DNA of 64,000 nucleotides from Paralvinella palmiformis (Eukaryota; Annelida; Polychaeta; Terebellida; Alvinellidae): assembly GCA_025642065.1 (NCBI GenBank), contig JAODUP010000051.1, positions 634,001 through 698,000 on the forward strand, given 5' to 3'. The position numbers were made by a program, and so were the translations under genes. How positions within the stretch are numbered: the stretch's first letter is position 1; each line of letters opens with the position of its first letter. The notes below the pieces were generated by a model. The model was given only the letters and a program-made list of their open reading frames with translations, did not search any database and had not been told where the DNA came from. This document shows, one piece after another, positions 1-64,000 of the stretch.

Positions 1-1302
1 TTTCACCCGTAACATCCACGTATCAGGGAAAAATAGAAACGGATGGCTTTCATCGGTACAGTTCACGTCGACGAACCACAATATCCATCCACTGGGAAGG
101 GGGAGTAGTCGTACAAACTGTAAACACACCACACACACACACATACGCCGTCAAAAGCCGCTATCCGAAACGGAGCCCACACACACACACAGCAACTAGA
201 CGGACGTATTGTGGAAGCTACGAGAAAAATAAAATATTCATGTCGTGTACACACACACACGGCGACGATAAGCAGACGATAAAAGAGTTCTCTACCGATG
301 ACGATGATGTTCCACTCGGCCACAGTGTATAATGTTCACAGTCGGTAATAATTCACAGCGTAATGAATAAACCACAAACGACAATGGCCGGCCGGTTTAC
401 GACGAAAGTCATACGTCATCAGCAACAATGGACCATAATTAGTGTACGGTAACAACGTAAGTGGTGAACTAGAGACCCAGTCAACAAATAGACCATGATC
501 GTAGAAACTCTCTCTCTCTCTGTACTCTCTCTCTGTCTGATTGTTCCTCCTGTGTTCTCTGTGACGTAAACTCTTCGGTTACCATCAAGTGAGGATGCAT
601 AGCTGCACCACGTGAAACACTCCTCCTAGTTCATTATAATGACGTAACCACGGAATAATGCTATGGACCTGGCCAGCGGTCGGTCGGTCGGTCAGCCACT
701 CACTCACTCACTCACCCACACCCACTCGAATACTCGCACAGTCCATGAGAGACTGGGTCCATTCTAGGAACTGCTTGAACACTTCTTTGGTAAGGTGGCT
801 GCCGAGAAACCTAAACTAACCCCCTAAACTGGGCCGCCCCTCCCACCACCACCAACAACACACACACACACACACACGTATATATACACACATACACACC
901 AGCGCTGCAGTTGTGGATTTAAACAACAGATGACTCAGCCACACAAACATATATAGAACTGATTCATATCCAGGTGGAAATTTCTGAAGGAATATATTAG
1001 CCACCGGCTCCACACACACACACACACACATCACTTATTGCAGCTGATAAAGTTCTCGGACTAGTCATAGCAGACTGTGTGTGTGTGTGTGTGTGTGTGT
1101 TACTGTTGCTGACATTTTGTGAAGTGAACTTCTGGATCAGGCCAAACCCTATCTCACTCATCAGTTGGAAATCTGGCTCCAACACAAACCACACCACACA
1201 TCGACTGACACTGGATAGACAACAAACCGTACATCAAGCTGTCTGCTTGGGCAAGCGACCTATCAACATGAACTACACCAGGAGGAGGAGGAGTAGCAGT
1301 AG

Positions 1303-1334
<32 letters not shown>

Positions 1335-1706
1335 ACAAGATCACCAACATCAACACAAAGAACAACAAAACTGTGTATTCCTTAACAAGAAGCCAATAAT
1401 GTTCCTTTGGTCTCAAATCTATCATTAACTGATCTACACATTAAGTTGGTAAACATTAATGGCTAGTATATGGGGCTAACTGGTAATTACCCTGGCCAGT
1501 ATATGAACCTAATTGGTAAAACAACAAACTAGAGGCCAACTGGTAAACACTGTAGGCCAGTACCTAATTGGTAAACTGAACAAGTCAGTAAAGAGAACTA
1601 CACGCAACTGATAAACACTTTCAACTGGTGGTAAACACAATGAACTGATAAATATTATCAGCTAACAAATGAAACTAAATGGTAAACATAGCTAACTCGT
1701 ATCGGC

Positions 1707-1859
1707 AGCCAGCTAATAATGATGATTGATGTGCAAAGGTAATGAAGCGAAGTCAAAGATGAAACACCCTTCAGATATGCCCACGCCGAGATTCGAACGC
1801 GGGTGGTAGTGATCTGTGGTCCAACGCGCTACCAGTTAGAGCACGGAGCCAGCTAATAA
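1707..1859 (-). mobile_element. SINE-1, young but internally deleted copy with 13-bp target duplication
   Basis: The tRNA-like head reads on the minus strand: a B-box-like GCGTTCGAATCTC and a head matching the other copies (ctaactggtagcgcg). The body has lost about 60 bp compared with the copy at 51224. The perfect direct repeat agccagctaataa at 1707-1719 and 1847-1859 flanks it and is the target-site duplication of a LINE-mobilised insertion. Confidence 0.8.
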
Positions 1860-1983
1860 ACAAAGCTATCTGGTAAATACGGTTCGTGGTTGATGTACAG
1901 TCAAAGAGTACGCAGTATATGGTTAAAGTGCAGTAATTACGTTAAGCTTAGAGTACAGCAGCAGTGCCATTATCAACATTCAA

Positions 1984-2026
<43 letters not shown>

Positions 2027-2280
2027 GAACAACTAAATCGTGTAGAAGTGTTCTGTTATCTATTAACATAACAACCTATCTCTGTACTGAGGCTAAACCT
2101 ATTAATTAGATCAATAACTCTTATCTCCTGACATACAGTAGGGGCTCTGTTCTATAGATCACAGAAGATAAATATTATAATAATCTGGAATATAAAAACG
2201 AAACAAAAACAAGACGCATCTTGACCAATGGGATTAAATTATAATTGTGTTGTGTGAATGCACTAACAAATATGAGTGAA

Positions 2281-2442
2281 TACTTTTGTGCACATGATAG
2301 GCTAAATGGGCCGAGTGACTTCTAAAGGTAATGAAGCAAAGCCAAAGATGAAACACCTTAGAGATATGCCGACGCCGAGGTTCATTCAAACTTAGGTGTT
2401 AGTGATCTGTGGTTCAATGCGCTACCGGTTAGACCAGGGAGG
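2281..2442 (-). mobile_element. SINE-1, diverged copy
   Basis: Shares the family body (cttttgtgcacatgataggc, aaatgggccgagtgac, ggtaatgaagcaaagccaaag) and the head (tctaaccggtagcgcattg on the minus strand). The B-box region is interrupted by a small duplication (gttcattcaaactt). It abuts another SINE-like sequence at 2443-2620. Confidence 0.7.
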
Positions 2443-2620
2443 CGTGAGTAAGTGAGTGAGTTATTTGTTTGTTTAGCGTCGACTCTATCCACATTTCGAA
2501 ATCACATATAGCTACGGGTGAGTCGTTTGGGGAAAAATCCGCAAACACAGGTATAAGTTGGATTCGAACCCACAACCTAGATGTATAGATACAGTAGTTA
2601 GATGTTTCCCACACCGTTGG
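2443..2620 (-). mobile_element. Second SINE-like element with gtgagtgagt end
   Basis: It starts with gtgagtaagtgagtgag and a tttgtttagcgtcgac stretch and has a B-box-like sequence on the minus strand (gtgggttcgaatccaac, read at about 2558-2574). The gtgagtgag-type end recalls SINEs common in gastropod genomes; this is a memory-based resemblance, not a search result. Confidence 0.45.
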
Positions 2621-4365
2621 ATATCCCGTTTAGTAGGGGTTTTTTTTAATATAAAAAGTTGTAATGTTTCATGTTAACCCACATCCAACTCAAGAGATGA
2701 GGTGTGTCCGCAACCTCCCCCCCCTCCCCCCCGAACAAATGGGTTATCTGACTTTGCAGTATCCACAAAGGGACACTTTAGATTCAAGTCATCTCTGACA
2801 GTAATCAAAGGGATGACTATATCGCAGATTTTTAGATGATGCTGAGACTCATAAAACATTCCATTCAACCCTCCTCCGATCTCTAGATATCAACTGAAAT
2901 ATATAATTCACACCCGAGGCCATCGATCAGGCCTCCTACTACCCCCCCCTCCCCTTCAGAAGATGATCCATTTGTTTTAGAACATATCCTCTCATTGGAC
3001 AATATTATATTCGCGTTTCATTTTCAACATTCTTCATATATTTATTATAATTCATTGGACAGTTGGAACGGCACCAACTACAATAAGTCACTAATCACAT
3101 CGGGTCTTAGGACCAACTGATGGTCGTGAAAACAAAATTCCAGGCTGCATAAAATGCCGAACTTCACCGTTAAAGATGAGGCCATGCATGGTGAAAGCTG
3201 GCGATATGGTTTTTTTAGCTGCCCATGTTGGGCATAGATAGCCTGACGGGCGATGGCTGACTGTGCTTATGCTAAAGTATTTTGAAAAAGAAAAAACCGA
3301 ACCTATTCCCCCATATAAAAAAAAACAACAACCCATCAGCTTTAATCTAATCAACATCGTTTTTACGCATGAGAGGTATAGCCCAGGTAAGGGTTAAGGT
3401 AAGTCTATCAGTGTGTATGATTCATTCGCTGAGAGCCAGTAAAAAGGGATGGAAAAACTATTGCCAGTATTTACTCCTCCCTTCACAGATAATGACGGTA
3501 TGAGCATTTTTGGCATAATAGCCCGCAAATGTATACGAAACAGCTCTTCCAAATGGTAAAATATATTATATCAATATCTGCTGTCTGTACTGAGAGTGAA
3601 GCTCGCGATGACGGACATGGATGGATACAGCACCTGGATCTCTAATAGTAATTACGTACCGGCGTAAAACGTATGATGTTGCCTCGGTGGATCTTAGATT
3701 CGCACTGCGAAACGAGCGCGTTAGGGAAACCGAATTTAGGCCAAGGTGCAAGGTGAAGTTTCCAAACTGTTCCCAGACTACTTCTAGCATCCCGAAGCAA
3801 TTCTGTCACAAAAAGCGAATAACCAAATGAACTTTTCAAACTTGAACAGATTATTGCAAATGATGCAGTTATTGGCTAAAATGATACTTTCTGATTAGCA
3901 TCCAAGGCAGACGATAAAGCAACTAATCTTGGATCAAGTGATTTATTTAGTGTCCAGGGGATGACTCCACGAGGAAAACAGCTGATAAATAGAGGTAACT
4001 CGATTTAAGGATGCCATCTTGGAAGTTGGCAGCCCAGTATTTTAAGTATTATATTGTTAGAACGTTCACTCAGGAAAGTTTGCAGACAATTAAAAAATAT
4101 TACATTTAATTGCAAACAGATGGAGAGATTGTGACAGAATGAAGGCTTTTCTGGTCAAAGTTCAGTTCAAACAAAAACTGATAACTTGATGTAATATCTG
4201 AATATTTATTAAATATGTTGATTGTTACCTTATTGATCTGTCTATGTGATGGGCAGAGGGGTGTGGTGGAGGTGGTGGAGGTGTGTGTGTGGGGGGGGGG
4301 GTGGAGAGACCAGATTAGTATCTCTCAATAGAATGAGACAGAGGTCATTGTATAATAAGTGAAGT

Positions 4366-4413
<48 letters not shown>

Positions 4414-4506
4414 TTATCTGGTTATAAGTATATACAGGTCACCGTAGAACAAATCTGTCTGTAAACAGTATACGCCAGCCTGAAATAATTTTGACAACAT
4501 ATGGTG

Positions 4507-4554
<48 letters not shown>

Positions 4555-4915
4555 TGTGTGTGGGGGGGGGGGATAATTCAGATGGCGTATAACCTTTTCT
4601 ATATTATTAATTATTGACAGACAAGTTTCCTGAAACAATCTGGATTTTGTTTTAAATAGCTTTTCAGTCCGTATTATCACTAAGATGAAAACTGTGAAGG
4701 AACTGAAGGAGACCCCAAAACCTGGCATTATACAAAAAACCTGGCCAAGATTTACCACACTGACATCCACTGAACGACAACAGATCTATTATAAAACAGT
4801 CTATCTATAATGGGTTCGTTCTCAATGGAAATACAACTAGTGTTACTAAACCAAAAAGTCTACAAATACACAGAATCACTACCTGATATTTTAATGTTAG
4901 GTCTAATGTCCAAAC

Positions 4916-5685
4916 AATTCGTACACACCTCTCTCTCTCCCACCATTCGTACACCCCTCTCTCCCACCATTTGTACAAACCTCTCTCCAACCATTTGTAC
5001 ACACCCCTCTTCCACCATTTTTACACCCCCTCTCCCACTATTTGTACACACCCCTCTTCCACCATTTGACAACCCCCTGTTCCCGCCATTTGTACCCTCC
5101 ATCTCTCACCATTTGTACACACCCCCACCATTTGTACACCCCCTCTTCCACCATGTTTACACCCTCCTTTCCCGTCATTTGTACACACCCTCTCTCACCA
5201 TTTGTACACACCCCTCTCTCACCATTTTTGTACACCCCCCTCTCTCACCATTTTGAACACACCCCTCTTCACCATTTGTACACACCCCTCTCTCACCATT
5301 TGTACACACCCCTCTCTCACCATTTGTACACACCCCTCTCTCACCATTTGTACACACACCTCTCCCACCATTTGTACACACACCTCTCCACCATTTGTAC
5401 ACACCCCTCTCTCACCATTTGTACACACCCCTCTCTCACCATTTGTACACACCCCTCTCTCACCATTTGTACACACCCCTCTCTCACCATTTTTGTACAC
5501 ACCCCTCTCTCACCATTTGTACACACCCCTCTCTCGCCATTTGTACACACACCTCTCCCACCATTTGTACACACACCTCTCCCACCATTTGTACACACCC
5601 CTCTCACCATTTGTACACACCCCTCTCTCACCATTTTTGTACACACCCCTCTCTCACCATTTGTACACACCCCTCTCTCACCGTT
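4916..5685. repeat. 24-bp minisatellite, CCATTTGTACACACCCCTCTCT type
   Basis: A tandem array of about 30 units with core ccatttgtacacaccc. The left third is degenerate with varying unit lengths; the right part (about 5180-5680) is nearly homogeneous at 24 bp with occasional 2-3 bp indels (cctctcccacc, catttttgtac). Because 24 is a multiple of three, several frames stay open for up to 216 codons on both strands, reading as HHLYTPLS or GVCTNGER repeats. These are not genes. Confidence 0.95.
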
Positions 5686-6283
5686 TGGCTGAGAGAACCT
5701 AATAGCAAAAGAATATTTTAATATATTTAATTATTTATATCAACGTGTAAATTGGTGATATCTAATTTTTTACATCAGTTTTTTTCTCTCCAATTATTAC
5801 ACTATGATTGTTAAACTGATAAAACAGAGATCTTGTAAACATCTCAAGTTCTGGTATAAAGCCAACTTTCACAGCACAAGCATTATCTAGACTTTCCATG
5901 TTTCTTTCTGTTTAGCAATTAAAGGATTTGTATGTAATACATATTTAGATATACAAACAAGAACTGATACTTTCATTAATAAAATTACCCATCAAGGGAT
6001 CAACATTACTGTTTATGTTTTGATAAGTGGCCAGACAACACGATCACTTGCCGATACGTGAAGTCTTCGTGAATACAGAACACCTCCGCCGAAGATGAAT
6101 ACTTTATTGTAAAATAGTTTAGGTATTTTCCGTGCTGCACCAGTGGCATTTAAAGAAATTTAGGTGTCCTTGATGATGAAATCTTCTACACTTGATAAAC
6201 AAGGAGAGAACCCCCCCCCAAAAAAATAAAATATGGGTTTGTGTTGAATCTGATGCATGAAAGTATATTATTCTTGAAATTAA

Positions 6284-6318
<35 letters not shown>

Positions 6319-6564
6319 GCAGAATCAATAAATAAACTAGACACAAATTTTGTCCAATTTAATGAACCTGCAATTATTAAACATCAATTAATTAATTGAC
6401 CCGTCAAAGTTGGTAGCAGAAATACACAGCTATGACAGCCATCCAACAGTCTGAAGTATGTACAACTGATTAAAGTACTGAACATAACTGGTCTGTCATA
6501 TGTCACAACTGCCATCAACTATAAATGAACCACACAAGATTTACAAAAGAGTACGGATAATACA

Positions 6565-7003
6565 AGGTTCCCACAACTAAGGAATTAATATTTTCCAGGA
6601 CATTTCCACGACTTTTCCAGGACAAAATTACCATTTCCCAGGATAAATTACACAACTTTTAAAGGTAATAAATCGAGATATGTGCGAAAAAGCATATATT
6701 TAATCAAAGTATGATCGATTATTGACATTTTTATGGTACAGCCTCCTCACCCTATCTGGCTTTTTGATCCACCCACTTTTATTTAAAATTTAACTAACAT
6801 CAACACTACATACCGGTATACTTTTTTCTACAACCAAAGTTTTCTTCTACAGACATAATATTTATTCATGGGCTTTTTTGTTCTGAGCGGATTTTTTTCA
6901 CAGGCAATACTTTTTCCAGGACATTCCCTGATTTTTTAAAATCCCAGGACATTTCCAGGACATCCCCTGATTTTCTTAAATTCCAGAACGCGTGGGAACC
7001 CTG
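6565..7003. mobile_element. hAT-like MITE, full-length copy (about 440 bp)
   Basis: The element runs from aaggttcccaca to cgcgtgggaaccctg, an imperfect terminal inverted repeat of the CAGGGTTCCCAC type known from animal hAT elements. Inside are repeated ccaggacattt/ccaggacaaaatt motifs near both ends, also typical. It has no coding capacity. GATAAT occurs just outside both ends but a clean 8-bp target duplication is not evident. Confidence 0.65.
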
Positions 7004-7983
7004 ATAATGATCTAGAGATGACAAATATATTCTGAAAACAGCAAATGATGGGCCACATTTTCTCAGATTATCATCATAATGTACTCAAAGCTAAAATCCA
7101 ACCAGCTACTTGTTCGGACACATTATGACACATTAATCCGTGCATCCGAGGCGCAAAACGCCGCAACAAGCCGGCAAAACTTCGAAAATAGCACGAATAC
7201 CAACACAACACACCTGCTACCATAGCACACTCTCTACATCATTACAGTCATACAAATATGGCCGGGTCACCTGGCCAGGAAGGAAGGCAGCCATTAGCCT
7301 AATTGAGCGACTTCAAATAGAAGCCTAAAAATATCAGCGAGAAAATATCTTAGATATGTTATTTAGTACTGACACATCTGTTTGTTAAGAAAAATGTCTC
7401 GATCAGAACGACTAAATTTTTGTGATATATAATCCCTTTACGACACAATAAAGTAATGGCTCCTTTATTCTTCCATCTATGGTAATAACTTTTGTGTTTA
7501 CAGAAATGTAAACACTTTAATGGAGAAATTGTTAAAAGATAGATAAAAATAGACAACTGTGTAAAGTAGATAGAGGGGTAGAGAAAGATAGAGGTAGAGA
7601 AAGAGAGTTGCATTTCAAAATAATAATGTACAAGAACACAAAAGCTAGACAGATAGAGTATCACTGAAATCAGTTTAAGAACTTAATCATCTACAAATTA
7701 TCTGTTAATAACACAATGTTGAGATATTCATTTCTATTTTTGTGTATAAGGGGATTCTAAATTGAGTTAACTAGTATAATGTTATGGTGGTCTTCAGGCT
7801 TGTCCCTTATATCACCCCCCTCTGTTTGAGTGTGTGTGCTGCTGCTGGGTTGTACAGGGCAGTTTCTTCCTGGGCCACCAATACGTTCCTGGGAATACCT
7901 ATCTGTCGGTATTAATCAACACCTCATGTCACTCATTTATGGAAATGTTATATTGTTATTTTACTGCATTAACTGAGTTAAGC

Positions 7984-8106
7984 AAAAGGAAAACAATGCC
8001 AAATGAAAGTCGAAACACCCTTCACACATAGCTAGGCATGACCGCGAATTTGAGAACCCAGGTGCCAGTGACTTGTGGGCAAACACACTACCAATTCGGC
8101 CAAGTA
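7984..8106 (-). mobile_element. SINE-1, old diverged copy
   Basis: Recognisable by aatgccaaatgaaagtcgaaacaccc, the B-box-like cgcgaatttgagaaccc, and the head remnant cactaccaattcggccaag. The distal body is absent. Confidence 0.5.
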
Positions 8107-8425
8107 CTTACTGACATTGACATTAAGTGTCGCGTTTCTTTCTGAGTAATCTCCTACAAGATGTAAGACAATATATATCCACAACCTAATGATGTCTCAC
8201 AATATTGTTACAGCTAATTACATCAACCAACCTATTAGTGTTGCTATTAATATCCTTAATTATATAGCATGAACACTATCATTATTGCATCATCTCTCTA
8301 GATAGAAAACATTTCGAATTAACCTGAAAGATGTACACTGTCACCTGTGATAATAAGTGCCATCAGCATTATCACCATGATAAATAGATGAATCCATGAT
8401 AAATTTAGCATTTATTCACGAATGA

Positions 8426-8460
<35 letters not shown>

Positions 8461-8465
<5 letters not shown>

Positions 8466-8650
8466 CCCACAGCCAAGGAAATATTATTTTCCAGGACAAA
8501 ATTACAATTTTCAGGACAAAGAATACAATATTTAAAGGTAATAAATCAAGATATGTGGGGAAAAGCATATATTTAATCAAGGTATGATGATTAATTGACA
8601 TTTCCATGGTAGAGCCTCCTCCTCACCCCTTCTAGTTGTTTGATCCACCC
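8461..8650. mobile_element. hAT-like MITE, truncated left part
   Basis: It begins agttcccacagccaagg directly after a (TA)n tract and follows the copy at 6565 through aaaggtaataaatcaagata, aaagcatatatttaatcaagg and gacatttccatggta, then ends near cctccttctagttgtttgatccaccc. The right half is missing. Confidence 0.65.
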
Positions 8651-10960
8651 ACTTTTATGTACGATATTACATGTATTACAACTTATTAGCAGTTTGTGTG
8701 TGTGTGCATGTGTGTGCGTGTTCGTCCTAAGAACCATGACACACAGTGATGTTTTTTTTTTGGTTTTAATACAATCCTTCCCTAGAACATGGGATGTGAT
8801 ATTCTGCCTTATGTCAGCTGCCCTGGGAGCATACCTGTAGCAATTCCACGTCACACAACCACAGTGTACAGTGATAAACAGCTGTGTGTGTGTGTGTGTG
8901 TTATTTGTATTTAGAATTATCATTAAGTAGCGTTACCAGAGGATGAAAACGAACCCCCCCCCACCGGACATTTACACCTATGAGGTGGGTGATGACGGAG
9001 CATAAATTTAAAATTCTAAAAGGGGACCACTCCAGAATGTTTCAACTCCACAAAGTGTTTAAAGTCGAATCTAATTCACTGATAACGATCCTTGTCAGCT
9101 GAGTGTTGTTTAAAGTGGTCGACTGTCTATAATGCTTATGGATTTATGATAAACGAATGCTCGAAATGATCTCTACCCGGACACGTTATGACGTCATGTA
9201 TAATCTTATATGGGATATAAATGCGTAATTGCTGGGGTGTTTTTTTTGCTAGTTGTGCTATTTGAACGATTGTTACTGCCTTTCTACAGTGTCTGAAACA
9301 CAAAACAAACGTCCAAAAGCCGTTCTTTACTACTCTATTTGATAACCTACACGACAACAGTACACACATTCTGACAGCCTAACACGTCATATAGTCTGGC
9401 AGCTTCGAACTCGGTTATGACTAATTACTGAATACTATGAAGCCATACCCGTCAGCTTACCTGACTCTCTCTGGCCCCGAGTTGGTCTCCCCAAATTTGG
9501 GACTGATATATGATAGTGTATATACATATAATGGGTGATAAGTGCCGAAAAGGGTGAACGATCAATTCTGTAAACACTAATGTAGGCCAAAGTGTATAGG
9601 ATGTTCCTAGGTATGATATTCCCGTCCAAATTTGACAATATCATATCTTGGTATACTTTCTACTCACCATATTAAACACTCGACATGTAGCACACCCGAG
9701 ATATTCACACCTACACTAAATTATGTAACTGCACTAATTAAACCTGCTATAACGTGCGGTATGACATATTGTGTATGGTATGCGTTACATAGCATCTAGG
9801 GGCATACAAACCAGCATCACATCAACCCATAGTAGAGAGTCGATGACATGCAACAAACACCAACTACAACACACGACAACCCAATGACGTCAGCCACCCG
9901 ATAACAACACAACCCACCCATACCCATAAAACCAACACATACAAAAACACAACAACCTTCACTCACCATCAACCGACTAGCTCAACCCACGTCATAATAA
10001 ATATCTTATACAGTTCAGGTTATACTAGAAACACACGCACGCACGCACGCAATCCAACCAGTTAACTGTATGCCAACACCACTACCACCATCACCAACAC
10101 AACCACTACCGCCAACACAACCACCACCACTACCGCCATCATCAACAGAACCTCCCCCCCCCCCGAGCACTCTGTCCCATATTAAGACAGGATAACTCCC
10201 TCACATTAGACACAAATATAATTTTAGGGTCAAATGACTGCTGCTCTTCTGAGAATCATATTGTTAGTAGGTCACTAAAAATGGTTTGTATCTGACATAC
10301 TTCTACTACGACGTCGGTCTGTCTCAATGTGTGTGTGTGTGTTTATCTAGTTATGTATCTGTCTCTGTTTCTATGTCTGTCTGTTTTTCCTCTGTCTGTA
10401 TGTCTGTCCATGTTTCTGTACTTGTCTCAGTTTGTCTCTGCCTGTTCGTGTTTCTGTCACTGTCAGTATTTCTGTATGGGTTTGTGTTTCTCTGTCTCTC
10501 CACGTTTATGATTATGTCTGGGTTTTTTTGTCTGTGAGCTGTCTGTCCCCGTTTCTGTATTTGTCTGTGGTTCTCTGTCTGTCTGCCCGTGTTTCTGTAT
10601 TTGTGTGTGTTTCTCTGCCTGCCTGCCTGCCTGCCTGTCTCAGTGTTTATTCTTGTTTCTGACTCTTATTCTCTCCCTGTCTGTCTCTCATAGCTAATTG
10701 CAGTGAGCTAATAAGTTTGCTCACCTTGAATTATCCAAAGTTTTATATTTGGTGGGTAGTTCTAATCATAAATAAAATATTGCCATCATCATCAGCAACA
10801 GGTACTTTACCTATCATTATTTAAGTTGCTGATTAAAGATGACAAATTTCCCATCACCTGTTCACATACTGATATAAATCCTACTGTGACAGACAACTAA
10901 AATATATCAGAAATATATAATTCTGTAGGGTACTTCTCACTGTGAATTTATTCATACAGA

Positions 10961-10996
<36 letters not shown>

Positions 10997-11454
10997 AGAG
11001 GCAGACAAATACAAAAATACATTAACAAAATAACCCAGTTTACGTACATACATAAATATGTAGATACGTAAATACACTTATAAATTAAAACAAGACATAT
11101 AAGCAAATTTCCCTCTCAACCTACATACACAACAACAACAACAACAACAACAACAGGTTAAAATGATAGCAGAGAAATGAACATTACAAGAATGAACAAA
11201 ATATGTCGCCTTAATCAAGATGACCAGCCAAGCCAGCCAGAGTATATAATGACCAGTCTAGTAATGACAACAGCCTCAACGTCATACACGAAGTACCATC
11301 AGGCGGCCAGAAATCAATAAATACCAAATATAGCTCATCTGATGCTAAAAGTAAAGCTGCCATCGTGATGAATTATGGGCCGAGGGCTGCTGAGACAGAG
11401 AGCTCCCATCCCAGGTAACAACCGATCAACATTTAATAACAGCCGATTATAGGT

Positions 11455-11522
11455 CAAGGTAGCTCAGCGGTTAGAGCGGTGTGATTCGGAAATTGGGAGG
11501 TCGTCGTTTCGCATCAGACTGC
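11455..11522 (+). mobile_element. tRNA-like SINE head remnant
   Basis: aaggtagctcagcggttagagcg is a clear tRNA D-arm/A-box sequence. The T-arm region (ggtcgtcgtttcgcatcag) is degenerate and no proper acceptor stem closes, so this is a SINE head or tRNA pseudogene rather than a working tRNA. Confidence 0.5.
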
Positions 11523-12305
11523 GCAGATCTCAACATGGCACTAAATAAAAATATATTTACAATATAATCGATATCCAGATACCAGAATATCTGCTGGGAT
11601 TTTTCCATCTGTCACACACTCTCGTACCAACCAGCCAGATAGTATTACAAGTATCGTGGAACTCGTGGATTCAATGTATAGAAAACGTTGCCTTATGGAG
11701 TGGGGTAGGTGTCTATGATAATGATGCATCTTCACTTGGAAAATACATCCAAGGTGCCCCCCCAATTAAACAGCATATAACATCCATCAAATATTTTAGT
11801 TGCGGCTTAAACACGATCATATATAACATTTTGTAACTTTAGTCCACATTACCTACGAATGATCCATACTGGTTGGGGCACGTTATAATAAATATACATA
11901 TTACTTTTATTAATAATATTATTACTACTGTTATTATTACTACTGGTGTTACTATTGTTATGGTTGTTGCTATAATTGACGTGAATTATTGGATTAACTG
12001 GATATTATTTTCGTTGTTGTATTATGCTGTAACTTGTTAGAACATGTCAATTAATGACATTGTAATTCAGCTCGTAGAGTGGTAAGCATATGATTCCGTG
12101 TTTAACACTTTGATGATCCACTGATGTTGTTGTTACAACTTTAGTCTCGATCAGACAACAACAACAACAACAACAACAACCTGTAAAAATGGGAAACCTC
12201 CAAAATTTTGGTATTGAACGTATATGTTGTTTTTACAGTACCGTTCTACAGCACACCAATCAGTTTCCAATCAACCATCACCAACAGTTGTCATACTTAT
12301 ATTGG

Positions 12306-13108
12306 TCTATGATAATCTAATACCTGACACAACAACAACACCTCTACCTGACACGACAACAACACCTCTACCTGACACGACAACAACACCTCTACCTGAC
12401 ACAACAACACCTCTACCTGACACAACAACAACACCTCTACCTGACACAACAACCACACATCTACCTGATACAACAACCACACATCTACCTGACACAACAA
12501 ACACCCAGCTATGTGACACAACAACCACATATCTACCTGACACAACAACCACACATCTACCTGATACAACAACCACACATCTACCTGACACAACAAACAC
12601 CCAGCTATGTGACACAACAACCACATATCTACCTGATACAACAACCACACTGACCTGACACAACAACCACACACCTACCTGACAAAACACCTACACATCT
12701 ACCTGACACAACAACCAAACATCTACCTGAAACAACAATCACGCCTCTACCTGACACAACAACCACACATCTACCTGACAAAAACAACCACACATCTACC
12801 TGACACAACAACAACACCTCTACCTGACACAACTCCTACACATCTACCTTACACAACAACCACACGTCTACCTGAAACAACAAACACACATCTACCTGAC
12901 TTAACAACCACACCTCTACCTGACATAACAACCATACCTCTACCTGACACAACAACCACACCTCTACCTGACACAACAACCACACCTCTACCTGACACAA
13001 CAACCACACCTCTACCTGACACAACAACCACACCTCTACCTGACACAACAACCACACCTCTACCTGACACAACAACCACACCTCTACCGGACACAACAAC
13101 CACACACG
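12306..13108. repeat. 24-bp minisatellite, ACAACAACCACACCTCTACCTGAC type
   Basis: About 33 units. The plus strand reads PDTTTTPL/PDTTTTHL and the minus strand reads runs such as GRCVVVVS or CQVEVWLL, so several frames are open, but nothing marks a coding start or splice context. A 96-bp (four-unit) higher-order block that includes the aberrant unit ccagctatgtgacac is present twice (marker at 12505 and 12601). A homogeneous run of nine near-identical units lies at about 12890-13100. Confidence 0.95.
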
Positions 13109-13669
13109 GATACCAACTAAAGCCTTTGGTGTGTTTTTTGCTTCTAAATCCACAACAAATCCACATCTTAACCGTAATCTACAATGATCCACCGAATTAC
13201 CACATAGACACAACACAGTGCTGTCCCAAAACTGTTATTTGTACACGGTATCCACTTTCACGGATTACCAGGACAACACAGTATACCCGATCCTGAACTG
13301 GAAAGAGAACGAGTGTCACATGACCGATTGTCTACACGGCTTAATTGAGCCGATCAATGGTACAACAAACAGACTGTGGAGTGGAGAAAAATAAAAAAAA
13401 TGCTTCTACTTCAAAACCTGATGGATCAGTCTATAGCAGTACGTGTAAGATAGTGAGTTGTTTACAGTCAATAATACCATTAACACGAATGGTACCTCTA
13501 GCAAAGAAAGGTATAATAACGTGGTTATGTAGACAGGAACTGAGACTAATTGTATGTGTACATTCACGTATACGGCGAAGTACGTTTGTACGGATAAACA
13601 CGCGCACGCGCGCAAGCACCAACGCGCACAGAATAGCTGTTCCGCAGTTGAAAATTAGATTAGGGATTA

Positions 13670-13756
13670 ATGCATGTCTCAGCATTAAAAGTTGCTTCTC
13701 TAGATTCAGTAGATTTGGTACTCCGATGAATCGTCACACACACACACACACACACC
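13670..13756 (+). repeat. CA-tailed dispersed element, short copy
   Basis: The motif chain catgtctcagcattaaaag - cttctctagattcag - actccgatgaatcgt leads straight into (CA)n. The same order occurs at 17711, 18963, 20240, 43059 and 43349. Confidence 0.5.
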
Positions 13757-14123
13757 ACTATTCAGACTGGAATCATCCAGTATTCGACAGAGAGAGAGAG
13801 AGAGGAGTAAAATCTTTGATCACGACATAGTGACATGACAACGTTCAGTGGATTGTACGACTCGAACAGAAGTCCCGTGACTGTACAATGTCTCTCTCTA
13901 TTGGGAACATCACCCGCTCCCAGATCCATTACAGAGAGGATCCTCTGTTCAAGCCTTATCGTGAGACGGAACCTCTCCTTAGGTTGGCTTATGAAGTGAA
14001 CTACCTTTTGAAATTGGTTTATTTAAAGTGTTTTTTTGTCCATGTACACTACACTTCATACTGTCAATGTGGAGTACCCTGTGCTCTTGGACAAAGGTAT
14101 ATTTACACATGCGTTTACACGCG

Positions 14124-14186
<63 letters not shown>

Positions 14187-14538
14187 TTTTAGTAGTGTGA
14201 AATAAAGTACTGGCACAGAGAATCATGATTTCAAAGTCAAACTCTGGATGATGCCATGCCGAGAAATGTGTATTGTCTCACCAGTTTCTAATACGTGTAT
14301 GTATCTTTGAATGTATTTGTGTATGTATATGTGTGAGGGGTGGGCTTTATGAATTGATATTTCAATCTTTAGGTGTATGTATGCTTTAAGTTTAGCGGTG
14401 TGTGAAAAGGAACTAGCCCTGGCCCAGCAGTTATTTGGTTAATGTTGATCAATCAAACACAAATAGTAGCCGCTGTATATATGTACTACCAACTGATGAC
14501 CTCTTCTAGATGAAATAATATTAGTACTCGGTGCCAAT

Positions 14539-14540
<2 letters not shown>

Positions 14541-14583
<43 letters not shown>

Positions 14584-14594
14584 ACACACACACA
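14541..14594. repeat. (CA)n microsatellite
   Basis: An almost pure dinucleotide tract with one interruption (catacaca). It lies in the first 220 bp of the presumed intron after exon D. Confidence 0.95.
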
Positions 14595-14759
14595 AGAACT
14601 CTATACCCCTCCCTACCTATTATTAGAGTAATTACTTTTGTTCAAAATAACAAACTGATCCGATATCGTACTACATTGACATCACCGTCGGAGACAATGA
14701 CAACAACACACACATTTAGAACTGGTATTATTATACACGCATACAATAGTGGCAATTAC

Positions 14760-15318
14760 CTGAGGAGTCAACGGGTGCAACAGAACTGGCGGTACTCTCC
14801 GTCGTGCCATCTTCACATTTATGATGACAATTATCAGATAGTAATCCGCTATTCCCTAAATGATGTTCCCCCAGACCGTAGACACCTATCTGGTGCCTGT
14901 CATCCAGACGCTGATGCGCGACCTTCGCGACCTTGGAGAAGCCTTCCGACCTAGACTTCAGGCCATAGGCGACCACGCGACTGGACTGCGACCTGACCAG
15001 TTCGCTGTCCGACCGGATCCGAGCCGACCTACGGCCGCGGATCGTTCGCTGTCGCCGGAAGGTCGGGATCCGCTGGAAGACGTTGTCATCGTCCGGACCA
15101 GGAGATTCGTATCCAGGATCGCAGGACGGATCGCACGACTGTACCGGATCTTCCGGCGATTTCGCCGAAGTGTCTGTTCCGGCTTTCAACAGATCGTCGT
15201 ACGACTTGCCCCTCCGATCGAACGATGACGTCGCCGGTGACGTATCACATGACGTCATTAGGCCCGATGTCGTCCAACTAACTGACGATCGGCCGAGCGC
15301 GGCACAGGTGTGGGACAT
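14760..15318 (-). CDS. Candidate first coding exon D (186 codons, unknown N-terminus)
   Basis: ATG at 15318 opens a GC-rich frame to the donor CTCAG|GTAATT, 186 codons plus 1 nt (phase 1). Composition and lack of repeats make it look coding, unlike its neighbours. Visible features: SFDRRGKSYDDLLKAG (about residues 32-47), an acidic stretch ESPGPDDDN, then a basic block FQRIPTFRRQRTIRGRRSAR and RIRSDSELVRSQSS. I recognise no named domain. The antisense strand is also open for 122 codons, as often happens opposite GC-rich coding sequence. The phase-1 end matches both PDZ exon 5 and exon 23475. It could be a later alternative start of the RhoGEF-like gene or the first exon of a separate gene. 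Confidence 0.55.
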
Positions 15319-15800
15319 CGCCTCACGGTATACTCCCTGTCATCAGATGAGAAAACGACTGCTCCTCATGTCTACCGGCTGATCTTCCGGACATTGCTTC
15401 CTTAAAGCTGACGGTTCATAACACGGCTCGAGAATAGACGTACATATACTCTATAATCATTGATAAATACACAAATAATCACAAAACGGGAATCCATACG
15501 AAACGAAACACCTCAGCATCTTCACTCCCAACAACGAATAGCGACCGACGCCGTTAACGTCCTACTGTGTGTCTGACGCGCGGCGGCCAGTCGCCAAACA
15601 CACACATACACACACGGAGAATCGCAGGAGAGATCAAACTTCGTCTTTCTAGCACCGAACCCGCCGTGTCACAACACCCACCCACCCGTCGACGACGTCA
15701 GACATCGGCAAGTGCTCATTGCCCGTGTGCGTGTTTGTGTGTGTGCGTGTCGTCCGTCGTGAGCTGGTAAAAACCTTCGCGGCGACAGCAATTGATCCGA
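15319..15800 (-). promoter_or_regulatory. Possible CpG-rich promoter/5' leader of exon D
   Basis: Just upstream of the ATG at 15318 the sequence becomes rich in CG dinucleotides (for example gacgcgcggcgg, cgtcgacgacgtca) against an otherwise AT-rich background, up to about 15780. This is the expected side for a promoter. No TATA box was identified with confidence. Confidence 0.35.
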
Positions 15801-17710
15801 ATTGAAATCCAACTTAACCAAAGAATGGCACCCACCACTACCATCAACACATGCCGGCCATTAACGATTCCTATTAGCCGAGAGACCAGGAACACACCTA
15901 CCTACCTACGCACAGACACCAGGAGCGAGTAGGCTACAGGTGATCGGGGCCGTGTAAACACAGCCACACACACACACACACGCACGCACACTCTGCTGGT
16001 CGAGGTAGTCGTGCCAAATACATGATCCTATCAGGACCCATATTGCACTCAGCCACGACACTACCGCCACCGGCTCCACCAACCACCGGCTCCACCAACC
16101 ACCACCATTATCATCACCACCGGGACCGACTCCACGGGAGACCAGTAACGATAATCCCAACAACACCTTAGACTGGACGACGACGGGACCACCGACGAAC
16201 ACACAACCCTCTACGACATCAAACAGAAAATGTTAAAAAATGTCAAGTTTAAAACCTTTCCCGAAAACTACACACACACACACACACACACGAAGAGAGA
16301 GAGAGAGAGAGAGAATCATCTAGTTGCCATTCAGATCATTATAACATACTAATTGGGATGAAGTACATTCACTTGAGCAGTCTTCTTCTCCTGTTAATGT
16401 CTGACAATAACCTAAACAAAAACCTTATCGGACATCAAATAGGTCGGCAACTCACACACTTGAACACATACATACACATACATACACATACGTACAGACA
16501 GACAGACAGACAACTGGCAAAGTCCACCGGATGATAAATAACAAATCTTCGTCAGAGACAGAGGTGCCACCACCCCCCAGGCCGCAATAAAAGACAACGG
16601 TGTCAACAACAACAACAACAACAACAGCAGCAGCAGCAAACAAATTAAAAACAACATATAACAACCTGAAAGAGACCCGGATCGCTGCCAAAATCTGGAT
16701 TCGAATCCTTCCCCGGCATGCCCCCGCTGTATCTCCTGATGATTATTTCCAAATCCCTATCACCGAGAAATACGAAGTCATCTTCCTCTGATTGAGCCGA
16801 GCTACTTAACATAATGTTCATCGAACTATATACATTATGTATATATGTTTATAAATAAACACTTATACATATTACATTTGTGGCAGCGCATAAAGTCGCG
16901 TTGTGTTGGTCAATAGAGAGAGACGATTTCCGTCACATACAGAAACTATCTAACTAACCAACCGGCTAGGTGTGTGTGTGCGTGTGTATGAATGTGTGTA
17001 TATATGTATGTGTGCCGGTGCTGATAAAACCGGGCTTAGACTGCAAAACTGACGGGAATATTTCAGACAGACAAACAAACACACATACATACATAGATAG
17101 ACACACACAAACAAATATGCAGCTGAAAAGAACGTCAAAAGATTAAGGCGAAGAACCGCCTCTCTAAGGTGAACCCTCGGCGAAAACAAAACCAAAAATC
17201 GAGGTCCACAAAAACACATTAGAAACACTCGGGCCCTGCTCATCGACCATACCATCATGGTCGATGCTCTTCTTGATTTAAGAAACAAAAGCCATTTACA
17301 GTTGGCTAGAGAGCGTTTCTCATCCTGGTCTGTATGTGTCGGTGACGTGAAAACCGTCCATTTCGAGGGGAGAGATCCTGCTGGCCTGGTTGATGACGGC
17401 ATTGGTGCTATGACATCTCCGAACTGTCGTGAAACACCAACTGAGAAACAAACACACACACACACAGAGAGAGAGAAAGAGAGAGAGAGAGATGCTGGTT
17501 CTGTCAAACTGGACCAATGATCAGTGGCGCTCACAGACGACAGACCCGTAAGGTGTGATTTTTTTTTAATTTAAGAAGTTTGCTGACTTGACTGAAATTA
17601 CACCAAAATAAAGAAACTTGGTCACTTAACGCTGGATAACTTTTTTTTAAATCACCCCCTCTCTCTGCCTCTCTCACTCCTCTCTCTGTCCATTCACCCC
17701 CCTCTCTTAC

Positions 17711-17818
17711 TAGAGTGACGAGACTTCACGCGTCTCAGCATGAAAAATCGTGAATGTCTCCAGATGGACAATTCAGAAGTTGTATTAACGATCAGTGATT
17801 CTCTGTCCCATTGCCTTA

Positions 17819-17866
<48 letters not shown>
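17711..17866 (+). repeat. CA-tailed dispersed element with long (CA)n
   Basis: gagacttcacgcgtctcagc, then aatcgtgaatgtctccagatggacaattcagaa, then cagtgattctctgtcccattgccttat runs directly into about 45 bp of (CA)n. The opening gagacttcacgcgtctc can fold as a short hairpin. Confidence 0.6.
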
Positions 17867-18326
17867 CCGTCCGCACCACATCGAACCATCAAGTATTACG
17901 AACCAGCCAACAACACATTAGACCCACAGTTCACCTAATATAGAGTGTTTGAAGTAATCATAAACTATACTGATACAAATATCGTATATCCCACGTGTCT
18001 CCTGGTACCTTCTCTCCACAGCTTGGGTGTGTGGGTGTTTGGGTGTTGGGTGCGTGTGTGTGTCGCAACTTGCTGTATATGTTACAACGAGCAATTAGCT
18101 GGGTGGTGGTTCGAATTTCTTCACGCTGGATTGATATATTATGATAATTGGATAGCACGCATGACTTGTTGCTCGTGGACGGACGATGTTAGCCAGTTAT
18201 GTTGGCTAACATAATCTGGTCAAATAATTAATGACTTCGAACAATAAGGAATCGACCATAACGGTGCTCTAAAACTGGCCTGGACTTGTTAGTGTTGATT
18301 ACATCCATATGGTACGACGGACGGAC

Positions 18327-18363
<37 letters not shown>

Positions 18364-18520
18364 CACATATACACACAGACACTCACACATGCACGCAACC
18401 CCCCCCCCCCACACACACACCATATCAAATATTAGCAGAGGGAAGGGCGTTCTTTCTTTTTAAAATCAATTCCCTTGTCCGGTAAACAAACACACTCACT
18501 AATAAATAAACCATCAACGA

Positions 18521-18571
18521 AGTGGTCTGTCAAAGTCCTATGACACTGTCATAGGACTTTGACAGACCACT
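18521..18571. repeat. Perfect inverted repeat, 25-bp arms, 1-nt spacer
   Basis: The left arm 18521-18545 (agtggtctgtcaaag...) and the right arm 18547-18571 are exact reverse complements around a single C. No TIR-element or gene context is visible. It is either a real palindrome or a fold-back sequencing/assembly artefact. Confidence 0.95.
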
Positions 18572-18962
18572 TATTTTAATGCGTTGTCATAATGACAGTG
18601 CATTAAATGGTGTCATTCCTATAGACACACATCACAGTGTGTTACCTGGACTACTGGGACTCAGTGGGAGAAATGTACTAAAAGACTGGGATGGTAATAA
18701 TAAACAGTCATCCTCATATTATCTATATCTATCTTATCTATATATCTTGATGCAGTACACACATCTCTGTATTGAAGCGGGATTCGTTGAAGATGTCACG
18801 ATTTAATCGATCTCATCAGATCATTCTGATATTTGTTGGGGGGTGTTCTGTAATTGTTGGTGATGAGGCGAGCTGGGACTAGTGAAAACTGGATAAAGTA
18901 GAGTTAATGGTCTCATAAAACAGGTGGTCACGGAGACAGCTTAATTATGAGAGGCCCCCTCT

Positions 18963-19082
18963 CTCACACAGTGAGACATTACACGTCTCAGCACGAAAGG
19001 CTGCTTCTCTGGTTTCAGTCCCCTGATCAATCATCCATAGATTGTATTCAGGATTCTTTGTGCCAGTGCCTTATCCCACGCT
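18963..19082 (+). repeat. CA-tailed dispersed element without its CA tract
   Basis: gtgagacattacacgtctcagca - cttctctggtttcagtcccctgatcaatcatcc - tgtgccagtgccttatcc follows the order of the other copies but ends in cacgctc without an expanded (CA)n. Confidence 0.55.
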
Positions 19083-19839
19083 CAAGGTGTTCCAACAGAA
19101 CATCTACCATTCTCAACAAGCTACCCTCTTAACCACCCAAGTTAAACACCACACAAGAACAACAACCAAAAAAATCACGAGGGAAATCGGACAAAAAACC
19201 AAAAACATAATAAATTCTTCACTTCATTCCGAAATACTAATAAACAGAAACTTGATGATAAATGAAACACGAAGTAATCAAGACGGAATAAAAAAAAAAT
19301 TTCTTCATATGACCAGCCATCTGGTATTTGTGAATAACATGTCTTTTGACGCAGGTACTGTTGTAATGCACCGTGTGTATATACGCGCGCGCGCGCGCGC
19401 ACACAATCAAACCGACTGACCACAAAGGAGAAAAGGACGTTAAATATGTACCATCAGGAGTAGTGTTTATTTTTATGATTATCAGCCCACGATGATGATG
19501 AAATAATTGCGTCCATCCCTGCTTGGAGCCCTGCGAGAGGTCCTGCTTTGAATAGGCGCCCCCCCCCCCTTCTGTACAAATAGCACACCTACAGAGAGAC
19601 ACAGAGAGATAGAGAGAGCTGGCTGGACTTAGTGAAGACATTTCTTAAGCTAATACTAACTGTGACATCGGTAGGGGATGACATGTTAGTTAATAGGAGA
19701 GGCTTAATTAATAATGTACGCCACTGATTTGTTGACTCACCATAACAGTCTCTACCCAAAATTGGAGGTATTAAATAAATAAACATTGTGCTTCAAACAC
19801 GGACACCCCATTGGGATAAGGAGCAAACTGTTTGATGCG

Positions 19840-19880
19840 ACACACACGGACACACACAGAGAGAGATAGAGAGAGAGACT

Positions 19881-19923
<43 letters not shown>

Positions 19924-19935
19924 AGAGATAGAGAG

Positions 19936-19970
<35 letters not shown>

Positions 19971-19974
19971 CTCA

Positions 19975-20006
<32 letters not shown>

Positions 20007-20075
20007 AACTCACACTCAAAACACACACGGAGAGAGAGACTCACACACACACACATATACACACACACGGTGTTT
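19840..20075. repeat. Compound CA/GA microsatellite block
   Basis: About 235 bp of alternating (CA)n, (GA)n and gatagaga motifs with several switches of type. Frames across it (Cys/Val/Ser/Leu on minus, Thr/His/Arg/Glu on plus) are artefacts. Confidence 0.95.
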
Positions 20076-20239
20076 AGAATTTGGTCTACTAGCGCAGGTA
20101 CATGTGTGTATGAGTGCGTGTGTGTGTTGGATCTTATAAATTGGTACACGGTAACACCCATTTTTTTCTTCTATATATCGTTTAATTCTATTGTCATTAT
20201 ACTTCAAAGTTATCCATAACTAATTACAAAGGTCTCACC

Positions 20240-20352
20240 TCTGGATTTATTAGTCCCCCGATGAATCGTCTAGAGTTCGAATTCAAGATTACAGATAACG
20301 TATGCCATTACCTTATTTCGCTCTGCTAACACACACACACACACACACACAT
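20240..20352 (+). repeat. CA-tailed dispersed element
   Basis: tctggatttattagtcccccgatgaatcgtctagagttcgaattcaagattacagataacg, then tatgccattaccttatttcg and (CA)n. It carries the central part best preserved in the copy at 43059 (cagagtttgaattcacg). Confidence 0.55.
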
Positions 20353-20493
20353 ACATGCACACCCTATTACCCGTATACAACATAACACAACTATCTATTA
20401 CAAGATACCAAAATGTGACGCAAACTAAACCCATTACACTATGATAAACAAACAATATGACACAATTAATACACAGGTTAGCAACACGTTATA

Positions 20494-20528
<35 letters not shown>

Positions 20529-21279
20529 AGTGACACCGCTTACGAATGATAAACACACATATCGTATTCATACCACACACACACTTGCTTTCATAACTCC
20601 GCTTGCTACTTTGTTTCGTTTACAAACAACGAACCAGCCACTCCGGGACTTGAACAGCGACCACCACAGGTGGACATCACGACGAGTGCTAATTTCTTCC
20701 AATTAGCAGCGTTACCGGCACATAGTTTGTAAACATACCACGATAATACGACAATACCTCCCCGAGGCCACATTCCAAAAATACTACTACAAACTTATAT
20801 AGAGATACAGGGATCGGGTTCATCATCACCGGAAACAGTACCAGTGTAACTGGAAATGTATTCGCCGAACTTCTGTTACATCTAGAACTGATTGTCTAAA
20901 ATCCATTTTGGCGTCAAAATAACCTGAACCATTATCGCCTGCCTATAGGTCTTTCCTTGCCCAGGCCGTGTGCGATGCAATTTTTCTGTCTGCCTGCCCG
21001 CATGTCTGTCCACCTATCCGTCCATTAGCCTAGTTTATCCTCTCTCTACCTGTCCTGTCTACCCGACGCGTAGAGATATTGATGCAGATTAGCACCGTGT
21101 GACTCCAGACACAAGTGTCGCCTTGAAGGATGACACCGGACACCGAGATACTTGTAACTCACAAATGTCCGGCAAACATTCTCCACATAAGTAAATACCT
21201 CAACTAAACAGGCAATAAATAAACACATATATCAGTCAAGTAACAACAGGTACACATAGGACAAATAAACAACACCTGG

Positions 21280-21314
<35 letters not shown>

Positions 21315-22537
21315 GAAGCCACACACACACACACACACACACACAGCTCATATCATCACCAAACAAAAAGATCCATTAAAAACCAAACACAATACATAAA
21401 GAGTATTTTCTTATGGGTTCATCGTACTGGAGAACTCTTGGACCTAGAATACCGATATTACCCGGATGATGTTTAATAAATCAACTAAATGTTTCAGCGT
21501 CATCATCTCATTTCCATATCGAGTTACCTGGCAGTCTTACTGCCTGACATTATACGACGAAACACAACGCGTGCCAGGACGAAACAAACAAATCAAACAA
21601 TCACTTACTAATAATCATAGTAAAAAAAAATGTCTGAAAAATATTTTTACAAACGAAACATCCCAGTATCATCCTACCTTGAATGTTCTCTAGGCCTATT
21701 AACTGACGGAGCAGAGGAACAGAACAGTCTGGAGATTTTATCCAGACCTACGGTTATTATAATCCGTGTACTCTTAACCAGCTACTGCCTAGAAAAAGTT
21801 ATCGGCGAAGAAACCAATATTTTAGTATCGTTCATACAATCAGGCCCCGTTTCCTTTGTTTCTCGCACACAGTGCAGTAATTAGTACAAGCCGAAGTATG
21901 AGACGTGTGGGCTAGCTCGTCGTTTTTCAGACGGTAACTAGTCGGACCCGCAGTATCAACGAACGGACGGAACAGATTAGAAAACAAATTTTATACCGGC
22001 GCAGTCTGGATCGAGGGGAAGTCGGATTAACTCGTGAACCACGTACGTACCACGATGGGTTAACAAGTGCTAAATGCAATAGCCGTTAATTGCACTCACG
22101 CACAGCACTGTTTTAAATTCACTTTTAACTGGACACCATTTTTTAACCAGTGCTTTGCGATCACTAAATCTGACCAACATATTCAACATAGGCGTGGACG
22201 ACGCAACAGACACGAGAGCCTGCCTGCTCTCTCTCTCTCTCTCTCTCTCTCTCTAGCATGACAACAGACACATAAATATTATCATATCAGTCAGTGGAGT
22301 GTAAACAGGGATCTGAACTCATACAGACAGTTATCCAATCACAGAGCTTATGTAAATTATATCACGTTTCTTTATCGGGTAGTCAACAGATCTGTCAGAC
22401 AATTGTATTGATAAGCAATGACTTGCTATGTGTGAGAGTATGCCTATATTTGCATACTTATATGCATATGGCCAGCATGTGTGTATACGCTCGCGCGCGT
22501 GCATTTATATCTACATATATCTATGTTAATATTTGCA

Positions 22538-22542
<5 letters not shown>

Positions 22543-22581
<39 letters not shown>
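22543..22581. repeat. (TA)n microsatellite
   Basis: Almost pure TA tract in a purine/pyrimidine-alternating neighbourhood (gcgcgcgtgcatttat before, gcgcgtgcgtgcatgcgtgtgtgc after). Confidence 0.95.
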
Positions 22582-22584
<3 letters not shown>

Positions 22585-23405
22585 CAGTATATATATATGC
22601 GCGTGCGTGCATGCGTGTGTGCAAATATCCATGCATAAATGTGTGTATGCGTAAACATAATAAAGAAATGCACATACACACTCACAAGCATGCACACATA
22701 CATAACAGTAACACTGACATAATCAGGTCATTAGCTAGATACATGTTTACAAGTAAGAACAAGAGAATCAAGGGAAACATATGATTCTTCTCACTTAAAA
22801 AACCCAGACAATTACATTAGTGACATTATATAACTTAAAAGACCCAAAATACACTTCCCAGAGTCAGCCAGTTAACCCAACACTTGTCTAAATGTAAATA
22901 TATGCAGCAATAAAAATATTTTAGGGAAGTAAACCCCAGAAATATTTATAATAAATGGGATAAAAAACTTCTGATAATTTTCCATTAATGAAAGTTTGCA
23001 TAACTAGCTCAAATCCCCTCCCCCCTCCTCCACCACCGTTATAGCTTAATTGAGGAAGGGATGTGTGATATATTTCTAGGTGTAAGAGAATGAAGCTGGG
23101 TGAAAGAATGATATAAATACAGATGGTGACACCTAGTGAATGATGGCATAACTAAATCGCATACACCAGACGTCATACAGTGCCAGAGAAAAATTAGACT
23201 TCGATGGAATGCAAATACTTCGTTTTCTGCCTAATTTGCCCGGGTATTTTAATCACTTCAATAATTGAAAAGGTGTGGTGTAATAACATACACTTCTGTT
23301 TTTCTACTTCTAAGTACAGAATCACCGGATGATTTGTTAGAAATGATCGTCTAGCAGTATTTGCTGAAAATAAATCACACACACACACACACACACCGGA
23401 CTTAC

Positions 23406-23475
23406 CAACAGTTATGGTAGGCATTGAATATCTTCTGGATGCCTTTTTCGGCAAAGGAGGTTTCAAGTGGTTCAT
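23406..23475 (-). CDS. Possible short alternative first coding exon C
   Basis: ATG at 23475 (context acaacATGa) opens 23 codons, MNHLKPPLPKKASRRYSMPT then ITV, and ends at the strong donor TGTTG|GTAAGT in phase 1. The frame has a stop a few codons upstream with no AG acceptor in between, so as an internal exon it would not work; as a first exon it does. The peptide is basic and proline-rich, with RRYSMP, a basophilic-kinase and 14-3-3 mode-1-like site. Phase 1 equals the exit phase of PDZ exon 5, so it could feed the same downstream exon and give a PDZ-less isoform. That link is inference; it may begin another gene or be chance. Confidence 0.45.
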
Positions 23476-24407
23476 GTTGTCACAGATCACAGCGTAAACC
23501 AATCACAGATTTGATCACAATATATCCAGATCACAGACCGATCTACATCCATACATTGGTCGTTGTTCGGTTGTTTCGTAACACGGTCAAATCAATGTCT
23601 CCATTCACTATGCAGCACCAGAGTTAAGCGGGCTGTCATATCTTAGTATTATAGCTATATGTGCTGATATGTAAAATACTAAATGTTTCTCATCCAACAC
23701 ATTCTGTGCAAACAATGATCCCGACAAATGTACCAACCACCGAATGAAGAAAAAATGCTCTCTTCTGACGTTATGGCTAATGTACGCATCCAGGTATACA
23801 GAAGAGGCCGCCACCTTCACCCTACAGGTGATACACAATCCGGTTAAAACGCAGACCGACTGGGCATAAGAAAATCCATTTCCGTTAGAGTCGTTCTTCC
23901 ATCGGGCTGAACGAAAACCTGTCAAAACCCATTTTCTACGAATTCCACGCACAATTTATCTCTCTCCCCCTATCTCTCTCTGATGGTTAGAAAATAATTG
24001 TTTTAAGAACTGCATTTCTAGAGAATTAATGAAGCATGCACAGCGTTAGTGACAAAACTGTTGCTACCATGCGTGGCCACGGGATTGAAGATTGCAGAAA
24101 AGATGAATATTTCAGCCAGAAGAGGGCAGCACAATGAGGCATAGCCAGCTATTCCAGGAAACGCGTTTATTAACAACATCAAGTGTCATTAGTATTAACA
24201 CACGCAATCCAACTATAGACCACAATACGGGCAAAAATAGACAGAAAACATCATTCATTGAATGAAGGCACCAACTAATGTAGTTTAATCAGTCAATATA
24301 TGTCGTCATGGTAACTAGAATTAATAACATAAATCAATACCAGAAATCATAATGGATGCATTAAAATTAGGGAATCATTCGGGAAAACATTAGCCAAGGG
24401 CAGAAAT

Positions 24408-24424
24408 CTCTCTCTCTCTCTCTC

Positions 24425-24465
<41 letters not shown>
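24408..24465. repeat. (TC)n(TG)n(AG)n compound microsatellite
   Basis: A TC tract, a short TG tract and an AG tract follow one another. The TC and AG parts are mutually complementary and could form a hairpin with the TG part as loop. Confidence 0.9.
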
Positions 24466-24466
<1 letters not shown>

Positions 24467-24676
24467 GCATTAGGTATAGACCTACAAGGATACTGTAAAA
24501 AATATGTTAAATTATGGGATACTAAATATTAAGTGAATTAAACTTAAGGGTCTAAATTATTCATCTGAGTCATGCTATATTGGTGATGGTACAAATTCAT
24601 GGTAATGGTCGGTCTGGCTTAGTCGAGAAAATGTATGTGAACTGTAACTGGTTAAATGGTCACAGGCTATATTTGC

Positions 24677-24717
<41 letters not shown>

Positions 24718-26326
24718 ATATATCTGTTTCTTCTCTAGAAACTAATATTTCCTGAACTCATTATTAAGTCAACAAAAATGTGCATATGCATTAACAACAG
24801 GTATGTTCCAGTGTATGTGTGTGTGCATTTAATCATGCATATATACAAATAAACATGCATACCCATGCATGGACACATGGATTCGTGGGCATTGGAACCT
24901 GCGTGGGTAAAACCAAATGTCCACACCATACTTCGCCGATAGTCCCGAGAATGTCTATGTTCCACAAGCGTATATATATATATCCGATCGTGAAGCTAAG
25001 ACAGACAGACATCACTTTATGCCTGGATCTCTCGGCTCATTCTCCACCCGCGCGTGTCCGCTCTCAGTATCCAAATAATCTGCTCCACGACTGTTACCTG
25101 GTCGTCTCCGGCCTACCCCGCCCGCATCCAACAGATTTCGCCCAAGATACCCTTCGTCCCAGATATCGATGGGGCCAGTCAGTAGAAGCCTCCCAAACCC
25201 ACACAAAGCTGCACACACACACACACACACACACTAAGCTGGCTGGTTGGTTGGTTGGCCTACGAGAACATGATACACACTCGGTCCTACTTATATCAGA
25301 TGCTCAGCTGCCTTCCCGTGTACTAATTACCTCCAACGACAAAACTCGCCATCCAACTTCCCAGAATAAACCTCCAGCCAGCTTCCACACACACACACAC
25401 AAGCACTGATTCATCGTCTGCTCCAATCTATTACTCTTGGACAACAAGATCGACGAGAGGCCAGCCAATCAGTTCTTCTTCACACATTGTCCCGTCTCCT
25501 CAGCCTTCGGTTCTCAGAAGGTACCCAGTAGAACCGACGTCAGGCCGGTTTCTGACCGAAACGCAGTAAACTTCAGCGAACGCAAATAATTCTTGACCAA
25601 AAAACAACCCCCCCCCGCCATAAACACACAACAGGCCCGCAAAACGCTCTTATACAGACAATCTTGATCGTGTATTAAACGGATAAAAAGTTACGGAAGC
25701 TGCTAGCGTCATGAATACTTCAAGCATCCTGAAATATGGAGACCAGGATTAGGGATCGTGTTACCACAGACAACTATAAGGTCTATGATACACAAATGGT
25801 ATCAGGTTAGATGCATCTGGTACAGCTCTGATGAATGTTCAAGTGTTCCTGTTATAATTCAGTACCTATCTATAGCTGGATCTCGTACAGTAGAATCGTG
25901 CCCAGTTGTACACGTCCTGTATCCACACTGACTTAAAATACGCATATAACCTATACAGCAAATCACTACGCGTACTCTTAACTCGTACAATGACTCACCC
26001 AATAGGCATATTGTGTACCCTGAATAGCCAGATATGTGTACACTTCATCTACTGGCCCATCCAGTACAAAAATGTACACTGACTCATTCAGCTCACACTC
26101 AACACGTACGAAGAATCAGCGAACGATCAGCACGAATCCAGTACACTAGTAAAAGTGTACACTCATCCAGTAAGCAAGCTGCAATACAAATGCAGTACGT
26201 AAACTGTGTACACACACACACTTAGAGTGTCTGGATTATATATATATATATCAGTCCGATGCAGTTGTGTTAATCTGTGCTGTAGAACACATTATATATT
26301 AGACCAGTGTGCACTAACAGAGTAAT

Positions 26327-26471
26327 GTGATGATGATGATTGATGTTTTACGGCCACTTTTGTGCACATGGTAGGCTAAATGGGCCGAGCGACCCCCAAA
26401 GGTAATGAAGCGAAGTCAAAGATGAAACAACCTTCAGATATGCCCACGCCGAGATTCGAACCCGGGTGGTA
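26327..26471 (-). mobile_element. SINE-1, young copy truncated at the tRNA head
   Basis: It contains the full body (gattgatgttttacggcc, acttttgtgcacatggtagg, gggccgagcgaccccc, aatgaagcgaagtcaaag) and the intact B-box-like gattcgaacccgggtggt, then stops. The A-box side of the head is missing. Confidence 0.75.
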
Positions 26472-28214
26472 AACAAAGTGATGTGTATAGCTCATAACAC
26501 GATACACTATATGATGTACAGGGCTCATTATATTAGTAACACTAAATATGATACACGGCTAATGACATGATACACTCACTATATGCTGTACGTGGCTCAC
26601 TATTGTACAAGTCCAGCACCATAAAATGTTCACAGTTCATCACATTCTGATACAGTCAGAACTGAACGATGTACAGAGATCACTATATCTGTTGCACATA
26701 GTTTACTGTACAAGGCTCAGTACATCTTTCACTGAACGATGTTATGGATTCTACATTGGTAAGAGACTGTTCAAGAAACAAGTGTTCAGAGAGTTTTAAA
26801 ATATTAGTATATAATTTAGGTTTTGCTATTAATACAATTAAATACATGAAACCCACTTTACAAACCCGAACTTCAGCAATGATATGAGTGAGTTAACAAT
26901 GTTTTAAAATGTTGATAAAGGTGTTGATAAATAATATCACTGAGTACAAGTAACTGACTACGGGTCATATATATTCGGCATAAAATGAGGCACCTCATTG
27001 GTGTTTTCAAAAAATGAAACGGCACTCAGTTAATAAAAACGCTGTATTCAGATGTAATTAAATAATAAATTACTTAAAAACATTAAATATTATTTTGTTA
27101 TATCTAATAATCAGGGATGTTTACATCCAATAATATATCAATAAACGTGTTTAAAAATAACGTCACTAATATCGTACCTGGGCTGATATCGAGGACAAAC
27201 AATATGTTTGTCACAATCCCAGTAAATGTCACAGGCGCAACACGAACCAGCCACACAGACCAGACTGCGACACGACGCTAAAACGGTCACAGAGACACGC
27301 CACACCGCACAGTGACACACCTCTAGCCAGTCAAAAAGACAGCACGGTGTCGTCACACAGCTTCAGACACTGACCAGTAACAATAACACAGAGTAACACA
27401 GATCCAGCCAGTCACACAGACACAACATCCGATAACACGTCTTCAGCCAGTGATAGATGGATGCAGTGATAGGACTGAAGCCAATGGCATAACTCTAACA
27501 GAACTTCAAATGGTGACATCTTTGCATATATACAGACAGACAGACAGACACACAGACGCAAACACCTGAGTTTCGGCCAACAAACAACATCCGTCGGTGT
27601 CTTGTCTCATTAAAACCTATTTAGCAGGGAATTGGTGACGAGATGTTTGTTGTCGCTGAATCGTCTTCTACACCAAACACCAAACGGGTCAGAACGGCAT
27701 CGTGTATGATTATACGCCTCTCTTCAACCTAACATTTATTGGCTACTGACCATAACATGAGCTGAGTCATGATGTTTATTAGATAACAAATTAGGATGTA
27801 CCGTCTAGTAGGACACCCCCCCCCCTTCCATACCGTGTGATCTGAATGACCCTTCTCCTGTGCATTCTCCCCCACATCCCCCACCCCCTCAGAACACCAG
27901 TAACGCGCGGAAGAAAACCGCAACAAACACGATGAAGTCAGGATACCATAAACAAAACCAGGAACAAATAAAACACTGACTGTACCCAATGGTTTGTCTA
28001 TTTTATTCCATCTTTCTCCCAGTATAATGTGAGGATCTTGTTAATGTCTTCTCTGATGATGTGGCGGCTGGAAATTTAAAAAAATTGTAAATAACACCAT
28101 GACGAACACTGAAAAAAAAAACCCTAACTAATCCAGGGCCAGCGGACAAATCATATCTGTCTAACATTTTAGAAGCCATGTGTTTAAAGTACTGGATGAA
28201 CGACACTTCAGGAC

Positions 28215-28602
28215 GGACATCGGGTCACTTCCATTTTGTCAATTCCACTCAATTCCATTTGGTCAGTTCAAATTCCACATCAAATTTATCATTTCCAATT
28301 CCAAATGCATCAATTCAAATTCGGTTTTTACCAACTCTTTTTTACCTATACTTTTTACCATGAGTAGGTACTCCGAGTACCAACATAAAATGCCTGCTGC
28401 GAGTAGTTTATATTCCAAGTAGGATTGTTATGGAAGAAATATTTCTGAATTAAAAAATGAAACAGTAAACTAATTTGTGGATTTCAATTCCAATTCAAAA
28501 TTTATCAATCCCTATTCCCATTTTTTTAAATAATCAATTCCAATTCCAGAACTGGAATTGACCATCAATTTCAATTCCGGAATTGAATTGACCCCATGTT
28601 TG
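28215..28602. mobile_element. TIR element (MITE-2) with 9-bp target duplication, about 388 bp
   Basis: Ends are ggacatcgggtcacttcc and ggaattgaccccatgtttg, an imperfect terminal inverted repeat. Both flanks carry the perfect direct repeat cttcaggac (28206-28214 and 28603-28611). The interior is rich in aattcc/ggaatt and contains gtaggtactccgagtacc. It has no coding capacity. A 9-bp duplication is typical of Mutator-like elements, but the superfamily is not proven. Confidence 0.75.
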
Positions 28603-28723
28603 CTTCAGGACAAATTTGACCAATTAGTATCCTAAAAAACTATTTATAAACAATATTACTGACCTAACTCATTAACAATAGTATGGCAGTACATCGACAC
28701 CTTAGTGGGAAATGTTCATGTTC

Positions 28724-28872
28724 TACGGGCATTTTTGTGCACATGGTTGGCTAAATGTGCCAAGTACCACCCCCCGAGGTAATGAGGCGAGGTGAAATAA
28801 GAAACAGCCTGCACATATAACCCAGATACTAGATGTGTATGTCCAACCACGCTACCAGTTAGGCCACGGAAA
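28724..28872 (-). mobile_element. SINE-1, diverged copy
   Basis: acgggcatttttgtgcacatgg, ggtaatgaggcgaggtgaaa and the head complement cgctaccagttaggccacgg are recognisable. The B-box is lost (acccagatactagatg). It lies 120 bp from the TIR element. Confidence 0.65.
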
Positions 28873-31466
28873 TGGCCCAATAGTCCAGTGGAAGAGGGAA
28901 GACATTTACTCAGTGTACCCAGGTATAGTTCCAGCTGCTACTATTAGACGATTTGGCACGTGTCTGACACCAATAAGCTGTAGATTTTATAACATTGTAC
29001 ATATAGCATGTGTCTGTGTATACAGCATATGTATGACCCAGTTTTCAGACATCAAAACGTTTGTTGAATAGTCGCATGCAAACTAAAATTCTTGGAAAGT
29101 ATTTATTATAATATATAATGAAATGAAAAACTAATTGTGAAGTAAAAAAAATAGTATTACATTATTCACAGCATCCGGCATTTGACCACAATGACTGGTT
29201 TTGTTTATATCTGGACATGCCACGTGAAGGACATTCCAGGCTGATATACAATTCCGATTCTTGCAAATTATTTCTCGCACACACGGACAATAAGAATAGA
29301 AGAATGAAGAACGAAACATTCAGCTACACCACCGACAACTGTCTATGACACACCTAATAAAGTCTGATTTTCCACTTCACATGGACACATTTAAATATCC
29401 CACAGAAAATTACGATTACTGAAATATTACCAAAACAATAGACCTAAGTGTTCAAAATGGACTGACTCTTGTTAGGCTGTCTCAGTACAAATACCTTATA
29501 AGGGACACGTGACTGTTTCCAGACATAAACTGACATCATTCTCTTCCAAACACTCCCTTTCCTCACCTGTCAATCATTTACTTCATCCACTTGTTCTCAA
29601 TTTCCCCCCTGTGCCTTCCATGACCTATGACCTTCGGTGAGTTACATCGAGTGAAATTATCCTTCAGAAATAAAGACCAGGATGTCCAAACAATATACCA
29701 GTATATCCGTGTTGTGGTGTAACATGGGATGATCTACAACCACATGAAAATTAGCCAATCTTTTGGTGGGAAATGGCTATTCAAATGACTGCTAGCTGGC
29801 TGGCTAATATACCGTTTTCAGTCAGTCTCTAGTAACATGCCGTTCATCTGTTACCAAATAGTAAATACCACCGTCTTTACACCACTTCCTTCAGCTAAAC
29901 TCTCCTTCAACAAGCAACAACCCCCCCTCCCGATCACAAATTTCTATCGCCACTTGAAGTTCTAAGTTAATAGTCACAGTTCTCTAACAGTTACAGATAT
30001 TAATAATATCAAATATTTTCCCCTGAAAATTCTCACCAACTATCAGTTCAATAATCCCTCTCTTCCTCTACTAGATTCCTTGCTCTATTTCCTGTTACAC
30101 ATAATAATCTCTATATTATCAGTCTGATAACTTACCTGTTAAATAATAAGTCAGTAGTGTGTGATTGATGTGATGAGAGAGGTTTATCTTAACGCTGAAG
30201 TTGGTCATATCTGTGAAATATGGCCGAGTGGCCCTAGGGAAAAATCCAACAAATCAGGTACCTTGAATTGTTTCAAACTTTAACAATGGACATCTGTACC
30301 ATAACATTCTAAACATTAAGCTATTGGAGAGCTCGTCCAGCCAGTGTGTGATAACACTAACTTCAATAGCTGATATTAAGATTTGTCTGGTCAAACTAAT
30401 AGCCTTCACAAACATTTTATCCGTGAAACTTATTATTTCATGACCTAATATTCTTGAGTTAATCTTTCAGGATGACTTAATATCAGATTACGATGGGAGA
30501 TATATTCTAATGAATATAATTCTACCTCATTATAGGAGTGGAGGCATGGGGGATGAGGGGGGTAAATATATGTGTCAGGCATGCATATTTCATTAGAACA
30601 CAACACTATTTAACACTTAGGAAATCCGTTATTATAATGATGTTCAGAACTCTTCGATCTAACATCACCTTTTGTCATTCATATAATATCCACACACAAA
30701 CACACACACATTGGGACTAGCATAAGGCAACAGATGAACCATACTAATAAAACCTAGTTTTTTTACATAAAAATTTAATTGGTAAATATGCTGATTCTTA
30801 ACCAAGGCACAGCAACCATGCTTCGTCAGTCATCAGTTAATATAATATGGTGTTTAACTTGTTTTAAGACTCGACCATATAGTGTTCGCCTGAGTGGAGA
30901 GTTAACCGATCATGTGCTGCCACCTTGTGAATGAACCAACTATTAAACTAACCGGATGCGTCTGTCAGCTGTGTGTGAAGGTACTACAGATGTAAACAAA
31001 GATTATGAGCTATAAGTAAAATTACCATTCCGGAAAATGTGCATCACTTGCTGAGAAAACGATATATGCTTTACCTCATACATCTTTGGAGTGATAAATA
31101 AACCAGGGCATCTCTTGAATCTGATATGATTATTAAGACCTACATCCACACATCAATGTCACATAATAATAATAATACTAACAACAACACCATGATAATA
31201 TTAATAAACTAGGATTAATATTATTATTATACTTTTAACTGGAATGGTACATAAACACAAGCCAAGAAACTTGCAAATAACTGGGAAAGGAAAATATGCA
31301 TCTAGAGGTTTTCTCATGGGTAAAGTATTCCTAGATCAAACAATAACGTATGGCACACCTTTGTCATATGTTTTATACACAGAATACCCAAACTACACTC
31401 AAAGTTGGGATAAGTCAAATCAGAATTTCACCTAGCCTCTTTTGGACTATATTCATCCAGACACAT

Positions 31467-31503
<37 letters not shown>

Positions 31504-31512
31504 ATTACTTAC

Positions 31513-31570
31513 ATTTGATGAGTTTCACAACTTCCCCATGGTTAAATTTTGTCACTAGTGTTCCATTCAC
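31513..31570 (-). CDS. ARHGEF11/12-like: PDZ-RhoGEF-like gene, exon 5 (end of the PDZ)
   Basis: The acceptor TTTCTAAG|GTG and the donor CAAAT|GTAAGT bound 58 nt, phase 0 in and phase 1 out. It encodes VNGTLVTKFNHGEVVKLIK, the VNGTxV strand and the alpha-B helix of the PDZ; the His opening the helix is in the class I position. The last strand (in vertebrates SGSYVALT or similar) must be in the next exon to the left, which I could not find. A (TA)n tract of about 32 bp starts about 13 nt after the donor in the intron. Confidence 0.93.
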
Positions 31571-31871
31571 CTTAGAAATAAAAACAATATAATATAATAA
31601 GCGAAGTAAACATTAAGACAGCTAGACAAACCTAACAGCCACCACCACCACCACACCAAACACATACTGCCACAGTAAGTCACACATGCACAACATTTCA
31701 TATGTTAACGCTGTCAAACATTTAAATAGCAACATTGACAACCAAACAGCAATAGCACATCGTCAATATATACCAGTTTAAACAAACACGACGTTTAGAG
31801 AAGAAATACAACGAAGTAGCATACCATTCATACTAATGGAAAAACAATACAGAATAGGTCAATGAGTGTAC
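31571..31871 (-). other. Intron 4 of the PDZ-RhoGEF-like gene
   Basis: A 301-nt intron, GTACAC...CTAAG, between exons 4 and 5. It is AT-rich with a run of cca triplets and otherwise featureless. Confidence 0.85.
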
Positions 31872-31921
31872 CTTGAGGATACGGTCCCCAACCTGAATAC
31901 CAGCCTTCGCAGCGGGGCCAT
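31872..31921 (-). CDS. ARHGEF11/12-like: PDZ-RhoGEF-like gene, exon 4 (middle of the PDZ)
   Basis: A 50-nt exon lies between a strong pyrimidine tract with TTTTAG|AT and the donor CTCAAG|GTACAC, phase 1 in and phase 0 out. It encodes NGPAAKAGIQVGDRILK (first residue split), matching the conserved PDZ segment xGAAxxAGVxxGDRIIK. The GDRI turn and the small-residue helix start are intact. Intron 3, between this exon and the one at 35181, is about 3.26 kb and holds two old SINE copies. Confidence 0.93.
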
Positions 31922-32257
31922 CTAAAAGAAAACAAAACAATAAGGAATATAGTTTCAGGTGGATATTCAATACACAATATTTAACTGCAACAATTTCTAC
32001 TGATATTTGTAACATGAGCTTCCTAATATTGATATAGATATTCTTATATCAATCAATCGCTTAATTATCAATTTGACATTTGTTCATGATTATGTGATCA
32101 GCAGGTAAAAGATTTGATGGTTGTTATTAGTATTATTTCACTGCATTGCCTGTTTAACCGAATCATTTGTCATGGCACATTTGGTGACACAATCAACCAC
32201 GTTCACAACTTCACATGTACAGTCCCTTTTTAATAGTTGACTGTAAATGTTGCTTTT

Positions 32258-32416
32258 TTACACCCACTTTTATGCACACGGTGGGTTAAATAGGCCCAGT
32301 TGCCTCAGATGGTAATCAGTTTAAACGAAAGATGAAACGCCTTTCAAACATGGCCGGGGCTTTGAACCCAGGTGTTACAGATCAGTGGGCAACCAGCGCT
32401 ATCAGTAAGGCAACAT
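32258..32416 (-). mobile_element. SINE-1, old copy
   Basis: acccacttttatgcacacggtgg, gaaagatgaaacgcc, the B-box-like ggctttgaacccaggtg and agcgctatcagtaaggcaac match the family with many substitutions. Confidence 0.65.
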
Positions 32417-33797
32417 AGACACCCTAACGGGACGGTTGGGTTGACGAATGTTCTATACCATACTGAACCATGACAGACTGGATATTATTTAATTGCCGTC
32501 TGTAATCACTGAACAACTTCACCGTCTACAATTTTCACTCTCAGCTCTCTGGCTCCATCAGTCTCAGTTCCAGCAGAAGGCGATATAGACTTTATTAAAC
32601 GCAGTATTCATTCCTTAGGATTGTCAAATATCCTTCACTGGGTAGCCGAACATGTCTGAATTAATGAGGGTTAATGGAATATATGCACACATATCACTTG
32701 TTTCAGATGTGATATTGCTTTACTTAGGCATATTCACCACAATCTAGGCCAGCTCTCTCCAAGTTAACTTTGTTTGTTGTCAGGGAGCCAACGAGTTCCT
32801 TTCTACAAATTGTAAATATAAATCATGCACGGATTTTTGGCCAGGTACTAAATCTGTACATTATAACACGGCACACTGCCAAACATGGCCCTGAATGGAG
32901 AGGGGCTGGGGGTGAGTGTTCAGCTTGGTTTAGACGAGCCGATTCTGCGGGGAAATATTCCGTGAAGACGAGTAACTGGACTAGATTCGAACTCTGGCCA
33001 GGAGATTTGCAACGCCGTGCTCTAAAAACTGCAAGGGATAAGTATCTGAATAAATCTATGTAAACATTCTGATGAATACAACGACTACAGACAGTAATTT
33101 AAAACACAATATAAGTAAGCCAATTTAAACAAGTGCATTTCAGTACAAAAGAAGTGCGGAGGCAATTTACTGATAAATAAACAATGCCAATAGTCTGGAT
33201 GAAGGTACACAATTAAACAACAACAAAATGTGTACTAGGTTTTAACCCCCGCGTAAGGCGCGCAGTGATTGGCCCACTGTGGTACACAAGACCTTTTCAG
33301 TATATGACAATCAACCCCAAAGCGGCAGAACTTCATATTTTGCCAGACAGCTAAGCTAGCCCGGTATTATGACAGAATTTTACAAAGGCTGTATGGTTTG
33401 AGAGCTAGAAATAAAAGAAATGCCAAATCATACAAAGCACCGAAGTAAATTAATTGTGAATTACAGACCGGATTGTGGCCTAGCATAGCCAATTATAAAG
33501 CTGAATTAAAAGCCGTAAAATTATTTTTACGTATTTGGCACAGATTTCCTTTGTCAGATGAGACAGAATATGTTATTTGTTTTTACCTAGACAATAAAGG
33601 GGTCTAAGGTATTCAACATTTTAGCTACCATATAGGCTAACAAAACCATCTTGACTGAAAGACAAAAAAAACCCCTCAAAAACCAAGTTGATTTATGTCT
33701 GAGGAAAACATCCCCAGACAGATGTGTCAGGACCATTTATGATTGTATGAATGTGTGTGTGTGTGTGTGCATGTATGTATGTGTGTAAATGAAAATG

Positions 33798-33964
33798 TTT
33801 TGTTGCCACTTCTGGCCATCTGGTAGGCTACATGGACTGAGTGACCTGTGAGGGTAATGAGATGAGATGGAAGATTAAACACCCATATGATATAGTCAGC
33901 CCAGGATTTGAACTCAGGTGCTAAAGATCTGTGGCCAAACATGCTATCAATTACGTCACGAGGC
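33798..33964 (-). mobile_element. SINE-1, old copy
   Basis: gttgccacttctggccatctgg, ggtaatgagatgagatgg, aggatttgaactcaggtgct and caattacgtcacgagg follow the family order. A (TG)n tract ends about 30 bp to its left. Confidence 0.65.
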
Positions 33965-35180
33965 ACCTATGGTATAGATGTGTGTTTGTATCTGCAAATG
34001 TAAATACGCATGGTAAGGTGCTTCCTCCAAGTGAATAACAAAAGAACTATTGGGACCTGGATTTTAAGAAACCGTAATAACATAACAATTAAATGTCCAA
34101 TGGTAACACTGCCATACCAGTATCACATCAAATCCAATCAATAAAGTGAACAATAACTTATATACGTTATGTAAGCTGGCTAGCCAAAAAGTATGTTTTG
34201 ATAGAGGAATAGTGATCCAACAGCCTGTGTATGTGTTGGGTTGGCTTATGCTTTACCAGACACAGAGATAATCTAGTTCAACAATATTAATAGTCCATGG
34301 AAATCTTCACTAGTATTCCGACCATTGGATAAATGCAGTTCTGTCCTCGCCACCAAAGTCGTCCACGTTTTACATGTCATCGGTGTGGTAAGCAGAAAAC
34401 ACGGCAACAGGACGTTTACAAAATGGGGAGAATGACAACATCGCGAAGAGTCAATTATCGCGAAGAGTCAATTATCGCAAACCTACAAGGTGGTCAGTGA
34501 GTTGACTGTTAACCAACTGGTAGCCACCAAATAGAATGGCAGTAATGTCACAATGGAGGAGGGTGTCTGAAAGGTGAGACCTAGATGGCATGACCCGAGC
34601 TGAAACTAACCTACCTAGCTCGAGAAACCCAACAAGGCTTGAATGCACGATTTAATTATGTTCTTATTCAAATTGGTGGCCACTACCCACTTTCACGTGG
34701 TAGTGATATTAGATTACAGTTCATTTACCTACATATTTTACTTCGTTATGCTGCTAATAGTTTATATTTAAGCATAGGTAGAGAATATTCCTATTCTATT
34801 CTGGTTGGTTTTATTTTTGCAAAATTCAGTACTATACCAAACTCTGTTGAAATCATTAAGATGTAACACTGCTTGTGCAACATATATTTAGTAAAATAAC
34901 TTTAAATTAAAATTGTCAGATTCTTGACAGAATTGCATGTTTTCATAGATAATAAATAAATTTAAATTTTATATCAACTTTTTTTATAATTACCTATTTC
35001 AGTGTGAGATTAGTTTATCGGCGTACCAATACAACACTTGGGGATCATTTGGTGAATGGCATAGTAATTTGAGTACTGGCTACATCACGTTTACACACCT
35101 ATAAGGTAAACCATTGCTCATGTATAAATAATCCCAATTTTTGGCTCGTTTATATGTAAAATAATTCGTCGTATACTTAC

Positions 35181-35285
35181 TTTCCTTTACAGATCGGACA
35201 AAGACGGGATTGTCACCACTAACTGATAACCCATAACCTCTCTCATCTCTGTGTATGATCACCTGTTTGGTCAAGGCAAGTTCAT
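35181..35285 (-). CDS. ARHGEF11/12-like: PDZ-RhoGEF-like gene, exon 3 (N-terminal half of the PDZ)
   Basis: The acceptor TATTCTTTCAG|ATGAA and the donor GGAAA|GTAAGT bound 105 nt, phase 1 in and phase 1 out. Translation reads DELALTKQVIIHRDERGYG and then LSVSGDNPVFVRSVKE. The GYGLSV stretch is the carboxylate-binding loop (GLGF motif), and SGDNPVFVxSVKE is close to wording characteristic of vertebrate PDZ-RhoGEF (ARHGEF11). In this family the PDZ binds C-terminal tails of plexin-B and some GPCRs at the membrane and brings the RhoA exchange factor to them. This short exon is the strongest identification in the window. Confidence 0.93.
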
Positions 35286-35635
35286 CTGAAAGAATATTTA
35301 GACAGGAATGTCAAAGGTACAGTTCCATTGATGTTCTTGAGTCTTTCATTTCACACATGCGTGCGTACGTACATGCACAACATCTTTTTGCGTCACCAAA
35401 CTTTAATCACTCACTCATCTGATGTGGCATTGATCTTTATTCAGCTTTGAGTTGAAATCAATTTCCACCCACATGGAAATGGATTTCTTTAAAATTCAAT
35501 TCTAATCAATCGGATTTTACTTTCTCCTGGAACAAATTTCTATCTATATCCTGACATTTTGTGCTGTTCCCGGGTCATCAAACACTAGGTCTTATTTAGC
35601 CTTTTGGGAAATTCTCAGAGGATTAGGCCAGTGGC

Positions 35636-35669
<34 letters not shown>

Positions 35670-36456
35670 ACGACCAGTGATAAGAATTCAGACATATTCA
35701 ACACAGCCCATGGTTTTGTTTGAACCAGTCATATGATCACAAACCTATTCAACGTATAACGCTAATTGGAGTAAATGTTACCTATTCACTCAAAATTGGC
35801 CTCCCTTGTGGTATAATGTCTTGGGTGAAGTAATTTTTATCTTGGATATGGATCATGGACATAGGAAAATATGACAAAGTCAGTAAATCTCTGACTCACT
35901 TTATCTACTGAGTATCAACGTACTAAATAGCTCAGAAATAACCAACCAAATTAACGCCTTTTACAAATAAAATTTGAGAAATATTTTGAGGGAAACAGAA
36001 ATTGTGAGAGAGAGTGTGTGTGATGGAAATATTTTGATGGAGACAGAGACTGTGAGAGAGAGAGAGAGAGAGAGGGTACTAAAGTTATTTATTAGTTTCC
36101 TATCAGCTGTCTATGGTATACGCATTTTGTTAACTATTAATTACTTTTTACACGCTTTAAACAAGCTTTAAAATAATAATACTGAGATAAAAATAAACTG
36201 GGCACTATTTTCTGAACTGAGGACCTAACACTTTGAAGCATACACTACAGCAGATCATAGTAATTATGGCTAACATTTAAAAAAGGCAGACTGTTACAAA
36301 ATATGATAAACTGTCAGTAAAAGTAGATCATTTAAATAACAGAATTTAATTTAAACACCAAAATCTATCTGGTTTGGATGTTTTGCTAGAAACTTCCAGC
36401 GTCACGACGTCGTGCTTTACTGCACTCGATAACCGCCTCATAATGATTTTGTTTAC
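35286..36456 (-). other. Intron 2 of the PDZ-RhoGEF-like gene
   Basis: 1,171 nt, GTAAAC...TTTCAG. It contains a (CA)n tract at about 35640-35669 and a (GA)n tract at about 36050-36076. Nothing else recognised. Confidence 0.8.
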
Positions 36457-36542
36457 CTGATACTGGCGATGTCTCTGTCTTCGCTTCGTTATCATCCTTG
36501 GCATCTTTCTCCTGTTTTGATTCTTTGCTCAGCGAACCAAGT
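36457..36542 (-). CDS. ARHGEF11/12-like: PDZ-RhoGEF-like gene, exon 2 (charged linker before the PDZ)
   Basis: The acceptor ATCTTTCTTTAG|A and the donor TCAG|GTAAAC bound 86 nt. The exon enters in phase 2 and leaves in phase 1. It encodes a hydrophilic Lys/Glu/Asp-rich linker (LGSLSKESKQEKDAKDDNEA, then KTETSPVS). It accepts both upstream long exons in frame and reads directly into the PDZ exon at 35285. It is the common point at which alternative N-termini would join. The boundaries are visible in the sequence; the gene identity comes from the PDZ that follows. Confidence 0.85.
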
Positions 36543-38307
36543 CTAAAGAAAGATTGAAATATCGATATCTTAAACACAAAATGACATGGGCCATGAATAA
36601 ATGCAGAAAACACACACATCGGAATAAAGGTGTGATAACAACGCTGCAATTATTGCGGATGCAAAATGCAAACCCAACCATCAAAATAGGATGTTTGTTA
36701 ATAAGATTAAGACTGTCAGGTTTTGTTTTAGAACTGAAAATTCTAACAACAGTGTAACACCATCACTTAGGATGACCGCTGTGACATAAGAGATTCTCAC
36801 TCAATAATGAGAAAAATCTCTAATAGAGATTATACTGGATTACAGATGAGGTTAGCTAAGACATGCATACTAGTATAGTAGTAATAACATACAAATATTG
36901 ACTCAAGGAGCATTCTGAAAGTAGCTTATCTGAGCATCTCTCATCCACTTAAGCACAAGACACGAATGTATAAGACACATATTTATGTTAATATTTTTGG
37001 AACATCACACATATTAAATGACACTTTATTGTATGAAAACCTTCAAAACAGCACAAACAAACACATCAGAAGAGGAAACTAGATGGAATATTGTTAAAAA
37101 GACACCATTAAAACATCATTAATGGAATACAACACACGGCTCATTTACATAAACGTATCAGTCTCGTGACTGCGTCCCAGCCAATGTAAATGGCAAGCTC
37201 TTCCGAGCAACGAACAATAATCCAGATATAAATCTTGTAGTCAATTAGATAATGATTTAATCGTGAAGAATAATTCCAACAATAACTCGCAGCACTCTGT
37301 GACGCGTGAACCTGTTCCCAAATGAATATTCCTACCCACGAATTTCAATTACTGCCACCAAGATGGCATAAATGATATAAGAGCAAACAGCAGTAATGTT
37401 TGAATAGGCTGGGAACAAACTGCGAAAACTACTCTTCGTGGTCCCTTGGAAAGTTAGCAAATTTACTACATGCTTAATGCGATATGACCTTGTATACATA
37501 ACATATTATTGATATTTGCACCCATCCCAGCTTTCTCCAATGCTGGCTCATAAACAAGTTAATGAAGTATTGATAACCTGCATTGGCTGAGGAATGCCAT
37601 AAAACATATACATAGCGAGAACCATCCCTAGTAGGGCGTGGGATCGGGGGGGGGGGGAGAACCTCAGTCATTGCTGGGCCTCAGGAACATTAAGAATAAC
37701 TAAGTCACTTGGTTTACTTTTGAGGGTATCCTCCCTTAGGTTTTCATTGGTTTAGTATTTTTTCAAGGTATGGGTTCTGCATGAACTTATGTGGATTGAC
37801 TCGCGTATCTTTAAATTAAGTAAACTTAACACAGGTCAGTATGGTATCACCACCCACCACAACCAATAAACTTCTCATAACAGTTATAGGGTTACAACAC
37901 CAGATAACAACGTGGTGTGTTAGTGATGCAGAACAACAACAACAACAACAGCAAAAACTCTAAAAGTGATAAACAAATTGTTATATCGACAGTTTGATGC
38001 CCCCATGCCATGATGTCACTCATCAGAATTTGTTTGAGAACCATGACCACGTAAAGATAGTTTTCACATCTTGATGAGAGAAATATGCTCTGAAATGCAC
38101 TTGGAAATGATAAAAACCTTTCTATTAGCTGGTGTGCATAAAAACTAAATAATAATTGTTAAAATGCCACACTCCAGAGCAATCTTATAACCATATTCAT
38201 ATACAAGATCTCAGTTGACAGATGCACACTTGGTTTAACACAAATCAATATTAGTTTGGTAACACGCAAGTCAACACCATGTTCAGTATTCGGACCTCAA
38301 CACTTAC
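36543..38307 (-). other. Intron between exon B and exon 2
   Basis: 1,765 nt, GTAAGT...TTTAG. Mostly unique AT-rich sequence with a poly-G/C run at 37645-37658 and a short CAA tract at about 37935. For exon A transcripts the intron would be about 15.4 kb and would skip exon B. Confidence 0.75.
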
Positions 38308-39798
38308 TTTATTCCTTCATTGTCTTGATAAACATAACACCAACGTTTGCTGAGTTCGTGACCTTCACTTTCGGCTTCCTTGGAACGCAAAATTGCCCGG
38401 TCATCCTCTGAGGGATGCGACAACTTCATGCCGCGTTCAACTGAAAGTGACCTCGGCTTGGTCTTCTTGTCGCGTCGCTGCATGCTGTCGGGTGACTGCT
38501 GTCGGCCGCGTCCCCGGTCCAGGAACTCGGACAGCTTGCGGCCCTTCTCGCTGAGCCAAACCATCGGCTGCCATGATGTATGGTGTCCATCGTCGACATT
38601 GGATTCCGACTCCTGAAACGTATCTCCATCACTGGCACACGTAAATGAATGTGCCATCCTATTGTTCCTCTTGTCGACTGCGTCATCCCCATAACAACGA
38701 CTCAATTCATCTGTGGACCGACTCTGCATACGCAGGAGAGTACAGTGATCACTGGGAGATCCATGAGGCGAGTCAACCTGCAGGTTGTACTTGGACACTC
38801 TGGTGTCCTCACATCTTTCAGATGTATCCAGATTTACCGGCGGTGTGTGTGAAGGGATACCTGCCACCGGTTGGTGCAGCAGAGTGCGCCGAAGGACCAT
38901 ATCTCGACTGTGGGCCCTCATATAATAACTTTGGCATGGGATTCGACTCGATGTTTATTGGGATGATCCGACAGTTGGTCAAATTCTGCTCTAACTGGGT
39001 CGGATCAGAGGTCACCCGAAGATGACACGCACCGGAGGGTCGATCGGTTAGATCGCCGGTGTCTGATAATGCCAAGTCAGCGCCACCAACAGATCTGTCA
39101 CCCCGTCCCATGCTAAAGCTGCGAGCTCTCATTAGATTGTGTCTTCCAGATGTCCTATCTTGCTTCTCGTAACCATTCCACCAATAGCGTCCTATACCTC
39201 GCCGATCTAAAGTCATTGCACCGCCGAGTCTATCTCTGGCTGGTGACGAGCTTGAGAAAACATCCGACTCGACTGAGAACCCAGTTCGTAATGGTAAACT
39301 GTTGCTCACTGGATAATACGATGGAGGCAACAATCCCTGTCTTGTATTTACTGAGGATGCCTCAACTGCTACGGGAATCCTTGTCGCGGATATATTAGAA
39401 GAATTTTCACTTTGTTCACCGACATATTTCTCCCACGGTTGAAAATGACCACTGAAGGGTACACTACAACTGGAAGGTGTACCCTGTGCTTCGCTTGAGG
39501 GCAATGGTACCTCTGTTTGACCTGCCAAACCAAGTGATATACCAGAATCCCTTTCACCTGGTTCCGTGCTCTCATTGGATTCTGGAAGATGGTCTACTGG
39601 AGCCACGCCACTTTCTGCCACTGGAATGTCGTCACCTGATTTGGCCTGGCGCTGTGCTGCTAGGTGACGCTGCTGCCATCTGCCTATATTCTCTGAATGC
39701 GACCGATGAACTTTGACACGCCGCCGTGGTACAGCCAATCTGCTGGCCTCGGAGCGGTCAAGTTTTGAGGATGATGGTTTGCTTTTGTTTTCAGACAT
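38308..39798 (-). CDS. Candidate first coding exon B of the PDZ-RhoGEF-like gene (Ser/Arg-rich N-terminus, with a frame switch)
   Basis: ATG at 39798 opens MSENKSKPSSSKL, followed by basic, Ser-rich, apparently disordered sequence (for example RRRVKVHRSHSENIGRW). This frame stops at 38818. A second, shifted frame is open from before 38921 to the donor AAA|GTAAGT at 38307 and looks equally protein-like, ending SKRWCYVYQDNEGI. A mini-intron 38860-38800 (GTATCC...CACCAG, 61 nt) joins the frames exactly as GGR-VSK, giving 476 codons plus 2 nt. A one-base assembly or genomic indel is the alternative. The phase-2 end fits exon 36542 (AA|A, Lys). I see no catalytic domain. In vertebrate PDZ-RhoGEF and LARG the sequence before the PDZ is short, so a segment this long would be a lineage feature. 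Confidence 0.72.
38800..38860 (-). other. Possible 61-nt mini-intron inside exon B
   Basis: The donor GGCAG|GTATCC (first intron base 38860) and the acceptor GACACCAG (last intron base 38800) remove 61 nt, a length of 1 modulo 3. That is exactly the correction needed to pass from the upstream frame (stop at 38818) to the downstream frame. No pyrimidine tract worth the name precedes the AG. A 46-nt variant ending at the AAAG at 38815 would also correct the frame but is very short. A one-base sequencing indel is the competing explanation. Confidence 0.4.
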
Positions 39799-41130
39799 GA
39801 TCGGAACTGGCCACCAGTCAAACCTTCATTGGTCCAATAAGTACCGTACAGTCTTAGCAACTGATCACTAATGCATGATTAACATGTGTCACTTTTAGCC
39901 GGAAATCATCCACGGCTATTTTAACACCATGTTTACGTTGAGAAACATCCCGAAACCAAATCCGCAGATCTATCACGTGGCATTCTGAAATATCGCACAT
40001 CTAACAATTAAACACAACCACTCACGATGAATTGACGTTTCAAGCATCAACCAAGACAATGGCGATCCGTGCTAAGTAACCTCTGAGATGGAGAAATTAA
40101 CAAGATCGCAGCCTTGGCATACATCAAGCAGCCTTCCTTCATCTCGGGTACACCTCTCGTTGGAATCATCCACGCAGGTAGCGCTCATAAAATTTAGCAG
40201 TTCAATTAACATCCATTCCCGGCACAATCCCCCGGCTAGATATCAGACACGTATCCAGATTCGCAAAAACAATTGAACAAATCCAGAAATTAAGCACTTT
40301 CCTGACGGGGAGATTTCTCAGTAGGTTCCACTTGGTACACGTTTCTAGTTGCAGCGCCGAGGGATGTTTCTTACAGTAATTAAGGAGTACAAGAGTGAAT
40401 AGAACAGCCGCGAATCTACTAAGGCCACCAAAATACCCCCCTCCCCCATACTCTCTAAACCCCCACCTCCTTCGATCACATCGCCTCGATCTCTGAGAGC
40501 TAATGAACTAGCTACGGTAACAGCTGGAGATGATATAAACAGACATTGGACATTTGGTGATGATATCGGAATACAGCTGGAGGTGGGAAGTAAACATTGT
40601 GCACGTAACTGGCCATCGCGTTCACCTGAACATTGGGGTCGTTCACGAACCTTTTACATAAGACAAATCGCCGAGACGTGCTGGCCATCACCAGTGGGGC
40701 ACATTCAATTGTCCATAATATTCACAGCCAAAGACCCGGGCCGACTTCTGAAACGGTCTCCGGTCAAATTTTAAGACGGCGAACTAACATTTACGACGAT
40801 GGGTCAGCGCTGGGAGCGAGGCCTCGGTTGCCACGGTAACCGATCCTCCTCACCTGGGAAGCATTTCGCAGTTTCCGTGAAATCGAACGTCGAACATTCT
40901 TCGCGCAAACGACCACCATATTGTGTCCCGTTACCAAACCGCAACAATGTTACGCAGACATTATAAATATTTCTATCACTGATAAACAGCGCCGAGGTCA
41001 AGTCGCAATGTCCACGGGAAGCAATGTTCACGGGAAGCAATGTCTTTAACAAATTTCTGCGAAATGGTATTTGGTGTGAAAGATAACCCGTGATACCAGT
41101 CTGTCACATACAGTGCAAGATAGCTGGATA
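39799..41130 (-). promoter_or_regulatory. Possible promoter region of exon B
   Basis: Non-coding, largely unique sequence upstream of ATG 39798. It has several CpG-containing stretches and an RFX-type X-box-like inverted repeat, GTTGCCACGGTAAC, at 40827-40840. No clear splice acceptor in frame precedes the ATG, which supports a first exon with its own promoter. Confidence 0.3.
40827..40840. promoter_or_regulatory. X-box-like motif
   Basis: GTTGCCACGGTAAC is an inverted repeat of GTTRCC half-sites with a 2-nt spacer, matching the X-box bound by RFX-family factors. It lies about 1.03 kb upstream of ATG 39798. A 14-bp motif can occur by chance in 64 kb, so function is unproven. Confidence 0.3.
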
Positions 41131-41569
41131 AATAGAGAACCTCAGTTGGAACCATACCACCATCTAATACCATATTTACATATTAAAATAGTAAAATATC
41201 AAAGAACCCATAAGCGTTCGAACTAGATCTACGCAGGAAGACACCTCTTGTATCAATTAATTTCTCCGCAGAACATTTCTACTGCACCAAAACCGTGCGA
41301 TTACCTAAATTTGGAAACATACCGACCTCATCCAAAATTTAAGAGAACCGCCCCCTCCCCCGCCAAACAAAACAATAACAACAACAACAGAACAATAGAA
41401 GAAGAAAAAAACAACAGAACAACTACAAGAAAAACTCTCACCAGAAACATTCGCCATAATATTCTAGTTCTAAATTTTCTTCCACAAAACACTGATAAAT
41501 CCAACATGGCTGCCACCATAATGACCAATCAGCACTTTTCAACTGGTTGCTCGCTAATTCCACTGCATG

Positions 41570-41572
<3 letters not shown>

Positions 41573-41641
<69 letters not shown>
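41573..41641. repeat. Long (CA)n microsatellite, about 69 bp
   Basis: Uninterrupted CA tract, the longest pure dinucleotide run in the window. Confidence 0.97.
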
Positions 41642-41643
<2 letters not shown>

Positions 41644-42581
41644 TAACCATTCTGCATCAAACATAGAATAAAATACAAAATTCAACTAAAAATATATTTG
41701 TATCCCCCTCCTCTCCGCCGTACTCCAATCAGGGAGGACAGAGCTTACCATAGTCGATGATCCTAGTCTATTGATCTCTTACCATCACAAAAACAACCAT
41801 CCTCAATAACGAACAGTAACGCGTACACGGATCATTCGCCATTAAAAACGCCAGCTCCAGTATAAACAACGATCGTTAATAACAATAAGCGTTAAAATAA
41901 TAACTATATCCTGAGATCATGATCTATTCCTCTACTATCCAGTCACCACCAGCTGACCATCAAACGACCCATCTCCACTCCCCATGCCACTCAACTGGGT
42001 CCAGAAGTTCTCTGGCTCTATTTTTTCACTGGTCCAGTACCACACGAATAAGAGTGTGCGCATTTCTGTGTATGTGTGTGTGCGCGCGCGCGTGCGTATG
42101 CGATATAAAGGTGAGCTCACGGAGTCGAAAGGTAAACGATGCCGCAGGATGGGATCCAACCAGTGGCCAAAGATGATTCCAGCCATAGATATATAGCACA
42201 CACTGGTTCTTCCATCTGAGGCACTGCCAGTATGCTCCTTTACGAGGCTCCGCCGATGTACTTTTCTGTTCATCAGCTGACGTATTTGTTGGCTTATAAC
42301 CATTTGCCGTTAACAGCTATCAGCCTTAACCGTTGTGTACATGCTTTCAGATATTCACTCGCCACTGAAAATGGTTTTAGTTCGTCCTCTTTTTTGTATC
42401 AACCGATGTGTTAAAATTATATAGAAAAAAGCGTTTAAATGAGAATATACCTTTGAACTTTACCAGTACAGAAATCGTCTCTAATAACCTTCACACGAAA
42501 CTGTGAGCAACAGGTGACAAAAACGGAATGAGATATATAAATATAGCATCTCTGATTGGATCTTACGAGAAAGAGTGATTA

Positions 42582-42582
42582 T

Positions 42583-42659
<77 letters not shown>
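42582..42659. repeat. (TC)n(TA)n compound microsatellite
   Basis: About 41 bp of TC followed directly by about 37 bp of TA. Confidence 0.95.
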
Positions 42660-42661
<2 letters not shown>

Positions 42662-43058
42662 CCGGTACATCACACCATAATGTTTGGACACAGTTGTGTT
42701 TTATATTATCGTTGGGAATTAACAACAATATCATTTCAAAGCAAACCACTTATCAAATGCCAGTATAATTATTACATTACAGCAATTATATATATATATA
42801 TATATCGTTTTGCTAATTGCTCCGGTGGCGAAAGATCTCTGCGCTTATGGAGTATTTCGACAGCGAAAACATCTTTGACAACAATATTTAATATGATACG
42901 TGTATGGACAATGGCCGATATGCAGTTAAGTACAAAACTGTTGGTCGGTATCGCCAATCGAAATAAATCGTTCGTGCAAAAGGTTCGGAAACTGTTAAAA
43001 AGACATTGCGTATTATTATCACACACGCGGAAATATATCTGTTTCTTCTCTAAGGACT

Positions 43059-43203
43059 GGTGAGACATTACACATGTCTCAGCAAGAAAAGTCGCCACTC
43101 TGGATTCAGTGCCCTGAAGAAACGTCCAGAGTTTGAATTCACGGTTCGAAATTATCTGTGCCTGTGTCGTATTATACACAGTTAAAACACAACCACACAC
43201 ACA
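43059..43203 (+). repeat. CA-tailed dispersed element, best-preserved copy
   Basis: ggtgagacattacacatgtctcagc (hairpin-capable) - cactctggattcagtgccctgaagaaacgtccagagtttgaattcacggttcg - ctgtgcctgtgtcg, then a CA-rich end. The 25 nt just before it (43028-43052) are shared exactly with 24713-24737, which there follow another CA tract. Confidence 0.6.
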
Positions 43204-43348
43204 TATATAGTGACGGAATTGGCTCAGGTCACTAGAACATACCGATCCACAAAAATCCATCAATTTATAGATCCACAAATCTACACATTCATAAACCATT
43301 AATATGTAACGATCAGAAACATGCGATAGTGGACACACACAAACACAC

Positions 43349-43455
43349 TGATGAGACATTAGATCTAAGTTGGAAAAGTCACTCCACTGGATGAACTGTT
43401 TAGAGATTATAGTCAATATTAGTGATTCTCTATCTATGTCTACACACACACACAG
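43349..43455 (+). repeat. CA-tailed dispersed element
   Basis: ctgatgagacattagatctaag - cactccactggatgaactg - tattagtgattctctatc, then (CA)n and (GA)n. It lies about 145 bp after the previous copy in the same orientation. Confidence 0.5.
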
Positions 43456-43614
43456 AGAGACAGAGAGAGAGAGAGAGAGAACCCACTTCTTAAACAAAAC
43501 TGTAGAACGGCTTGGCCTTGCTGATGCATTGCAGAAGAGATTAGAGAGTGCACAATCCAGGTGAGAGCAGACCTTGTTTCCACACACACACACACACACA
43601 CACATACATACAGG

Positions 43615-43646
<32 letters not shown>

Positions 43647-44796
43647 GCGAGTGAGACCCCAACTGCCGCTCCGGACATTCAGGATCCGAACGAGCAGAGT
43701 TCAGATGGAAGAAAACACTGCCGAATCGGTGGCCAGCAAGCTCCCGGGCATCACTATGATAAAGCTCCTAATTAAACCCATCCAATATATCCTAGGACAG
43801 GCTCACCGAGACATTAACCATCATTATCACCTTGATATCTGATCTAGTCTACAGCAGGCTAATAGGGGCTCCGGCTAGAACAACAAAACACAAATACCAG
43901 GGCTACATCAGCCACAACATGATGTTTGTGTTGTAAACATATTGTACACCGAACGTAAGTGATAGGTTTCAACAGGGGTGCAAGTACAGCTCTTTCTCTC
44001 TCTCGCTCTCTCTGTGTGTGTGTGTTTAGTTGGAAAGGTATGTTGACTGGACACACACACACACACACACACACATCTGGATAGTTAAGGTCAGTGATAA
44101 AAGTGTAGGTGTATGTACAAAGGTATTGCCACATTCCAGGAATGATTGGAATAACTTGTCAGTAAATCCCAGCCTGCCGTCTAGCATTAAACTACACTTT
44201 ATTCTGCTGGCAAAACATATTCCTTGCCAAAAAAACAGCTCACTTCACTCCTGACGGTTTCTTCAACAACGCAGCACTCTTTCTGGGGTATCCTCCGCCC
44301 CCCACCACTCCGCCCTCCATCCCAGCTCCCACTATCTCCTTCCCAACCACCCCCACCCATTTAAACATGCAATCAAATGTGTACAATAATTGATTCCTGG
44401 AATTGCGAGGCTTTCTAAAAATAATTGACCAGGATGCAGATAGCCCGCTCTAAATATACCCAAAACATAATACGGCTCTCCCTATGACACATATTTCTAT
44501 CCCGAACGATAACGTAAAAGAATAGGGATATGTTCGTGGATCCAGTTGACAAACCAACAATACCTACAAATACGTCACATGTACCTACAGTGATGGCCAC
44601 TGCAGCAACTTGCCCACCAGAGGAAGACATTAAGTCACATCAAATTTACTCATTTCAATACAGTGCTCATCCGTTGTAAGGATCTTTTGTTATGTAACCT
44701 ATTAATTACACCATGAGCTGCAGGTTGGGGAACATCTCAGAACTCGAAAAAAAACCAGGAATGAAGCGTGTTCTGTATTTAGTCTTGGCGTTGTTC

Positions 44797-44930
44797 ACAC
44801 CTGGGACATATGATGGAGGGGCAACTCTCTAAGGTAAACACCGCACAAACACAGCTACGAGTTGGAATTCTACCTTATACTGAAGGTTTACAACACAGCG
44901 CTATAACCATTTTGCCATCGGCCCACTTTC
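44797..44930 (-). mobile_element. tRNA-like SINE of another family
   Basis: On the minus strand it reads gggccgatggcaaaatggttatagcgctgtg (A-box type), then a B-box-like tagaattccaactcgtag. The body, aggggcaactctctaaggtaaac on plus, does not match SINE-1. Confidence 0.45.
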
Positions 44931-45874
44931 ACAATATGTAATTTTTTTAATTCTATTTGGAGAACTGCAGGTAATCCATTGTATAATTAGTGGTATTCAC
45001 AGCACTATGTTGTGTGTGTGTATGCGCGCGTGCGCGGATGGGTGTGTGTGTTATACACTAAGATATTTTATTTTGTGATTTATGATGCTGATTAAGACAA
45101 AGTGAGTTTCACACTTCTACCTAGCGCCCTAGTTCTACTGTCAACTGTCCAGGATCAAACTGGCATTACCGCATAAGCGACAATAATTGATTGCCATCAA
45201 AGGTTCAAGTCCAGTAACGCGAGTGCGCGAGTTAAAACCGAACGCCTCCAAGTTTTCAGCCGGGCACTTTCCAACTGAGACAGTGCAACCTTCATCAAAT
45301 TGTTATATAATAGTTAATACACCAAAACTATAGCGATCCGTGAGTCATTAGCTGAGTGTGTAGATTCAGCTATAGTTAAATCTGGATTTCCATTCTGAAA
45401 GCGTCACAATTTTAGTGTCTGTGATCTAACAGCATCTCTGACATCCGAACATCTGACTGGTCCCGAAGGTCCCAAATGTAACAGTTTCAGCAACTGAATG
45501 GGCACTGGTCAGCCGTGGGACATACGGGCCCATGGGGCCGTTCCCTAGATAAACAACCCAACGATCACAAGTAGGACTCCAGGGATTCCAACTATCGGTG
45601 GCCTGAACGTCTCCTCAGTGCAGTACTCTTGGTGGTCACCGACCCCAGATCCATACAAGAAGTCCACGATAATGACAGTCCGATTATATAAAACTTATTT
45701 TGGCTTCGATCAATGTAAATAACAGATACAATTCCATTCGAAATTTGTTTATTTATCCCTTAGTAAAAACTGAGGACTACATAATGAAATAGTTTTTTCT
45801 TTCTCAATCGCACTGATCATACATTGATTAATTGACAATTTCCACCCCTAATATCACCCATTATTATATTTATA

Positions 45875-46046
45875 GCGGTAGCGTGCCGGACCACAGATCA
45901 CTACCACCCGTGTTCGAATCCCGGCGTGGGCATATCTGAAGGTTGTTTCGTCTTTCACTTCGTCTCATTACCTTTGGAGGTCGCTCGGCCCATTTAGCCT
46001 ACCTTGTGCATAAAAGTGGCCATAAAAAAAATCAATCATCATCACC
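45875..46046 (+). mobile_element. SINE-1, young copy in plus orientation
   Basis: The only plus-oriented copy: gcggtagcgtgccggaccacag, the B-box gtgttcgaatcccggcg, the body cattacctttggaggtcgctcgg and gtgcataaaagtggccataaa, then an atc-rich 3' tail (caatcatcatcacc). It shows the element's direction: tRNA head, unrelated body, ATC tail. Confidence 0.8.
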
Positions 46047-47443
46047 AAAGCTTAAGTTATAGCTAAGCTGTGATTTTAATTGCCGTTACAAATTTCCGCC
46101 CATCTCAGTCACCACGACAAGAAACATCTATGCCAGATCAAAGACAGTTCTACTTAAGCAGACAGTTTTAAGACTGACGGAGTGGCAGATTGACTGATGA
46201 ACAATGGCTGAAACATCGGAGAAATAGCCCCGTCATCCAACCAAGCAATAGCTCATATGACCAAAGGTCGAGCAAACCAAACATAAATATGACGATGAAG
46301 AGATATATGAAGTGAGAACTGATTAGCAGGGAGCCTGTAATCAGTATAGCCACATAAACACCGGCTGTGATTGGTATTTGGCTCAGGAACGGCACTTCCG
46401 TGTGAAACCTTTTCGCTAACAATACGAGATTCTGTTGTTAGAACTGTGAAAAAATACCAGATCAAGCGTGTGAATGTATTGATTTGATGGGGGAAATGCA
46501 CTTAAGTGTAAACAAGAACGACACGTGGGAAGTTACTGAGGAACGCAGACACAAACACGGGACTGATTCTTGGGATTTTGGTACAATACATTTCTCACAA
46601 CATTTCATTGTATGAATAAAATCCCTGACACTGAGTGACAATTATCTTCCCGAACCAAGAACATCCATTCTGCGGCAAAAGAAGCCAATTGGCCTAATAT
46701 TTTCCGCCACAATAATAAACACATAACACGGAAACAACCACTACCGGGGTCACTGGCCTAGTATTAGAAGCAGAAGCGTCCATGGCAACCGAATCCCAGC
46801 CGTTCTACCATCGCAGTGCAAACAAAACACAGCCTGACCGAATGACTGCAGGGTCTAAGTGATCGGGCTAAGACGGACTTGTAGTTCGGTTCTGAACACC
46901 ACCAGTAACAGTATCCCGCTCCACAAGGCCATCTCTACCGGTATACGGCACACCCTCACTCAGCCGGATGGAAAACAGATAAAACTCGCCATGACCGAGT
47001 TTCGTCTGGAGCTCAGTCGCAGGATTCAGTTTCTGCAAATCACACTTCCGCTGATACGCAGACTAGTTTATGTCATGGATATCACGCGCGCGCGCGCGCA
47101 CACACACTCACCCACTCACTTGCACTAAGAAATTGTCTGAATAGTAATCTTCATCAAACAAAATGGATGCTATAATAAGCCTTGACAAATCTGCTATTAC
47201 TCGTAAAGTGATGTAAGAACACTGATCATCCATGTCATATTTTCCAGTTAGATGCCTGCTGATCCAGGAGGACAATGTCCCTCATAAGCAGCCTATGAGC
47301 CATATTAGTATCAGATATTAGTTATCTACATTTAAGATGTTGTTTAATTCTGTCAGTTTTTCTGTAATAAACATCTCATTACTGTCACCTGCATGAAGAA
47401 ATATTACAATAATTACTATTCTACATTACTTACTTTAAAGTGT

Positions 47444-47487
<44 letters not shown>

Positions 47488-47742
47488 GTTAATGAGCTGA
47501 TGTTCTCATCCGTACCCCTCATCTATTCTACGAGATGTTGCCCACCCAGTACTTCAGCTCCCAGAAGTTAATCCTCCCCCCTTTCCAAAGGATGTTATCC
47601 ACACGTGTTGCCCACATGTGGCAGATCTAACATCAGATGTTGCCCACACATGTTGACTTTCCTGTCATACTTTGTCACTATCATAGTGGCTGTGAGAACC
47701 CTGAATTAGTCAGTGTTTGGTATGATAGTGGTATGATGGTGG

Positions 47743-47986
47743 GTATATATATTTAATCGATTATTGACATTTTTATGGTACAGCATCCTCCTCACCTCTT
47801 CTAGCTGTGCGATACATCCACTTATATTTAAATTTTAACTAACATGGGATATCAAGATTATATACTAGTACCCTTTTTCTTCTACAATCGAAGTTTTCTT
47901 CTACGGGCATAATATCTATTCACGGACTTTTTGTTCTAAATGGATTTGTGATTTTTCAGGTTTTCCAGGATGCGTGAGAACCATGC
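47743..47986. mobile_element. hAT-like MITE, right part
   Basis: Follows the copy at 6565 from atatatttaatcgattattgacatttttatggtac through tcttctacgggcataatatctattcacgg to aggatgcgtgagaaccatg. The left half is missing. A (TA)n tract follows at once. Confidence 0.65.
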
Positions 47987-48277
47987 CACTATATATATAT
48001 ATATATGTCAGTGTGTAACATACTCTGCTTGACGTTGTGGACAAAGACATTTATTATTAACAATCCCTTCACGACACAGAGAAAATCTTGCCTGTGCGTT
48101 CTTGGTCATGGGCTGACTTCCGGATAGATAGAGTTTACTCATTTCGTTATCGTTCCCACCCAAATATACCCTAAATATCTTATCAAACATTCCTTTATAT
48201 ATATAATACATTATCTTTGCTATCACTATTCCCAGCAGAAACTGTCTTCTCCTCCCCTCACCCAGACATCATTGTTT

Positions 48278-48800
48278 AAAGGGACAGTCCACCCTCAGAA
48301 AATATTTCTTATGCTTAGAACCGTAACCAAAAATTTCATAATAATAATAACGAAATATACCTGATATCATAGATACAGGGAAATAACCCAAATTACTGGA
48401 AGGCCGCCATCACGGCTTCACCGGAAGCCAGAATCGAAGGCGGGAAGGAGAAAACTGAAATGCCCAGACGTCACATCGGCGCTCTGTAGACTGACGCGGA
48501 TTATAGTTTCTCTTGAGCGTTAATTTCCTTCTGACTCAAACTGATATGGTTGTATATCATTCATGACGTAATTTTAACAAGATAATGCCATTTAGTTCTA
48601 GAATAATTCTTTGCTCACGCTTGTTTACATGCTTTTGTACGGGCTCTACGGACATCAGGTCAACCGGATACGCTCAAGTGACGTCAGCATTCAGGAGCTT
48701 CCGGTATCTGTCTAGCTTCAAAATGGCGGCGCCCAATGGGCCATTAAAAGTCGATTAATCAGCACTTTAAACAACAAATGTATGAACTATAACAATGTAA
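48278..48800. mobile_element. Possible TTAAAGGGACAGTCC-type repeat element
   Basis: Starts tttaaagggacagtccaccctcag, a start common to many short animal DNA-transposon derivatives, and continues with mixed-GC sequence (gacgtcacatcggcgc, caaaatggcggcgcccaatggg). The opposite terminus was not found in the following 600 bp, so the right edge given here is arbitrary. Confidence 0.35.
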
Positions 48801-51223
48801 AGCGAACACTCTACAAATCAACGTCATACATTCCCATCCTAACTGTAAGCTGTTGTCATTTCTAACTGGAAACGTTCAATCGATTAAAGATCTCTAATGA
48901 CAAGACATAATCACGATGAGGTTCTTCTTCAAATAGTAATATTCTATATTTAATAAAGCGCCCTTACCATCAGAAGCTATTCAAAGGCGCTGAACAGTGA
49001 TACCCCGAAAAATAGGTCTGTAAAAACCCGACAAGAGATTTAAAAGAACTGCACCATCGATAAAAGAATTAACGCGTCTTATGTCACCGTTGTTGTTTGT
49101 AATTAGTATTTGTTGTTTTAATAATTCATTATTTCACTTATTTATATTAGTATGTACGCCAATGTTCCAAGTAACGAGACACACTTAAGTACAGGGAACT
49201 ACTTAATAATTATTTGACACAATCTACATTAAAAATGGGTAAAGGTTGTTCTGTTAATATCGCTGAAGCAAGTATTGGTCACAAACTGTATTGATCTTCT
49301 CAGTAGGTGACATATTTTGTTATAAAGTGTTTATATCCGATTTTCCCAGTTTCATTCCTATTAATGAACGGATGAAACTATCTGCAGTTGAACAAACGAA
49401 TAAGGAAACTACAAAAGAAATGACAGGAAGATGACTCCTCAAACAGACCAAATAAATATATTGATGGAATGAACAGAGGGTAATATCCAAATAATTCGTT
49501 CTGTCCACTGGCTAGCTTTGACGGACGGATAATTTATATGAGTGTGTCAATGAAATAGTAGGGTTTAAGGATATATTGAGAAAAAAGGTCATTTGGTGCT
49601 GCCTCCTTTCCAACATTTGGGGCTTAAATCGGGACACTGTTGGCTATTCCTAGCTTCAAACCTTGATGGGGGGGGGGGAGTGTCATTAAAGGGACGAGTA
49701 AAATGTCATCACTGATAAATAGCACACACACACACACACACACACTTGAAAAATAGTAATTTCAGTTTTATCTAGTCAAAAGAGTTATGTTATTCAGGAT
49801 GAACACATCATGCTATTTTTCTCCTGTTATTTTTATAACGAAATTGTATTATATAATAATTTTGTAATATCTTTGTTTAAATACACATTGCCTGCTTACT
49901 ATTCAGTTTGTTGTTATTACACCACAATCCAGTACGATTAAGTAATATGACACATAATATATAGTGAGATGGCAGCTAACAGGAGTTCGCGAAATTTAGT
50001 ATACACAACCCTGACAAGTAAATACTTCAGAACCATAAACTATAAACATGTTTTAAGAATCTAATAGAGTACTCATGTTATTTGGGATGAGTTCAATTTT
50101 GCCATTGCCTCGTTGATTGCAGCTAAGCGAATGATACATATATCTTGTTACATATCTCGATGTATAGGCTTTATTTTTTATTCAAGTAAACAGAACTTGG
50201 TCACAGTTCAGTCAGGTTTATAAACACAGCAAAAACCTGTGCCTTGTGCTTACGCCTTTACTGTATGTAGCACACACGCACAAACACACACACGCGTGCG
50301 CACTCACACACTGATGTACTTCAGCCTATTCTGAAATGCATTTTTGAACATTCGCGGAAGAATATATCTATAACACAGCCACAAAAGCAGACAAGAGACC
50401 CACAGACTGAAATGAAATTCCAGACGCCACTCATATCAAGCATTGACAACAATAAAATCAAGCCATATTAATAATTTGCCCCTTTATACGCAGGTTCAAC
50501 CATCAAGCAGTAAACACGTACAAATACAGCCACACTGAACAAGCCGTATAACCGTTGGATGTGTACTTTGGCTCTCTTCCGGGGCTGACTTTAAATCCTT
50601 CTTACCGAGCTAAATATAGACCCCAAACAGCGCCAGAAACCGTACAGGAGCTGAGCGAGTGTCGTAGCCGGACCCAGGAAATGGTTGGCCAAAGGTAGAA
50701 ATTCCGGACTGATAGCAGACGTACAGATTCTGGATACCATCTACCTGGAGACCAGAGTTTAGGTGTAGGTCACATCAGTTATGGTTCCTCTTTCTTATTA
50801 TAACATATTATAAACTAATTTACATACACGTATGGCTATGCGGTATTTTCCACTGGCAGTTTATTTTTTCCACATTTAACAGTAATAACACCGCATGCAC
50901 AGTTAGTAAGAATAGGGAAATGTTCCATGCATTAATAATATTAGAATTCATTCTCGGGTTGAGCTATCCAGAATAGATCAGTGCTGCCCCCTTTTGTACA
51001 TAATACATATTTAGCATCTAAAAGGTGTGTGTGTGTGTGTTACGCGCGTGTGTGTACAAATACATGCATGTAAACTTAGCCAGTATAACATATATATATA
51101 TATAAACAACAATGAGTGCTGGCTATCTAATAAACTACTAAGGGTCATCCTGGGTGAGCGCTGATGATACTCAACAGCCATCTCTCTCATCTCCAGAAAA
51201 GGAAAATTCCTTTTAATAAACGA

Positions 51224-51393
51224 TGATGATGATTGATATTTTACGGCCACTTTTGTACACAGGATAGGCTAAATGGGCCGAGCGACCTCCAAAGGTTATG
51301 AAGCGAAGTCAAAGATGAAACACCCTTCAGATGTGCCCACGCCGAGAGTCGAACTCTGTGGTCCAATGTGCTACCACCTAGACCATGGAGGCA
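51224..51393 (-). mobile_element. SINE-1, young copy, nearly full length
   Basis: From the gatgatgatgattgat tail (plus-strand view) through tttacggccacttttgtac, aatgggccgagcgacctcc, gaagcgaagtcaaagatg and a B-box with substitutions (gagagtcgaactctg) to the head complement gctaccacctagaccatgg. Confidence 0.78.
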
Positions 51394-51651
51394 CCGCACA
51401 TTTATTAAACAGTTTAATATGTTGTCTCACTGACAAGTTACTGGCAAAAACCTAGTCAAGACTGCTTCATATAATAACAAAATATAACTGGCTTTCATTA
51501 AATTGGGTTAAATGTGTCTTCATCATTATAATAGAAGGAAACCATACAGCCAATTGAAGGCCATAAAGTATTAGATTAATATTTTATGACCATCTACCTA
51601 CTATGGTTGATATCGCACACACACACACACACACGTGTGTGTGTGTGTGTG

Positions 51652-51816
51652 TTGTTCTAAGGCCACTTATGTGACCTGGTAGTCTAAATGGGCCGAGTAA
51701 CCTGCAAGGGTAATAAGGTTAAGTGAAAGATGAAATACCCTACTGATACCAGAGTTTGAACGCCTGTACTATAGATCTGTGGCCATCCACACTATCAGTT
51801 AGGCCATGGAGGTGCA
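51652..51816 (-). mobile_element. SINE-1, old copy beside a CA/GT palindrome
   Basis: ctaaggccacttatgtgacc, aaatgggccgagtaacc, agagtttgaacgcctg and ctatcagttaggccatggagg follow the family order. Directly left is (CA)n joined to (GT)n (51615-51652), itself an inverted repeat. Confidence 0.65.
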
Positions 51817-51985
51817 CCAGATATTTTTATGTGTGTGTGTGGGGGGGGGATCCCAAGGAGTCTGAGGGGTGATCTTGAGATATATATATATATATATATT
51901 TCAAAACCACAGTTCAGTGAAATCAGTGGTGTTTAAATTAAGTGTTATAATATTATAACAACATAATCAGTGACATTCAGCTTAC

Positions 51986-53625
51986 CTTTTGGACAAGTTT
52001 GGTATTACAAGTGTCGGACGACTACTGATGACAATCTGATCATTCTGTTGACCTGTCCCAGTTGAAGGACATTCAACGGCATTGCCTATCGGATTTATCC
52101 CTTGTGCATAGTCCGGCTTAATATTAGTATCACTAATCTGCGGATGCGCGCGTACTGCGACCCGCGACAAAGCATCCGAAGAGATAGAAATCGTATGGCG
52201 AGGCGGCAGCATCACGGTGTCACCAGCATTGTCCAGAAATCCCCGAGACCTGAGCAACTCCTCCCATCCACCAGGTGGCAGCACGCGATGTTTACAGTAT
52301 TCCTGCCACTCGGCAGGTGGCACTACACGCTTCGTTGGATGCAGCTTCCAGTATCCGGGATAGACGGATGCCTCGTTGAACGAATCGCTCTCCACGACGT
52401 TGCTGCTCAGAACGAGCAGCGGCGGGTCTTCTGGATCACCGGAACACTTCTCAGTTGCGGTGCTCCACTCGCCTTTCACCATCTCAATAAAACAGGACAC
52501 CTTCGGCGTGACGATTTCATTTTCCTCGTCACTTACACGACGTACATCCTCTGATTGACTGAAATGATCGGTTGTCACACCTCTAACCTCTCCGTCAACG
52601 ATATCCATATCCCCGAACGGATCGAACTGTTCTGTCCCCAGCTCCAGTTGACTGTACTCTGAGTCACTGGAGCTGGACGTCTGTCCTGGTCTCCCGGGAT
52701 CTTTGGTCGCATTGGCCAGATCCTCGGCTGACAACGACCTGCCCAAATGGACGCATTGCACGGGGCATTCGGTACTATTTTCATGGCTCTGAGCTTCCAT
52801 AATGTCGTGGTTAGAACCCGACGATCGTGAGTTGCCTACAACTCGCTGTATTACGGCCGTGTGATTCTCTAACCCCGAGCTGCCCGCGTCCGATTTATTT
52901 ACAGAGGACTCCACGCTATCATCGTGTACTCGTCGTGATTGTTTTACAATACCCTCAGTGCTGACATCTTTCGACGAATCCTCGCAGCTATCGGAGGCAG
53001 CTCCTGGTAAGCATTCAGAATGGCCGTTTATGGACAGAGCCATATCGAAGCCACTTTGTGTGATCGTGTCGGAAGGATTATCCACACGAAAAGCACAAAC
53101 ATCGCCGGCCTCTTGGTTCAATTCGCCCACAACTTCATTCCGCAAATCGGTCCGTTTGTTTAAGCAGTTTTGTTTGTCCTGATCGCTGTTCGTGTCTTCC
53201 ACTTCATGATCTTCATCGATGTTCGTGTCATCTTCATTTATCTGCTCGTCTGCCTGTTCTGCTTCAATAGTTTCATCTTCAATATACTCCTCCTCAATTC
53301 TTCCATTCTCGTGTTCTTCACTTTTTACCGTATCATCATCATCATCATCATCATCTTCACGATTATCACCTTCGTACGCTTCGTCGGCGAAATTTTCACC
53401 GCCAATAAAGTCATCTTCGAGGTCTATCTGACTTCCGTGACTGGGAGGAGGCTGGTCGTTGGTCGTTTCATCTTCAGCGACAACCGCCTCATCACTGTCC
53501 ACAGAGGTTATCACGATCTCAGGTATGTCCCACTTAGGAGGCATCCCGTCAGCTGGCGGGATCAGTTCGTGGATCTCCTCCGCGAGCTGCTCGCCATCTT
53601 CGGAAATGCTCGGCAGAGTCGCCAT
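51986..53625 (-). CDS. Candidate first coding exon A of the PDZ-RhoGEF-like gene (long acidic N-terminus)
   Basis: A single open frame runs from an ATG in a good context (gaaaATGGCG) to a donor AAAAG|GTAAGC, giving 546 codons plus 2 nt (phase 2). The first half is strongly acidic and low-complexity, with a run of eight Asp near residues 90-97 and then many Glu/Asp; the middle is Ser-rich. Near the end a short motif occurs twice in tandem (RVVPPAEWQEY, then RVLPPGGWEEL, residues about 433-460). I recognise no named domain. The phase-2 end fits the acceptor at 36542: AG|A makes Arg and reads on into LGSLSKESK and the PDZ. Splicing to 39798 instead would meet a stop, so the two long exons look like alternatives. 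It could also begin a different gene. That it is coding is well supported; its membership of the RhoGEF gene is inferred from strand, phase and order. Confidence 0.7.
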
Positions 53626-54900
53626 TTTCCTACAGTCGACAAAGTCACACCTTTACCCCGTGCACATCCAACAGTGCGGCGCTGTCACATAACTCGCGAC
53701 AACGAACTAACACCAAACTTCCACAACAACTGTCTCACTTCTCTCCGAACCGACACACCATCACCCTCTCAATCGGAACCCAACCCGCTATGTACAACAA
53801 CAAAAACGGGCGTCCCGCTTACCGATACCGAAATCCTGACGCCAGTCTGGACAAGAATGGATTCATTATCTCTGGATCGGTGAAGTGAAGACTTCCGATG
53901 TCGCTATCCTACCGAGACGATCTGCCGTCTACCGGCCATAAACACGGCCACAAGTGAGGGCCTAACTCCGGGCGAATGGACGGGTTTCATTTCGCCATTT
54001 CGCGAAACGAACACGGGGTCAAGGTACGAGCGAATTCCGCCATCCAGCATTCGTATTTGGCGTTAAACCGATTGCGACAGGGATGCCCACTAAAAGTCAG
54101 CATCACCGAGCTGAACAGCCAGAGCCTGGCAGCGGAATACGTCACACAGATATATATATGCAGTACTCTCTTCCGTGTGTGCCGAACTCGTTTCTATTCA
54201 GACCACACAGTCGAAGCGGCGTAGTCGCCTCAAAACACACGACACCAATAGATTCAGGTAGGGGTTCTCACGTAACCTGTGCCATTGCTAGACGCCTATT
54301 ATGCCAGGCGCAGCGCACACCTGAGGCAGGTTTTGGTAGGCGGCAAATTAAAAATATCCTCTATATACCGCATGCTACGTGAATAACGCGCAGATAATGA
54401 CAGGTGCTGCTGTTGCTCTCGGCACACGGACGAAGCGAAATAGGTGACCGGTTGTCGCCGAGTGCACTGCCTCGTGAACAAACGGATGCAACCACCACCA
54501 CCACGACGACCACCACCATCTCAAAACGATATCCGCGCGTACAGCCGCCACCACCACCAACAGCACCACGTCTATCCAGCGTTCTGAACCTCAAAGATGA
54601 GGAAGCTTCGGAAATAAACCGAATCAAGCAGTAATACAACCCCGTCGCCGCTGAAAACTCCCTCGCCGCTCGCAATTAGCTAATCCGCGAAATACTTCCC
54701 GAGAAATGCCAAACTTAATCCGGTTATCCTCAAACAACAAAACAGATCCAATTGTTTTATTGTTGTCAATCACTCGGGTCCGCGGGATAACTCGCTAACG
54801 GCCCCGGACTTAAATAGAAACCATTCTGATTAGCCGGCGAAACAACTAGCGGAGAACAACAGCAGTCTAGTTCAGTGATGATAATGATGGTCATTCGTTG
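53626..54900 (-). promoter_or_regulatory. GC- and CpG-rich upstream flank of exon A (probable promoter side)
   Basis: About 1.2 kb upstream of ATG 53625 is richer in CG dinucleotides and poorer in microsatellites than its surroundings (for example tcgccgagtgcac, gcgggcggccgcgcgc near 54905). Open frames here, including a (Val)n/(Thr)n one over the CCA/GTG repeats at 54490-54570, are compositional. The transcription start cannot be placed from sequence. Confidence 0.4.
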
Positions 54901-55318
54901 CGCAGGCGGGCGGCCGCGCGCTCACACGCACGTAGACCACGATATGCCCATGATGTTTCGTTTCCAGCAATGTGCAGTTAACACGTATACTTCTGTAATA
55001 ATTGCGCCTTTGTATAATGTTAAGGTCCTGGACGGTGCCACATGACACACAGACACCAGCGACGGCTTCAATCATAACGGGGACAGATAGTTTTTTCCTC
55101 TCGCGCTCTCTCTATAACAGGTAACACACACACACACACACCGGCTGTTGTGGTTTACACAACATACAACGGTACGAAGACCACATATGTAACTATTAAA
55201 ATCGATGGAAAACAGAGCCTAGGTCGGCCGATGATAAAATATGCACAAACCATCATGTGGCATTTTTACTGACATTTAAACTAATGGCACATAATGGTTG
55301 TTATATAGTAGCGATCCG

Positions 55319-55357
<39 letters not shown>

Positions 55358-56262
55358 CTTCAGTGTGTGTGTGTGTGTCTTAACTGAACACGACACTCAC
55401 GAGGGGTGTTATTTAATACCAGACTAAGGCCAGACTAGTACTATTGTTAATTTAACACATACTAGGACGCCATATAATGTTCCTCCTCTATAGAAGACAT
55501 TTCTATACTGGCACCAAGATATACACAACAATTTCTGGGATTGGTCCTATTTTTTGGTGTACGATAGGATATATGACTTTCAGCGGTTTTCATTTTTCAG
55601 GTGTGAATGTGTCAGCACGATAACAAGGTTCTTTAGGTCGTGTTTATCTGTCACCAGTAATTTTTAGCTAAACTGTTATAAGGTATGATGATGGTTTTTA
55701 TTGTTTTATCTACACGAACAAATGATGGCGAATGACTAGTTGTGGGGGCATCATTCAATAGATAATCAAGATGCTCATGATCGCTGTCAATCAATCAGTA
55801 TTGTTCTCTAATGATCTACCGAGCAACACTTCTGTTTCACATCCAAGAGAAAGTCTTGTACGACCTATAACACCGCCACTACAACAACCACACTATACTT
55901 TGTAAAATAAGCATTCAGCATCTCCTTTTTATATACATAAAGGCGTGTGTGTGCGTTGTTTGTATGACTGTGCGTTCGTAGGTAATTCTGGCTAGAGTCT
56001 TAAACGGCAGTAAATATGACATTTGTTGGAATCATGATGTATACGCGTTAAGATTCTTTTTTATTTATTATTGTTGTAAATACACAACTCACACACGTGT
56101 GGTGGAAGGGGGGTTTATTGAAATACATAATTATGCACGAATAACATTACATAACATGGTAGGCAGCTTGCTTATAAAACGTTTAAGTATCTGAATCTGG
56201 CATACGATGATGGGTTCAGATAACGTTGATATGCTTCTGATTCCCAGTCCCCATGACACCTA

Positions 56263-56575
56263 TTATGTCAGATGGAATTTAAAGCAAAAGTCAAGGATCT
56301 ATACCGGTTGACAACTGCATCCAGGTCCAGTATTAGCGCATCAGGTGACAGTGCTGTAAGAACAAATGGCAGCACGAGTGATATGACATATGTCGACATA
56401 AGTTAAGCCACACAGTGAGTGCTGACTGGGGAACATAACCCAATACTACTGATATCCAATGGAGGAAATGGCCCTTGTTGTGAAGACGGGACGCCGAATC
56501 CGCGTAGATATTGAGTAATCCTGCTATGCGGGTGCTGCTCATGGTGAAGTTGAACACGCTGAACAATGCCTTGCA
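56263..56575 (-). pseudogene. Tyrosine-recombinase (DIRS/Ngaro-like) retroelement remnant
   Basis: On the minus strand one frame (56566-56333) reads STRIAGLLNIYADSASRLHN, matching the end of retroelement RNase H (pattern xIxGxxNxxADxLSR). Further along in another frame (about 56338-56285) is LDAVVNRYRSLTFALNS, like the N-terminal part of phage-type tyrosine recombinases (xAFAxNTxxxYR). RNase H followed by a tyrosine recombinase is the DIRS/Ngaro order. The frames differ and stops follow, so it is dead. No reverse transcriptase region was recognised. The RNase H reading is the firmer half. Confidence 0.45.
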
Positions 56576-57658
56576 TTGGCTGACAGGAAGTGCCTGTAAA
56601 AGTCGCTGTTAGGCTTCTCCAGAAGGGAGAAGTCAGGTGTTGACCCCTTGTGGATACCTTGAATGATCCATGTGAAGGATCATGACAGGTGCTGCCACCC
56701 GTGGAACATTATGTATTTACCCCACTCCAAAGATTACCTTTGGAGTGTGCATATATAAATATGTGTGTGTGTTATAAATCATGACATGAGCATAACTTAT
56801 ATAACTGACAAAATATTTAGTAAAGGCAGACTATTTTGCTATCAAGTAATAATCAATTACTTTTAGAGTTCTTGTATATTCCAATTACTACGTATAGAGT
56901 CAATTTAACTCATAACTGATGGATTTGCTTTGATAGTTCATCTTGTTTGCATTTTAATACCACCAAATTAATCACCAAAATTTGGCCAATACGAATTAAT
57001 ACGCAGGAATGAAACGCTAACAAAAGGAATGGAACTGCAGTTAACAATGTGGAATTGCCCAATATTTGGTCATTACATAAGATTTCTAATAACACACACA
57101 CACACACACACCAGAAGTCCTATATTTCTATGAAAACAAGCTTTCATAAAGTGATAAACGAAGCAGGTGTGAAGAGCATCTCGCTCTACCAAAATGACGA
57201 AGATACGAATTATCCAGGTAGGTACAACGAACACTAATACTCACTTCCACATTTCATTGCAGAAACTATTATATAAACTCACTTCCACGTATCCAGTCTC
57301 ACACTGAATCAAACTGCAGCCATATCATCGCCAGGTCGACAGCAATAAAATAAAGACGTCGTATTTAAGATAAGTGAACCGAAATCAGCCGCACTGATTG
57401 GGTTTATTACGCAGCTGTGAAGGCTCTCAGACCTGTATGAGGTTTAAGTATGCCTTATAAATAACAAGCCCATAGGCTGATCACATCCAAGCCACACGGG
57501 TAGTGTTCAGCTTATCTAAAGGCATGCAAACAAAGCTAGCTGACAGGTAAATATGTCATAAAGTTATATAAGATGGTTATGTTTATATGATGAGACCATG
57601 TCGCTGCCTTGAATGCTGAGACGGGAATGCGTCACCGAATCTTACTTAGACATGGACG

Positions 57659-57692
<34 letters not shown>

Positions 57693-59612
57693 GTATTATT
57701 AATGAAAAATTATACCACGACCACTAATATCATCACCATCATCATCATCATCACAACTATTAGTGCACTCATATCTCTACTATTACTATAATGAAACATA
57801 ATTGCTGACAGTGAAAGCCTGGATGTTATATAGGATGATTACCCATCGCATTTGGTATAGCCGTAAATGACAGTCGAACTATCACCAGCATCCAACATTC
57901 ATACACGTCACATCACTCGGTCAAGGTCAAACGGAATCGTTGTCTGACTACAAGCACACAACACAATATACACCCCAAAAAAAAAAAACATCGCCAGCAT
58001 GGCCCTCACATTCGTTTTTAAATCTATCAACGAATGCTATCAGTTTACAAAAAAACAAAACAAACACCAACACAACTTTCCAGCGCATAGTCATCAGCCA
58101 CTCAACCAACCCCCCCCCTCTGCCCAGTCATCATCATACATTAAACTTAAAACTTCACAGGGTCACCAGCAGGTTTCACATTAAACAGAACTCCAGATAC
58201 ACGTAGAGAGTTATGCAGCAGCCTATGTCGTACTGTTTTTATTGGCATTCAGAAATCACTGTTCCAACCGCGAAGAACGCGCCAAGAATGCCGGACTGCG
58301 TTTTCATGCTACCACACACACACACAGAAAGAAACACACACACACACACACACACACACAGAGACCACTATAATTAATGACTCTATATTTTTATGTAACA
58401 ACCGACTTTAGCTGTTGGTAGTCATCAGACTGAGTGACAAATCACAGCCCGAAAATGTGACCTGCCTTCATTGGTTTGTTATAAAAAGCGGCATTTCTAT
58501 AGAACAAACCTAGATTCTTCTGCTAAAGTTTGGATCATTTTGCCATTCTGTGGGATGTTCTCCCTAGACCATATGTCCCTGATGTGACCAACGCTAAACA
58601 ACTCACTCAGTCGCCCCCCCCCCCCAAACAAATAGGTAGACAAAAGGATACGGAATTCTGTTGTAACATTTTAATGTTGATTATGGTAATGCTGTACTAC
58701 TAACAAAGTCTCTCGTGGAACAGTTTCACGGCACAAATTAAAACAATAATATCAGTCAAATGTAATTTACCCCATATCTGCTTGGTTGTAGTATGTAGCA
58801 ACAAACAGGCAATATTCCAGAATTAAATAGTCACCACAACCTTGATATAGACGATGCCAGTTTCCAAGTATGACCATCAGACTAACAAATTACTGACAGG
58901 TGATATCCAGGTAAATTCACTTGCCATTGAACTACGTTTGCCATTTGACCAGAAATCACAGAAATGAATCAACCTATAATATACTAGTAGTAATTTAATC
59001 AGTAGTGGAGCAACTAAAATACTGTTAAAACCCAGTAAAAGAGATTTTTATATCATGATATTCTTTACGTGTTTCAACATCCCCAAATATTTATCTAATT
59101 AGAGCATCACAAATCAGATGAACGCCTAATGAAAACATCAAACAATAAGAGGTTTACTGTCAGAATCATGCCAAATCAGTAACACAGTAACAGTAATTTA
59201 TCCCATTAGCGAATGATAATTATGCATTAATGACCGTGTTATCTCTTTATAAGTGTAGTTCAGATAACACTAGAAAGCCTCCAATGTTATCACCAATGAG
59301 AACAAACTAACACACACACACACAGACAGACATTCACACCTTCATTGTACTTCAATGTAAACTTGTGACTGACATACAATAATACATATTCTATTGATTT
59401 AAATTTTTACGGTTTATGATCTATTGTTTTCTCTCGGCAATATCATGAAATGTACAAGTGTTTTGTGAGATAATTTCCTGATAAAACAAAACTTGAAGCT
59501 AAACATTTCATATAATTTCACCAATAAGAACCTGCTAGTGTTAAATATATCCGAGAAAAAGTATCAACCCGGTGAAAAGTGTGTTTTTAGCAGTATGACA
59601 TCATGGACAGTT

Positions 59613-59841
59613 ATATGGGTATTTCTTCAATTGCAGACACTGCATCATAACCAACTGTTTACAGGTTTTAATAATCAATTTTATGTATTGATACTAAAAA
59701 GAGTGCATGTTTTATGCACCATATGCACCATATGGGTATTTCTTCAATTGCAGACACTGCATCATAACCAACTGTTTACAGGTTTTAATAATCAATTTTA
59801 TGTATTGATACTAAAAAGAGTGCATGTTTTATGCACCATAT
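59613..59841. repeat. Perfect tandem duplication, period 117 bp
   Basis: Copy 1 is 59613-59729 and copy 2 is 59730-59841. The 112 shared positions are identical by eye, from atatgggtatttcttcaa to tttatgcaccatat. Because 117 is a multiple of three, a plus-strand frame stays open through both copies, but it has no other coding sign. A 17-bp inverted copy of the internal ttgatactaaaaagagt lies at 59898-59914. Confidence 0.95.
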
Positions 59842-60484
59842 ATGAGGTACAGATATCATTTAGCATCAATGATATGTTAGCAGTATAGATAAACAATACT
59901 CTTTTTAGTATCAACACTTCCTCATCATGTATCTTCGTTTACAAATTAATAGCAGGAGACAGGTAGATACATAAAGCGGAAGCCTGCAAAATATCAAGAT
60001 GCATTAATGCAATTTAAACCTAGGATTTCCAATTTCAATAATGCCACCGTACTTAAAGTGGTATCCGTGGACAACACTCATAGCATTCATTCGTGTTCAG
60101 CCAGATGAAACAGGACTGAATATATTCATGCTGCCAGCCGTTAATAGTGAATACTCCCAAAACGGAGACCAATAAATTATAACACCCAAATTACACTACC
60201 ATGTTTATGCATAGATCATAAATTCTTAGCTTGTGGTTGGGAAGTTGACAAGCAACTGAGGAATTACATTTACTATCATTTTACAAAATGCTATATCATT
60301 TTTATAACTTAAACACTGACGACTGGGAGGAACCAGTTCAACAAGAGCCACACAATAAATGGCCCCACAACGACGTTTTAACTTCATAACGTGCTTATCA
60401 ACAATACATCTATATATCACACCAACACTAGAAAATATAAACGCCAGGAAAAGAAATGAAAGAACAATTTTCCAGCAATATTTT

Positions 60485-60692
60485 AACTAGGTTGATTTGT
60501 TTTTCCGGGGAGAATACCCAGGCTGTCGCTTATTCAGCACAGTCTATTCATTTAACTAGGTCTTGTTGAAGTTTGGGGTAGAGGACCCCTGGCTGTCTCA
60601 TATAGGGGGCACAGCCAGCTTTTACTAGGTTCGTTTGTTTTGTTGTTCGGGGAGAATACCCAGGCTGTCGCTTACTCGGCACAGTCTCTATG
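60485..60692. repeat. Diverged tandem triplication, 69-bp units
   Basis: Three units start at aactagg (60485), aactagg (60554) and tactagg (60623). Units 1 and 3 share ggggagaatacccaggctgtcgctta; unit 2 is clearly diverged (ggctgtctcatataggggg). The array leads into the tRNA-containing sequence that follows. Confidence 0.8.
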
Positions 60693-60922
60693 TTGGAATG
60701 GTTGAGAAACATCCTGCCCCACCACTTACAGGGGAGCAGTACGCAAAGATGGAGCCGAAATACCCTGAGGGTGGTCACTGCCAGAGTGTTTTACGTCCTC
60801 AGGGGTTTTTAACGTCCCCCTTTATTTTAAATAATTCAGTGGAGACGGCAGCGCCATTTAACGTGGTCAGCCACCCACGATGTTGTGAGCCGAGAAATTA
60901 ATCTCTGGAAAAGTTTCGACCT

Positions 60923-60974
60923 CTTGCGGGGTTCGAACCTGTGACCGTGTTTAACCGCTAGGCCACCAGAGCTC
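60923..60974 (-). mobile_element. tRNA-like SINE head
   Basis: On the minus strand ctctggtggcctagcggttaa is an A-box/D-arm and acaggttcgaaccccgc is a consensus-quality B-box/T-arm at the right distance. The acceptor stem does not close, so it is read as the promoter head of a SINE that probably extends left to about 60700 or through the triplication. Confidence 0.6.
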
Positions 60975-62549
60975 ACTTCACTAGGTGAAGCCAGAAAACG
61001 TTATATACTGACGGCGCTGTTGGACCCAGTGCTGCCCTCTGTTGAATAGTGATAAAATTAGTGCAGATTCCAGCCATCAGATTACCATAAAATACAAACA
61101 CCTAATTTAAGCTGATAGGCTAATTGGCTCTTCAGATAAATACCACAAAAGAGCATTCTTCTAGTGAGATAAATGTACTTCTTATTATATCAATTAATAG
61201 ATAATGCTGTACAGTGCAGCTAATACTACTCTATAACAGTCATTGATGATATGAGGTTTAACAGGAACCTGCACAACCTGTGATATATATATATATATAT
61301 ATATCATTCTTAACACTTCTAAAACAGGGATATTGTTATCATAATCTGATGATACATGGTCTACATGATAAGAGTACTTTAGAATGTAGTAGAATAATAA
61401 CAACAGTAATACTTGCTCATTGTTTACTACGTGACATGGTTCTGTCCGGTACTCCCATAACACTGGTTGCACAATGCATTGCCAACCTTCAAGTCATGGG
61501 ATCAAATCCTGGTATTACCTGTATCTGTGAGGGTAGACATATACGTTTTGGCCAAGGCCATGCACCCCTGGACCTTTTGGCCATGGTAATATTCAAGGTG
61601 GAGGTTTAGGCCAAATTATATAAACAAAACAAAAATTATAATTCTGTTTGATTTACTCTTCAAAGATATTTTTAAAGAGCAAATCTCCTTGTATTCTAGT
61701 TTGAGTTCCTCACTAAGTAATACACTCTTGACGACACTTAAAAGAACTGTTTAATATTTAAATTAACCAAAGGTGGCTTCCATATTAAATGTTTTTTTAC
61801 ATACCTGAAATTAAAACTGATAAAATATAACAAACACTTTTAAATTATCCATATTTACAATTCACACTTACAATATCACATTAAATCATAATGTATATGT
61901 ACATTTACAACAACCAAAAAATGATATAGCCAAAATGTCCACCCTGAATATTTTCCATTACCAAAAGTGAGATGTTTCATCCAATCACCTCATTACCTAG
62001 GGAGCAGCCGCGATGACAGTGCTGATGAAGATATCTGACTGAGACTTACACTCATTTCTCTCTACTGTTTTAACCAATCAGTTTTAATGTTCTATATGGT
62101 CACGCTTTTGTCTCGACTGTTTTGTTAGTAAAACTTATTTCTAAATTATATGGAAAAGGTCAATTTATGCCAAATACATGTGTAAGAAAGAATGCTCAAT
62201 AATAATCAATAATTCATCAAGACAACATTTATAATTTTTGTGAAATTATTTATGCAGTACTAACATACACACACACACACACACACTTGTAAATAGTTCA
62301 TTGAAGCTTAATGGTTTCAATAAGTAGATAGTGAACTGGAAAAAGATGTTATTAAAACGCGAACATAAATATCACACGCTAATAATGTCTGATAACATAG
62401 AAGTATTCTGCGCTGAATACATTACGCCGAAATAAAGTCACATGGTAACTGAACAGATAACCAAAAATTGCACGCACACACATAATAATGAAAGTCACTT
62501 TGATGATCAAGATTTACATTCACCTATCTAAGCGCAGCAAAAGTAATCC

Positions 62550-62840
62550 TTGGGTCTATTCAATTCCGGAATTGATGGGCAATTATAAAATTCCTTATTT
62601 AAAAAATGGAATTGGAATTAATAAATTTGGAATTGAAGTTTGCTACAAAAAAATTATATCCACAAATAAATTTACCATTTAATTTTTTAATTTAGAAATA
62701 TTTCTTCCATGACAGTCATACTTGGAATATAAACTACTCGGAGTAGGTATTCCAAGTAGGCACTTGGAGTACCTACTTATAGTAAAAAGTAGTATGTAAA
62801 TAATGGAATTGATAAATTTGATGTGGAATTGACCCCATGT
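62550..62840. mobile_element. TIR element (MITE-2), second copy in opposite internal orientation
   Basis: Runs from tgggtctattcaattccgg to ggaattgaccccatgt. The interior (ggaatataaactactcggag, atggaattgataaatttg) is the reverse complement of the copy at 28215. It is shorter by about 100 bp. No clear target duplication was found. Confidence 0.65.
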
Positions 62841-64000
62841 CTGTATAATACTGCTCCAAACTAGTCTCCGTCAGGGGCCAACTGGGAGTATTATTGGCTA
62901 CAAATGAAATGGTATGCGAAATTTAGTGTACAAAGTGTGCCATGAAACATTCAGAAAAGCGGTTGATCCCTTTATGTGGTCAATTTCAAGAAATACAGTA
63001 GCGGCACAAACTTCATTAAAGAGTGTAATAATGCGAGAAATGCGCAGTCCAAAATTTAGCTGGCTATTAAAAATCTGGAGAATCTCAATAGTGATCATCA
63101 TTGTTATGGTATCACCTTTTATTAATCAAACCGAGAAGAGTCAAATACTCTCCTAATCAATTTTCAGAGAGCACAATTTCAGTCTCCACCTGCTACCAAC
63201 AAAGATGACTGACTGGCATATAACTACAAATTGACACTTACTTGTCAGTACTGAAAGACATCATCATACACTGCAACTATGATCCGGACATAGGAATCTT
63301 CCTAGAGGACAAAATCTGTCATATTCAGTCAACACCGAGGTAAGGCAGAAGAGTCAGCACGACTGTTGCTGTAAAATAATATGATAAAGAAAGCAGCTGT
63401 CAAGTAATGAAACAACATAACATCTAATATTCTTATTACAAAAATGTCAGGTACTATATATGTTACTGTTAGTATATAAGACATGGAAACAGTCATAGAA
63501 TCCCTCAGACTACAGAAGCACCAATATCTTACAGAATTTATAATTAAAAACAGACTGGTCATGGGCAATATTTTGGTGAAATTTATACCAATAGATGTTT
63601 GCACAGTAACATATGTCCTGTTTAGGCACGATTATACTATAAGTCATAAGTTGTATGTAACCACAAATCATATGTGAACTGATGCATCATATTACCATGT
63701 ATTTTGGTCAGATAAACAGCAAAGAACTGTCAAACATTGGAAGGCAAGAGTAGACAGTTAATTATCTAAGCCATTCAAAGGATAACCCCTAAAATATATT
63801 ATAATGGCTTATAAATGAAATGATAGGATATAAAACTAGGTGTGCTTTTATTACCACAAGTATAAATATGCCACCCAGGGGCATAACTTTGTTAATAGTT
63901 ACCATTTGGAAAGAGGGAATGAAGAAATAATGTTATTATTTGGTACACTATTGTGATGTTTCTTGATAATTTATAAGAAAACTATAATTATATGATAAAT

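Follow-up and report, generated by a model that had tools for sequence, protein, structure and literature searches.

An ARHGEF11/12-type gene of Paralvinella palmiformis with candidate alternative coding first exons

The gene and its conserved core

The DNA analysed here, referred to below as the window, is a stretch of 64,000 nucleotides (positions 634001-698000 of contig JAODUP010000051.1) from the 594-Mb genome of the annelid Paralvinella palmiformis. Coordinates are those of the window unless they are given as contig positions. Its minus strand carries the 5' half of a single gene, a genuine lophotrochozoan orthologue of ARHGEF11/12 (PDZ-RhoGEF/LARG). ARHGEF11 and ARHGEF12 link G12/13-coupled receptors and plexins to RhoA.

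The conserved part of the gene begins with an 86-nt linker exon (36457-36542, minus strand) that reads LGSLSKES..., is entered in phase 2 and is left in phase 1. This is followed, each time in phase, by PDZ exon 1 (35181-35285), PDZ exon 2 (31872-31921) and PDZ exon 3 (31513-31570), all on the minus strand. After 34 kb, outside the window, comes the next exon of the gene (start at contig 631396, equivalent to window position -2604), which is in phase with PDZ exon 3. The original prediction had taken the exon at 36542 to be the PDZ exon; its entry phase was called correctly, and the exon itself is the linker, the PDZ domain being encoded by the three exons at 35285-35181, 31921-31872 and 31570-31513. 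When the PDZ domain was compared with solved structures, using a query in which one residue at an exon join was read differently, the best match was the PDZ domain of ARHGEF12 (E 1.1e-24). This match and the Pfam PDZ assignment identify an N-terminal PDZ domain of the LARG type.

The remaining core exons were sought in 100 kb fetched downstream of the window and were placed by tblastn with six orthologues as queries. The post-PDZ exon lies near contig 631.4 kb, the RGS exons from contig 623.7 kb, the C1 exon at contig 612.0 kb, the DH exons at contig 602.7-600.5 kb and the PH exons at contig 599.3-597.4 kb. The joined core pieces matched Pfam PDZ, RGS-like (PF09128, 119.7 bits), C1, RhoGEF (PF00621) and PH_16 (PF17838), and it is the last four of these, in exons past the window, that bear out the name PDZ-RhoGEF given to the gene from the window alone. 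The domain order PDZ, RGS-like, C1, DH, PH is that of the ARHGEF11/ARHGEF12 family, with which the gene also shares the linker before the PDZ domain. A placement of the DH-PH pair within the window was rejected, as only the PDZ exons were detected there and the pair lies downstream; guessed exons at 23.5 and 16.8 kb, proposed to carry on from the PDZ domain, were likewise set aside, the next family exon being the in-phase one at -2604. In a family tree (30 rows, 672 columns) the gene grouped with the lophotrochozoans (16 rows, support 100/99), where it stood without resolution beside Lingula and Owenia.

The window also contains several tandem repeats. Two arrays of a 24-base unit, at 4935-5687 and 12321-13105, hold about 32 copies each and look unrelated to one another; because the unit is a multiple of three they create extended open frames without being genes. 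A 117-base sequence is repeated perfectly, as two tandem copies, at 59613-59841.

Candidate coding first exons

Three long open frames on the minus strand, here called A, B and C, are candidates for coding first exons of this gene. Exon A (51986-53625) has, as had been predicted, its own ATG, an uninterrupted frame of 546 codons and 2 further nt, and a strong donor in phase 2. The encoded segment is acidic, with 22% Asp plus Glu. An open frame of 546 codons was reached in none of 500 dinucleotide shuffles of the stretch, the longest shuffled frame being 213 codons, and the donor scored 7.1 bits, a value equalled or exceeded by 0.06% of 5354 minus-strand GT sites. A codon model trained solely on the conserved core exons (652 codons) gave exon A +0.184 bits per codon in its own frame, while each of the five remaining frames scored below zero. 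The shuffles and the core-trained codon model together rule out that A, and likewise B, are open by chance. Exon A has no stop before its donor and must splice to something downstream on the same strand. Its donor has the phase that the linker exon requires, and the junction of A with the exon at 36542 is in frame and reads Arg-LGSLS, Arg before LGSLS being the commonest residue pair at the linker start among relatives. A coding scan between A and B returned only five weak minus-strand segments (14.2-15.8 bits), which were not counted as exons because comparable segments appear on the other strand; the scan could have overlooked a small exon belonging to another gene in the interval from A to the linker. 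The linker is the likeliest partner for exon A.

Within exon A, residues 433-460 (52246-52329, minus strand) consist of two adjoining 14-residue copies, RVVPPAEWQEYCKH and RVLPPGGWEELLRS, that have no known relative. In a poor structure model of A two short helices coincide with these copies. Further upstream, at contig 701.7-705.3 kb on the plus strand, lie broken open frames that by eye resemble the remains of a retrotransposon.

Exon B had been predicted to be a single first exon, running from an ATG at 39798 to a phase-2 donor at 38308. This does not hold, as the frame opened by the ATG ends at a TGA (38818-38820, minus strand) and it is another frame that reaches the donor. There are thus two open pieces, both on the minus strand: B1 (39798-38861), with the ATG and 312 open codons plus 2 nt, which would encode a Ser/Arg-rich arm, and B2 (38954-38308), with 216 codons, which is in phase 2 at the donor at 38307. 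The two frames are offset by one base and overlap by 134 nt. The longest open frame of the B stretch (335 codons) was reached in none of 500 shuffles and a frame of 216 codons in five of 500. In the core-trained model B1 scored +0.146 bits per codon and the part of B2 from 38751 to 38308 scored +0.291 in their own frames; the other five frames of each were negative, save that one antisense frame of B1 gave +0.002 with slightly different ends. The donor of B at 38308 scores 5.2 bits, which 0.39% of the 5354 minus-strand GT sites reach. An AATAAA lies directly before it (38308-38313, minus strand), so that a transcript end in B, instead of splicing, is conceivable.

B as one exon therefore fails, and a candidate first exon with a donor in the phase of the linker results if it ends at 38861, or if the two frames are connected by a 109-nt intron or by an indel. 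A donor at 38861 is weak (0.4 bits) and is in phase both with the linker, which B1 alone would enter as Arg-LGSLS, and with the piece 38751-38308, a possible cassette of 148 codons in phase 2 on both sides. The 109-nt intron 38861^38751 that would connect B1 to this cassette has splice sites of 0.4 and 0.5 bits and gives a total of 142.8 bits, including these weak splice scores and before any intron cost. A one-base switch of frame gives 149.6 bits before any error cost, with its best position at 38905-38863, so the two descriptions score about alike. The small lead of the switch, the overlap of the two coding frames by 134 nt and the preference for a switch before the stop (10.8 vs 3.9 bits) are what would be expected if B held a one-base indel, either an assembly error that makes a working arm appear broken or a real lesion in a decaying arm, in which case only A (and C) would be used. 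Against this, other long open frames nearby are unbroken (546, 305, 563 and 1134 codons) and the intron requires no error, its phases fitting throughout. We regard an indel as a serious possibility, somewhat short of an even chance. B is found at one place in the genome and so offers no second copy for comparison. Recoding by +1 at the TGA would fit the offset, yet the codon scores favour a switch ahead of the stop.

Exon C (14760-15318, minus strand) sits on the same strand as the gene, within the 34-kb intron that separates the last PDZ exon from the post-PDZ exon. It has an ATG at 15318, 186 open codons plus 1 nt and a donor reading CTCAG^GTAATT. The post-PDZ exon requires phase 1, which exon C supplies, the predicted junction reading VDSS-A-GSYVALTLLGRP. 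Use of exon C would therefore give an isoform without the PDZ domain. C scored +0.232 bits per codon in the core-trained model, with its other frames between -0.217 and +0.034. The case for C is weaker than that for A, since its open length was reached in two of 500 shuffles and its 73.9 bits in the coding scan compare with segments of 45.8 and 49.8 bits on the opposite strand.

The linker boundary and relatives of the arms

The start of the linker was compared in relatives of the gene. From 158 different proteins collected, six were dropped: P0058, P0059, P0060 and P0062, which are scribble, LAP or LRR proteins, P0120, a fish read-through, and P0159, which begins inside the PDZ domain. In the 152 that were kept, the segment before the PDZ domain is 14-143 residues long (median 54). 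A simple pattern for the linker start matched 59 of them, and the residue before the motif was R in 51, K in three, Q in two and F in three; the F of P0026 comes from an FGSL that occurs earlier in the first segment and is a chance match, and P0133 and P0134 read PRLSSLS in the portion inspected. The motif as written is absent from the other 93, human ARHGEF12 record included. R, K and Q can all be encoded by NNA, which fits a phase-2 boundary before the A, the relatives being judged here from proteins alone. The protein comparison indicates that the linker entry exon is old, and a true first exon would agree in phase with the exon at 36542. In Branchiostoma lanceolatum records four different N-termini precede LGGLSKE (P0073, P0093, P0094, P0099). 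Four lancelet N-termini on one linker make alternative first exons at this boundary a known kind of variation in the ARHGEF11/ARHGEF12 family, and the arm switching proposed here would be like it. It had been suggested that long, swappable arms would be a new architecture. The length stands, arm A with its 546 residues exceeding the 14-143 found before the PDZ domain in the 152 relatives, whereas the swapping of first exons has the lancelet as a precedent.

Relatives of the arms themselves were sought in several ways. None of 7995 scored candidates proved to be related to exon A at E up to 1, and A, B1 and B2 compared with the 158 collected proteins gave nothing better than E 2.2. These searches depend on shared five-letter words, the closest species may be absent from them, and C was compared with Pfam only. 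No Pfam family was matched by A, B1 or B2 (E up to 10) or by C (E up to 0.001), and a PDB search with A gave no lead. A long arm was not seen in any of the full-length relatives (about 1554-4944 residues; 102 hits from 386 candidates), the sole one longer than 2000 residues being the fish read-through. Single-sequence structure models were poor, mean pLDDT being 39.8 (A) and 39.1 (B1). The highest-scoring ten-residue blocks were residues 451-460 of A (62) and 41-50 of B1 (69), the latter within a helix at 34-52.

Proposed alternative first exons and competing readings

Separate promoters at A, B and C were judged from GC and CpG content. A GC/CpG-rich stretch at 51901-55150 takes in exon A together with the 1.5 kb before its ATG; another, at 40201-41150, lies upstream of the ATG of B, with a further one at 38151-39500; a third region, 14551-16450, takes in exon C together with some 1.1 kb before its ATG. 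For A, the 1 kb upstream of the ATG has a GC content of 0.52 and a CpG ratio of 1.21; the corresponding values are 0.46 and 0.96 at B and 0.51 and 1.15 at C, pairs of values reached together by 0.8%, 4.4% and 1.2%, respectively, of 1-kb intervals in 194 kb (medians 0.38 and 0.67). In the 1 kb past the donors the values fall to 0.38-0.41 and 0.38-0.63. Low values were likewise found upstream of the last long frame of the gene (0.39, 0.44), the linker (0.35, 0.65) and PDZ exon 1 (0.35, 0.41), and high ones upstream of two long frames elsewhere, at contig 566.8 and 541.1 kb (0.52 and 0.95, 0.42 and 1.01). The 194 kb contain fourteen GC/CpG-rich stretches that are 700 bases long or longer; one of these is at A, two are at B and one is at C. 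The ten others and the two control frames with high values mean that the sign is not specific to promoters; the stretches upstream of A, B and C are compatible with separate promoters and are not proof of them.

The coding character of A, B1 and B2, the donor of A, the phase of the linker, the lancelet N-termini and the upstream GC/CpG content all support alternative first exons. Against these stand the break in B as one exon, the weakness of the splice sites that would mend it, the low specificity of the promoter sign and the failure of the searches above to find a relative of A or any long-armed relative. We consider the chances evenly balanced that this is one ARHGEF11/12-type gene with alternative coding first exons that place arm A or arm B on the same core.

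Exon A, and perhaps B, may instead be part of a separate same-strand gene that escaped recognition, with the match in phase to the exon at 36542 arising by chance. A and B are not tied to this gene by homology, the first segments of relatives are short and a single match in phase has a one-in-three chance. This reading nevertheless appears improbable, as no strong same-strand coding segment was found between A and B, A lacks a stop before its donor, and for all three long frames (A, B2 and C) the phase agrees with that of the exon to be joined. It is similarly improbable that a single transcript from a promoter at A holds A and B as successive exons, making a single arm of about 700-1000 residues: A can enter B1 at 39823 in phase to give 335 open codons, and A, the cassette 38751-38308 (phase 2 on both sides) and the linker join without a stop, but the two acceptors required score -1.0 and 0.5, whereas the gene's four known acceptors lie at 2.8-4.8, and B1 has its own ATG with a GC/CpG-rich stretch upstream. 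The earlier claim that splicing A into B meets an immediate stop applies to the AG before 39806 and fails for that before 39823. Three further AGs, before 38907, 38751 and 38631, share the frame of B2 and of its donor, and with 39823 these acceptors span -1.3 to 0.8.

Returning to alternative first exons, transcription starting upstream of 53.6 kb would include exon A, which would be spliced to the linker exon at the phase-2 boundary and so put a 546-residue acidic, probably disordered arm ahead of the PDZ domain. A second start, upstream of 39.8 kb, would give a Ser/Arg-rich arm, either B1 alone (312 residues) or B1 extended by the 148-residue cassette by way of the 109-nt intron. The core of PDZ, RGS-like, C1, DH and PH domains would stay constant, and the arm may alter the partners, the cell location or the regulation of the protein. 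One start, at exon C, may omit the PDZ domain. The fuller version, in which three promoters each have a long coding first exon, A (546 residues, acidic), B (312-460, Ser/Arg-rich) and C (186, replacing the PDZ domain), is more tentative and on balance unlikely; if true, it would mean that the same RGS-DH-PH core is directed to different sites, in some forms with PDZ coupling and in others lacking it.

A search of the literature for alternative first exons, promoters or isoforms of ARHGEF11/12 gave no lead in the material it returned. Kalirin belongs to a RhoGEF family other than ARHGEF11/12 and serves here as a working analogue, in which alternative promoters act on one RhoGEF gene. Alternative promoters and splicing of this one gene are reported to produce functionally distinct isoforms (PMC5385350).

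The unusual point at this locus is the length of the arms and not the switching, A alone adding 546 residues. If the model of alternative first exons is true, a conserved signalling core would gain new addresses, itself unaltered, by means of promoter-switched arms of several hundred residues. The locus would then show how such arms arise beside an old entry exon, and how the PDZ domain may be dropped by a start placed behind it.
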